A stretch of DNA of 64,000 nucleotides, taken from the NCBI GenBank assembly GCA_950295325.1, contig OX485805.1, positions 42,926,758 through 42,990,757 on the forward strand. The letters run 5' to 3'. The notes beneath the pieces were generated by a model. That model saw nothing but the letters and a program-made list of their open reading frames with translations, was not told where the DNA came from and did not search any database. Of this stretch, positions 1 through 64,000 are shown piece by piece; the first letter of the stretch is position 1; the number at the start of each line of letters is the position of its first letter. A program made the translations under genes and the position numbers. This DNA comes from Polytrichum commune (Eukaryota > Streptophyta > Polytrichopsida > Polytrichales > Polytrichaceae).

Positions 1-817
1 AAGCCATAAATTGAACTTTAAATCATTCACGCCCAACTATTACTAACAAGAGGTCAAGCCCTCTTCAAGGCCAACTAGCCTTGGCTCCTAACCTTACATC
101 CATGCACACACACGTGCTCCTATCTTGCTTCTCACGCATCCACACTTATAACACGTGGAGTGCCAAGGAGCACGAAGGAAAGAGAGGATGAGTGAGGGAA
201 GAATGAGGGATTATATAGTGAGTTTGAGGGGTGAGCACCCTCAAGGCTCACGATAAGCCCTCGAGATTTCCTCCTACTTTGTAGGCTCTTATCCTATCTC
301 CTAAGCCTTCCTCCCTCAAATGATCAACAAGGATCCTAATTCAAACATTTAACTAACCTTGGCTTTCTACCTACCACACTTTACCAAGGTTTGTCCTTCT
401 CCTACTTAAATTCACTCCACAAAAGCCTAATGCTTCAAACTAAGTTTTCTTCAAGCTTCACTCTTTTTATATTTTTGTGAATAATCATAAATCACCAAAA
501 CACCACTTGTAATATTTTACAAGTGTTAACAACCAATGTGGACATCAATTTTGGGCTCACAGTCAACCTCTCCACACGCATTGGATGCAATCCTTGGAGA
601 AACATACCAAAAACAGGAAACTCGAAACTCGAGTTGGTAAGTCTATACTTGCCTCTAACACTATATTCGTTAAATTGAGACTTTTTGGGCATTTTGAGAC
701 ATTCACATAAATAAGAACAAGGATAAATGAAACACATATTGGAGAAAGTTGTAAGATGCGAACACTTTGAAGCAGGTGTTTAGACCAAGAACCCCATAAA
801 TAACTCATATTTGTGAT
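1..817. other. AT-rich non-coding DNA
   Basis: No gene is recognisable here. Short overlapping open frames on the minus strand (about 490-810) have no domain-like composition and are not supported by splice signals. The stretch is AT-rich and leads into a tandem repeat. Confidence 0.5.
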
Positions 818-1075
818 GGTTTAGGGTGGGCAATCCAAATCTTAGACCACATTTAAGGGGAAACCTTAAAACATTCATATTATTGCACACAAAATATTAG
901 AGCTTGTATGAATATGGTTTAGGTAGGGCAATCCAAACCATAGATCTTATTGAAGGGTTAATATGTTAACCAATATAATATTACATACAAAATATTCCAA
1001 ACTCATATTTGTGATGGTTTAGGTAGGGCAATCCAAACCTTAGACCATATGGAAGGGGAAATCATGTCTAACTTG
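818..1075. repeat. about 98-bp tandem repeat, nearly three copies
   Basis: The core GGTTTAGGTAGGGCAATCC recurs at 818, 916 and 1016, a period of 98-100 bp. Each core is followed by a related stretch on the theme 'aaaccttagaccatat...gaaggggaa'. The copies have diverged by several substitutions. No coding content is seen. Confidence 0.8.
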
Positions 1076-1224
1076 TATTATTGCAAAAAAAAAACATACA
1101 AAGTGTGGCATGTAAAATGCATATCATGCTAACACCACACATGCATTGGATAGTGCGACCCAAAATGTTCTTGCCTATGGCCCAAAACCCTACGCCTACT
1201 ATGGCCTATCTAGCCTCGGATACT

Positions 1225-1325
1225 ACATCTTTTTCTTTTGCTTCATTTTCTTTTGCTTTTTTTTTCTTTTGCCTCTTTTTCTTTTGCCTCTTTTTCTTTT
1301 GCTGCAGCTTCTTTTGCTCACATTG
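1225..1325. repeat. 15-bp CT-rich microsatellite (CTTTTGCCTCTTTTT type)
   Basis: On the + strand TTTTTCTTTTGCCTC is repeated with variation. On the - strand it reads as AAG/GAG/CAA-rich codons and would encode a Lys/Glu/Gln run if translated. It lies just downstream of the stop of the exon at 1318-1539, so it is either 3' UTR or a frameshifted Lys-rich tail of that gene. Confidence 0.6.
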
Positions 1326-1539
1326 CTTCAACATTCCTGAAAATCTCCGCCCCGCGACTATAGCCATTCTTGGGGTGAACGCCATCAATAACACATTTTG
1401 TATTCCGTCGGCCGCCCGAATTATACGACGAAGAATTCGAATACGATGAAGTGGACTGTCTTGCATTTCTGGTCATGGAGTAGAAACGCTCCAACTCGAT
1501 GGACGCACTAGACCGCATAGGTTTACGGGTGGGAGCAAC
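1318..1539 (-). CDS. 3' exon of an unrecognised gene
   Basis: The exon begins after a clear acceptor (pyrimidine-poor but ending TTGCAG, with GTTGCTCCC following at 1539). It is in phase 0 with the donor of the exon at 1677-2030, so the two join without breaking the frame. It encodes about 73 residues rich in Ser, Asn and Arg, including a Ser/Tyr/Asn-rich stretch, and ends at a TGA at 1318-1320. I recognise no domain. The sequence beyond the stop stays Lys/Glu-rich in the same frame, so the stop could be a late mutation or the true end. Function is unknown. Confidence 0.45.
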   Translation of the reverse strand, partial: VAPTRKPMRSSASIELERFYSMTRNARQSTSSYSNSSSYNSGGRRNTKCVIDGVHPKNGYSRGAEIFRNVEAM

Positions 1540-1676
1540 CTGCAACGCGTCAACGCAAGAACACATGTGTTAGTTTAGGGAGGAAGACCCAAACGTGTCA
1601 CACATTCATTTTTTAAGTGCAAAATGATTGTAATGCGCGGATAACCATGTTTTTTTTGGGGGGGGGGGGGGTTCAC

Positions 1677-2030
1677 CTTGTCACCGGGGGCGTTCCCGTC
1701 GGAGTTGGCGAGGAGGGGCAAGGCATCCCGCAAAGGAATAGGAAGGGTTCCACTCTTCGTAGGCCGAGCGTCCATCCGCAGCCGCCGTTGAGGTGTACTA
1801 CTGCCGCCGGGCCGAGAGGGGGATGTCCGGACGCATTTGCGATTTATGCCTTTGAGCGGTGACGGGGACGCAGATCGCCGGAAGATTTGCTTGGGTGGGG
1901 GGCTATCGACGACGCCGGCGTTAAGAGGCTCCTTGGAGTAGTCGATGGTTGACGCGGCGTCGTAAACGGTCTCGTAGAAGAAGCTCCCCAAGTCTGACTC
2001 GCTGACGACGTCAATCGAGGGCTCCAAACG
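1677..2030 (-). CDS. internal exon of the same unrecognised gene
   Basis: This is a 118-codon open exon. It is bounded by an acceptor (TTTTTGGATCCAG, then CGTTTGG at 2030) and a donor (GACAAG|GTGAAC at 1677/1676), both in phase 0. It starts with an acidic, hydrophobic stretch (RLEPSIDVVSESDLGSFFYE) and continues as a basic, Ser/Pro-rich disordered region. It lies 143 bp downstream of the phosphatase stop codon on the same strand. It may therefore belong to a separate downstream gene or, by alternative splicing, to the phosphatase transcript: a GTACGT donor-like site sits just after the phosphatase stop. No family is recognised. Confidence 0.45.
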
Positions 2031-2173
2031 CTGGATCCAAAATTGGAACAAAACAAAACCCAAGGAAAAGGGGGGAGATAGAGCGCGTGAAAATCAAGAT
2101 ACATATGAAGCGTAAATTACACAAAATGGGCAGGCGCATATACACACACACACATACAAACACACGTACTGTC

Positions 2174-2468
2174 TCAAATGAGCTTGTTAAATTTCGCGTG
2201 AGATAACAACTCTCTGTATAAATGGTCTCGTGGATCCAAGTATCTCTCGCCTATGGGATTATTCCTAACAAAATTGTTTACGGGAAGTCCGCTTCCCCAG
2301 AGCGCCTGGAGGTATTTACTAAGGTCTAACAAAAATCGGTCCCGGACCTTCTCGACCGTCCACGTAGGGCACACTATGAAGTTGGCCGTCGGGTTCAACA
2401 TGTTCTTTGCAGCGCTGTCGTCCACCATGAGCGTGTTCTCGCGGGTGGGGCGGACGTCGTAGGGGACG
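2174..2468 (-). pseudogene. FCP1/NIF-like phosphatase, 3' part (split by element A)
   Basis: This is the C-terminal half of an FCP1-homology (NLI-interacting-factor-type, HAD superfamily) phosphatase domain. It carries the signature TLMVDDSAAKNMLNP, the HAD motif with paired Asp followed by the usual 'kn..NP.N.I' segment. It ends at TGA 2174-2176. The first half is at 9532-10054. Removing element A and one copy of its 5-bp target duplication joins the two in frame: 813 nt, 270 codons plus stop, counted from the acceptor at 10054. Insertion falls between the two catalytic parts of the domain, so no full-length enzyme can be made from this allele. Confidence 0.8.
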
Positions 2469-3440
2469 TGTCGCAACCCTTGCTAGGTCCCTTAACAATC
2501 TTGCCAATTTTCGTTTCTAGCAAAGGTTACGAGCGCTAACCATTCGCATTCCGCCATGCTAATGGATAGCTCCTCTTACCCCGGACCAATTGTTCATAGG
2601 AGGGAACCAACCCTCCTACTTTGCTTTCGGGACTCACCCCTTAATCGGTAACCCATTTCCCCAATGTGGACTTCCATCCATGGAAGTCCAATCCTATGTT
2701 GATCATCGCGTTGCCGGAGCAACACTACAACAACCCGAAGCATACTAGGCAACTATGGCCTCACAATAGGCCAAAGCCCATGGAGGCCTTGCCGTTCGGC
2801 CTCGGGTGGGTGAGGCCACACCACCTCACCCATATAAGCCTCTAGGACTCTACGCGGGGCCCCTACCCCACCGTCAACCAACCTCTTGTCTCTCTACCAA
2901 GAGTTGGGGCCAAGTGGACATTTTCCCTTAGCCGCTGGGCCTAGAAGCCCCCAGCAGCTTCAGACCATCATAACTTCCTTGTATGATGTCTGATCATAAC
3001 AACCAACCACTCCATCTTCATCTACGCTTCACGTAGATGCCGATGGACTCCTCACTTGCCCCATTCGGGCAAGTGGTGAGGAAGTTATGCCTGTTTGAAC
3101 CTTGGCAGTCCCGGGAATCACTCCCAGGCACTGCTGTAGCAGGGCGCTGTCCCGGGACAGCGCCCCACTCAAATGGCCATAACTCCTAGCTCACACCTCG
3201 GATTGAGGTGTTCTTGAGCATTCTAGAATCACCACGCCATGAGCTACGCATAGCTCATGGCCTTACCCTTGTGCCTCCTAGTCTTCGTGGATGGGAGGCG
3301 TTCCCAACGCCCGGGGACCTCATCCACACTAGGATCACTTGGGCCCTCTCACCAACGGTGCCACAAGTCCCGGGTGTCACTCCGGGGTCCCCCTTGTGCC
3401 CATGGTGTTTCGGGCACTCCTCATGGAGAGGTGCGCGACA
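2469..3440 (-). repeat. 3' LTR of element A
   Basis: 972 bp, TG...CA ended. It contains several near-perfect hairpins, including a 22-bp palindrome centred on CCCGGG (3143-3164) and a 24-bp inverted repeat around TAGCTCATGG (3237-3260). Open frames running through the LTR are by-products of its composition. Confidence 0.93.
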
Positions 3441-4239
3441 CTCACCCCCACCAAACGGAGTCGATGCCCTCATCGACTATACTCGTAGTCGGCACACCAA
3501 TTCTCAAGTTGCCATCCTCTATGGTGTGGCATTGTGTTTACCTTAGGGCGCGACCCCCACAATGCTTCTTCAAATTTGGCATAGTCCCAAAGGTGTCGTT
3601 CCTAGGTGGTCCGTTAGCGACCTTGGATCTTTCATCCAAGGACCTAACCTATACTAGACCAACCTACTTTGGGACTCACTTGGGTTGCCCCTCCTTTGGG
3701 GCCTCCCCCGTTAGGCTCCACTAGCCTAACGTGACACATCTAGGCGAGACCTCAACGCTTCCACTAAGTTGTCTCGGTTGCAACTCCGAGATGGCTTTCC
3801 ATTGTTAAGCCACGCCTCGATCGCACGGGGGTGATGCCAAGTCCCGCCCGACTCGGTTCCCACTTTGCTCTTTCGAGACATGGGTTCATGACTCCCATGC
3901 GCCAACTTTCGTTAGCTCGCGGGTAGCACTTTTATGAGCACGCGCCATCACCTTGTCCCCGCCCGGACAAGCCCACAACTAAGAAGTTTCTTGGTTTTAT
4001 CCAAGGCCCCTCCAAGCCATGACCCCCAATTACTCGGCTTACCCAACCTAGTTTGGCATGTCTATTCCCCCTCTTCCACTAACCAAGCACAAGTACAAGA
4101 CTAGGACCTCATCTCCTACTTTTCTCTTTGCACCACTAAAGTTTGGACTTTATTCCCTCAAGCCAAAGAACAAGTTCATGTTGTGGAGTAATTAACCTCG
4201 AAGCTAATTGTGCTACTAGCGTCTCTCCCCCACTAAAGG
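3441..4239 (-). other. 3' non-coding region of element A with polypurine tract
   Basis: This lies between the end of the pol relic and the 3' LTR. Reading on the minus strand it ends in a G-rich tract (TTTGGTGGGGGTGAG, 3441-3455) abutting the LTR, which fits the plus-strand primer of LTR elements. A second G-rich tract (TAGTGGGGGAGAGA) occurs near 4225. The same 800-bp block is present in all full-length copies. Confidence 0.75.
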
Positions 4240-6064
4240 AGATTGATGTCCTCATCAATGCCTACGCTTCATTTTATTGGAATCCTTAGCCTTAGTTTCT
4301 TCAAAGTGCTTCACCAATTCATTGGTGTTCACCATGTCTCTTGCCGCCACCCAAGCGGTTTCTTTCTCATGGTATCCTCACCATTTCACCAAGTACTCCT
4401 TTGTACATTTTCTTTCATTTTCACTTGGGCTTCCTACACTTGAGGATGTCCTCCTACCTCATGTTCCAAATGATCTCCACAAGGTCGGGACGTGGCCTAA
4501 CCACTTGCTTGTGTTCGGGCCACAAGGTGTCGTCCTAAAATGACTTTCGTAATGAGACATGAAATGTCGGATGCACTTTGATCTCGGGCGGTAATTCCAA
4601 CTTATACATGTCCTTGAACACTTGTTCCACAATGGAAAACGAAGCTCCAATTTTGGACATGAACTTTTGGAATGAGGCCTTTTGGGTAAATGAAGTTGTT
4701 CACATTCAACAACATCTTTTGGCCCACCTCATTCTCCACTTTGCGTCTTCCGGCATTGACTTGCACCTCGTAGCACCTTCGGGCTTTCTCCACCAACAAC
4801 TTGGTCATCTCCAAGACTTGTTTACCATCCTTGGCCAAGTCCTCACCATCTTGGTTGAACTCTAGTGTTGAATGTGCCCCCTCGAGAGCTAGGTTAATAG
4901 GTTGGAGCGCATCCACTCCATAAGCCACCACCAAAGACCACCCCTTGGTAGCCAAGTGCGTGGCTACATTGCAATTACACTCCGCTCGACCCACATAGTC
5001 CGCCCAATCTCTTTGGTCCGCCCCCACCAAGTTCCTCAAGTATTGCTTCAAGACTCCATTCACACGCTCCGCTTTCCCATCCATTTGGGAACGCAAGGCC
5101 GTGCTAAACCTTAGTTTCATTCCGACCTCCTTAGAGAAATGCATTGAAAATGCACTTGTGAACTTTGGATCTTGATCCCACACAATCACTTTTGGCAACC
5201 CGTGGTGCCTCAACCATCCTTTGAGAAAAGGCTATGCGGTCTCCAACGCGGTGGCGGTTCCCACAATCGGCACCATGTGTGCCAACTTGGCAAACCGCCC
5301 TACCATCAACAAGATGGCATCATACCCATGTGACTCCGGCAAACTTGTAATCAAGTCCATACACATACTATGCCATGGCTCCAACGGGATAGGCAACGGT
5401 TGCAAGAAGCCGCCTTGCTTTTGATAAGAGGTTCGGTTCACTTGGCACTTTAATTCAAGCCTTCACAAAGTGGGTTATATCCTCCTTTATGCACCGCCAA
5501 TGGTACCTCTTTGACACCATTCTATGGCGGTTTTTTCTTTGTCCTCTATGGCCGGCAATAGGACAATCACATTCTTCCTTCTAAATGGATAGCCTCAACT
5601 TGCCTTGTGGCACATACACCCGACTTTGCTTGCACTTGAACAATCCGTCCACCAACTTAACCTCTTAGAGCACCTTGCTCTTGCGAAGCTTACCTAAAAG
5701 CATTTGTGCTTCGGGGTAGTTAATTTACCCCTCCCGTATCTTGCATCACAAGTTTCCCTCACCGGCACACATTAGCCACAAGGTTTGGATGGTTCTCATT
5801 GCTTGGAACTCTTCCCGTCTACTTAGCGCATCCGGCACCACATTTCCACGGTCCGGTTTGTGGACCAAATCCACCTTCATAAGCGCCAAACTATATATCA
5901 TGCCACCGCAATGACTTGGCGCTCACTTGCGCTTGTATGTCAAAATACTTTTAGGACACATTGTCCATGTAGACCTTTGCTTTGTGCGACCTCAAATAAT
6001 GTCGCCACATCTTCAAGCAATGCACTACGGCAAAGAAGTTCTTTGTCATGAGTTGGTTGTCCTC

Positions 6065-6770
6065 TTTGACAACCATCGAGCCTCAAGCCCCCATATGCAA
6101 TGCCCATCCATCTTACATTAACAATCCACCATTGGCAAAGTTACTCGCCCCCGTATGCACCTCAAAAGGTTTGTCAAACTCCACGAACTTGAGCACGGGC
6201 GGCAAAGAGAACTTGCTCTTAAGCCCCCTAAAGACTTGGTGACAAGGCTAGTCCCACTCTTGGGATAGCCATTTCTTTGACAAGTCGGACAAGGTCGGCC
6301 AACCATCGAGCTTCATGCTCCCATATGCAATGGCCATTTTTTTTTTACATCAACATCCGCCAATGGTAAAGTCACTCGCCCCCGTATGCACCTCAAAAGG
6401 TTTGGCAAACTCCGCAAGCTTGAGCACGGGCGGCAAAGACAACTTGCTCTTAAGCTCCCCAATGGCTTGGTGGCACGGCTCATCCCACTCTTGGGATAGC
6501 CATTTCTTGCACAAGCCGGATAAGGTTCGACAACCATGGAGCTTAATGCTCTCATAAGCAATGGTCATTTATCTTGGATCAACATCCGCCAATGGTAAAG
6601 TCCTTCGCCTCCATGTGCACCTCAAAATACTTATGAAAACCCGGAAACTTAACCACATCTTGTGAAGGGAACTTGCTCTTGAACTTCCCAAAGGCTTGGT
6701 GACCAGGCTCATCCCACTTTTGGGATAGCTATTTCCTCAATAAGTTGAGTAAGGTCTTAGCAACCTTAAA
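6065..6770 (-). repeat. 229-bp tandem repeat in element A, three copies
   Basis: The marker AGCCATTT (+ strand), following CTCTTGGGAT, recurs at 6267, 6498 and (as AGCTATTT) 6727, a period of 229-231. Each unit covers the start of the RNase H domain that is single-copy in the coding element (about 41990-42235). Confidence 0.85.
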
Positions 6771-7569
6771 ACAAATCTAGAATGAAGTGGTGGTAGTAGT
6801 TGGCTAGGACAACCAATGACCTAAGCCTTTTTTGAGTCAAGGGCCAATTCTCCTCTTGGATTGCCTTGACATTCTTCATGTTTGTCCACCAACTTCCTTA
6901 GTCACCACATGCCTCAAGAACTCAATTTCTTGTTGAGCAAAGTTATTTTTCACTCCTTGGCGGTAACTTTTGGGCAACACATTGGCGAATACATCATTGT
7001 ATCTCACCAACATCCCACCAAAGTGGTTTAGGGGAGGCCCATCTTTCCTAGCCTCCCCATAAGTTCTATCGAGTTGCTCCAATTGAACGACGACCATTAT
7101 GTTGGCCATTTTTCATTTGGTCCATTAAGACCAAATTCAACTTGGGTCCTCCTACCATAGGAGTCCTTATCAATTTGAACTTCATCTCTTTGCCATTATG
7201 ACACATCATAATGCACCGCAAGCACACCGGCTTGCACCTCACATCTCTCATGTGAGTTTCAAAGAAGGTGACCTTTTCAATGACATGCACGTCACTTATT
7301 TCACATAGAGTGAAATCTTGACAAAAATCTAATGTCCCACATCAAAAGGTTACATGCATCGCCGCCTCCTTTGCTTCATGCGGTTCGCCCTTTGCAAACC
7401 GTACTTTGGTGGGCTTGCCGGCTCTACCCGTCCGCGAGCCCCAACCCCCTTGTGAGCTTTCGGCTCATGAAAGAGTCCGTTGCCTCTTTGACAACTCATG
7501 AGACATATCTCCCATTCATTTGAGCCTCAAGGTATACATGACTTGGCCTTGGCTTAAGGCTACTAGCCT

Positions 7570-7905
7570 TGGCCACAAAGCCACCATCTAATTCTCCGTC
7601 CACCGCAACAATATGTTTTGGCTCGGTCCGCAAAGCCAACTTTTAACATTTCGTCCGTGGGACGAATTGGTTTAGTGCCACAAAAGCAATTTCCAATAAT
7701 TTGTCCACAAAACAAACATGTTTTCCCTTGATAGCACAAAGCCACCTTCCCACACTCCGTATGCGGCACGAACATGAATTGCCTTGGTAGGACAAACCCA
7801 CCTTCCAACATTCCGTCCGCGGCATGAGTATGATTTGCCTTGGAAGCATAAAGCCACCTTTCAACATTCCGTTAGTGGCACCAACATATTTTGCCTAAGT
7901 AAAAT
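7570..7905 (-). repeat. 56-bp tandem repeat in element A, about six copies
   Basis: The unit runs on the theme 'gccgcggacggaatgtt..' then 'aaggtggctttgt', 'ccaaggcaa'. It derives from the stretch between the gag zinc knuckle and the protease, which occurs once in the coding element (43640-43700). 56 is not a multiple of three, so each added copy breaks the frame. Confidence 0.85.
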
Positions 7906-8545
7906 GAACCAAACAATTTGCACTCATTTCTTTGGGACCAACTTTGGCTAAAGCCACTTGTGGTGATGCGCCGCCAAACTTTTCTTCGGGACCATCGGAT
8001 TCAATGATCTTGCAAACTTGATGATCCCCACCATGTCCTCAAGAAGCCTTGGGGACTTAAACAAGGCATCCACCACCCGCTTTTAAAACCCCACCTAAAA
8101 CGATGCATTTCTTAGAAAGCTCGTCCGTTTTAGGTGTATCCTTCATTTGTGCGTTTGAATAGCGCACATAGGCCTTAAGAGGCCCCGGGTGCCTCATTAG
8201 CACCAAGTTCATTTCAACATCCGAACCTTCGAAGCATCTCGAATTGAAATTTCAATCCAACATTAATACCCTCCAAGGTTTTGGGTGCATTCGGTATTCT
8301 AGGCCCCAAATACTATTTGAGGTTTGCGGGAGCCCTTTCAAAGGACACCTCCATTTTCCTCACCGAATCCACCCTCATGCCCACCATTACCATTAAAATC
8401 AATGGTATGGTCAAACTCCATTTGCACATGATCCTTGTTCCAATTTGAGCCTCACAACCTTTTGGAAACCCCGGGCTCACCATCATAACCCGCATTTTTG
8501 ATACCCATGTTTCCCTCAAAGTGCGAGCTCAAAACTTGGAACCCT

Positions 8546-8557
8546 GCTCTGATACCA
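8546..8557 (-). other. Primer binding site of element A
   Basis: TGGTATCAGAGC on the minus strand, two bases inside the 5' LTR. It matches the usual initiator-Met tRNA primer site of plant LTR elements. Confidence 0.9.
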
Positions 8558-8559
8558 AG

Positions 8560-9531
8560 TGTCGCAACCCTTGCTAGGTCCCTTAACAATCTTGCCAATT
8601 TTCGTTTCTAGCAAAGGTTACGAGCGCTAACCATTCGCATTCCGCCATGCTAATGGATAGCTCCTCTTACCCCGGACCAATTGTTCATAGGAGGGAACCA
8701 ACCCTCCTACTTTGCTTTCGGGACTCACCCCTTAATCGGTAACCCATTTCCCCAATGTGGACTTCCATCCATGGAAGTCCAATCCTATGTTGATCATCGC
8801 GTTGCCGGAGCAACACTACAACAACCCGAAGCATACTAGGCAACTATGGCCTCACAATAGGCCAAAGCCCATGGAGGCCTTGCCGTTCGGCCTCGGGTGG
8901 GTGAGGCCACACCACCTCACCCATATAAGCCTCTAGGACTCTACGCGGGGCCCCTACCCCACCGTCAACCAACCTCTTGTCTCTCTACCAAGAGTTGGGG
9001 CCAAGTGGACATTTTCCCTTAGCCGCTGGGCCTAGAAGCCCCCAGCAGCTTCAGACCATCATAACTTCCTTGTATGATGTCTGATCATAACAACCAACCA
9101 CTCCATCTTCATCTACGCTTCACGTAGATGCCGATGGACTCCTCACTTGCCCCATTCGGGCAAGTGGTGAGGAAGTTATGCCTGTTTGAACCTTGGCAGT
9201 CCCGGGAATCACTCCCAGGCACTGCTGTAGCAGGGCGCTGTCCCGGGACAGCGCCCCACTCAAATGGCCATAACTCCTAGCTCACACCTCGGATTGAGGT
9301 GTTCTTGAGCATTCTAGAATCACCACGCCATGAGCTACGCATAGCTCATGGCCTTACCCTTGTGCCTCCTAGTCTTCGTGGATGGGAGGCGTTCCCAACG
9401 CCCGGGGACCTCATCCACACTAGGATCACTTGGGCCCTCTCACCAACGGTGCCACAAGTCCCGGGTGTCACTCCGGGGTCCCCCTTGTGCCCATGGTGTT
9501 TCGGGCACTCCTCATGGAGAGGTGCGCGACA
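8560..9531 (-). repeat. 5' LTR of element A
   Basis: 972 bp. It reads the same as 2469-3440 wherever I compared it. Its outer end is followed by the target duplication GGACG. Confidence 0.93.
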
Positions 9532-10054
9532 GGACGCCTATCAAGGACGGTCGCTGGTCCCAAAAAATGGGCTTCAAGACCTTGAGGTATTGGGGGGAAG
9601 CGGGGTTGTTTGGTTTTTTGACGACTTTGCCGTCCTGTGTGTACAATATTCTACAGGCTTCCTGTGCTAGGACCATGCAGGGGGGCTCGATGCCCTTGAA
9701 AATGAACTCCACGACCGCATTGGTGTTCTCGGCCGTCATGGAGCTCCACACGACCACCCACCATCGTTGTTGGGCGATCTGGAGGAAGGTCCGAAGCCAC
9801 GGGCGGAGGTGAACTAGTTTGCTCTTTATGAACGTGGGCGGCCCGTCGTAATTAGCGTCCTCGGGCTTGCAAAAGGGCACCGTGGGGGTCCTAGGGCAAT
9901 GAACGCATTGGACGAGGACCCCGTTCAGGTCTAACACCAGGAATCGTTTCTTCGGCAGCGGGGGCGGGGCGGGTAAAACCGGGGCCGCCGCCGCGCTGCC
10001 CTCTCCGCTCCTTGGGGAAGAGCGTCGGGGAGCCGCTACGCTATGCTCCGAGCC
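9532..10054 (-). pseudogene. FCP1/NIF-like phosphatase, 5' part (split by element A)
   Basis: Minus-strand exon starting after an acceptor (TATCCGCAG|G at 10055/10054) at a codon boundary. It encodes a Pro/Ala/Ser-rich lead, then the FCP1-homology core: KKRFLVLDLNGVL, then KLVHLRPWLRTFL and VVVWSSMTAENTNAVVEFIF, which are hallmarks of the NIF family. These enzymes dephosphorylate Ser/Thr, for example on the RNA polymerase II tail. Here the nucleophile motif DxDx is DLNG, with the second Asp replaced by Asn as in a plant subgroup, so activity is uncertain even before the insertion. The domain continues at 2468 after element A. No initiating ATG exon was found between here and gene J, so the first exon is missing or unrecognised. 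Confidence 0.8.
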
Positions 10055-10341
10055 CTGCGGATACGAGCGAGAGAAAACGGGGGCGACTTATGTCATGCTA
10101 TGTCCAAACGAAGCATTAAGGAAACGAGCGTTCTCGGTGCAAACACAAAAGCATTTGATTCATTTTGGAGGGGGTGCAACAAGGGATACAAGGGATACAA
10201 GAGCATACAAAATACATTCAAACACAATATACAAGTATATAGGAGTCAAAAATGGTGATTATATTATATACAATGCTCTATGTACATCTTGATTGGGGGA
10301 GCCGCGTTGAACGATGCGTTCAAACTAGCCTACTTCTACAT
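10055..10341. other. Spacer or intron upstream of the phosphatase exon
   Basis: No gene recognised. It ends in a good splice acceptor for the phosphatase exon and lies just downstream of gene J on the same strand. The first phosphatase exon may lie here or further upstream, but I found no convincing ATG. Confidence 0.4.
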
Positions 10342-10540
10342 CTAGAAAAAATTGAAGAGACGGGCCGCCGTGATGAAGACTTCGTTGCAAAGCCGGGGGT
10401 AGGTGGACGAACGAATGGTCGCTGGGGGTGACGAAGGGCGCGAGTGCCGGGGGGGGCCTAAGTTCGTCCTAGCTAGGGGACACGACCAAGGCAAGAAGTC
10501 AAAGACCCAGGAAGTTTGGGTCGGCCGACCCAAACTGAGT
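10342..10540 (-). CDS. Possible 3' end of gene J
   Basis: The minus-strand open frame crosses one copy of the dyad (10513-10536) and ends in RLCNEVFITAARLFNFF before a TAG. It may be a terminal exon of gene J or 3' UTR. No splice pair was settled, so this is a weak call. Confidence 0.2.
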
Positions 10541-10909
10541 GGGGTCAGTGCATTACCTCGCCTTGGTCGTGCCTTGACGACGTTGATGCCGGCATCGCGT
10601 GCGCTGCCCCACCTCTGTCACCGCCGCCTCCGACGACGCCGTCAGCCGCAACCTGCTCCTGCAAAGGCTGACTGTCAGGCCTTTGTCCCAACCCAACCTC
10701 CGCATGCGCATCATGCATTGGTTCATCGACTGGGTTAGGAGTAGAGGTATCACCAGGCCCTTGCGGGCCTTCAACATCTAGCATAGGCTCGTCGACCGGG
10801 GTCTGATGGGGGACGGGGTTTGGGTCGGCCGACCCAAACCCTGCTGCTTGGCGAGGGTCGCTCTGCGACGCTGCAACGTCGGCACTGTTTGGGTCGGACG
10901 ACCCAAACA
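10513..10909. repeat. Three copies of the 24-bp dyad in the 3' part of gene J
   Basis: Copies of the consensus TTTGGGTCGNNCGACCCAAA lie at 10513-10536, 10817-10840 and 10886-10909, with middle NN = GC, GC and GA. Outer bases extend the symmetry to 24 bp. The last two lie inside the open 3' exon of gene J and are translated as GRPTQT or FGSxDPN-like peptides depending on frame, so protein sequence seems not to be what is conserved. Confidence 0.9.
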
Positions 10910-12034
10910 TGTGGGGGTCGTCCCGCTGGTGGTGTGGGGGCAAGAGGATGGGAGGCCGGAGCGGGGGGGTGCCAACGAGCTGGACGCTCCGGGGACGCGC
11001 CAAAGGTTTGGATCATCCACCTGCTGCACAGGCGCGTAAGGACGGGCGTGCGGCTGCAGCAAATCCGCGAAGCTGAAGGAATGCTCCAACGCCGGCCGCG
11101 GGCGGATATCCTGTGGAGGGAAGCCTGCGGGCAAGTGAGGGAATGAACTCGGGGGAGCCATCACCAATCCCTGCGCCAGCATGCCCTGGATCACTTGCGT
11201 GATGAGGTCCGCTTGGGACGGAGTTTGGGACATCGCCCTTTGCCGCTCCTGCTCCAACAGGAGAGCCCTCAACTCCGCGACTTCGTTGCGGACAGAGGGT
11301 TCCTCGGCGGCAGCCCTCTGCAGTCGCACACGCTGCTCCTCGTCTCGGAGCATTTTTGCGTTCGCCTCCTCCACGGTGAGGACCTCCGGTTTCACCCTCA
11401 CATTCCCGGCGAACGCTCTGGGGGAGGCAGGATCAGACCTCAGCTTCTTGGCGAGTTCCATGTCGTCCTCGTCCTCGGAGCTTATTGCGATCGTCTCCTC
11501 CACCGCATAGTCCCCGTACAGCTTCTTCCCCTTCATCCTTCTACGCTCCCTGAAGGTGGCCGTCGCGTCCCTCGAGTACATATCCTTGGCGTCGTCCACC
11601 GTCAACGCGGGCACCAGCCTGCTCTGCGGCGTGGCAGGCCGCATGGCCTTCTTCCGCTGAGGGGCCTCGGATTCTTGAGTGAATCCTGTTGCCCCTTCCT
11701 CCACCTCCCCCTCCACTTTCTCTGCTTCCTCCTCCGCCTCCTCCTCGTCTTCCTCCCCCTCCTCCCCAACCCTGCCACCTGCTCCCATAGACGGATTGCC
11801 CGGATGCAACCCGATGAGCGGCTCTGGCAATTGAACGGGGGCCCGCATGGCGAATTCACCCGGGTTGATTCGCCTCGCAATATCCAAAGGATTCTTGCCC
11901 CCCTCGACGATCTCTTCGACGTAGGATCCGGGTATCCAGTCGAGGATGTCCATTCTCTTGGCCAGCGCCTTTTGGGTCCTGTAGAATTGAACATCGGCAT
12001 CCTCTACATAGGAGTAGATGTTCAACCCAGACAT
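10778..12034 (-). CDS. Gene J, exon 3: methyltransferase-like end plus acidic coiled tail
   Basis: The exon starts right after an acceptor (TGATTGTGCAG|ATG at 12034). It opens with MSGLNIYSYVEDADVQFYRT, which follows the FGGS motif of exon 2 exactly as the 'GR.wiGiE..p.Y' strand follows motif I in class-beta DNA methyltransferases. Then come a Glu-rich low-complexity run, a basic stretch (FRERRRMKGKKLYG), an acidic SUMO-interaction-like patch (ETIAISSEDEDDMEL), a coiled coil rich in Glu/Arg/Ala, and a Pro-rich tail. The frame stays open to 10778, but the end is uncertain: another frame (10545-11003) reads an acidic PVDEPM-type tail more like that of the paralogue K, so a frameshift or extra splice is possible. 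Confidence 0.65.
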   Translation of the reverse strand: MSGLNIYSYVEDADVQFYRTQKALAKRMDILDWIPGSYVEEIVEGGKNPLDIARRINPGEFAMRAPVQLPEPLIGLHPGNPSMGAGGRVGEEGEEDEEEAEEEAEKVEGEVEEGATGFTQESEAPQRKKAMRPATPQSRLVPALTVDDAKDMYSRDATATFRERRRMKGKKLYGDYAVEETIAISSEDEDDMELAKKLRSDPASPRAFAGNVRVKPEVLTVEEANAKMLRDEEQRVRLQRAAAEEPSVRNEVAELRALLLEQERQRAMSQTPSQADLITQVIQGMLAQGLVMAPPSSFPHLPAGFPPQDIRPRPALEHSFSFADLLQPHARPYAPVQQVDDPNLWRVPGASSSLAPPRSGLPSSCPHTTSGTTPTCLGRPTQTVPTLQRRRATLAKQQGLGRPTQTPSPIRPRSTSLC

Positions 12035-12116
12035 CTGCACAATCAAAATCAATACTATTAGTAACACCAAATGAACATATAATGGAAAATGACTTCCAAA
12101 CAAAATAAGAATAGTT

Positions 12117-12212
12117 AGTTTGGGTCGCTCGACCCAAACTATGCATGGCCCTAGTTTGGGTCGCTCGACCCAAACTGTGCATGCCCCTAGTTTGGGTCGT
12201 TCGACCCAAACC
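12117..12212. repeat. 36-bp tandem array of the dyad in intron 3 of gene J
   Basis: Dyads at 12117-12140, 12153-12176 and 12189-12212, exact period 36, with NN = CT, CT and TT. They sit inside the GT-AG intron 12035-12245. Confidence 0.93.
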
Positions 12213-12245
12213 GAACGTATAGGGACTTCTGGGTTTTCTGCTTAC

Positions 12246-13577
12246 CATGGCTGCAAAAATCGGTTTGGACCCCCCGAAAACGTTGAAGATGCAGTCCCCT
12301 CTCTTCGTGAGGGTCCTCATCATCCGCAGGTAGAACTCCATGCGCAGCTCATCCGCGGGGTAGTTGGCGTACTTCGCCTCGTCATATAAGCTCCTGCTGG
12401 TACCCAACCCTTCTTGGACTTGGAAGAGCTTTTCCATCCTGGCTATGGGATGGTTTGGCACCTTAAGCAGCTCAGCTTTGTACACGAAGTACAAACACAG
12501 CACGTTGACGATCTTCGTCTTCTTGTCTTTCAGCGTGCTGTACGCCCCCTCCGCCGGTGCAGCAACGTAGTGAGATTTCGAGACGGCATACTCCGGCTGC
12601 AATTTGCGCACGATCTCGTAAACCTGCTCTGCCCTTCTGTCCTCGACAATCCAGAGCCAGACGTCGACCTCCCTGAATTTGGGGCTGGCGTAGTCCACGA
12701 ACTTCGACAAGAAAGGATCGTAAAAAGGGGTGCTCATAGTCCCCTCGAATGAGGCTCCAGGGATGTTCCTGAAGTCTATCATTCCGAAGGGGAAGCGGTC
12801 CCCGGCTCTAGTCCTGATCGCCTTCCTTGACTCAGAACCCGGCCAACCCTGGATCCTGAGAGGTTCGACAGTGACCATGTTGAATTGCGCATCGCCTTCG
12901 AAACTGACGATCTTCTTCTCCTTTATGAAGTTGGAGAAGGCCCGCACTGAGTGTTCGGGAAGCGCCCGGTTCCTCCCCCCCTTCACGAGCTTGGATCTGA
13001 GGAAGTCGTCTCCCGCCTCCCTCATGAGTGCCGCCATGGACGCACTGGTAAACTTATATTCGGCTTTGAAGGCCCTCCAGTGCGCCTCGTCGACCTCTCC
13101 GTCCACGATGAGCTTCTTCTCTGGCACAAGCTTGTGCAGCTCCTGGACGATGGTCGTCTTCTTCTTCCTGTTCTCCGTCCATTCCTTCATTGTGTAGCAT
13201 GAAGGGACGAAGATCTTGGGTTTGGTGAAGACGATCTTAGGGTGGACCCAGCATCTCTTCGCCGTCGTCTCCACGTGTAGGATGTGGGACGCCGCTTTTC
13301 CCATCTCTGTCTCGGAGAGACCTTGAAGCGCTCTGAAGAACTCCCTCACCAGAGGCTTCATTTGCTTGAAGCGCGTAGTCTGGTTGAAGAGCATGCCGGT
13401 GTCGGGGTCCATGAGGTCCCCCGTCTCGTGTTTTTCAAAAACACTCTTCCATCTTGCCCATACGGAATCGGACGCTGTGATCAAATAGATTTCTCCTCTC
13501 AGCTCGTTATACTTTTTCTGCTTGTGGCTAGCATTGTCGATCGAGGAGAATTTATTGATCATTTGATATTTGAAGTC
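12246..13577 (-). CDS. Gene J, exon 2: degenerate DNA-methyltransferase-like domain
   Basis: 444 codons, acceptor CCTGTGCAG|GAC at 13577 and donor GCCATG|GTAAGC at 12246. The second half reads like a class-beta N4/N6 DNA methyltransferase. There is a strand at the motif IV position (MIDFRNIP instead of the catalytic DPPY type), then a helix and strand region VDVWLWIVEDRRAEQVYEIVRK resembling 'lkpgG.l.iw...q...i...l', then PADELRMEFYLRMMRTLTKRGD and motif I as NVFGGSKPIFAAM (usual form DpFaGSGTT..AA). Numbering from the ATG in exon 1, motif IV is near residue 710 and motif I near 875-886. With DPPY and the second Gly lost, it is probably inactive as an enzyme but may still bind DNA or a nucleotide. 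The family call is inferred from motif order. Confidence 0.6.
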
Positions 13578-13638
13578 CTGCACAGGAAGACATTAGCACA
13601 TGTTAGACAACACATAATGGAAAAACAAATGCAACAGC

Positions 13639-13833
13639 AGTTTGGGTCGAACGACCCAAACTATGAACCTGGCGAAAACATCTTAACAATTTCAGAGTTT
13701 GGGTCGACCGACCCAAACTATGAACCTGGGGACAATATCAAAATAATTTCAGAGTTTGGGTCGACCGACCCAAACTATCAACCTGGCGATGACAACAAAA
13801 CAATGTAGGAGTTTGGGTCGATCGACCCAAACA
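13639..13833. repeat. 57-bp tandem array of the dyad in intron 2 of gene J
   Basis: Dyads start at 13639, 13696, 13753 and 13810, exact period 57, with NN = AA, AC, AC and AT. Together they fill most of the GT-AG intron 13578-13840. The spacer is 'tatgaacctggcga..' with variation. Confidence 0.93.
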
Positions 13834-13840
13834 TACTCAC

Positions 13841-15166
13841 CTCCCATTTGGGGTTCTTGTCTTTAGCATTCTCCCTTTCCTTGGGAGGCCTCCCATAAAA
13901 CTCCCACACCTCCCTCGAGGCCATGATGTTTCTGATCCACGATGCCTGATAGGCCCTCTTTTTGTTCCCCATGTTGAAGAACCTGGAGATGTCGCTGAGG
14001 ACCGTCTCGTTGTCCGACCAAACCACCAAAGCCTTCCAAACTTTTAGCTTCTCCTTCTGGTTGTTCGGGTCGTCCCACTCGGTCATCAACTGGATTTTTT
14101 TCGAGGCCTCCACACTGTGCTGCCCGTCAATCAGCCAGAAGTCTCCTTTAGAGATTGCCGGCCACATCTCAGGCGTCGGCATTCTTTTCAGCCCTTGTGG
14201 CATGACAACAATTGTCTGCCTGTCGTCCTTGAATTGCCCGCCCAAGATTTGAGCGACCATCCAGTCGACGTAGGCGTCCTCCTTGGCTCGGACGCACTTC
14301 TCTGGTGGCGCAAGGTGGCACTGCGCAATGTTGACCTCGAATTTGAAGTCCCTGCCCATGAAGAAGCAGTGCAGGCATTTTGTCTCGAAGTTGTTGTTTA
14401 TTTTTTGTATTTCGCCTGCATCCACCTCTTGGCCAGGCTTCGGCATCCGGAGCTCCGGGGAAACAGGCTCGTCAGTCATCCCCGATGACTCTCTTCCCCT
14501 CTTGGAAGGGGTCGTCTGACGGCTTCCTGATGGCGTTGGCGTCTCGCTGTCAGCCGGCGTTGTTGTAGTGCTCGTCCGTCTCGAGTCTGCAGGGACCGCC
14601 CGCGGTTTCCTCACAGTTTGTGGTCTTGAGGACCCTGCGCCTTCTTCCGTCGTTGCCTTCCGCCTCACAGGCTGCTGCGTCTTGGGTTTGCTTTGCAGCG
14701 CCTTGTTGAGAACCGTGATAGCCTGTTTTAACTTCGTGAACCTGCTCGCAACCTTCGTGTTCGTTACACTACCATCTATGAATATGGCCTCCGGTTTTAT
14801 GGTTTCAGGGTCGACGCAAGTCTCCTTGGCGTACAGGGGGTCGAAGGGCTCGGAGAAATGGTGCATGAACATGTGGACGTTCTGCACGGCGGAGTTCTCC
14901 AGTATCACGTCTACGTAGTCCCCGAGAGACTGGACGGACGCAACCTCCCATCCCGTCAGCGTTGCCCAGGTGTGCTGCTCGTGGGTCCCCACCTTCACCA
15001 CGAATAGCAGCTTGAACATGGATGCCTTCACCACCTGAACGGACCATGCCAAAACGACGCCATCTTTTGGGACGTAAGAATCGTCCTGTGGAGTTTCATA
15101 CTCCTGCCAAAGGTGGTCTGGCGCGAGCATGAACCACCTGTCACCTGGTCTCTTTTTAGGGGCCAT
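13841..15166 (-). CDS. Gene J, exon 1 of the coding part: ParB/sulfiredoxin-like domain
   Basis: 442 codons from ATG 15164-15166, which immediately follows an acceptor (TTGGATTGCAG|ATG), to the donor TGGGAG|GTGAGT at 13841. Residues 1-160 are unrecognised. About 160-255 is a basic Ser/Thr/Pro-rich linker. About 255-400 resembles a ParB N-terminal-type domain: INIAQCHLAPPEK, then TIVVMPQG, then WLIDGQHSVEASKKI (usual IDGhHR..A), then a strand and SDISRFFNMGNKKRA, like the 'N..R...s' region. In bacteria and phages ParB-like domains are often fused ahead of DNA methyltransferases, and the same order is seen here across exons 1-3. The usual Arg of DGxHR is Ser. The ATG at the exon start fits the 5'-UTR intron described separately. 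Confidence 0.6.
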
Positions 15167-16252
15167 CTGCAATCCAAGAAATCGAAACTGTGAGTTTCGG
15201 TCGATCGACCCAAAGTATTGCAATGTGCATTTAACATTTGGAGGATTGACCCAAACATTTACTTAATTTTCAAAGTCGTTTTAAAAGATCTTTTAGATTT
15301 TAAAGTGTGGTTTAGGTGGTCACCCTGTAATGTTTGGGTCTAGCGACCCAAACATGATGAGGCTGCAAATTTAGGTATCTCAACACATTCATTTCAGACT
15401 GCAATGTTTGGGTCGAACGACCCAAACAATTGCTTAATTTTGGAAGTTCTTTTATATTTTACAATGTGGTTTAGTTCTTCTCCCTGTAATGTTTGGGTCG
15501 AGCGACCCAAATATGTTAGGCTGCAAATTTAGGTAGCTCAACCCATTCATTTCAGACTGCAATGTTTGGGTCGAACGACCCAAACAATTACTTAATTTTC
15601 AAATTTCTCTTTTATTTTACAATGTGCTTTAGTTCTTCTCCCTGTAATGTTTGGGTCGACCGACTGAAACATGTTAGGTTGCAAATTTAGGTAGCTCAAC
15701 CCAATCATTTCAGACTGCAATGTTTGGGTCGAACGACCCAAACATTCATTTAATTTTCAAAGTTCTTTTATATTTTACAATGTGGTTTAGTTCTTCTCCC
15801 TGTAATGTTTGGGTCGAGCGACCCAAACATGTTAGGCTGCAAATTTAGGTACCTCAACCCAGTCATTTCAGTCTGCAATGTTTGGGTCGAACGACCCAAA
15901 CATTTACTTAATTTTTGAAGTTCTTTTATATTTTACAATGTGGTTTAGTTCTTCTCCCTGTAATGTTTGGGTCGAGCGACCCAAACATAATGAGGCTCCA
16001 ATGTTTGGGTCGCTCGACCCAAACAAGAGGCTGCAATGTTTGGGTCGAACGACCCAAACATTTAGTTCATTTTAGGCTGCAATTCAAATATTTATTATAT
16101 TTTAATATGAGTTTGGGTCGTCTCCCCAAACTACTGTGTTTCCAGATGCATGTTTAATGCTTGGGCAACATATACAATGCTTATGCATTGTATATGTAAC
16201 AGGAACCTAAAGGGAATGATGCAAATTGTGTGCACTGATGCAAATTGCTTAC
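15167..16252 (-). other. Probable 5'-UTR intron of gene J
   Basis: On the minus strand a strong donor (GACAAG|GTAAGC, intron from 16252) and a strong acceptor (TTGGATTGCAG at 15167) bracket 1086 bp. The sequence upstream of the donor has no ATG for about 240 bp, as expected of a 5' UTR. The whole 158-bp satellite lies inside. Inferred, not proven. Confidence 0.6.
15193..16133. repeat. 158-bp satellite with two dyads per unit
   Basis: Dyads start at 15331, 15405, 15490, 15563, 15648, 15721, 15806, 15879 and 15964, then more closely at 16002 and 16037. Degenerate copies lie near 15193, 15236 and 16110. Alternate dyads are 158 (once 159) bp apart. Unit text between dyads is 'ggctgcaaatttaggta..' and 'ttctccctgtaa'. 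Half-units are about 73 and 85 bp. Arms are conserved while the central NN varies (AA, AG, AC, CT). Confidence 0.93.
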
Positions 16253-16500
16253 CTTGTCTTTCAAACTCTTGAAAGTTGCTCTCACAATCTGCTTCTTACA
16301 ACCAGACTCAGAAACTCTGTTGTGGCACTAAAGAACAACTCTCACAAAGATCTCAGAAACACAATGAATCTCTCAAGCACCCTAAAACTTTCTCACAAAC
16401 CCCCTGATTCTTGCAAACTCAGGCCTAATTTGAAAGACCTCTACCTTTCTATCACACTCGACCGTGCTCACTTCTACTCAACCTAAAATCACTCCATGCA
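16253..16500 (-). other. Probable 5'-UTR exon of gene J
   Basis: Minus-strand sequence ending at the donor AAG|GTAAGC. It is free of ATG apart from one near 16495 that meets a stop after one more codon. It looks like a leader exon. The transcription start was not located. Confidence 0.4.
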
Positions 16501-17566
16501 TGAATTTTACAAAACAAGTAAGGAGTTCAACACAATAAACCGCTCCGAACTCACTCAAAGCTAACACTCTGGACCAAGAAGAGAGAATAAGAAGAGGAAG
16601 ACAATAACACGAGGAATAGAATGAGAGAAGAGGAGGAGAAGCATCAGAGAGGAGGAGAGGAATGAAGGAGAAAGAAGAATGAAGGGAAGCGGCGCGACCA
16701 AGACAAAAGCAAAAGGTGCGAGAGGAAGCGCTTAGCGCGGCGCTATGGAAAGTGGCGGCGGCGTTTCCAAGAGCGGCGCTTGGCGCGGAGGAAGAGAGGA
16801 AGAAAAAGAGAGAAAGAAAAAAGAGGAGGGGAGAGAAGGAGAGAGCGGAAGGGGTCACCCTAAACCCTCGAATCCGGGCCATTAGATTGCGCCGGGCCCA
16901 TCAACGGCTCAGAAGCCTCGCGGGCCAACACCTTGCCAGGTGTCGACACCTCCTTGGTTTAGGTGGTTGCCCGCGAGGCTTGTGGTGTTGACACCTGCCA
17001 CCCTAGGGAGATTGCCTTCCTGGTTGTCCTTGCCCCTAGGTGCGGGACATAGGAGGGCCGGCGCCTCTCTTGGCCGCCCGGCCCCGGCCTTCTAACCCGC
17101 TATTCATTAGCGGCAATTCAATACCAGTCAAAAACCTACGTGGACTAAGGTATTCCACAAAATTAACACCATCACCAACTCATATTTTAATGGTGTTCAA
17201 TTGAATGATCACCCGTTGGAATTGATAACATCGTTGAATGTAGCCATTATCGTTTTGGTGTATGAATAATGTAATTTATGGAATCATATGAGAGTGTTAC
17301 AAAGTCTAAGAGGAGTAAGTCATAATTATATTGCAATCCACAAAGGCAATTACACGGTGCAATAATATAAATATGGTAACCATTCACATGGTTAACAGTT
17401 TAGGATTATGTATTGTAATTTATATGATGGTTGTTGGTAGAGGACAATGCTCTAGTCTATAATGGATACCCTAACAAGTAGCATTAGAGTGAACATTAAT
17501 ATATGTACTTAGAAGTTCACATTTGAAGTACATGGGAGAAACAAATGATTACACGTTCATTCCGAG
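16501..17566. other. Intergenic region between gene J and the DUF7869-like gene
   Basis: 16575-16850 is strongly GA-rich on the + strand, and the long Ser/Leu/Phe-rich minus frame across it is a composition effect. 16880-17095 is GC-rich and 17100-17560 AT-rich. The two genes diverge from here, so promoters for both probably lie in this stretch. No RNA gene or terminal inverted repeat was recognised. Confidence 0.5.
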
Positions 17567-20280
17567 GTGGATCCCACTCATAGGTTCTCCCTCCGCAGGT
17601 GGCCATTGAGGAATGTCACAATTGATGGAGTTAGCTTGCGTGAACATGAGCAACGACACATGCAAATCGAAAAGGAGGTGCAATCAAACATGCGGCCGCG
17701 CAAGGGTCAAAGAAAGTACGATACATTGGCACGTCCTGCTCCGTCTGCAACTGATTGTAAACGTCAAAGGTTGCTCGGGGAGGAGTCCATTAGAGAAGTT
17801 GCCACAAAGGATTGTTGTGTGCATCGTTGTTGCCAATTGTTTCCAAGGGATAAATTGAAGGTCATCCGCGAAGAAATGTGGCTTGGAGATTTCCGTCTAA
17901 GATCCACAAGAAAACTTGATGTCCATAGGGCGATACATGTGAATGGGACGGGTCACAAGGTCATCACCATTGAAAGCATAGACGTGTGTTGTAAGGCATG
18001 GTACACCATTCACGGTGTGTCGAAATCGGACTTTTATAGACAAGCTGCTTATGCCAAGGAAGGCCGCCGGTCCCGTCACCATGGTAACGTGGGTTTAAAG
18101 AAGCCTAGGGAAGCAACAAGGCAAGCAACGGCCACTCTAGCAACCATCATTGTCCCTCTTGCCGATGCAATGCCGCACAAAACACGCACACTCACAACCG
18201 GTGAAAAGGTTGTGGAGAAAGTTCTTCCCACAGGCACAAAATGGAAAGACATATTGTTGGACGTTAATGCAGTTGGCGAGAAGATTGGGTTGGAGCCAAT
18301 TTCATTGTCAAAATTGAGTGCAATCAAGAAACAAAACTTTAGCGAATACATTACAAAAAGACGAGGGGACAAATTTGCCAGGTGCTCTAATTGCGAGAAG
18401 TTGAAGCGCCTCCGGGATGCACACACGATGGGCACCGAGTCATATGCAGCGCATCAATTGAACTATTTCAAGCACGTAAACATGCAAGAGGCACACCGTA
18501 ATGATTACTACACAAATAGAGCTTTGTCCATCTCCAGGCCCTTGGAGGTTCTTACGGTCATCCATGACAAAATGGACCATGCCAAAACAGCCTCCCCATG
18601 TTTTGCAAATCGAATCAAGGCCACGGATGGGTTTTTCAAGTTGCCTGTATCGGTTACAGGTGAACTTCGAAACAATGTCATGACATACTCTAAATGTTGT
18701 TGTATTTTATTCCGTGATGTACTGGAGAACATGGATTCCTTCATAATGGTTTATTCATACATAGATGCTAATCACGTTGGGTTGGCATTGCAGGAATGAT
18801 TGCACATGGACACGGTGATGTCAAATTTGCTCATTATGCTCTTGATTTGTATCCAGCGGATTCAAACCACACGATAGGATCATTTGCAAGGTTTTTACGT
18901 GATTTAGAGAAACCACCAGCCTATTCTTCAGGATTGTTATTTGAGAACACGGGTTCAACACCTTTATATGAAGCGGTGTTGGATGGAAAAGATGTATGCT
19001 TGCATTCGTTGCCCGAGCCACCCAATGAACCCGTGATTGCCAAGAAGTTGCCTCCAACTTTGCGTGTCCAATTGGACAATTGTGCCAAGGACAATAAAAG
19101 CAGATATGTATTTGCATATTGGTCGTTGTTGGTTGCGAAAGGCATTTTCAAGGAGGTTTTTGTGTCCTTCCTATTGGTAGGCCACACACACGATGATATT
19201 GATGCATCTTTTGGGCGGTGGAGCATGAAGTTGCGGGAGGAGGATTTCCCTACAATTCCATTATTGATGAAGTCGTACATGGATTTGGAGAACGTTCCCG
19301 TCATCCCCCATATGATTGAGGAGATGCCAGACTTCAAGGCATTTATAGAACCTTATATTCGAAGTGGAGCTCACCGATTGATCGGGCATACGAAGGCACA
19401 ACAATTCCGCTTCTATATGGGTGACGATGGTGTCCCGGCCATGCAATACAAGTTGTTGTGCACGTCACAAGACTGGAGCCCGCCGGAGGGTCTTCTTGTG
19501 TGGCGCGTGGATGCGGATGGAAAGACCATGTTACCGGATGGGGAGCCTAGGCCTTGTAAGCCAATAGCCATGAAGAATTTGGAGGATATTTTGAAAGGTA
19601 TATCAGGCTTCATACAATATTGGGAGAGTTTGAAAATAGCGGATGTTGGCGGATCATGTTGGCATCGTTATGGGAGTTGGATACATTATTGGACACGTGT
19701 TCGTGCCGCCTTGGCAGACCTCCACCAAGATAGCCCTCATACTTTGAGGCATGGATTTTGGCCACAAACACGAGTCGATGTACAAGCTTCAGAGCCTAGT
19801 CTTTTGGGAAATGGAGAGGTTCGAGAGGAGTTTGATGTGGACGACCATTACGTGGGGCCTGCTAGTAGTCGTCCCCCACCATCTTTCCGCATTGCAGTGG
19901 ATTGTCATGAAGGTTATATGCTCATTTTGCGTCCTGGAGACGAGACATATGCGAAGCCAGTGTGGGTGGCAAGAGCTTTGTCCAATCCCAATTTTGTAAC
20001 TTCCAGCCCTCATTTTCGACAAATACAAGTGGAGTACTATCGACCGACAGCAAGGAATGAAGATGTGATTCGGCATTATACAGGCTGGGATACAAACCCT
20101 AACTTTCGGTGGAAGGTGGATTCTGAGCACGGTCCATCTTGGGTAGATACAGATTCCATATTCATAGCATGGAAACCACGGAAACACCATAGTGGATCAG
20201 TGTCCATCCCTCAAAAGTACATAACTTTTGCAAAAGACAACCTTGCTCGGATTGCAGAAGAAGCAACCCACGTTGAATGA
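17567..20280 (+). CDS. DUF7869-like protein, probably transposon-derived
   Basis: Two open blocks (17567-18659 and 18794-20280) join through a 134-bp GT-AG intron (GTTACAG|GTGAAC to GGCATTGCAG|GAATG). The splice restores VTGMIAHGHG and gives 859 residues. Motifs fit DUF7869-type proteins: an N-terminal CCVHRCC cluster, KARCSNCEKL-like cysteines, DKMDHAKT near residue 334, QLDNCAKDNKSRYVFAYW near 459 and GHTHDDIDASFGRWSMKL near 493. The three acidic motifs (D, D, D in GHTHDDID) look like an RNase H-fold, DDE-like triad; that is inference. The start is uncertain because an acceptor-like TCCGCAG|G lies 30 bp inside. The frame is otherwise undamaged. Element B inserted about 190 bp past the stop. 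Confidence 0.7.
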
Positions 20281-20471
20281 GAAGTTGGTAGGATTGTGTT
20301 AGCATGATTATAGTTTAATACGTAATTATAGCAATATAAATTACACATATGTGTGCTCTTCAAAATTGGGGCAGAGTTTGGGTAGAACTTACGAATACTA
20401 TATTGTTTGGAGTTGGATGAATATCCATTTACTATATTTCAAGCTGCAATTGAAGTTCATCTTATTATTAT
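20281..20471 (+). other. 3' flank of the DUF7869-like gene
   Basis: AT-rich, no coding signal, probably 3' UTR. It ends in ATTAT, the target site duplicated by element B. Confidence 0.5.
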
Positions 20472-21444
20472 TGTCGCAACCCTTGCTAGGTCCCTTAACA
20501 ATCTTGCCAATTTTCGTTTCTAGCAAAGGTTACGAGCGCTAACCATTCGCATTCCGCCATGCTAATGGATAGCTCCTCTTACCCCGGACCAATAGTTCAT
20601 AGGAGGGAACCAACCCTCCTACTTTGCTTTCGGGATTCACCCCTTAATCGGTAACCCATTTCCCCAATGTGGACTTCCATCCATGGAAGTCCAATCCTAT
20701 GTTGATCATCGCGTTGCCGGAGCAACACTACAACAACCCGAACCATACTAGGCAACTATGGCCTCACAATAGGCCAAAGCCCATGGAGGCCTTGCCGTTC
20801 GGCCTCGGGTGGGTGAGGCCTCACCACCTCACCCATATAAGCCTCTAGGACTCTACGCGGGGCCCCTACCCCACCGTCAACCAACCTCTTGTCTCTCTAC
20901 CAAGAGTTGGGGCCAAGTGGACATTTTCCCTTAGCTGCTGGGCCTAGAACCCCCCCAGCAGCTTCAGACCATCATAACTTCCTTTTATGATGTCTGATTC
21001 CAGCAACCAACCACTTCATCTTCATCTACGCTTCACGTAGATGCCGATGGACACCTCACTTGCCCCATTCGGGCAAGTCTTGAGGAAGTTATGCCTGTTT
21101 GAACCTTGGCAGTCCCGGGAATCACTCCCAGGCACTGCTGTACCAGGGCGCTGTCCCGGGACAGCGCCCCACTCAAATGGCCATAACTCCTAGCTCACAC
21201 CTCCGATTGAGGTGTTCTTGAGCTTTCTAGAATCACCACGCCATGAGCTACGCATAGCTCATGGCCTTACCCTTGTGCCTCCTAGTCTCAGTGGATGGGA
21301 GGCGTTCCCAACGCCCGGGGCCCTCACCCACACTAGGATCACTTGGGCCCTCTCACCAACGGCGCCACAAGTCCCGGGTGTCACTCTGGGGTCCCCCTTG
21401 TGCCCATGGTGTTTCGGGCACTCCTCATGGAGAGGTGCGCGACA
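20472..21444 (-). repeat. 3' LTR of element B
   Basis: 973 bp, TG...CA. It differs from its partner for instance in ACCCCCCCAGCAGC versus ACCCCCCCTGCAGC and CACTCTGGGG versus CACTCCGGGG. Confidence 0.92.
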
Positions 21445-24400
21445 CTCACCCCCACCAAACGGAGTCGATGCCCTCATCGACTATACTCGTAGTCGGCACA
21501 CCAATTCTCAAGTTGCCATCCTCTATGGTGCGGCATTGTGTTTACCTTAGGGCGCGACCCCCACAATGCATCTTCAAATTTGGCATAGTCCCAAAGGTGT
21601 CGTTCCTAGGTGGTCCGTTAGCGACATTGGATCTTTCATCCAAGGACCTAACCTATACTAGACCAACCTACTTTGGGACTCACTTGGGTTGCCCCTCCTT
21701 TGGGGCCTCCCCCGTTAGGCTCCACTAGCCTAACGTGACACATCTAGGCGAGACCTCAACGCTTCCACTAAGTTGTCTCGGTTGCAACTCCGAGATGGCT
21801 TTCCATTGTTAAGCCACGCCTCGATCGCACGGGGGTGATGCCAAGTCCCGCCCGACTCGGTTCCCACTTTGCTCTTTCGAGACATGGGTTCATGACTCCC
21901 ATGCGCCAACTCTCGTTAGCTCGCGGGTAGCACTTTTATGAGCACGCACCATCACCTTGTCCCCGCCCGGACAAGCCCACAACTAAGAAGTTTCTTGGTT
22001 TTATCCAAGGCCCCTCCAAGCCATGGCCCCCAATTACTCGGCTTACCCAACCTAGTTTGGCATGTCTATTCCCCCTCTTCCACTAACCAAGCACAAGTAC
22101 AAGACTAGGACCTCATCTCATACTTTTCTCTTTGCACCACTAAAGTTTGGACTTTATTCCCTCAAGCCAAAGAACAAGTTCATGTTGTGGAGTAATTAGC
22201 CTCGAAGCTAAGTGTGCTACTAGCATCTCTCCCCCACTAAAGGAGATTGATGTCCTCATCAATGCCTACGCTTCATTTTATTGGAATGTCTAGCCTTACT
22301 TTCTTCAAAGTGCTTCCCCTATTCATTGGTGTTCACCATGTCTCTTGCCGCCACCCAAGCGGTTTCTTTTTCATGGTATCCTCACCATTTCACCAAGTAC
22401 TCTTTTGTACATTTTTTTCATTTTCACCTGGGTTTCCTACACTTGAGGGTGCCCTCCTACCTCATGTTCCAAATGACCTCCACAAGGTCGGGAGGTGGCC
22501 TAATCACTTGCTTGTGATCGGGCCACAAGGTGTCGTCCTAAAATGACTTTCGTAATGAGACATGAAATGTCGGATGCACTTTGATGTCCGGCGGTAATTC
22601 CAACTTATACATGTCCTTGAACACTTGTTCCACAATGGAAAACGAAGCTCCAATTTTGGACATGAACTTTTGGAGCGAGGCCTTCCGGCTAAGTGAAGTT
22701 GTTCACATTCAACAACACCTTTTGGCCCACCTCATTCTCCACTTCGCGTCTTCCGGCATTTACTAGCACTCCGTAGCACCTTCGGGCTTTCTCCACCAAC
22801 AACTTGGTCATCTCCAAGACTTGTTTACCATCCTTGGCCAAGTCCTCACCATCTTGGTTAAACTCTAGTGTTGAATGTGCCCCCTCGAGAGCTAGGTTAA
22901 TAGGTTGGAGCGCATCCACTCCATAAGCCACCACCAAAGACCACCCCTTGGTAGCCAAGTGCGTGGCTACATTGCAATTACACTCCGCTCGACCCACATA
23001 GTCCGCCCAATCTCCTTGGTCCGCCCCCACCAAGTTCCTCAAGTATTGCTTCAAGTCTCCATTCACACGCTTTGTTTTCCCATCCATTTGGGAATACACG
23101 GCCGTGCTAAACCTTAGTTTCAATACAACCTCCTTAGAGAAATGCATTGAAAATGCACTTGTGAACTTTGGATCTTGATCCCACACAATCACTCTTGGCA
23201 ACCCGTGGTGCCTCAACCATCCTTTGAGAAAAGGCTATGCGGTCTCCAACGCGGTGGCGGTTCCCACAATCGGCACCATGTGTGCCAACTTGGCAAACCA
23301 CTCTACCATCAACAAGATGGCATCATACCCATGTGACTCCGGCAAACTTGTGATCAAGTCCATGCACATACTATGCCATGGCGCCGACGGGATAGGCAAC
23401 GGTTGCAAGAAACCGCCTTGCTTTTGATAAGAGGCTCGGTTCACTTTGCACTTTGATTCAAGCCTTCACAAAGTGGGCTATATCTTCCTTTATGCACCGC
23501 CAATGGTACCTCCATGACACCATTCTATGGCGGTTTTTTCTTTCTCCTCTAAGGCCGGCAATAGGACTATCAAATTCCTCCTTCAAAACCGATAGCCTCA
23601 ACTTGCCTTGTGGCACATACACCCAACTTTGCTTGCACTTGAACAATCCGTCCACCAACTTAACCTCTTTGAGCACCTTGCTCTTGCGAAGTTCACCTAA
23701 AAGTTTTTGTGCTTTTGGGGTAGTTAATTTACCCCTCCCGTATCTTGCATCACAAGTTTCCTTCGCCGGCACACATTAGCCACAAGGTTTGGATGGTTCT
23801 CATTGCTTGGAACTCATCCGGTCTACTTCGCGCATCCGGCACCACCTTTCCACGGTCCGGTTTGTGGATGAAATCCACCTTCATAAGCGCCAAACTATCA
23901 TGCCAACGCAATGACTTGGCGCTCACTTGCGCTTGTATGTCAAAATACTTTTAGGACACATTGTCCTTGTAGACCTTTACTTTGTGCGACCCCAACTAGT
24001 GTCGCCACATCTTCAAGCAATACACTACGCAAAGAAGTTCTTTGTCATGAGTTGGTTGTCTTCTTTGACAACCATCGAGCTACATGCTCGCATATGCAAT
24101 GGCCATCCATCTTACACATAATCCACCATTGGCAAAATCATTCACCCCCATATGCACCTCAAAAGGTTTGTCAAGCTCCGTGAACTTGAGCACGGGCGGC
24201 GAAGAGAACTTGGTGTTAAGCTCCCCAAAGACTCATGACAAACATCATCCCACTCTTGGGATAGCCATTTCTTCCACAAGTCGAACCATCGAGCTTCATG
24301 CTCTCGTATGCAATGGCCATCCATCTTGCATCAACATCCGCCAATGGTAAAGTCCTCGCCCCCCGTATGCACCTCAAAAGGTTTGTCAAGCTCCGCGAAC

Positions 24401-26527
24401 TTGAACACGGGTGGTAAAGAGGAACTTGGTCTTAAGCTCCTCAAAGACTTGGTGGCAAGGCTCATCCCACTCTTGGGATAGCCATTTCTTGCACAAGTTG
24501 GACAAGCTTCTACAACCATGGAGCTTAATGCTCCCATAAGCAATGGTCCTCCATCTTGGATCAACATCCGCCAATGGTAAAGTCCTTTGCCTTCATGTGC
24601 ACCTCAACATGCTCATGAAAACCCGAAACTTAACCACATCTTGTGAAGAGAGCTTTTTCTTGAGCTCCCCAAAGGCTTGGTGACAAGGCTCATCCCACTC
24701 TTGGGATAGCCATTTTTTCCAACATGTTGACTAAGGTTCTAGCAACCTTAGAAAAACCATGAATGAAGTGGTGGTAGTAGTTGGTTAGGCCAACAAATGA
24801 CCTAAGCCCTTTTCTTGAGTCAAGGGCCAATTCTCTTCTTGGATTGCCTTGACATTCTTCATGTTCATCCACCAACTTCCTTTGTCACCACATACCTCAA
24901 GAACTCAATTTCTCGTTGAGCAAAGTTATTTTTCACTCCTTGGCGGTAACTTTTTGGGCAACACATTGGTGAATACATCCTTGTATCTCACCAACATCCC
25001 ACCAATGTGATTTGGAGGAGGCCCATATTTCCTAGCCTCTCCATACATTCCTTGGAGTTCCTCCAATGGAACCACGACCATTATGTTTTCTATTTTTCAG
25101 TTGGTCCATTAAGACCAAATTCAACTTGGGTCCTCCTACCATAGGAGTCCTTGTCAATTTGAACATCAACTCATTGCCATTATGACACATCATAATGTAC
25201 CGCAAGCACACCGGCTTGCACCTCACATCTTTCATGTGAGTTTCAAAGAAGGCGGCCTTCACAATGACATGCATTTCATCTATTTCACATGGTATAAAAT
25301 TTTGACAAAAATCCAATGTCCCACATTGAAAGGTTACATGCATCGCGGCCTCCTTTGTCTCATGCGGTTCGCCCTTTCCAAACCGCACCTTGGTGGGCTT
25401 GCCCGCTCTATCAATCGGCAAGCCCCAACTCCCTTGTGAGTTTTGGGCTCAAGAAGGAATGGCTTGCCTCTTTGTCAACCCATGAGACATTTCTCCCATT
25501 CATTTGAGCCTCAAGGTACAAAAGACTTGGCCTCGGCTTAAGGCTACTAGCCTTGGCCACAATGCCATCGTCTTACATTTGGTCCTCCGCAACTTGGCTT
25601 GGCTTGGTCCGCAAAGCCAACTTTAAACATTTCGTCCGCGGGACAAATTGGTTTGGTGCCACAAAACCAATTTCTAATAGTTTGTCCGCAAAACAAACAT
25701 GTTTTGCCTTGGTAGCACAAAGCCACCTTCCCACACTCCGTCCGCGGCACAAACATGAATTGCCTTGGTAGGACAAACCCACCTCCCAACATTCCGTCCG
25801 CGGCACAAGTATGATTTGCTTTGGAAGCATAAAGCCACCTTTCAACATTCCGTCCGCGGCACCAACATGTTTTGCCTAAGTAAAATGGACCAAACAATTT
25901 GCACTCATTTCTTTGGGACCTACTTTGGCTAAAGCCACTTGTGGTGATGCGCCGCCAAACTTCTCTTTAGGACCATCGGCTTCAATGCTCTTGCAAACTT
26001 GATGGTCCCCACCATGTCCTCAAGAAGCCTTAGGGACTTAAACAAGGCATCCACCACCCGCTTTTAAAACCCCACCTAAAAGGATGCATTTCTTAGAAAG
26101 CTCGTCCGTTTTAGGTGTATCCTTCATTTGTGCGTTTGAATAGCGCACATAGGCCTTAAGAGGCCCCGGGTGCCTCATTAGCACCAAATTCATTCCAACA
26201 TCAATACCTTCCAGGCATTTCGAATTGGAATTTCAATCCAACATTAATGCCCTCCAAGGTTTTGGGTGCTTTCGGTATTCTAGGCCCCAAAAGTTTTTTG
26301 AGGTTTCCGGGAGCCCTTTTCAAAGCACTCCTCCATTTTCCTTACCAAATCCACCCTCATGCCCACCATTGTCATTAGAACCAATGGTATGGTCAAATTC
26401 CACTTGCACATGATCCTTGTTCCAATTTGAGCCTCACAACCTTTTGGAAACCCCGGGCTCACCATCATAACCCGCATTTTTGATAGCCATGTTTCCCTCA
26501 AAGTGCGAGCTCAAAATTTGGAACCCT
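21445..26527 (-). pseudogene. Degenerate gag-pol interior of element B
   Basis: The parts run in the same order as in A: gag remnant (26220-26510), 56-bp repeats (about 25595-25870), protease flank (25030-25440), RT scraps (24750-25000), 229-bp repeats (24070-24740), RNase H and integrase pieces (22690-23960) and the 3' region. The integrase relic 22689-23216 is open for 175 codons, but its catalytic Glu position reads Lys (DGKTKRVN), so it cannot be active. Confidence 0.8.
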
Positions 26528-26541
26528 GCTCTGATACCAAG

Positions 26542-27514
26542 TGTCGCAACCCTTGCTAGGTCCCTTAACAATCTTGCCAATTTTCGTTTCTAGCAAAGGT
26601 TACGAGCGCTAACCATTCGCATTCCGCCATGCTAATGGATAGCTCCTCTTACCCCGGACCAATAGTTCATAGGAGGGAACCAACCCTCCTACTTTGCTTT
26701 CGGGATTCACCCCTTAATCGGTAACCCATTTCCCCAATGTGGACTTCCATCCATGGAAGTCCAATCCTATGTTGATCATCGCGTTGCCGGAGCAACACTA
26801 CAACAACCCGAACCATACTAGGCAACTATGGCCTCACAATAGGCCAAAGCCCATGGAGGCCTTGCCGTTCGGCCTCGGGTGGGTGAGGCCTCACCACCTC
26901 ACCCATATAAGCCTCTAGGACTCTACGCGGGGCCCCTACCCCACCGTCAACCAACCTCTTGTCTCTCTACCAAGAGTTGGGGCCAAGTGGACATTTTCCC
27001 TTAGCTGCTGGGCCTAGAACCCCCCCTGCAGCTTCAGACCATCATAACTTCCTTTTATGATGTCTGATTCCAGAAACCAACCACTTCATCTTCATCTACG
27101 CTTCACGTAGATGCCGATGGACACCTCACTTGCCCCATTCGGGCAAGTCTTGAGGAAGTTATGCCTGTTTGAACCTTGGCAGTCCCGGGAATCACTCCCA
27201 GGCACTGCTGTACCAGGGCGCTGTCCCGGGACAGCGCCCCACTCAAATGGCCATAACTCCTAGCTCACACCTCCGATTGAGGTGTTCTTGAGCTTTCTAG
27301 AATCACCACGCCATGAGCTACGCATAGCTCATGGCCTTACCCTTGTGCCTCCTAGTCTCAGTGGATGGGAGGCGTTCCCAACGCCCGGGGCCCTCACCCA
27401 CACTAGGATCACTTGGGCCCTCTCACCAACGGCGCCACAAGTCCCGGGTGTCACTCCGGGGTCCCCCTTGTGCCCATGGTGTTTCGGGCACTCCTCATGG
27501 AGAGGTGCGCGACA
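26542..27514 (-). repeat. 5' LTR of element B
   Basis: 973 bp, outer end followed by ATTAT. Confidence 0.92.
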
Positions 27515-27907
27515 ATTATGCTTGGGACTATATTCTCGAATGAAGAAACATGCATTTATTACATGCACTTTGTATGTTGCAATGTCTATATTCTATTGAA
27601 CATGCTAATAATAGAAATCATTTTATATATATTTTTGGGTGAAACTTGTTTGAAGTGCTCTACCCAATGTGTTTTTGTTGATGAAGTTGGTGTCGAGTGC
27701 TCTACCATATGTGCTTATGTCCGCACATCATAGATTTGGGATATTAGAACATATAATATAATTGAGATTGTTGACAATATAGTTTCGGGCCTCTTCAAGT
27801 TCTTTGATCCATATATTAATTTGAGACTAGAGAAAGTCTCAATTTAACGAATATAGTGTTCTCTATATTTCATGTATAGTTCATTTTTTATAGTTCAACT
27901 ACATTGA
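27515..27907. other. AT-rich stretch downstream of element B
   Basis: Continues the 3' flank of the DUF7869-like gene after the insertion. No gene recognised. Confidence 0.5.
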
Positions 27908-28351
27908 TTCCGCCATTATCCGGATGAGTTTCCCACCCGGCATTCAAGGAAATTGATTAGGCGCAACAAGAAGGCCCCGTCAACAAAACACGCCAATAAT
28001 TGTGCCTCAACCCTATCACTAAAAGCCAAAGTGCACAAATTGTGCATGCTTCCAGCCCCTGCCTTAGGATGCATCGTCTCATTGGATTCTGGCACGCCCC
28101 CAAAGGTTCAGCAATACTACTTGACGATTTCGTAGCTGCCAGCATGCACTTGTCCTAACTTCAAGGAGATGGCGACTAAAGCAATTGGAAAACGGGGTCA
28201 ATGGGCCAACTGTAAGCATTTATATTATTTGTTTACTATAGTGTGTGATTTGGACTCGGATTCAGACATGTTCATTCATGCAGCTAGTTTTAGCTTCAAC
28301 GAAGTGAAGCGAGTTTTGGAGGGTGGTTCGTTGAAGTACCTTGATTCTTAG
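27908..28351 (+). pseudogene. SWIM-type zinc-finger relic
   Basis: One frame is open across this span except for a single TAG at 28133-28135. It encodes a basic lead, then KVQQYYLTIS-stop-LPACTCPNFKEM and, after a 15-residue gap, CKHLYYLF. This is the CxC...CxH pattern of a SWIM zinc finger, which binds DNA or protein and is common in plant transposase-derived and FAR1/MULE proteins. The frame then continues through an acidic stretch (LDSDSDMFIHAASFSF) to a natural TAG. The catalytic or DNA-binding part expected upstream is not seen. It may be a fragment of a MULE-like gene or a C-terminal exon of an unknown gene. Confidence 0.5.
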
Positions 28352-28795
28352 AGTTTTCTGTTTCTTTAAAGAAACATATGTATGCAAGATATGTTATAAT
28401 GATGATGTAGTGAGACTAAAAGGGCCACTACAAGACATTTGACGCACCACATGTATTTCTCTTTCCCAAAGTTGCGTGACCCTTTTAGAGTACCACTAAT
28501 TCTCATTATACTAAAACAATATGTGTTTGACTTGAGACAAACCCATATTTATTACTGATATTACTTCCAAATGTTCAATTAAACACCCTAAACCATATTT
28601 TTCACTGATACAATAACATTTTTTCCTGTATCAGAGCCCTTAATTGTCCACAGTCATAGGTCCCACTGTTCACTAAGTTTAGAAAAAAAATCCTAAAAAT
28701 AATTTTAGTCCAAAAATACCATAAACTTACTGCTTAAAATAACATTTTAATCAAAATATCTCGGAAGTTACCGCTCACCGCTCACCGCTCAACGC
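28352..28795. other. AT-rich region with an imperfect inverted repeat
   Basis: No coding signal. It holds the inverted repeat listed separately and ends in a short CCGCTCA triplication next to the broken 5' edge of K. Confidence 0.5.
28393..28512. repeat. Imperfect inverted repeat, about 34-bp arms
   Basis: TATAATGATGATGTAGTG with ACTAAAAGGGCCAC (28393-28427) pairs with GTGACCCTTTTAGAGT and CACTAATTCTCATTATA (28478-28512) with a few mismatches and a 50-bp middle. It resembles a small foldback or MITE-like element. No target duplication was confirmed. Confidence 0.5.
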
Positions 28796-29140
28796 TCGCA
28801 AAATAGCTTCGTCCCATACGTGCCCGCGAAGACGGAGGGGATTGTCGCCATAAACGAGGCAAGAGGCAACAAGCAGGTGGGAGCGGCGAGCCTCATCTTC
28901 TTGACATACAATGCGCTGAGGAATGGGCGAGCACCCATCAAGGCGAGCAACACGTTCAAGAAGATCTACAATATCCCTCACCCCCCTCCAAATGACATCT
29001 TCCAGGAGACGCTCTTCACGGTCTACCCGGCGCTCGAGTTGAGGATGGAGTTTTACGTGTCCATATTGCAGGGTTTAGCGATGAATGGCGAGACTGTCTA
29101 CAACGTCTTCGGGGGTAGCAAATTTATGTACGCGGCCATG
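28796..29140 (+). pseudogene. K, paralogue of gene J: methyltransferase-like exon, 5'-truncated
   Basis: Open reading on the + strand aligns with the end of J exon 2: FVPYVPAK.EGIVAI, LEGRMEF-type helix (ALELRMEFYVSILQGLAMNGE) and the motif I position NVFGGSKFMYAAM. It ends at the same donor as J, GCCATG|GTAAGC at 29140. Everything corresponding to J exon 1 and most of exon 2 is missing to the left, so there is a breakpoint near 28790. Protein similarity with J is moderate, so the two copies are old. Confidence 0.65.
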
Positions 29141-29162
29141 GTAAGCCATCTCAGAGCACTTT

Positions 29163-29296
29163 TACGAACGCATGTTCGTAATCACTGCATGCTCCAAACA
29201 ATTACTCTTAGGCAACTGATACGTTTTAATCATTTGTGAATTAATTTTTTATTATTGCTTCGCTCAAAGGGTTCATGTTCACGAACGTGCGTTCGT
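29163..29296. repeat. K-specific dyads in the K intron
   Basis: ACGAACGCATGTTCGT (29164-29179, one mismatch) and ACGAACGTGCGTTCGT (29281-29296, perfect) lie near the two ends of the intron 29141-29327. The design, CG-NN-CG flanked by symmetric arms, is the same as in J but the arms differ. Confidence 0.8.
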
Positions 29297-29327
29297 ATAT
29301 GACTGACTCTTTGCCTTCTTTTCTCAG

Positions 29328-29339
29328 ATGCTGGGGTTG
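29328..29339 (+). pseudogene. K, first 12 nt of exon 3
   Basis: After the acceptor TTTTCTCAG|ATG the exon starts with ATG CTG GGG TTG, equivalent to J's MSGL, and is then cut by the solo LTR with target duplication GGTTG. It resumes at 30321 in the same frame. Confidence 0.7.
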
Positions 29340-30315
29340 TGTCGCAACCCTTGCTAGCCCCCCCTTGACCATCTTGCCAATTTTCAATTCTAGCAAAGGT
29401 TACGAGTCGCTAACCCTTCGCATACCGCCATGCTAATGGTTAGCTCCTCTAACCCCGGACCATTAGTTCATAGGAGGGGAACCAACCCTCCTACTTTGAT
29501 TTCGGGACTCACCCCTTTAATCGGTAACCACTCCTTAGATGTGGACTTCCATCCATGGAAGTCCAATCCTATGTTGATCATCGCGTTGCCGGAGCAACAC
29601 TACAACAACCCGAAGCATACTAGGCAACTATGGCCTCACAATGGGCCAAAGCCCATGGAGGCCGTGCCGTTCGGCCTCGGGTGGGTGAGGCCACACCACC
29701 TCACCCATATAAGCCTCTAGGACTCTACGCGGGGCCCCTACCCCACCGTCAACCAACCTCTTGTCTCTCTACCAAGAGTTGGGGCCAAGTGGACATTTTC
29801 CCTTAGCCGCTGGGCCTAGAAGCCCCCAGCAGCTTCAGACCATCATAACTTCCTTGTATGATGTCTGATTCCAGCAACCAACCACTCCATCTTCATCTAC
29901 GCTTCACGTAGATGCCGATGGACTCCTCACTTGCCCCATTTGGGCAAGTGGTGAGGAAGTTATGCCTGTTTGAACCTTGGCAGTCCCGGGAATCACTCCC
30001 AGGCACTGCTGTACCAGGGCGCTGTCCCGGGACAGCGCCCCACTCAAATGGCCATAACTCCTAGCTCACACCTCGGATTGAGGTGTTCTTGAGCATTCTA
30101 GAATCACTACGCCATGAGCTACGCATAGCTCATGGCCTTACCCTTGTGCCTCCTAGTCTCCGTGGGTGGGAGGCGTTCCCAACGCCCGGGGCCCTCACCC
30201 ACACTAGGATCACTTGGGCCCTCTCACCAATGGCGCCACAAGTCCCGGGTGTCACTCCGGGGTCCCCCTTGTGCCCATGGTGTTTCCGGCACTCCTTATG
30301 GAGAGGTGCGCGACA
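29340..30315 (-). mobile_element. Solo LTR of the A/B family
   Basis: 976 bp from TGTCGCAACC to GCGCGACA, with target duplication GGTTG at 29335-29339 and 30316-30320. No interior and no partner LTR, so it is the product of LTR-LTR recombination after insertion. Confidence 0.93.
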
Positions 30316-30320
30316 GGTTG

Positions 30321-31144
30321 TGTGTCAATACATATGTTGACGCCGTTGACGAGGAGGACTACAAGTTCCACAGGACCAAAGCGTCGACGATGGACCTGGG
30401 TGACATGTCCGTGCCCAGGACGGACTTCAACATGCCGACCGACGAAGGCATGCCACCCATGGAAATAGACGACGATGAGCCTAGCCCATCCGTCAACGTC
30501 GATGCCATCATCCAGTCTTTGGACGTCACTCCTCTCCGGATGTTGGCCCCATCCCGGGAACCGTCGGAACCCCAAGGGACTCCAGGTGGTTGTACTGGGT
30601 CCTCAGCGGGGGCCTCCCACGATGTGCTTCCCGCGCGATTCTCTGGCGCAGAGGCCTTCGGCACGCCAGGCGGTTGTTCGACATCGGTGTCCCCAGGCCC
30701 AGGCAGGTGGTCCCCAAAATGGAGACCCTCGATGTCCTCGACCAACGCTCCCGTCCCACGTTGGACTTGTTCCGCAACACGCGACGGAGGATGAAGAAGA
30801 CCCCGTACGTGGAGTTGCCCGAGGGAGCGATCATCGAGGTCTCCGACGAGGACGAGGGGGACATTGACATTATGGTCGAGCTTGGGGTGGAGTTCGACAA
30901 GAACAAGAGGGTCAAGGAGGAGGCCCTTTCCGTCGCCGACCTTAACGCAAAGCTCGAGCAGAAGATGAAGGAGGACATGGCGGCGGCTGCAGAGGAAAAT
31001 GCTCGGAAAATGCGAAAAATTGAGGAGGAGCTGAAGTCCTCAAACGAGAAGACGGATGCCATACTGGCGATGCTGACGAGGCTGCAGAACTTTGATATTG
31101 CCCCTCAGCCGGCGTACCCGTTCCCTGCGGGATACCCCACGCAC
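30321..31144 (+). pseudogene. K, exon 3 continued: acidic and coiled-coil region with a frameshift
   Basis: The exon starts TYVDAVDEEDYKFHRTKAS (like J's SYVEDADVQFYRTQKAL). It then continues acidic, then in another frame reads FRNTRRRMKKTPYVELPEG, EVSDEDEGDIDIMVEL and a coiled coil (LNAKLEQKMKEDMAAAAEEN). These correspond in order to J's FRERRRMKGKKLYG, ISSEDEDDMEL and its coiled coil. The frame changes between about 30600 and 30720, so the copy is broken there. Element C interrupts at 31145 without further damage. Confidence 0.65.
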
Positions 31145-32116
31145 TGTCGCGCACCTCTCCATGTGGAGTGCCCGAAACACCATGGGCACAAGGGGGACCC
31201 CGGAGTGACACCCGGGACTTGTGGCGCCGTTGGTGAGAGGGCCCAAGTGATCCTAGTGTGGGTGAGGGCCCCGGGCGTTGGGAACGCCTCCCATCCACGA
31301 AGACTAGGAGGCACAAGGGTAAGGCCATGAGCTATGCGTAGCTCATGGCGTGGTGATTCTAGAATGCTCAAGAACACCTCAATCGGAGGTGTGAGCTAGG
31401 AGTTATGGCCATTTGAGTGGGGCGCTGTCCCGGGACAGCGCCCTGCTACAGCAGTGCCTGGGAGTGATTCCCGGGACTGCCAAGGTTCAAACAGGCATAA
31501 CTTCCTCACCACTTGCCCAAATGGGGCAAGTGAGGAGTCCATCGGCATCTACGTGAAGCGTAGATGAAGATGGAGTGGTTGGTTGCTGGAATCAGACATC
31601 ATCCAAGGAAGTCATGATGGTCTGAAGCTGCTGGGGGGTTCTAGGCCCAGCGGCTAAGGGAAAATGTCCACTTGGCCCCAACTCTTGGTAGAGAGACAAG
31701 AGGTTGGTTGACGGTGGGGTAGGGGCCCCGCGTGAAGTCCTAGAGGCTTATATGGGTGAGGTGGTGTGGCCTCATCCACCCGAGGCCGAACGGCAAGGCC
31801 TCCATGGGCTTTGGCCTATTGTGAGGCCATAGTTGCCTAGTATGCTTTGGGTTGTTGTAGTGTTGCTCCGGCAACGCGATGATCAACATAGGATTGGACT
31901 TCCATGGATGGAAGTCCACATTGGGGAAATGGGTTACCGATTAAGGGGTGAGTCCCGAAAGCAAAGTAGGAGGGTTGGTTCCCTCCTATGAACTATTGGT
32001 CCGGGGTAAAGGGAGCTATCCATTAGCATGGCGGAATGCGAAGGGTTAGCGCTCGTAACCTTTGCTAGAAACGAAAATTGGCAAGATTGTTAAGGGACCT
32101 AGCAAGGGTTGCGACA
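31145..32116 (+). repeat. 5' LTR of element C
   Basis: 972 bp, starts TGTCGCGCAC and ends TTGCGACA, followed two bases later by the primer site. Confidence 0.92.
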
Positions 32117-32130
32117 CTTGGTATCAGAGC

Positions 32131-35100
32131 AGGGTTCCAATATTTTGAGCTAGCACATTGAGGGAGACATGGCTATCAAAAATGCGGGTTATGATGGTGA
32201 GCCCGGGGTTTCCAAAAGGGTTGTGAGGCTCAAATTGGAACAAGGATCATGTGCAAGTGGAATTTGACCATACCATTGGTTCTAATGACAATGGTGGGCA
32301 TGAGGGTGGATTTGGTAAGGAAATTGGAGGAGTGCTTTGAAAAGGGCTCCCGCAAACCTCAAAAAAAAACATTTGGGGCCTAGAATACCGAAAGCATCCA
32401 AAACCTTGGAGGGCATTAATGTTGGATTGAAATTCCAATTCGAAATGCTTGGAAGGTATTGATGTTGGAATGTTGGGAGGTGGGTTTGTCCTACCAAGGC
32501 AATTCATGTTTGTGCCGCGGACGGAGTGTGGGAAGGTGGCTTTGTGCTACCAAGGCAAAACATGTTTGTTTTGCGGACAAACTATTAGAAATTGGTTTTG
32601 TGGCACCAAACCAATTTGTCCCGCGGACGAAATGTTTAAAATTGGCTTTGCGGACCAAGCCAAACCAAGTTGCAGAGGACCAAATGTAAGACGATGGCAT
32701 TGTGGCCAAGGCTAGTAGCCTTAAGCCGAGGCCAAGTCTTTTGTACCTTGAGGCTCAAATGAATGGGAGAAATGTCTCATGGGTTGACAAAGAGGCAAAC
32801 CATTCTTTCTTGAGCCCAAAACTCACAAGTGAGTTGGGGCTTGCCGATTGATAGAGTGTGCAAGTCCACCAAGGTGCGGTTTGGAAAGGGCGAACCGCAT
32901 GAGACAAAGGAGGCCGCGATGCATGTAACCTTTCAATGTGGGATATTAGTTTTTTGTCAAAATTTCACACGATGTGAAATAGATGAAATGCATGTCATTG
33001 TGAAGGCTGCCTTCTTTGAAACTCACATGATAGATGTGAGGTGCAAGCCGGGTGCTTGCGGTGCATTATAATGTGTCATAATAGCAAAGAATTGAAGTTC
33101 AAATTGACAAGGACTCCTATGGTAGGAGGACCCAAGTTGAATTTGGTCTTAATGGACCAAATGAAAAATAGAAAACGTAATTGTCGTGGTTCAATTGGAG
33201 CAACTCCAAGGAACGTATGGGGAGGCTAGGAAAGATGGGCCTCCCCCAAACAACATTGGACCGGTGTGATGTTGGTGAGATACAAGGATGTATTCACCAA
33301 TGTGTTGCCCAAAAAAAAATTACCGCCAAGGAATGAAAAATAACTTTGCTCAACGAGAGATTGAGTTCTTGAGGTATGTGGTGACAAAGGAAGTTGGTGG
33401 ACGAACATGAAGTATGTCAAGGCAATCCAAAAGGAGAATTGGCCCTTGATTCAAAAAGGGCTTAGGTCATTTGTTGGCCTAGCCAATTAGCACCACCACT
33501 TCATTCGAGAGTTTTCTAAGGTTGCTAGGACCTTATTCAACTTGTTGAGGAAAATGGCTATCCCAAGAGTGGGACGAGCCTTGTTACCAAGCCTTTGGGG
33601 ACCTCAAAAACAAGTTCTCTTCGCCGCCCGTGCTTAAGTTCGCGGACTTTGACAAACCTTTTAAGGTGCATACGGGGGTGAGTGACTTTAGCATTGGCGG
33701 ATGTTGAGGCAAAATGGATGGCCATTGCATATAAGAGCATGAAGCTCGATGGTTGTCCGACCTTGTCCAACTTATGCAAGAAATGGCTATCCCAAAAGTG
33801 GGATGAGCCTTGCCACCAAGTCTTTAAGGAGCTTAAGACCAAGTTTTCTTCGCCGCCCGTGCTCAAGTTTGCGAAATTTGACAAACCTTTTGAGGTGCAT
33901 ACGGGGGTGAGTAACTTTACCATTGGCGGATGTTGATCCAAGATGGATGCCCATTGCATATGAGAGCATGAAGCTCGATGGTTGTCCCACCTTGTGCGAC
34001 TTGTGAAAGAAATGGCTATCCCAAGAGTGGGATGAGCCTTGCCACCAAGTCTTTGAGAAGCTTAAGAGCAAGTTCTCTTCGCCGCCCGTGCTCAAGTTCA
34101 CGGAGTTTGACAAACCTTTTGAGGTGCATACGGGGGCGAGTGACTTTACCATTGGCGGATGTTGAGGCAAGATGGATGGCCATGGCATATGAGAGCATGA
34201 AGCTCGATGGTTGTCCCACCTTGTGCGACTTGTGGAAGAAATGGCTATCCCAAGAGTGGAATGATGTTTGTCACGAGTCTTTGGGGAGCTTAACACCAAG
34301 TTCTCTTCGCCGCCCGTGCTCAAGTTCACGGAGCTTGATAAACCTTTCGAGGTGCATACGGGGGTGAGTGCCTTTGCCAATGGTGGATTATGTGTAAGAT
34401 GGATGGCCATTGCATATGGGAGCATAAAGCTCGATGGTTGTCAAAGAAGACAACCAACTCATGACAAAGAACTTCTTTGCCGTAGTGCATTGCTTGAAGA
34501 TGTGGCGACATTATATGGGGTCGCACAAAGCAAAGGTCTACATGGACAATGTGTCCTAAAAGTATTTTGACATACAAGCGTAAGTGAACGCCAAGTCATT
34601 GCGGAGGCATCATAGTTTGGCGCTTATGAAGGTGGATTTGATCCACAAACCGGACCGTGGAAATGTGGTGCCGGATGCGCTAAGTAGACCGGATGAGTTC
34701 CAAGCAATGAGAACCATCCAAACCTTGTGGCTAATGTGTGCCGGCAAAGGAAACTTGTGATGCAAGATACGGGAGGGGTAAATTAACTACCCCAAAGCAC
34801 AAAAGCTTTTAGGTGAACTTCGCAAGAGCAAGGTGCTCAAAGAGGTTAAGTTGGTGGACGGATTGTTCAAGTGCAAACAAAGTCGGGTATATGTGCCACA
34901 AGGCAAGTTGAGGCTATCGGTTTTGAAGGAGGAATTTGATAGTCCTATTGCCGGCCATAGAGGAGAAAGAAAAAGCCGCCATAGAATGGTGTCAAAGAGG
35001 TACCATTGGCGGTGCATAAAGGAAGATATAGCTCACTTTGTGAAGGCTTGAACCAAAGTGCCAAGTGAACCGAGCCTCTTACCAAAAGCAAGGCGGCTTC

Positions 35101-37048
35101 TTGCAACCGTTGCCTATCCCGTTGGCGCCATGGCATGGTATGTGCATGGACTTGATCACAAGTTTGCCGGAGTCACATGGATATGATGCCATCTTGTTGA
35201 TGGTAGAGCGGTTTGCCAAGTTGGCACACATGGTGCCGATTGTGGGAACCGCCACCGCGTTGGAGACCGCATAGCCTTTTCTCAAAGGATGATTGAGGCA
35301 CCACGGGTTGCCAAGAGTGATTGTGTGGGATCAAGATCCAAAGTTCACAAGTGCATTTTCAATGCATTTCTCTAAGGAGGTCGGAATGAAACTAAGGTTT
35401 AGCACGACCTTGCATTCCCAAATGAATGGGAAATCGGAGCGTGTGAATGGAGTCTTGAAGCAATACTTGAGGAACTTGGTGGGGGCGGACCAAGGAGATT
35501 GGGCGGACTATGTGGGTCGAGCGGAGTGTAATTGCAATGTAGCCACGCACTTGGCTACCAAGGGGTGGTCTTTGGTGGTGGCTTATGGAGTGGATGTGCT
35601 CCAACCTATTAACCTAGCTCTCGAGGGGGCACATTCAACACTAGAGTTCAACCAAGATGGTGAGGACTTGGCCAAGAAGCGTGAACAAGTCTTGGAGATG
35701 ACCAAGTTGTTGGTGGAGAAAGCCCGAAGGTGCTACGGAGTGCAAGTCAATGCCGGAAGACGCGAAGTGGAGAATGAGGTGGGCCAAAAGGTGTTGTTGA
35801 ATGTGAACAATGTCACTTAGCCGGAAGGCCTCACTCCAAAGTTCATGTCCAAAATTGGAGCTCCGTTTCCCATTGCGGAACAAGTGTTCAAGGACATATA
35901 TAAGTTAGAATTACCGCCGGAGATCAAAGTGCATCCGACATTTCATGTCTCGTTACTAAAGCCATTTAAGGACGACACCTTGTGGCCCGATCACAAGGAA
36001 GTGATTAGGCCACGTCCCGACCTTGTGGAGGTGATTTGGAACATGAGGTAAGAGGGCATCCTCAAGTGTAGGAAGCCCAAGTGAAAAGGAAAGAAAAAGT
36101 ACAAAGGAATACTTGGTGAAATGGTGAGGATACCATGAGAAAGAAACCGCTTGGGTGGCGGCAAGAGACATGGTCAACACCAATGAATTGGTGAAGCACT
36201 TTGAAGAAACTAAGGCTAAGGATTCCAATATAAAGAAGCGTGGCATTGATGAGGACATCAATCTCCTTTAGTGGGGGAGAGACGCTAGTAGCACACTTAG
36301 CTTCGAGGTTAATTGCTCCACAACATTAACTTGTTCTTTGGCTTGAGGGAATAAAGTCCAAACTTTAGTGGTGCAAAGAGAAAAGTATGAGATGAGGTCC
36401 TAGTCTTGTACTTGTGCTTGGTTAGTGGAAGAGGGGGAGTAGACATGCCAAACTAGGTTGGGTAAGCCGAGTAATTGGGGGCCATGGCTTGGAAGGGCCT
36501 TGGATAAAACCAAAAAATTTCTTAGCCGTGGGCTTGTCCGGGCGGGGACAAGGTGATGGCGCGTGCTCATAAAAGTGCTACCCGCGAGCTAACGAGAGTT
36601 GGCGCATGGGAGTCATGAACCCATGTCTCGAAAAAGCAAAGTGGGAACCGAGTCGGGCGGGACTTGGCATCACCCCCGTGCGATCGAGGCGTGGCTTAAC
36701 AATGGAAAGCCATCTCGGAGTTGCAACCGAGACAACTTAGTGGAAGCGTTGAGGTCTCGCCTAGATGTGTCACGTTAGGCTAGTGGAGCCTAACGGGGAA
36801 GGCCCCAAAGGAGGGGCAACCCAAGTGAGTCCCAAAGTAGGTGGGTCTAGTGTAGGTTAGGTCCTTGGAGGAGAGATCCAAGGTCGCTAACGGACCACCT
36901 AGGAACGACACCTTTGGGACTATGCCAAATTTGAAGATGCATTGTGGGGGTCGCGCCCTAAGGTAAACACAATGCCGCACCATAGAGGATGGCAACTTGA
37001 GAATTGGTGTGCCGACTACGAGTATAGTCGATGAGGGCATCGACTCCG
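32131..37048 (+). pseudogene. Degenerate gag-pol interior of element C
   Basis: Gag remnant, then a direct jump into the 56-bp repeats at about 32467 (some 430 bp present in A, B and G are missing). Next come the protease flank (32830-33230), RT scraps (33230-33540), four 229-bp units (33552, 33781, 34010 and 34239), RNase H and integrase zinc-region pieces (34440-35290), a 175-codon integrase relic that keeps its Glu (KSERVN, 35293-35820), a chromodomain-linker remnant (35845-36260) and 3' non-coding DNA. Confidence 0.8.
33545..34445 (+). repeat. 229-bp tandem repeat in element C, four copies
   Basis: AAATGGCTATCCCAA starts at 33552, 33781, 34010 and 34239, exactly 229 bp apart each time. 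Confidence 0.93.
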
Positions 37049-37063
37049 TTTGGTGGGGGTGAG

Positions 37064-38035
37064 TGTCGCGCACCTCTCCATGTGGAGTGCCCAAAACACC
37101 ATGGGCACAAGGGGGACCCCGGAGTGACACCCGGGACTTGTGGCGCCATTGGTGAGAGGGCCCAAGTGATCCTAGTGTGGGTGAGGTCCCCGGGCGTTGG
37201 GAACGCCTCCCATCCACGAAGACTAGGAGGCACAAGGGTAAGGCCATGAGCTATGCGTAGCTCATGGCGTGGTGATTCTAGAATGCTCAAGAACACCTCA
37301 ATCGGAGGTGTGAGCTAGGAGTTATGGCCATTTGAGTGGGGCGCTGTCCCGGGACAGCGCCCTGCTACAGCAGTGCCTGGGAGTGATTCCCGGGACTGCC
37401 AAGGTTCAAACAGGCATAACTTCCTCACCACTTGCCCAAATGGGGCAAGTGAGGAGTCCATCGGCATCTACGTGAAGCGTAGATGAAGATGGAGTGGTTG
37501 GTTGCTGGAATCAGACATCATACAAGGAAGTCATGATGGTCTGAAGCTGCTGGGGGGTTCTAGGCCCAGCGGGTAAGGGAAAATGTCCACTTGGCCCCAA
37601 CTCTTGGTAGAGAGACAAGAGGTTGGTTGACGGTGGGGTAGGGGCCCCGCGTGAAGTCCTAGAGGCTTATATGGGTGAGGTGGTGTGGCCTCATCCACCC
37701 GAGGCCGAACGGCAAGGCCTCCATGGGCTTTGGCCTATTGTGAGGCCATAGTTGCCTAGTATGCTTTGGGTTGTTGTAGTGTTGCTCCGGCAACGCGATG
37801 ATCAACATAGGATTGGACTTCCATGGATGGAAGTCCACATTGGGGAAATGGGTTACCGATTAAGGGGTGAGTCCCTAAAGGAAAGTAGGAGGGTTGGTTC
37901 CCTCCTATGAACTATTGGTCCGGGGTAAAAGGAGCTATCCATTAGCATGGCGGAATGCGAAGGGTTAGCGCTCGTAACCTTTGCTAGAAACGAAAATTGG
38001 CAAGATTGTTAAGGGACCTAGCAAGGGTTGCGACA
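37064..38035 (+). repeat. 3' LTR of element C
   Basis: 972 bp. Differences from the 5' LTR include CCCAAAACACC, GGCGCCATT and GAGGTCCCC. Confidence 0.92.
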
Positions 38036-38040
38036 CGCAC

Positions 38041-38442
38041 ACTCCTTTCCCCGCAGGGCCGTCGTACCAGCCAACGCCCCACCCAACGCCGGTGGTGACT
38101 CCACCCTCTGCAATGCCCGCGGACACCGCCAACATCCACGATGCAGTCTCAGCGGCCATCCGCGAGGATGAGGATTTACAAACGCGCGTTCGTGAACCTT
38201 CAGGTCAAACAATCCTCATCCCTTCCCCGCCAACGGTAGGACTGCTTTCACAGATAGACACGGCACCTTCCGTTGTCGTCCCCAGGAGAGTAGATAGGAC
38301 AAGGGGCGATGACACTGCGCGACACACTGACATGCTCATTGTGGAAGACACGCAGGGGAGCCCGAGTGACACGGCAGGGGTCCAGAGGATGGACGTCGAT
38401 GACAGCCCCGCGACAGACCGACATCCCCCCGCATACATGGGG
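38041..38442 (+). pseudogene. K, exon 3 tail
   Basis: In frame with 31144 after removal of element C. It encodes a Pro/Thr-rich then acidic tail with NIHDAVSAAIRED and MDVDDSP, comparable to the Pro-rich acidic tail readable in J. It contains one near-perfect K-type dyad (ACAAACGCGCGTTCGT, 38178-38193). Element D cuts the frame at 38443, with TGGGG before it. The rest of K would lie beyond the retrotransposon nest, possibly outside the window. Confidence 0.55.
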
Positions 38443-39383
38443 TGTCGCGACCCTTACTAGTTTTTCTCCACTTAGCTCAATTGCTTTCCAACTCTAGCAA
38501 GTGTCCCGAGCGCTAACCTGCACATCCCACGCACATGCATGGTTAGCTCCCAAAACCGCGGACCTTCAATCCCATATTTGGTCACCAAACCCTCCTACAC
38601 ATGCATTCGGGACTCTTTCCCCTTAGTAGGTAACCCATCGCTAAGGTGGACTTCCATCCATGGAAGTCCACTCCCTACTTGGTCATAGTGTTGCTAGGAC
38701 AACACTACAACCACCCGGAGCACATTGCCAAGTATGCTCCGGGGGGGGTCGGTCGGCAAAGCCGCCTCACCCATATAAGCCTCTAGGACTTTTGGCGGGG
38801 CCCCTCCCCCACCGTCAACATCCCTTTTGTCTCTCTACCAAGAGTTGGGGCCAAGTAGACATTTTCCCTTAGCCGCTGGGTCTAGAAGCCTCCCTGCAGC
38901 TTCAGACCTTCATAACTTCCACGTGCGGTCTCTGAATCTAACAACCAACCACTCTATCGTCATCTACATTTCACGTAGATCCCTATGGACACCTCACTTG
39001 CCCTATTCGGGCAAGTATTGAGGAAGTTATGCCTGTTTAAACCTTTGCAGTCCCGGGAGCCACTCCCAGGCCCCTGCTGTTCCAGGGCGCTGTCCCGGGA
39101 CAGCATCCCACTCAAAGTGCCATATCTCCTAGCTCACACCTCAGATTGAGGTGTTCTTTAGCATTCTAGAATCGGGACGCCATAAGCTACTCATAGCTTA
39201 TGGCTTTACCCTCATGACTCCTAGTCTTTGTGGGTGGGAGGCGTTCTAAACGCCCGGGGCCCTCACCCACCTTAGGATCACTTGGTCCCTCTCACCAATG
39301 GCGTCACAAGTCCCGGGTGTCACTCCGGGGTCCCCCTTGTGCCCATGGTGTTGCGGGCACTCCTCATGGAGAGGTGCGCGACA
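38443..39383 (-). repeat. 3' LTR of element D, divergent subfamily
   Basis: 941 bp, TGTCGCGACC to GCGCGACA. It shares the plan and hairpins of the other LTRs, but substitutions and indels are frequent. The internal region starts with the same G-rich polypurine tract. Confidence 0.88.
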
Positions 39384-40211
39384 CTCACCCCCACCAAATG
39401 GAGTCGATGCCCTCATCGACTATACTTATAGTCGGGCACACCAATTCTCAAGTTGCCATCCTCTCTTGGTGTGGCATTGTGTTTTCTTTAGGGCGCTACC
39501 CCCACAATGCATCTTCAAATTTGGCAAAGTCTCAAAGGTGTCGATCCTAGGTGGTCCGTTTAGGAAAACCCCGGACATCTTGTCCGAGGACCTAAACTAC
39601 ACTAGACTCACCTACTTTGAGACTTACTTGGGTGACCCTTCCTTTGGGGCCACCCAAGTTAGGCTCCACTAGCCTAACTCTATCATTTTGACACAACTAG
39701 GTTGGACCTCAACGCTTCTACTAAGTTGCCTCGGTTGCCACTCCGAGATGGCTTTCCTTTGTTAAGCCACGTCTCGATCGCACGGGGGTGATGCCAAGTC
39801 CCGCCCGACTTGGCTCCCACTTTGCTCTTTCGAGACATGGGTTCATGACGCCCATGCGCCAACTCGCATTGGCTCGTGGGTTGCACTTTTATGAGCACGC
39901 GCCATCACCTTGCCCCCGCCCGGACAAGACCATGGCTAAGAGGTTTTTGGTTTTATCCAAGACCCCTCTAAGCCATGGTCCCCATTACTCGGCCTACCCA
40001 ACCTAGTTTAGCATATATATTCCTCCCTCTTCCACTAACCAAGCACAAGTACAAGACTAGGACCTCATCTTATACTTTTCTCTTTGCACCACTAAAGTTG
40101 AACTTTATTGCCTTAAGCGAAAATGAACAAGTACATAATGTGGAGGACATTGCCTCCAAGTTAAGGGTGCTACTAACATCTCTCCCCCACTAAAGGAGAT
40201 TGATGTCCTCA
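39384..40211 (-). other. 3' non-coding region of element D
   Basis: About 830 bp between the pol stop and the LTR, colinear with the same region of A, B, C and E. It holds a short hairpin GTTAGGC...GCCTAAC near 39660 and a G-rich tract at about 40185. Confidence 0.75.
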
Positions 40212-42227
40212 TCAATGCCTACGTTTCCTTTTGTTGGACCCTCTAGCCCTAGTTTCTTCAAAGCGCTTCACTATCTCCTTGGCATTCACCATGTCCCTTG
40301 CCGCTACCCAAGTGGCTTCTTTCTCATGAAACCCCCGCCACTTCACCAAATACTCCTTTCCTTTTCGCTTGTGGTTCCTACACTTGAGGATGCCTTCTAC
40401 CTCGTACTCCAAATGATCTCCTACAAGGTCGGGAGGTGGCCTAATCACTTGCTTACGATTAGGCCATAAGGTGTCTTCCTTGAACGGCTTTAATAGTGAG
40501 ACATGGAATGTCGGATGCACTTTGATCTCGGGCGGCAACTCCAACTTATAAACATCTTTGAAAACTCGTTCAACAATCGGAAACGGACCCGCAAATTTTG
40601 ACATGAACTTTGGAGTGAGGCCTTCGGGCATTGTGAAGTTTTTCACATTCAACAACACCTTTTGGCCCACCTCATACTCCACTTCGCGTCTTCCGGCATT
40701 GACTTGTTTTTCATAGCGTTTTTGGGCTTTCTCCAACAACAACTTGGTCTTCTCCAAAACTTGTTCACGCTTTTTGGCTAAGTCCTCACCATCTTGGTTG
40801 AACTCTAGTGTTGAATGTGCCCCCTCGAGAGCTAGGTCGGCGGGTTGGAGCGGATCCACTCCATAAGCCACCTTGAATGGCGATTGCTTGGTCGCCGAGT
40901 GCGTGGCCGCATTATAACTAAACTCCGCTAAACCCACATAGTCCGCCCAATCTCGTTGGTCCACACTCACAAAGTTCCTCAAGTATTGGTTCAAGACTCC
41001 ATTCACACGCTCGGTTTGGCCATCCGTTTGGGGATGGAAGGCCGTGCTAAAGGTTAGTTTTGTTCCAACCTTCCTAAAGAAATGCCTCCAAAATGCGCTT
41101 GTGAACTTCGGATCTCGATCGGATACAATCACTCTCGGCAACCCGTGATGCCTCCACCATGCATTGAGAAAGAGCTTTGCGGTCTCCAAAGCGGTTGCCG
41201 TTCCCACGGTTGGCACCATATGCGCCAACTTACTAAACCGGTCCACCATCACCAAGATGGCATCGTAGCCTCGTGACTCCGGCAAACTCGTGATGAAGTC
41301 CATGGACACACTATGCCATGGCCCCGGCGGGATAGGCAACGGTTGCAATAAGCCGGCTTGCTTTTGATAAGAGGCTCGGTTTAATTGGCATTTGACACAA
41401 GTCTTCACAAAGTGGGCGATTTCTTCTTTCATGCATGGCCAATAATACCTCCTTGACACCGCCGCTATGGTGGCTTTTTCTCCTCTATGGCCGGCGATGG
41501 GACTATCATGTTCCTCCTCCAAAACCAATAGCCTCAACTTGCCTTGTGGCACATACACCCGACTTTGCTTATACTTGAGCAATCCGTCCACCAACTTGAT
41601 CTCCTTAAGCGCCTTGCCTTTGCGAAGCTCGCCTAGAAACACTTGTGCTTCGGGATCGTTGACGTACCCCTCCCTTAACTTACGATGCAAGTCACATTCA
41701 CCTTTGTACATTAGCCACAAGCTTTGACTTGTGCCCATTTCTTGGAACTCTTCACGTCTACTTAACGCGTCCGGCACCACATTATCACGGCCCGGTTTGT
41801 GGATCAACTCCACGTTCATAAGCGCCAAGGTATCGTGCCACCGCAATTGCTTGGCGCTCACTTGCGTTTGTGTCTCGAAATACTTCAACGACACGTTGTC
41901 CGTGTACACCTTGGTCTTGTGCAACCCCAAATAATGTTGCCACGTCTTCAAGCAATGTACTACGGCGAAGAGCTCCTTTTCATGAGTTGGCCATCGTCTT
42001 TGACAACCATCGAGTTTCTTGCTCTCATAAGCAATGGGCCGTCCATCTTGCATCAACACTCCGCCAATTGCAAAATCGCTCGCATCCGTATGCACCTCAA
42101 AAGGCTTGTCAAACTCCGGGAACTTTAGTACGGGCGGCGAAGACAATTTGCTCTTGAGCTCCCAAAAAGCTTGGTGACAAGGTTCGTCCCATTCTTGGGA
42201 TACCCCTTTCTTCAACAAGTCGGACAA
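40212..42227 (-). CDS. Element D pol, second part: RNase H, integrase, chromodomain
   Basis: 671 codons open. In order: RNase H ([12 protein letters not shown] and a TDN motif), the integrase zinc region (H..H...C..C, about 41360-41490), the integrase core with D, D and E motifs ([24 protein letters not shown]), the GPF/Y-type linker region, and a C-terminal chromodomain (EYEVEGIL...YLVKWRGF...TWV) that in chromoviruses directs integration to marked chromatin. The N-terminus lacks its own start. It continues the upstream frame across a one-base shift at about 42228, so this half would not be made from the full-length RNA without frameshifting. Confidence 0.88.
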
Positions 42228-44682
42228 AGGCCTGCTACCTTAGAAAAATCTCGAATGAAGCGGCGGTAGTAATTGGCTAGGCCAAGGAACGACCTAAGCC
42301 CTTTTTGAGTCGATGGCCGCTTCCATTCTTGAATCGCCTTTACCTTTTTCATGTCCGGCTTAATTCCATCCTTGGTCACCACATGGCCTAAGAACTCAAT
42401 TTCATTTTGAGCAAAATCGCTCTTCTCCCCGTTAGCATACAACTTGTTGTCCCTTAGTTTTCGAAGCACCACCTCAAGGTGCCGTGCATGCTCCTCCACC
42501 GTCTTGGAATACACCAAGATGTCGTCGATATAGATTATTACGAAATCGTCGGTTTCCTCTCGAAAGATGGTATTCATAAGGGTTGTGAATGTCGAGGGCG
42601 CATTACACAACCCGAAAGGCATCACCAAAAACTCGTAAGACCCATACCTTGTGCGGCACGCCGTCTTTTCAACATCTTCATTCGCGATTCGAATTTGATA
42701 ATACCCGGATTTTAAGTCAATACGACTAAAATACTTAGCTCCCGCCAATCGGTCGAAAAGATCATCAATCCGAGGTAGCGGGTAGTTGTTTTTGATAGTC
42801 ACCTTATTCAAGGCCCTATAATCGATGCACATGCGTAGCTTGCCATTTTTTTTATCCACAAAGAGCACCGGGGCCCCATATGGTGATTTACTCGGCCTAA
42901 TGTAACCTCTTGATAGCAAGTCATTGAGTTGTTTCTTCAATTCTAGCAACTCTTTTTGGTTCAATCGATAAGGTGCCTTGGACGGTGGCTCGGACCCCGG
43001 GATCACCTCGATCTTGTGATCGACTTCTCTCGTTGGCGGTAACTCTTGGGGCAACTCGTCGGTGAGTACATCCTTGTACCTCCCTAATACATCGCGAATG
43101 TGCTTTGGAGGAGGCCCATCGGTTTTAGCCTCCTCGTGATTTCTTTGGTGTTGCTCCATTCGGACCACCACAACCATTTGTACTTTGGACATTCGGTCTA
43201 TCGAGACCAAATTCAACTTGCCTCCTCCCGCCATAGGAGTCCTCGTCAACTTTAAAGTCATTTCCTTGCCATTACGACAAACTACAAGCCGCACCGGCTT
43301 GCGCCTCACATCCACCGTGTGAGTCTCGAAGAAGGTGTCCCCCAAAATGAGGTCCACCTCATCCATTTCACAAAGTGTGAAATTCTCCTTAAACTCCAAC
43401 GTCCCACACTTTAAGTTCACGTTCAACGCTACCTCCTTCGTCTCATGCGGCTCGCCCTTTGCGAACCGCACGTTAATGGGCTTGCCCGCTCTACCCGTTG
43501 GCAAGCCCAATTCCTTCGCAAGTTTCGGGCTCATGAAGGAGTGCGTTGCCCCTGTATCAACCAAGCATGAGACATTCCGACCATTGATTTCGGCTTCAAG
43601 GAACAAAAGACTTGGCCTTGGCTTAAGGCTACTAGCCTTGGCCACAAAGCCACCTTCTAGCATTTGGTCGGCGGTACAACCACGATTTGTCTTGACACTC
43701 ACCTTGTTGTCGGGGCACGCCGCTTGAAAATGACCAAGTTTGCCACATTTGTGGCACCGCTTGTCCTTCATGTCGCCTTCTTTAATTCCTACATTGGGTG
43801 GTTTTCCTCCTTGGTAGCCACCCTTGGTGGAATTTGTCCCGTCGGGTTGTCCTTTGAAATGGTTGGATGGCCCAAATTTCTTGCGCTCTTTGCCTCGAGA
43901 CATATTTCGACTCGAGCCGCTTTGTTGTGCGGGGCCGCTTGACTTTCTTTCGGGGCCGTCGGCTTCAATTCTCTCCGCAATCTTAATGATCCCCGCCACG
44001 TCCTCGGGAAGCTTTGGAAACTTGAACAAGGCGTCTACCACCCACTTTTGTAAGCCACCTAAGAAAATGCATCTCTTGGCAAATTCATCCATCTTAGGTG
44101 TAGCATTCATTTGGGCGTTAAAATCGCGCACATAGGCCTTAAGGGACCCCGTGTGCCTCATTTGCACCAAGTTCATTCCCTCCCGCAATTCTTGGTACTC
44201 CGGCGTGAACCTATCAACAAGCAATTCCTTGAAGCCGACCCAAGTCAAGTTTGCCACCAACTCGGGCTCTTGTTCTTTTTTGCTCGTCCACCATTGGAGC
44301 GCATGGTCTTTCAAAAAGGTCACCGCTATGGAGACCTTGTCGTCTTCATCGGGCCTTTGGACATCGTAGTAGTTGTCCATTTCCAATAAAAATTCTTTGA
44401 CCTTTCTTGCCTTACCAAGCCCCGAAAAGGTACTTGGTATATTTACCTTGGCCAACTTCTTTGTTGAAGAAGAAGGCCTAGCCCCTTGCATCATAAGGAG
44501 CTCGATCATTTTGTCTTGGCGAGCTCTCTCGTCCTTGACACGCTTGAGCTCTTGATTCACGGAGTCCATGAACTCAAGCATTTTGAGTTGGAATTTTAAT
44601 CCAACATCACCACCTTCCAAGCTTTCGGGCGCATTTGGAAGTCTAGCCCCCGAATTTTCTTCGAGGTTTTCGGGACCCCTTT
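42212..44682 (-). CDS. Element D gag-pol, first part: gag, zinc knuckle, protease, reverse transcriptase
   Basis: An open frame of over 800 codons. It holds a gag core with the WWTSK and F..RFTP motifs, a CCHC zinc knuckle ([14 protein letters not shown], about 43717-43760), an aspartic protease with LVDTGATHS (about 43540-43565), and a reverse transcriptase with [29 protein letters not shown] and the catalytic YIDD (about 42522-42535). The frame ends at 42212, shortly after the conserved [12 protein letters not shown] of the connection, owing to a single-base frameshift. The N-terminus is cut by element E, so no start codon remains. Confidence 0.9.
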
Positions 44683-45656
44683 TGTCGCAACCCTTGCTAG
44701 GTCCCTTAACAATCTTGCCAATTTTCGTTTCTAGCAAAGGTTACGAGCGCTAACCCTTCGCATTCCGCCATGCTAATGGATAGCTCCTCTTACCCCGGAC
44801 CAATAGTTCATAGGAGGGGAACCAACCCTCCTACTTTGCTTTCGGGACTCACCCCTTAATCGGTAACCCATTTCCCCAATGTGGACTTCCATCCATGGAA
44901 GTCCAATCCCATGTTGATCATCGCGTTGCCGGAGCAACACTACAACATCCCGAACCATACTAGGCAACTATGGCCTCACATTGGGCCAATGCCCATGGAG
45001 GCCGTGCCGTTCGGCCTCGGGTGGGTGAGGCCACACCACCTCACCCATATAAGCCTCTAGGACTTCACGCGGGGCCCCTACCCCACCGTCAACCAACCTC
45101 TTGTCTCTCTACCAAGAGTTGGGGCCAAGTGGACATTTTCCTTTAGCTGCTGGGCCTAGAACCCCCCCAGCAGCTTCAGACCATCATAACTTCCTTGTAT
45201 GATGTCTGATCATAACAACCAACCACTCCATGTTCATCTACGCTTCACGTAGATGCCGATGGACTCCTCACTTGCTCCATTTGAGCAAGTGTTGAGGAAG
45301 TTATGCCTGTTTGAACCTTGGCAGTCCCGGGAATCACTCCCAGGCACTGCTGTACCAGGGCGCTGTCCCGGGACAGCGCCCCACTCAAATGGCCATAACT
45401 CCTAGCTCACACCTCCGATTGAGGTGTTCTTGAGCTTTCTAGAATCACCACGCCATGAGCTACGCATAGCTCATGGCCTTACCCTTGTGCCTCCTAATCT
45501 TCGTGGGTGGGAGGCGTTCCCAACGCCCGGGGCCCTCACCCACACTAGGATCACTTGGGCCCTCTCACCAACGGCGCCACAAGTCCCGGGTGTCACTCCG
45601 GGGTCCCCCTTGTGCCCATGGTGTTTCGGGCACTCCTCATGGAGAGGTGCGCGACA
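44683..45656 (-). repeat. 3' LTR of element E
   Basis: 974 bp. It carries paired changes in one hairpin (ACTTGCTCCATTTGAGCAAGT) relative to element A. Confidence 0.9.
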
Positions 45657-46805
45657 CTCACCCCCACCAAACGGAGTCGATGCCCTCATCGACTATACTC
45701 GTAGTCGGCACACCAATTCTCAAGTTGCCATCCTCTATGGTGCGGCATTGTGTTTACCTTAGGGCGCGACCCCCACAATGCATCTTCAAATTTGGCATAG
45801 TCCCAAAGGTGTCGTTCCTAGGTGGTCCGTTAGCGACCTTGGATCTCTCATCCAAGGACCTAACCTATAGTAGACCCACCTACTTTGGGACTCACTTGGG
45901 TTGCCCCCCCTTTGGGGCCTCCCCCGTTAGGCTCCACTAGCCTAACGTGACACATCTAGGCGAGACCTCAACGCTTCCACTAAGTTGTCTCGGTTGCAAC
46001 TCCGAGATGGCTTTCCATTGTTAAGCCACGCCTCGATCGCACGGGGGTGATGCCAAGTCCCGCCCGACTCGGTTCCCACTTTGCTCTTTCGAGACATGGG
46101 TTCATGACTCCCATGCGCCAACTTTCGTTAGCTCGCGGGTAGCACTTTTATGAGCACGCGCCATCACCTTGTCCCCGCCCGGACAAGCCCACGGCTAAGA
46201 AGTTTTTTGGTTTTATCCAAGGCCCCTCCTAGCCATGGCCCCCAATTACTCGGCTTACCCAACCTAGTTTGGCATATCTATTCCCCCTCTTCCACTAACC
46301 AAGCACAAGTACAAGACTAGGACCTCATCTCATACTTTCCTCTTTGCACCACTAAAGTTTGGACTTTATTCCCTCAAGCCAAAGAACAAGTTAATGTTGT
46401 GGAGCAATTAGCCTCGAAGCTAAGTGTGCTACTAGCGTCTCTCCCCCACTAAAGGAGATTGATGTCCTCATCAATGCCTACGCTTCATTTTATTGGAATC
46501 CTTAGCCTTAGTTTCTTCAAAGTGCTTTACCAATTCCTTGGCGTTCATCATGTCTCTTGCCGCCACCCAAACGGCTTCTTTCTCATGGTATCCTCACCAT
46601 TTCACCAAGTACTCCTTTGTACATTTTCTTTCATTTTCACTTGGGCTTCCTACACTTGAGGATGCCCTCTTACCTCATGTTCCAAATGACCTCCACAAGG
46701 TCGGGACGTGGCCTAATCACTTGCTTGTGATCGGGCCACAAGGTGTCGTCCTAAAATGACTTTCGTAATGAGACATGAAATGTCGGATGCACTTTGATGT
46801 CCAGC
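44683..46805 (-). mobile_element. Element E, 3' part (inserted in D, interrupted by F)
   Basis: A 3' LTR at 44683-45656 (974 bp, TGTCGCAACC to GCGCGACA) is followed inward by the usual 3' non-coding block and the first part of the pol tail up to 46805, where element F is inserted with target duplication CCAGC. E continues for 143 bp at 54141. Its own 5' half is missing. Confidence 0.85.
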
Positions 46806-47778
46806 TGTCGCGCACCTCTCCATGAGGAGTGCCCGAAACACCATGGGCACAAGGGGGACCTCGGAGTGACACCCGGGACTTGTGGCGCCGTTGGTGAGAG
46901 GGCCCAAGTGATCCTAGTGTGGGTGAGGGCCCCGGGCGTTGGGAACGCCTCCCACCCACAAAGACTAGGAGGCATGAGGGTGAGGCCATGAGCTATGCGT
47001 AGCTCATGGCGTGGTGATTCTAGAATGCTCAAGATCACCTCAATCGGAGGTGTGAGCTAGGAGTTATGGCTATTTGAGTGGGGTGCTGTCCTGGGACAGC
47101 GCCCAGGTACAGCAGTGCCTGGGAGTGAGTCCCGGGACTGCCAAGGTTCAAACAGGCATAACTTCCTCAAGACTTGCCCGAATGGGGCAAGCGAGGAGTC
47201 CATCGGCATCTACGTGAAGCGTAGATGAGGATGGAGTGGTTGGTTGTGATGATCAGACATCATACAAGGAAGTTATGATGGTCTGAAGCTGCTGGGGGGG
47301 TTCTAGGCCCAGTAGCTAAGGGAAAATGTCCACTTGGCCCCAACTCTTGGTAGAGAGACAAGAGGTTGGTTGGCGGTGGGGTAGGGGCTCCGTGTAGAGT
47401 CCTAGAGGCTTATATGGGTGAGGTGGTGTGGCCTCACCCACCCGAGGCCGAACGGCACGGCCTCCATGGGCATTGGCCCAATGTGAGGCCATAGTTGCCT
47501 AGTATGGTTCGGGTTGTTGTAGTGTTGCTCCGGCAACGCGATGATCAACATGGGATTGGACTTCCATGGATGGAAGTCCACATCTAGGAATGGGTTACCG
47601 ATTAAGGGGTGAGTCCCTAAAGCAAAGTAGGAGGGTTGGTTCCCTCCTATGAACTATAAGGTCCGGGGTAGGAGGAGCTAACCATTAGCATGGCGGAATG
47701 CGAATGGTTAGCGCTCGTAACCTTTGCTAGAATTGAAAATTGGCAAGATTATTAAGGGACCTAGCAAGGGTTGCGACA
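46806..47778 (+). repeat. 5' LTR of element F
   Basis: 973 bp, followed by the primer site. It shares CCACAAAGACTAGG and CATCTAGGAATGGG variants with the LTR at 52905, which confirms the pair. Confidence 0.9.
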
Positions 47779-47792
47779 CTTGGTATCAGAGC

Positions 47793-50700
47793 AGGGTTCC
47801 AATATTTGAGCTAGCACTTTGAGGGAAGCATGGCTATCATATAAGCGGGTTATGATGGTGACCCGGGGTTTCCAAAAGGTTGTGAGGCTCAAATTGGAAC
47901 AAAGATCATGTGTAAATGGAATTTGACCATACCATTGGTTCTAATGACAATGGTGGGCATGAGGGTGGATTCGGTGAGGAAAATGGAGGAGTGCTTTGAA
48001 AAGGCTCCCGCAAACCTCGAAAAGTATTCGGGGGCTAGAATACCGAATGCACCCAAAACCTTGGAGGGCATTAATGTTGGATTGAAATTCCAATTCGAAA
48101 TGCTTAGAAGGTGGTGATGTTGAAATGAACTTGGGGCACATGAGGCACACGGGGTCTCTTAAGGCGTATATGTGCGAATTTCACACCCAAATGAATGGTA
48201 CATCTAGGATGGACGAGCTTTCTAAGAAATGCATCGTTTTAGGTGGGTTTCAAAAGCGGGTGGTGAAAACCATGTTCAAGACCCCAAAGCATCTTGAGGA
48301 CGTAGTGCGAATCATAAAGATTTGAAGAGCATTGAAGCCGATGTTCCTAAGAAGAAGTCGGACGGCACATCACCACAAAGTGGGTTTAGCCGAAAGAGGC
48401 CCCAAGGAAATAAGCGCAAGTAGGTTGGCCCATTATACCAAGGCAAATCATGCTAGCTCGTGCCGTGGACGAAATGTGAGAAGGTGGTTTGGTGGTACCA
48501 AGCTAGATCATATTTGTGCCACGGACGGAGTGTTAAAAGTTGGCCTTGCGGACCAAGCCAAACTCATGGTGTTGCCGAGGACCAAATGTTAGACGATGGT
48601 TTTGTGGCCAAGGCTAGTAGCCTTAAGCCAAGGCCAACTATTTTATATCTTGAGGCTCAAATGAATGGGACAAACGTCTAATGGGTTGACAAAGAGGCAA
48701 GCCATGCCTTCTTGAGCCCAAAACTCATAAGGGAGTTGGGGCTTGCCGATTGGTAGAGCGGCCAAGCCCACCAAGGTGCGGTTTGGAAAGGGCAAACCGC
48801 ATGAGACAAAGGAGGCCGCAATGCATGTAACCTTTCAACGTGGGACATTGGATTTTTGTCAAAATTTCACACCAAGTGAAATAGATAAAATGCATGTCAT
48901 TGTGAAGGCCGCCTTCTTTGAAACTCACATGATAGATGTGAGGTGCAAGCCGGTGTGCTTGCGGTGCATTATGATGTGTCATAATGGCAAAGAATTGAAG
49001 TTCAAATTAATAATGACTCCTATGGTAGGAGGACCTAAGTTGAATTTGGTCTTAATGGACCGAATTGAAAAAAAAAAAAAAAAAAAAAACATAATGGTCG
49101 TGGTTCAATTGGAGCAACTCCAAGGAACGTATGGGGAGGCTAGGAAAGATGGGCCTCCCCCAAACAACATTGGTGTGATGTTGGTGAAATACAAGGATGT
49201 ATTCACCAATGTGTTGCCCAAAAAAAAAATTACCGCCAAGAAGTGAAAAATAACTTTGCTCAACGAGAGATTGAGCTCTTGAGGTATGTGGTGATAAATG
49301 AAGTTGGTGGACGAACATGAAGAATGTCAAGGCAATCCGAAAGGAGAATTGGCCCTTGATTCAAAAGGGCTTAGGTCATTTGTTGGCCTAGCCAATTAGT
49401 ACTACAACTTCATTCGAGAGTTTTCTAAGGTTGCTAGGACCTTATTCAACTTATTGAGGAAAATGGCTATCCCAAGAGTGGGATGAGCCTTGTCACCAAG
49501 CCTTTGGAGGGTTCAAAAACAAGTTCTCTTCGCCGCCCGTGCTTAAGTTCGCGGACTTTGACAAACCTTTTGAGGTGCATACGGGGGCGAGTGACTTTAG
49601 CATTGGCGGATGTTGAGGCAAAATGGATGGCCATTGCATATAAGAGCATGAAGCTCGATGGTTGTCCGACCTTGTCCAACTTATGCAAGAAATGGCTATC
49701 CCAAAAGTGGGATGAGCTTTGCCACCAAGTCTTTAAGGAGCTTAAGACCAAGTTCTCTTCGCCGCCCGTGCTCAAGTTTGCGAAATTTGACAAACCTTTT
49801 GAGGTGCATACGGGGGCGAGTAACTTTACCATTGGCGGATGTTGATCCAAGATGGATGCCCATTGCATATGGGAGCATTAAGCTTAAAGGTTGTCAAACC
49901 TTGTCCGACTTGTGAAAGAAATGGCTATCCCAAGAGTGGGATGAGCCTTGCGACCAAGTCTTTGAGAAGCTTAAGAGCAAGTGACTTTACCATTGGCGGA
50001 TGTTGAGGCAAGATGGATGGCCATGGCATATGAGAGCATGAAGCTCGATGGTTGTCCCACCTTGTGCGACTTGTGGAAGAAATGGCTATCCCAAGAGTGG
50101 GATGATGTTTGTCACGAGTCTTTGGGGAGCTTAACACCAAGTTCTCTTCACCGCCCGTGCTCAAGTTCGCGGAGCTTGACAAACCTTTCGAGGTGCATAC
50201 GGGGGTGAATGCCTTTGCCAATGGTGGATTATGTGTAAGATGGATGGCCATTGCATATGGGAGCATAAAGCTCGATGGTTGTCAAAGAAGACAACCAACT
50301 CATGACAAAGAACTTCTTTGCCGTAGTGCATTGCTTGAAGATGTGGCGACATTATATGGGGTCGCACAAAGCAAAGGTCTACATGGACAACGTGTCCTAA
50401 AAGTATTTTGACATACAAGCGTAAGTGAACGCCAAGTCATTGCGGAGGCATGATAGTTTGGCGCTTATGAAGGTGGATTTGATCCACAAACCGGACCGTG
50501 GAAATGTGGTGCCGGATGCGCGAAGTAGACCGGAAGAGTTCCAAGCAATGAGAACCATCCAAACCTTGTGGCTAATGTGTGCCGGCCAAGGAAACTTGTG
50601 ATGCAAGATACGGGAGGGGTAAATTAACTACCCCAAAGCACAAAAGCTTTTAGGTGAGCTTCGCAAGAGCAAGGTGATCAAAGAGGTTAAGTTGGTGGAC

Positions 50701-52889
50701 GGATTGTTCAAGTGCAAACAAAGTCGGGTGTATGTGCCACAAGGCAAGTTCAGGCTATCGGTTTTGAAGGAGGAATTTGATAGTCCTATTGCCGGCCATA
50801 GAGGAGAAAGAAAAAGCCGTCATAGAATGGTGTCAAAGAGGTACCATTGGCGGTGCATAAAGGAAGATATAGGCCACTTTGTGAAGGCTTGAATCAAAGT
50901 GCCAAGTGAACCGAGCCTCTTACCAAAAGCAAGGCGGCTTCTTGCAACCGTTGCCTATCCCGTCGGCGCCATGGCATAGTATGTGCATGGACTTGATCAC
51001 AAGTTTGCCGGAGTCACATGGGTATGATGCCATCTTGTTGATGGTATACCGGTTTGCCAAGTGGGCACACATGGTGCCGATTGTGGGAACCGCCACCGCG
51101 TTGGAGACCGCATAGCCTTTTCTCAAAGAATGGTTGAGGCATCACGGGTTGCCACAAGTGATTGTGTGGGATCAAGATCCAAAGTTCACAAGTGCATTTT
51201 CAATGCATTTCTCTAGGAGGTCGTATTGAAACTAAGGTTTAGCACGACCTTGCATTCCGAAATGGATGGGAAAACAAAGCGTGTGAATGGAGTCTTGAAG
51301 CAATACTTGAGGAACTTGGTGGGGGCGGACCAAGGAGATTGGGCGGACTATGTGGGTCGAGCGGAGTGTAATTGCAATGTAGCCACGCAATTGGCTACCA
51401 AGGGGTGGTCTTTGGTGGTGGCTGATGGAGTGGATGCGCTCCAACCTATTAACCTAGCTCTCGAGGGGGCACATTCAACACTAGAGTTCAACCAAGATGG
51501 TGAGGACTTGGCCAAGGATGGTAAACAAGTTTTGGAGATGACCAAGTTGTTGGTGGAGAAAGCCCGAAGGTGCTACGGAGTGCAAATCAATGCCGGAAGA
51601 CGCGAAGTGGAGTATGAGGTGGGCCAATAAGGTGTTGTTGAATGTGGACAACTTCACCTTGCCCAAAGGCCTTACTCCAAAAGTTCATGTCCAAAATTGG
51701 AGCTTCGTTTTCCATTGTGGAACAAGTGTTCAAGGACATGTATAAGTTGGAATTACCACCGGAGATCAAAGTGCATCCGACATTTCATGTCTCATTACGA
51801 AAGTCATTTTAGGACGACACCTTGTGGCCCGATCACAAGCAAGTGATTAGGCCACCTCCCGACCTTGTGGAGGTCATTTGGAACATGAGGTAGGAGGGCA
51901 CCTTCAAGTGTAGGAAGCCCAAGTGAAAATGAAAAAAATGTACAAAAGAGTACTTGGTGACATGGTGAGGATACCATGAAAAAGAAACCGCTTGGGTGGC
52001 GGCAAGAGACATGGTGAACACCAATGAATAGGTGAAGCACTTTGAAGAAACTAAGGCTAAGGATTCCAATAAAATGAAGCGTAGGCATTGATGAGGACAT
52101 CAATCTCCTTTAGTGGGGGAGAGACGCTAGTAGCACACTTAGCTTCGAGGTTAATTATGCCACAACATGCACTTGTTCTTTGGCTTGAGGGAATAAAGTC
52201 CAAACTTTAGTGGTGCAAAGAGAAAAGTATGAGATGAGGTCCTAGTCTTGTACTTGTGCTTGGTTAATGGAAGAGGGGGAATAGACATGCCAAACTAGGT
52301 TGGGTAAGCCGAGTAATTGGGGCCATGGCTTGGAGGGGCCTTGGATAAAACCAAGAAACTTCTTAGTTGTGGGCTTGTCCGGGCGGGGACAAGGTGATGG
52401 CGCGTGCTCATAAAAGTGCTACCCACGAGCTAATGAGAGTTGGCGCATGGGAGTCATGAACCCATGTCTCGAAAGAGCAAAGTGGGAACCGAGTCGGGCG
52501 GGACTTGGCATCACCCCCGTGCGATCGAGGCGTGGCTTAACAATGGAAAGCCATCTCGGAGTTGCAACCGAGACAACTTAGTGGAAGCGTTGAGGTCTCG
52601 CCTAGATGTGTCACGTTAGGCTAGTGGAGCCTAACGGGGGAGGCCCCAAAGGAGGGGCAACCCAAGTGAGTCTCAAAGTAGGTGGGTCTAGTATAGGTTA
52701 GGTCCTTGGATGAGAGATCCAAGGTCGCTAACGGACCACCTAGGAACGACACCTTTGGGACCATGCCAAATTTAAAGATGCATTGTGGGGGTCGCGCCCT
52801 AAGGTAAACACAATGCCGCACCATAGAGGATGGCAACTTGAGAATTGGTGTGCCGACTCCGAGTATAGTCGATGAGGGCATCGACTCCG
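47793..52889 (+). pseudogene. Degenerate gag-pol interior of element F
   Basis: Gag remnant including [21 protein letters not shown] (47908-48325, broken), three 56-bp-type units (about 48430-48600), protease flank (48740-49040), an oligo-A run (49067-49089), RT scraps (49090-49440), 229-bp units (49461, 49690, 49919 and a shortened one at 50080), RNase H and integrase scraps, an integrase core remnant with Lys for Glu (KTKRVN, near 51270), chromodomain-linker tail and 3' non-coding DNA. Confidence 0.78.
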
Positions 52890-52904
52890 TTTGGTGGGGG
52901 TGAG

Positions 52905-53877
52905 TGTCGCGCACCTCTCCATGAGGAGTGCCCGAAACACCATGGGCACAAGGGGGACCCCGGAGTGACACCCGGGACTTGTGGCGCCGTTGGTGAGAGG
53001 GCCCAAGTGATCCTAGTGTGGGTGAGGGCCCCGGGCGTTGGGAACGCCTCCCACCCACAAAGACTAGGAGGCATGAGGGTGAGGCCATGAGCTATGCGTA
53101 GCTCATGGCGTGGTGATTCTAGAATGCTCAAGATCACCTCAATCGGAGGTGTGAGCTAGGAGTTATGGCTATTTGAGTGGGGTGCTGTCCTGGGACAGCG
53201 CCCAGGTACAGCAGTGCCTGGGAGTGAGTCCCGGGACTGCCAAGGTTCAAACAGGCATAACTTCCTCAAGACTTGCCCGAATGGGGCAAGCGAGGAGTCC
53301 ATCGGCATCTACGTGAAGCGTAGATGAGGATGGAGTGGTTGGTTGTGATGATCAGACATCATACAAGGAAGTTATGATGGTCTGAAGCTGCTGGGGGGGT
53401 TCTAGGCCCAGTAGCTAAGGGAAAATGTCCACTTGGCCCCAACTCTTGGTAGAGAGACAAGAGGTTGGTTGGCGGTGGGGTAGGGGCTCCGTGTAGAGTC
53501 CTAGAGGCTTATATGGGTGAGGTGGTGTGGCCTCACCCACCCGAGGCCGAACGGCACGGCCTCCATGGGCATTGGCCCAATGTGAGGCCATAGTTGCCTA
53601 GTATGGTTCGGGTTGTTGTAGTGTTGCTCCGGCAACGCGATGATCAACATGGGATTGGACTTCCATGGATGGAAGTCCACATCTAGGAATGGGTTACCGA
53701 TTAAGGGGTGAGTCCCTAAAGCAAAGTAGGAGGGTTGGTTCCCTCCTATGAACTATAAGGTCCGGGGTAGGAGGAGCTAACCATTAGCATGGCGGAATGC
53801 GAATGGTTAGCGCTCGTAACCTTTGCTAGAATTGAAAATTGGCAAGATTGCTAAGGGGGTTAGCAAGGGTTGCGACA
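52905..53877 (+). repeat. 3' LTR of element F
   Basis: 973 bp. It ends CTAAGGGGGTTAGCAAGG then GTTGCGACA, unlike the usual ATTAAGGGACCTAGCAAGG. Confidence 0.88.
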
Positions 53878-54140
53878 GTTGTAGTGTTGCTCCGGCAACG
53901 CGATGATCAACATAGGATTGGACTTCCATGGATGGAAGTCCACATTGGGGAAATGGGTTACCGATTAAGGGGTGAGTCCCGAAAGCAAAGTAGGAGGGTT
54001 GGTTCCCTCCTATGAACTATTGGTCCGGGGTAAGAGGAGCTATCCATTAGCATGGCGGAATGCGAAGGGTTAGCGCTCGTTACCTTTGCTAGAAACGAAA
54101 ATTGGCAAGATTATTAAGGGACCTAGCAAGGGTTGCGACA
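53878..54140 (+). repeat. Extra partial LTR (263 bp) at the end of element F
   Basis: Starts GTTGTAGTGTTGCTCCGG, an internal LTR position, and runs to the normal LTR end TTGCGACA. It carries variants of the A/C type rather than those of the adjoining LTR. Confidence 0.85.
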
Positions 54141-54283
54141 CCAGCGGTAATTCCAACTTATACATGTCCTTGAACACTTGTTCCACAATGGAAAACAAAG
54201 CTCGAATTTTGGACATGAACTTTTGGAGCGAGGCCTTCCGGCTAAGTGAAGTTGTTCACATTCAACAACACCTTTTGGCCCAC
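54141..54283 (-). mobile_element. Element E, continuation after F
   Basis: Begins with the second CCAGC and matches the pol-tail region of A and B (for example 22589-22726) until GGCCCACC, where similarity stops abruptly. Confidence 0.8.
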
Positions 54284-54318
54284 CCGAAACAAACCGTTCA
54301 TCGTGTTTGACCTCAACG
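54284..54318. other. 35-bp orphan segment between E and G
   Basis: Not matched by any other element here. It reads as VEVKHDERFVS on the minus strand. It could be host target sequence or filler from the deletion that truncated E. Confidence 0.5.
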
Positions 54319-55292
54319 TGTCGCGCACCTCTCCATGAGGAGTGCCCGAAACACCATGGGCACAAGGGGGACCCCGGAGTGACACCCGGGACTTGTGGCG
54401 CCGTTGGTGAGAGGGCCCAAGTGATCCTAGTGTGGGTGAGGGCCCCGGGCGTTGGGAACGCCTCCCACCCACGGAGACTAGGAGGCACAAGGGCAAGGCC
54501 ATGAGCTATGCGTAGCTCATGGCGTGGTGATTCTAGAATGCTCAAGATCACCTCAATCGGAGGTGTGAGCTAGGAGTTATGGCCATTTGAGTGGGGCGCT
54601 GTCCCGGGACAGCGCCCTGGTACAGCAGTGCCTGGGAGTGATTCCCGGGACTGCCAAGGTTCAAACAGGCATAACTTCCTCAAGACTTGCTCGAATGGAG
54701 CAAGTGAGGAGTCCATCGGCATCTACGTGAAGCGTAGATGAGGATGGAGTGGTTGGTTGTTATGATCAGACATCATACAAGGAAGTTATGATGGTCTGAA
54801 GCTGCTGGGGGGGTTCTAGGCCCAGCAGCTAAGGGAAAATGTCCACTTGGCCCCAACTCTTGGTAGAGAGACAAGAGGTTGGTTGGCGGTGGGGTAGGGG
54901 CTCCGTGTAGAGTCCTAGAGGCTTATATGGGTGAGGTGGTGTGGCCTCACCCACCCGAGGCCGAACGGCAAGGCCTCCATGGGCTTTGGCCTATTGTGAG
55001 GCCATAGTTGCCTAGTATGGTTCGGGTTGTTGTAGTGTTGCTCCGGCAATGCGATGATCAACATAGGATTGGACTTCCATGAATGGAAGTCCACATTGGG
55101 GAAATGGGTTACCGATTAAGGGGTGAGTCCCGAAAGCAAAGTAGGAGGGTTGGTTCCCTCCTATGAACTATTGGTCCGGGGTAAGAGGAGCTATCCATTA
55201 GCATGGCGGAATGCGAAGGGTTAGCGACTCGTAACCTTTGCTAGAATTGAAAATTGGCAAGATTATTAAGGGACCTAGCAAGGGTTGCGACA
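54319..55292 (+). repeat. 5' LTR of element G
   Basis: 974 bp. It shares rare variants (GGCAATGCG, CATGAATGG, GCGACTCGT) with the LTR at 60426. Confidence 0.9.
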
Positions 55293-55306
55293 CTTGGTAT
55301 CAGAGC

Positions 55307-58300
55307 AGGGTTCCAAGTTTTGAGCTCGCACTTTGAGGGAAACATGGGTATCAAAAATGCGGGTTATGATGGTGAGCCCGGGGTTTCCAAAAGGTTGTGA
55401 GGCTCAAATTGGAACAAGGATCATGTGCAAGTGGAATTTGACCATACCATTGGTTCAAATGACAATGGTGGGCATGAGGGTGGATTTGGTAAGGAAAATG
55501 GAGGAGTGCTTTGAAAAGGGCTGCCGCAAACCTCAAAAAACATTTGGGGCCTAGAATACCGAAAGCACCCAAAACCTTGGAGGGCATTAATGTTGGATTG
55601 AAATTCCAATTCGAAATGCTTGGAAGGTATTGATGTTGGAATGAATTTGGTGCTAATGAGGCACCCGGGGCCTCTTAAGGCCCATGTGCGCTATTCAAAC
55701 GCACAAATGAAGGATACACCTAAAACGGACGAGCTTTCTAAGAAATGCATCCTTTTAGGTGGGGTTTTAAAAGCGGGTGGTGGATGCCTTGTTTAAGTCC
55801 CCAAGGCTTCTTGAGGACACGGTGGGGACCATCAAGTTTGCAAGAGCATTGAAGCCAATGGTCCCAAAGATAAGTTCGACGGCGCATCACCACAAGTGGC
55901 TTTAGCCAAAGTTGGTCCCAAAGAAATGAGTGCAAATTGTTTGGTTCATTTTACTTAGGCAAAATATGTTGGTGCCGCTAACGGAATGTTGAAAGGTGGC
56001 TTTATGCTTCCAAGGCAAATCATACTCATGCCGCGGACGGAATGTTGGAAGGTGGGTTTGTCCTACCAAGGCAATTCATGTTCGTGCCGCATACGGAGTG
56101 TGGGAAGGTGGCTTTGTGCTATCAAGGGAAAACATGTTTGTTTTGTGGACAAATTATTGGAAATTGCTTTTGTGGCACTAAACCAATTCGTCCCACGGAC
56201 GAAATGTTAAAAGTTGGCTTTGCGGACCGAGCCAAAACATATTGTTGCGGTGGACGGAGAATTAGATGGTGGCTTTGTGGCCAAGGCTAGTAGCCTTAAG
56301 CCAAGGCCAAGTCATGTATACCTTGAGGCTCAAATGAATGGGAGATATGTCTCATGAGTTGACAAAGAGGCAATGGACTCTTTCATGAGCCCAAAGCTCA
56401 TAAGGGGGTTGGGGCTTGTCAACGCATAGAGCGGGCAAGCCCACCAAGGTGCGGTTTGCAAAGGGCGAACCGCATGAAGCAAAGGAAGCCGCGATGCATG
56501 TAACCTTTCAATGTGGGACATTGGATTTTTGTCAAAATTTCACACCATGTGAAATAGATGAAATGCATGTCATTGTGAAGGCCGCCTTCTTTGAAACTCA
56601 CATGATAGATATGAGGTGCAAGCCGGGTGTTTGCAATGCATTATGATGTGTCATAATAGCAAGGAGATGAAGTTGAAATTGACAAGGAGTCCTATGGTAG
56701 GAGGATCCAAGTTGAATTTGGTCTTAATGGACCAAATGCAAAATGGAAAACATAATGGTTGGAGTTCAATTGGAGCAATTCCAAAGAACTTATGGGGAGG
56801 CTAGGAAAGATGGGCCTCCCCTAAACCGTTTGGTGGGATGTTGGTGAGATACAAGGATGTATTCACCAATGTGTTGCCCAAAGAGTTACCGCCAAGGAGT
56901 GAAAAACAACTTTGCTCAACAAGATATTGAGTTTTTGAGGTATGTGGTGACAAAGGAAGTTGGTGGAAGAACATGAAAAATGTCAAAGCAATCCAAGAGG
57001 AGAATTGGTCTTTGACTCAAAAAAACGGCTAAGTTAGGTCATTTGTTAGCCTAGCCAACTGCTACCACCATTTCATTCGAGGTTTTCTAAGGTTGCTAGG
57101 ACCTTAGTCAATTTGTTGAAAAAAATATTAAAAAAAAAAAATGGCTATTCTAAGAGTGGGATGAGCCTTGTCCCCAAGTCTTTGGGGAGCTTAATACAAA
57201 GTTGTCTTTGCCACCCGTGGTCAAGTTCCCGGAGCTTGACAAACCTTTTGAGGTACATATGGGGGCGAGTGACTTTACTATTAGCGGATGTTGATGATGC
57301 AAGATGGGTGGCCATTGCATATGGAAGCATTAAGCTTAAAGGTTGTCAAACCTTGTGCGACTTGTGAAAGAAATGGCTATCCCAAGAGTGGGATGAGCCT
57401 TACCACCAAGTCTTTGAGAAGCTTAAGAGCAAGTTCTCTTCGCCGCCCGTGCTCAAGTTCGCGGAGTTTGACAAACCTTTTGAGGTGCATACGGGGGCGA
57501 GTGACTTTGCCATTGGCGGATGGTTAACGTAAGATGGATGGCCATTGCATATGAGAGCGTTAAGCTTGATGGTTATCCGACCTTATCCGACTTGTGAAAG
57601 AAATGGCTATCCCAAGAGTGGGATGAGCCTTGCCACCAAGTCTTTGGGGAGCTTGAGAGCAAGTTCTCTTAGACGCCCGTGCTCAAGTTCGCGGAGCTTG
57701 ACAAATCTTTTGAGGTGCATACGGGGGTGAGTAACTTTGCCAATGGTGGATTATGTGTAATTGGATGGCCATTGCATATGGGAGCATGAAGCTCGATGGT
57801 TGTCAAAGAAGACAACCAACTCATGACAAAGAACTTTTTGCCGTAGTGCATTGCTTGAAGATGTGGCGACACTATTTGGGGTCGCACAAAGCATAGGTCT
57901 ATATGGACAATGTGTCCTAAAATAATTTTGACATTCAAGCGCAAGTGAGCGCCAAGTCATTGCGGTGGCATGATAGTTTGGCGCTTATGAAGGTGGATTT
58001 GATCCACAAACCGGACCGTGGAAAGGTGGTGCCGGATGCGCGAAGTAGACCGGAAGAGTTCCAAGCAATGAGAACCATCCAAACCTTGTGGCTAATGTGT
58101 GCCGGCGAAGAAAACTTGTGATGCAAGATACGGGAGGAATAAATTAACTACCCCAAAGTACAAAAGCTTTTAGGTGAGCTTCGCAAGAGCAAGGTGCTTA
58201 AAGAGGTTAAGTTGGTGGACGGATTGTTCAAGTGCAAGCAAAGTTGGGTGTATGTGCCACAAGGCAAGTTGAGGCTATCAGTTTTGAAGGAGGAATATGA

Positions 58301-60410
58301 TAATCCTATTCCCGGCCATAAAGGAGAAAGAAACAACCGCCATAGAATGGTGTCAAAGAGGTACCGTTGGCGGTGCATAAAGGAGGATATAGCCCACTTT
58401 GTGAAGGCGTGAATAAAGTGCCAAGTGAACCGAGCCTCTTACCAAAAGCAAGGCGGTTTCTTGCAACCGTTGCCTATCCCGTCGGCGCCATGGCATAGTA
58501 TGTGCATGGACTTGATCACAAGTTTGCCGGAGTCACATGGGTATGATGCCATCTTGTTGATGGTAGAGCGGTTTGCCAAGTTGGCACACATGGTGCCGAT
58601 TGTGGGAACCGCCACCGCGTTGGAGACCGCATAGCCTTTTCTCAAAGGATGGTTGAGGCACCACGGGTTGCCAAGAGTGATTGTGTGGGATCAAGATCCA
58701 AAGTTCACAAGTGCATTTTCAATGCATTTCTCTAAGGAGGTTGTATTGAAACTAAGGTTTAGCACGGCCGTGTATTCCCAAATGGATGGGAAAACAAAGC
58801 GTGTGAATGGAGACTTGAAGCAATACTTGAGGAACTTGGTGGGGGCGGACCAAGGAGATTGGGCGGACTATGTGGGTCGAGCGGAGTGTAATTGCAATGT
58901 AGCCACGCACTTGGCTACCAAGGGGTGGTCTTTGGTGGTGGCTTATGGAGTGGATGCGCTCCAACCTATTAACCTAGCTCTCGAGGGGGCACATTCAACA
59001 CTAGAGTTTAACCAAGATGGTGAGGACTTGGCCAAGGATGGTAACCAAGTCTTGGAGATGACCAAGTTGTTGGTGGAGAAAGCCCGAAGGTGCTACGGAG
59101 TGCTAGTACATGCCGGAAGACGCGAAGTGGAGAATGAGGTGGGCCAAAAGGTGTTGTTGAATGTGAACAACTTCACTTAGCCGGAAGGCCTCGCTCCAAA
59201 AGTTCATGTCCAAAATTGGAGCTTCGTTTTCCATTGTGGAACAAGTGTTCAAGGACATGTATAAGTTGGAATTACCGCCGGACATCAAAGTGCATCCGAC
59301 ATTTCATGTCTCATTACGAAAGTCATTTTAGGACGACACCTTGTGGCCCGATCACAAGCAAGTGATTAGGCCATGTCCCGACCTTGTGGAGGTCATTTGG
59401 AACATGAGGTAAGAGGGCATCCTCAAGTGTAGGAAGACCAAGTGAAAATGAAAGAAAATGTACAAAGGAGTACTTGGTGAAATGGTGAGGATACCATGAG
59501 AAAGAAGCCGTTTGGGTGGCGGCAAGAGACATGGTGAACACCAATGAATTGGTGAAGCACTTTGAAGAAACTAAGGCTAGACATTCCAATAAAAAGAAGC
59601 GTAGGCATTGATGAGGACATCAATCTCCTTTAGTGGGGGAGAGACTCTAGTAGCAAACATAGCTTCGAGGTTAATTGCTCCACAACATGCACTTGTTCTT
59701 TGGCTTGAGGGAATAAAGTCCAAACTTTAGTGGTGCAAAGAGAAAAGTATGAGATGAGGTCCTAGTCTTGTACTTGTGCTTGGTTAATGGAAGAGGGGGA
59801 ATAGACATGCCAAACTAGGTTGGGTAAGCCGAGTAATTGGGGCCATGGCTTGGAGGGGCCTTGGATAAAACCAAGAAACTTCTTAGTTGTGGGCTTGTCC
59901 GGGCGGGGACAAGGTGATGGCGCGTGCTTATAAAAGTGCTACCCGCGAGCTAACGAGAGTTGGCGCATGGGAGTCATGAACCCATGTCTCGAAAGAGCAA
60001 AGTGGGAACCGAGTCGGGCGGGACTTGGCATCACCCCCGTGCGATCGAGGCGTGGCTTAACAATGGAAAGCCATCTCGGAGTTGCAACCGAGACAACTTA
60101 GTGGAAGCGTTGAGGTCTCGCCTAGATGTGTCATGTTAGGCTAGTGGAGCCTAACGGGGGGAGGCCCCAAAGGAGGGGCAACCCAAGTGAGTCCCAAAGT
60201 AGGTGGGTCTAGTATAGGTTAGGTCCTTGGATGAGAGATCCAAGGTCGCTAACGGACCACCTAGGAACGACACCTTTGGGACTATGCCAAATTTGAAGAT
60301 GCATTGTGGGGGTCGCGCCCTAAGGTAAACACAATGCCGCACCATAGAGGATGGCAACTTGAGAATTGGTGTGCCGACTACGAGTATAGTCGATGAGGGC
60401 ATCGACTCCG
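55307..60410 (+). pseudogene. Degenerate gag-pol interior of element G
   Basis: Gag remnant (55330-55850), 56-bp repeats (units at 55974, 56030, 56086, 56142 and two more to about 56280), protease flank (56410-56660), RT scraps (56690-57110), 229-bp units (57139, 57371, 57601), RNase H, integrase zinc region and a 175-codon integrase relic with Lys for Glu (58653-59180), chromodomain-linker tail and 3' non-coding DNA. Confidence 0.8.
55974..56280 (+). repeat. 56-bp tandem repeat in element G
   Basis: The GCCGC..ACGGA.TGT start recurs at 55974, 56030 and 56086 (exact 56-bp steps), then in diverged form at 56142, about 56192 and about 56247. Confidence 0.9.
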
Positions 60411-60425
60411 TTTGGTGGGGGTGAG

Positions 60426-61399
60426 TGTCGCGCACCTCTCCATGAGGAGTGCCCGAAACACCATGGGCACAAGGGGGACCCCGGAGTGACACCCGGGACT
60501 TGTGGCGCCGTTGGTGAGAGGGCCCAAGTGATCCTAGTGTGGGTGAGGGCCCCGGGCGTTGGGAACGCCTCCCACCCACGGAGACTAGGAGGCACAAGGG
60601 CAAGGCCATGAGCTATGCGTAGCTCATGGCGTGGTGATTCTAGAATGCTCAAGATCACCTCAATCGGAGGTGTGAGCTAGGAGTTATGGCCATTTGAGTG
60701 GGGCGCTGTCCCGGGACAGCGCCCTGGTACAGCAGTGCCTGGGAGCGATTCCCGGGACTGCCAAGGTTCAAACAGGCATAACTTCCTCAAGCCTTGCCCG
60801 AATGGGGCAAGCAAGGAGTCCATCGGCATCTACGTGAAGCGTAGATGAGGATGGAGTGGTTGGTTGTTATGATCAGACATCATACAAGGAAGTTATGATG
60901 GTCTGAAGCTGCTGGGGGGGTTCTAGGCCCAGCAGCTAAGGGAAAATGTCCACTTGGCCCCAACTCTTGGTAGAGAGACAAGAGGTTGGTTGGCGGTGGG
61001 GTAGGGGCTCCGTGTAGAGTCCTAGAGGCTTATATGGGTGAGGTGGTGTGGCCTCACCCACCCGAGGCCGAACGGCAAGGCCTCCATGGGCTTTGGCCTA
61101 TTGTGAGGCCATAGTTGCCTAGTATGGTTCGGGTTGTTGTAGTGTTGCTCCGGCAATGCGATGATCAACATAGGATTGGACTTCCATGAATGGAAGTCCA
61201 CATTGGGGAAATGGGTTACCGATTAAGGGGTGAGTCCCGAAAGCAAAGTAGGAGGGTTGGTTCCCTCCTATGAACTATTGGTCCGGGGTAAGAGGAGCTA
61301 TCCATTAGCATGGCGGAATGCGAAGGGTTAGCGACTCGTAACCTTTGCTAGAATTGAAAATTGGCAAGATTATTAAGGGACCTAGCAAGGGTTGCGACA
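60426..61399 (+). repeat. LTR shared by elements G and H
   Basis: 974 bp with a polypurine tract immediately before it and a primer site (TGGTATCAGAGC, 61402-61413) immediately after it. It therefore serves as 3' LTR on one side and 5' LTR on the other. Confidence 0.9.
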
Positions 61400-64000
61400 C
61401 TTGGTATCAGAGCAGGGTTCCAAGTTTTGAGCTCGACATTGAGGGAGACATGGCTATCAAACCTGAGGTTTATTATGGTGAGCCGGGGTTTCCAAAAGGT
61501 TGTGAGGTTCAAATTGGAACAAAGATCATGTGTAAATGGAATTTGACCATACCATTAGTTCTCATTACAATGGTGGGCATGATGGTGGATTCAGTAAGGA
61601 AAATGGAGTCCTTTGAAAGGGCTCCCGCACACCTCAAAAAAAAACATTTGGGGCCTAGAATACCGAATGCACCCAAAACCTTGGAGGGCATTAATGTTGG
61701 ATTGAAATTCCAATTCGAAATGCTTAGATGGTGGTGATGTTGAAATGAACTTGGGGCACATGAGGCACGCGGGGTCTCTTAAGGTGTATATGTGCGAATT
61801 TCACACCCAAATGAATGGTACATCTAGGATGGACGAGCTTTCTAAAAAATGCATCGTTTTAGGTGGGTTTCAAAAGCGGGTAGTGAAAACCATGTTCAGG
61901 ACCCCAAAGCTTCTTGAGGACGTAGTGCGAATCATAAAGATTTGAAGAGCATTGAAGCCGATGGTCCTAAGAAGAAGTTGGGCGGCACATCACCACAAAG
62001 TGGGTTTAGCCGAAAGAGGTCCCAAGGAAATGAGTGCAAGTAGTTTGGCCCATTATACCAAGGCAAATCATGCTAGCTCGTGCCGCGGACGGAATGTGAG
62101 AAGGTGGCTTGGTGGTACCAAGCTAGATCATATTTGTGCCACGGACGGAGTGTTAAAAGTTGGCGTTGCGGACCAAGCCAAACTCATGGTGTTGCCGAGG
62201 ACCGAATGTAAGACGATGGCATTGTGGCCAAGGCTAGTAGCCTTTAGCCAAGGCCAAGTCTTTTGTACCTTGAGGCTCAAATGAATGGGAGAAATGTCTC
62301 ATGGGTTGACAAAGAGGCAAGCCATTTCTTCTTGAGCCCAAAACTCACAAGGGAGTTGGGGCTTGCCGATTGATAGAGCGGGCAAGTCCACCAAGGTGCG
62401 GTTTGGAAAGGGCGAATCGCATGAGACAAAGGAGGCCGCGATGCATGTAACCTTTCAATGTGGGACATTGGATTTTTGTCAAAATTTCTCATCATGTGAA
62501 ATAGATGAAATGCATGTCATTGTGAAGGCCGCCTTCTTTGAAACTCACATGATAGATGTGAGATGCAAGCCGGTGTGCTTGCGGTGCATTATGATGTGTC
62601 ATAATGGCAAAGAATTGAAGTTCAAATTAACAATGACTCCTATGGTAGGAGGACCTAAGTTGAATTTGGTCTTAATGGACCGAATAAAAAAAAAAAAAAA
62701 ACATAATAGTCGTGGTTCAATTGGAGCAACTCCAAGGAACGTATGGGGAGGCTAGGAAAGATGGGCCTCCCCCAAACAACATTGGTGTGATGTTGGTGAA
62801 ATACAAGGATGTATTCACCAATGTGTTGCCCAAAAAAAAATTACCGCCAAGAAGTGAAAATCACTTTGCTCAACGAGAGATTGAGCTCTTGAGGTATGTG
62901 GTGATAAATGAAGTTGGTGGACGAACATGAAGAATGTCAAGGCAATCCAAAAGGAGAATTGGCCCTTGATTCAAAAGGGCTTAGGTCATTTGTTGGCCTA
63001 GCCAATTAGTACCACAACTTCATTCAAGAGTTTTCTAAGGTTGCTAGGACCTTATTCAACTTATTGAGGAAAATGGCTATCCCAAGAGTGGGATGAGCCT
63101 TGTCACCAAGCCTTTGGGGGGCTCAAAAACAAGTTCTCTTCGCCGCCCGTGCTTAAGTTCGCGGACTTTGACAAACCTTTTGAGGTGCATACGGGGGCGA
63201 GTGACTTTAGCATTGGCGGATGTTGAGGCAAAATGGATGGCCATTGCATATAAGAGCATGAATCTCGATGGTTGTCCGACCTTGTCCAACTTATGCAAGA
63301 AATGGCTATCCCAAAAGTGGGACGAGCTTTGCCACCAAGTCTTTAAGGAGCTTAAGACCAAGTTTTCTTCGCCGCCCGTGCTCAAGTTTGCGAAATTTGA
63401 CAAACCTTTTGAGGTGCATACGGGGGCGAGTAACTTTACCATTGGCGGATGTTGATCCAAGATGGATGCCCATTGCATATGGGAGCATTAAGCTTAAAGG
63501 TTGTCAAACCTTGTGCGACTTGTGAAAGAAATGGCTAACCCAAGAGTGGGATGAGCCTTTTCACCAAGTCTTTGAAGGAGCTTATGACGACGTTCTCTTC
63601 GCCGCCCGTGGTCAAGTTCCCGGAGCTTGACAAACCTTTTGAGGTACATATGGGGGCGAGTGACTTTACTATTAGCGGATGTTGATGATGCAAGATGGGT
63701 GGCCATTGCGTATGGGAGCATGAAACTCGATGGTTGTCCGACCTTGTGAAACTTGTGAAAGAAATGGCTATCCCAATAGTGGCATGAGCCTTTTCACCAA
63801 GTCTTTGGGGAGCTTAAGACCAAGTTCTCTTCGCCGCCCGTGCTCAAGTTCGCGGAGTTTGACAAACCTCTTGAGGTGCATATGGGGGTGAGTGACTTCG
63901 CCAATGGTGGATTATGTGTAAGATGGATGGCCATTGCATATGGGAGCATGAAGCTCGATGGTTGTCAAAGAAGACAACCAACTCATGATAAAGAACTTCT
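61400..64000 (+). mobile_element. Element H interior (runs off the window)
   Basis: Starts at the primer site. It is of the F subtype: gag remnant with MRHAGSLKVYMCEFHTQMNGT, three 56-bp-type units (about 62080-62230), protease flank (62363-62650), oligo-A run (about 62685-62700), RT scraps (62710-63060), 229-bp units at 63071, 63300, 63529 and 63762. Coding is broken throughout. Its 3' LTR is not in the window. Confidence 0.85.
63065..63965 (+). repeat. 229-bp tandem repeat in element H, four copies
   Basis: AAATGGCTA starts at 63071, 63300, 63529 and 63762, steps of 229, 229 and 233. Confidence 0.92.

What the first reader, a model, noticed from the sequence alone, without database searches (positions are those of the whole stretch)
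10513..16133. One gene carries about two dozen copies of a single dyad, arrayed in every intron
TTTGGGTCGNNCGACCCAAA occurs about 24 times in 5.6 kb, and I found none elsewhere in the window. It forms three arrays with different exact periods (158, 57 and 36 bp), one in each intron of gene J (counting the inferred 5'-UTR intron), plus three copies in the 3' exon region. Arms are constant while NN varies and the spacers differ between arrays. The dyad itself therefore seems to be what is kept or copied. Possible roles: a binding site for the gene's own ParB-like product (bacterial parS sites are also TGTTT...AAACA dyads), a methylation or silencing signal, or a self-copying short palindrome.
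Basis: partly seen in the sequence, partly recalled or inferred. Interest (0 to 1): 0.88.

Follow-up and report, generated by a model that had tools for sequence, protein, structure and literature searches.

The report
Transposon with self-recognition-like dyad arrays
A large jumping gene in an unnamed eukaryotic genome carries, in every intron of one of its own genes, copies of a 20-letter palindrome that is probably the docking site for that gene's DNA-binding protein, and the same palindrome turns up in a second, apparently unrelated kind of jumping gene that carries a similar protein.

Summary
In detail: 19 exact and 3 near-exact dyads at 10515-16058, arrays in all three gene J introns, three single copies in the 3' exon. 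But the genome has 9,731 exact copies. Window 657-27860 is one DNA transposon (28-bp terminal inverted repeats, 4-bp target duplication, two nested LTR retrotransposons). Gene J diverges from a DUF7869 gene (probable transposase). A homologue of its product models as a ParB/Noc-like plus amino-DNA-methyltransferase-like protein, with a degenerate catalytic motif. Between diverged copies (dS 1.1-1.8) orthologous dyad arms are 54/54 identical, central bases 3/6, flanks 74%. The dyad also sits in a MULE-like element that has its own ParB/methyltransferase-like gene. Best explanation: binding sites for the element's own ParB-methyltransferase protein, most likely acting on the element's chromatin (anti-silencing, like VANC in Arabidopsis). 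Transposon ParB-methyltransferases and VANC arrays are each published; the candidate target site and its sharing by two transposon types appear new. Binding and effect are untested.

The parts
657..27860 (.). Complete DNA transposon, about 13.1 kb once two nested LTR retrotransposons are discounted
   Evidence: 28-bp TIR AACACTATATTCGTTAAATTGAGACTTT at both ends; homologous ends in three other copies
653..656 (.). 4-bp target site duplication CTCT (left); the right copy is at 27861-27864
   Evidence: the other three copies read have ACTT, AAGG and ATAA
2468..9531 (.). Nested LTR retrotransposon 1, with identical 973-bp LTRs
   Evidence: self-comparison, LTRs 100% identical; absent from copies A, B and C at this place
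20472..27514 (.). Nested LTR retrotransposon 2
   Evidence: LTRs 99.7% identical
10778..15166 (-). Gene J coding region, 1304 aa as it reads, in three coding exons (15166-13841, 13577-12246, 12034-10778): ParB/Noc-like plus amino-DNA-methyltransferase-like protein. Near its 3' end the window frame differs from that of copies B and C
   Evidence: splicing; frames of B and C; folds from a homologue's model; dN/dS 0.05-0.12 against B and C in exons 2 and 3
15167..16252 (-). 5'UTR intron of gene J with the 158-bp dyad array (15195-16058)
13578..13840 (-). Intron 1 with four dyads at 57-bp spacing
12035..12245 (-). Intron 2 with three dyads at 36-bp spacing
10515..10534 (.). 3' dyad 1, after the stop codon; orthologous dyads in copies B and C
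10819..10838 (.). 3' dyad 2, in the coding exon
10888..10907 (.). 3' dyad 3, in the coding exon; its GA-centred form occurs 184 times in the genome (99 forward, 85 reverse)
17549..20280 (+). DUF7869 gene in two overlapping open frames (17549-18799, 18772-20280), divergent from gene J; probable transposase by inference
   Evidence: PF25273 E=1.3e-42 in the second frame only; second frame: 85 scored of 1866 candidates, all at least 96% identical, some with a stop codon
17553..17554 (.). Junction where copy A holds 3.5 kb of further DNA with a 78-bp-period array of 17 exact dyads; B and C have a 64-bp-period array between the two genes; the window copy has none there
9512..10087 (-). NIF/CTD-phosphatase-like open frame of the element, interrupted at about 9532 by nested retrotransposon 1
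   Evidence: PF03031 E=7.8e-9

Best explanation
The dyads are binding sites of the transposon's own ParB-methyltransferase-like protein (gene J product). A dimer would read the two 9-bp arms TTTGGGTCG/CGACCCAAA held 2 bp apart. Arrays in the introns and in the stretch between the two divergent genes let the protein load densely on its own element and so tell self from host DNA. The most likely outcome is a change in the element's chromatin or DNA modification that keeps it expressed, an anti-silencing system that works like VANC in Arabidopsis VANDAL elements. Shown here: the transposon, the gene and its introns, dyad conservation and spacing, co-occurrence with the gene, and the two folds in a homologue's model. 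Inferred: binding, dimer reading, loading, and the anti-silencing outcome.
Against: No binding, methylation or expression data. No part of gene J reaches the cut-off of any Pfam or NCBIfam model, and PHROGs gave nothing; the best Pfam matches of homologue P0093 are E 0.03 and 0.043, below cut-off. In place of the ParB CTP-binding box (recalled) stands DGQHSVEA, and methyltransferase motif IV reads DFRNxP, not DPPY, so enzymatic steps may be lost. Foldseek E-values are modest: one of 343 matches is at or below 0.001 (Noc, 2.9e-4); the methyltransferases are at 0.03-0.09. Homology between gene J and the MULE-side gene is not shown by sequence, and the MULE-side ParB model failed (pLDDT 48). Homologues at about 33% identity show no dyad peptide where the frame runs into the intron, and 0 of 30 MULE-side exon homologues show it; their DNA could not be read. 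Copies B and C carry stop codons in gene J (B one each in exons 1 and 2, C one in exon 1), so not every copy is intact. Of 100 listed GA-centred dyads, 44 were not near a scored gene J or DUF7869 copy.
Confidence: 0.55

Rival explanations
1. The protein binds the dyads but methylates them (N4C or N6A) or autoregulates its own and the transposase gene, rather than preventing silencing.
For: Methyltransferase fold in the homologue's model; for the Ectocarpus protein and its relatives it was suggested that they bind and epigenetically modify their own transposon (PMC12477816, passage); dyad arrays lie between the divergent genes in copies A, B and C.
Against: Motif IV is DFRNxP-like, never DPPY, in the alignment rows shown, which argues against an active amino-methyltransferase.
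Confidence: 0.2
2. A short palindrome that multiplies by itself (tandem duplication, cruciform- or hairpin-driven copying) with no binding protein.
For: Arrays of differing periods; 145 of 156 dyads with at most one mismatch have one or more further matching bases outside the core; high copy number.
Against: Single orthologous dyads keep 54/54 arm bases at dS above 1 while the centre changes; no free-standing copy among the first 100 places listed.
Confidence: 0.13
3. An RNA-level signal: the dyad forms hairpins in the pre-mRNA that affect splicing or small-RNA production.
For: Position in introns; one dyad ends 9-10 bases from the intron 1 donor in the window, B and C (the B copy has one mismatch).
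Against: Dyads also lie in the 3' exon, after the stop, and between gene J and the DUF7869 gene. A 2-nt loop is too short for an RNA hairpin unless a pair opens (recalled).
Confidence: 0.07
4. Internal binding sites for the transposase.
For: Many DNA transposons carry repeated transposase sites near their ends (recalled).
Against: The nearest dyads lie about 2.8 kb and 4.8 kb from the two ends once nested elements are discounted (own arithmetic), and two elements with different TIRs share the dyad.
Confidence: 0.05

Closest known systems
ParB-methyltransferase accessory protein of Sola1-1_Ec32 (Ectocarpus; similar proteins cited for green and red algal transposons), PMC12477816, passages seen
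   Same: A large protein with a ParB-like and an amino-DNA-methyltransferase domain (1104 aa there, 1304 aa here), encoded on the strand opposite the transposase in a DNA transposon of more than 10 kb
   Different: The passages I saw describe no target site; here a candidate target dyad is arrayed in the introns and shared with a second element type. The methyltransferase motif here looks degenerate. Whether the transposase is of the Sola-1 type was not tested
VANC / VANDAL21 anti-silencing system of Arabidopsis (PMC5735166: abstract and sections 8, 9; PMC10398659: abstract)
   Same: A TE-encoded protein with a short motif arrayed as changeable tandem repeats in introns of the element's own genes and upstream of the transposase gene
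   Different: VANC proteins carry DUF1985 and DUF287, not ParB or methyltransferase; the VANC21 motif is a 9-bp directional sequence, here it is a 20-bp palindrome; demethylation is shown for VANC and untested here
Bacterial ParB-parS and Noc-NBS (recalled, apart from the fold)
   Same: ParB N-terminal fold in the homologue's model; palindromic DNA site
   Different: No GERRxR-type CTP box by eye, no ParA partner sought, a different site sequence, many sites per gene, eukaryotic transposon setting

Membership tests
Transposon-encoded ParB-methyltransferase accessory proteins | encoded inside a DNA transposon | tested here: met
   TIRs plus 4-bp target duplications in 4 of 4 copies examined
Transposon-encoded ParB-methyltransferase accessory proteins | ParB-like domain | tested here: met
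Transposon-encoded ParB-methyltransferase accessory proteins | amino-DNA-methyltransferase fold | tested here: met
Transposon-encoded ParB-methyltransferase accessory proteins | opposite strand to the transposase gene | tested here: met
   head-to-head with DUF7869 in the window; 39 of 85 scored DUF7869 loci have a scored gene J exon 2 head-to-head within 25 kb. That DUF7869 is the transposase is inferred
Active amino-DNA-methyltransferases | motif IV DPPY/SPPY-like | tested here: not met
   DFRNxP-like in the alignment rows shown
Sola-1 transposons | Sola-1 transposase | not tested
   no Sola-1 reference sequence on hand; the 4-bp target duplication fits what I recall of Sola
VANC proteins | DUF1985/DUF287 homology | tested here: not met
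   no such Pfam hit for the gene J parts scanned
VANC-like systems (works like) | motif arrays in introns and upstream noncoding regions of the element's own genes | tested here: met
VANC-like systems (works like) | sequence-specific loss of silencing marks | not testable with these tools
   needs methylation or ChIP data
ParB-parS | CTP-binding GERRxR-type box | tested here: not met
   the conserved motif is DGQHSxxA; the box itself is recalled
Satellite or MITE | a common repeat unit longer than the dyad, or dyad-bounded mobile copies | tested here: not met
   different consensus units in the three window arrays; the dyad is internal to two larger elements
MULE | MULE transposase domain and long TIRs (second element, C1:2151952-2164281) | tested here: inconclusive
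   61-bp TIRs at 87%; no target duplication seen; SWIM zinc finger E 0.076, below cut-off; MULE motif by eye only

The most novel reading that the evidence does not exclude
Two transposon types with different transposases share one parS-like 'self' mark, a 20-bp dyad arrayed in their introns, read by transposon-encoded ParB-pseudomethyltransferase proteins that load on it and keep the element's chromatin open: a ParB-type self-recognition and anti-silencing system in a eukaryote, with the recognition gene and its sites moving as an exchangeable module.
Probability: 0.3. Interest if true: 0.87.

Novelty: new variant of a known kind. Interest (0 to 1): 0.72.

Why it matters
Transposon ParB-methyltransferase proteins have been noted in algae; the passages I saw name no target. 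This element supplies an explicit, high-copy, testable candidate target and a natural experiment: single orthologous dyads, arrays that turn over, and a second transposon type with the same dyad. If binding is confirmed, it would show a second origin, with unrelated protein machinery, for VANC-style sequence-specific control of a transposon by itself, and would bring ParB-type DNA loading into eukaryotic epigenetics.

Tried and rejected
Satellite/MITE: rejected, because the three window arrays have different units and the dyads are internal to larger elements. Transposase sites near the ends: rejected on distance from the ends and on different TIRs in the two elements. Dyad as coding constraint: rejected, because the two coding-exon copies read FGSxDPN in B and C and LGRPTQT in the window.

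Led nowhere: PDB sequence searches with exon alignments (nothing related); profile comparison of gene J with the MULE-side gene (not significant); structure of the MULE-side ParB part, pLDDT 48, not searched further. Paper searches: ParB + transposon + Sphagnum (none), DUF7869 (none), Sola + moss terms (listing only), Sphagnum genome (listing only). The peptides VSGDRPK (P0073, P0075, P0076), ISVDRPK (P0074) and VSVARPK (P0079) at the intron 1 dyad position suggested a changed palindrome; the palindromic form TTTCGG[G/T]CG has 0 copies in this genome, and the peptides do not fix the wobble bases, so this stays an unproven lead for other species.

The DUF7869 protein was not modelled. No shuffled control was made.
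Full report
THE OBSERVATION. The dyad TTTGGGTCGNNCGACCCAAA is present as described: 22 of the 23 window matches (up to 3 mismatches) lie at 10515-16058, 19 exact, against 0.03 expected in shuffles. The periods 158, 57 and 36 bp are confirmed. Gene J on the minus strand has GT-AG introns at 16252-15167, 13840-13578 and 12245-12035, and each holds an array; the product as it reads is 1304 aa with its stop at 10778. Two of the three 3' copies lie before that stop, one after it. Near the 3' end the window frame differs from that of copies B and C, so the last part of the window protein may not be the usual one.

GENOME CONTEXT. The genome holding the window (408 Mb, 64 contigs, unnamed) has 9,731 exact dyads and 0 of the reversed control pattern. 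Comparing the window with three dyad-rich regions of C1 shows one large DNA transposon at 657-27860, with the 28-bp TIR AACACTATATTCGTTAAATTGAGACTTT and 4-bp target duplications CTCT (window), ACTT, AAGG and ATAA. Two LTR retrotransposons are nested in the window copy (2468-9531 and 20472-27514), leaving about 13.1 kb. The element carries a DUF7869 gene (PF25273, E 1.3e-42, second frame) divergent from gene J, and a NIF-phosphatase-like frame. The DUF7869 frame has 85 scored copies of 1866 first-look candidates, all at least 96% identical; gene J exon 2 has 94 scored of 1228; some of both contain stop codons. Of the 85 DUF7869 loci, 39 have a scored gene J exon 2 head-to-head within 25 kb; the chance figure is about 0.003 per locus. 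That DUF7869 is the transposase is inferred.

WHAT IS CONSERVED. Copies B and C belong to a diverged subfamily. At three orthologous 3' dyads the arms are 54/54 identical to the window in both, the two central bases 3/6, and the rest of the region 368/497 and 367/497. Gene J dS between the subfamilies is 1.1-1.8 in exons 2 and 3 and beyond correction in exon 1, with dN/dS 0.05-0.12 in exons 2 and 3; against the near-identical copy A it is 0.20-0.40. B has one stop each in exons 1 and 2 and C one in exon 1. Intron spacers, dyad numbers and periods differ; in introns 1 and 2 the dyads are exact in 7 of 7 (window), 3 of 5 (B) and 5 of 6 (C), the other three with one mismatch; in the 5'UTR intron stretch 9 of 13 (window), 2 of 5 (B) and 3 of 5 (C) matches with up to 4 mismatches are exact. 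Two further copies (L028, L029) have exact dyads at all three intron positions, making 6 of 6 copies read. In the 245 kb examined, 145 of 145 exact arm pairs with gaps of 0-12 have a 2-bp gap; most of these regions were fetched for their gap-2 dyads, so this is biased, and the genome-wide count did not complete. One off-consensus site, TTTCGGTCGNTCGACCCAAA, lies near the 3' end of the 5'UTR intron in the window, B, C and L028.

WHERE ELSE IT OCCURS. By the regions I read, the first 100 genomic places (C1:438280 to C1:2159694) split into 81 in three DUF7869 elements, including arrays of 78 or 64 bp period between gene J and the DUF7869 gene, and 19 in copies or fragments of another element type, two of these placed by flanks only. 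That second type, complete at C1:2151952-2164281 with 61-bp TIRs but no visible target duplication, has a MULE-like transposase (by eye; SWIM E 0.076 below cut-off) with dyads between two of its open frames, a presumed intron. Divergent from it is a gene with a dyad array upstream of its first recognised exon, a presumed first intron. Two of its exons joined match N6_N4_Mtase (E 6.4e-4, below the cut-off) and a phage DNA methyltransferase family (E 1.6e-7); its ParB-like DGNHR motif is by eye. A dyad form with GA in the centre has 184 places; of the 100 listed, 35 lie 1.2-3.1 kb beyond a scored gene J exon 2, and 56 are near a scored gene J or DUF7869 copy. Only best-scoring copies were available for that test, so the other 44 are undecided.

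MODULARITY. dS between window and C is 0.31 for DUF7869 but 1.62 and 1.22 for gene J exons 2 and 3 and 0.74 for the phosphatase-like frame. Genes of one element thus seem to have different ages, which points to exchange of the gene J module between elements.

EXPLANATION. The arms are held at single sites, the centre is freer, and the one gene type I recognised in both element kinds is a ParB/methyltransferase-like gene. A palindrome read by a dimer of that protein is the simplest account. Arrays in introns and between the divergent genes match the layout of VANC21 targets in VANDAL21 (PMC5735166, sections 8 and 9 read; abstract of PMC10398659). The effect on chromatin is inferred from that likeness only.

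KNOWN AND NEW. A ParB-methyltransferase accessory protein in a Sola-1 transposon of Ectocarpus is published, with the suggestion that such proteins bind and modify their own transposon, and similar proteins are cited for green and red algae (PMC12477816, passages). Those passages name no target site. The listings (0 papers; 1; 8 listed of 9; 12 listed of 131) showed me no other report; I read no further papers, and the two works cited there were not read. PMC12859917 (passages) mentions unpublished VANC structure work only. Hence: new variant of a known kind.

Noticed in passing
C1:2157722-2158870 and nearby (L018:7722-8870), also L016 and L017: The MULE-like element also carries an array (64-bp period) of a second palindrome, CCCTGTGCGTTAACGCACAGGG, not found in the window or the regions of copies A, B and C.
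   Followed up: partly
window 17553/17554: The window copy lacks 3.5 kb between gene J and the DUF7869 gene that holds the 78-bp dyad array in copy A; A is 99% identical elsewhere, and part of that stretch is shared by B and C, so it was probably lost from the window copy recently.
   Followed up: partly
window 657-20280 against copies B and C: Genes of one element have very different synonymous divergence (DUF7869 about 0.3, phosphatase-like 0.7-0.8, gene J exons 2 and 3 1.1-1.8), suggesting module exchange between elements.
   Followed up: partly
window 2468-64000: Many nested copies of one LTR retrotransposon family with about 973-bp LTRs and internal 229-231-bp tandem repeats.
   Followed up: no
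L028:4574, window 15195: A conserved off-consensus dyad TTTCGGTCGNTCGACCCAAA sits near the 3' end of the 5'UTR intron in four copies.
   Followed up: partly
P0073, P0075, P0076: Homologues from other sources show VSGDRPK at the intron 1 dyad position, compatible with a changed palindrome; their DNA could not be read, and the palindromic form is absent from this genome.
   Followed up: partly
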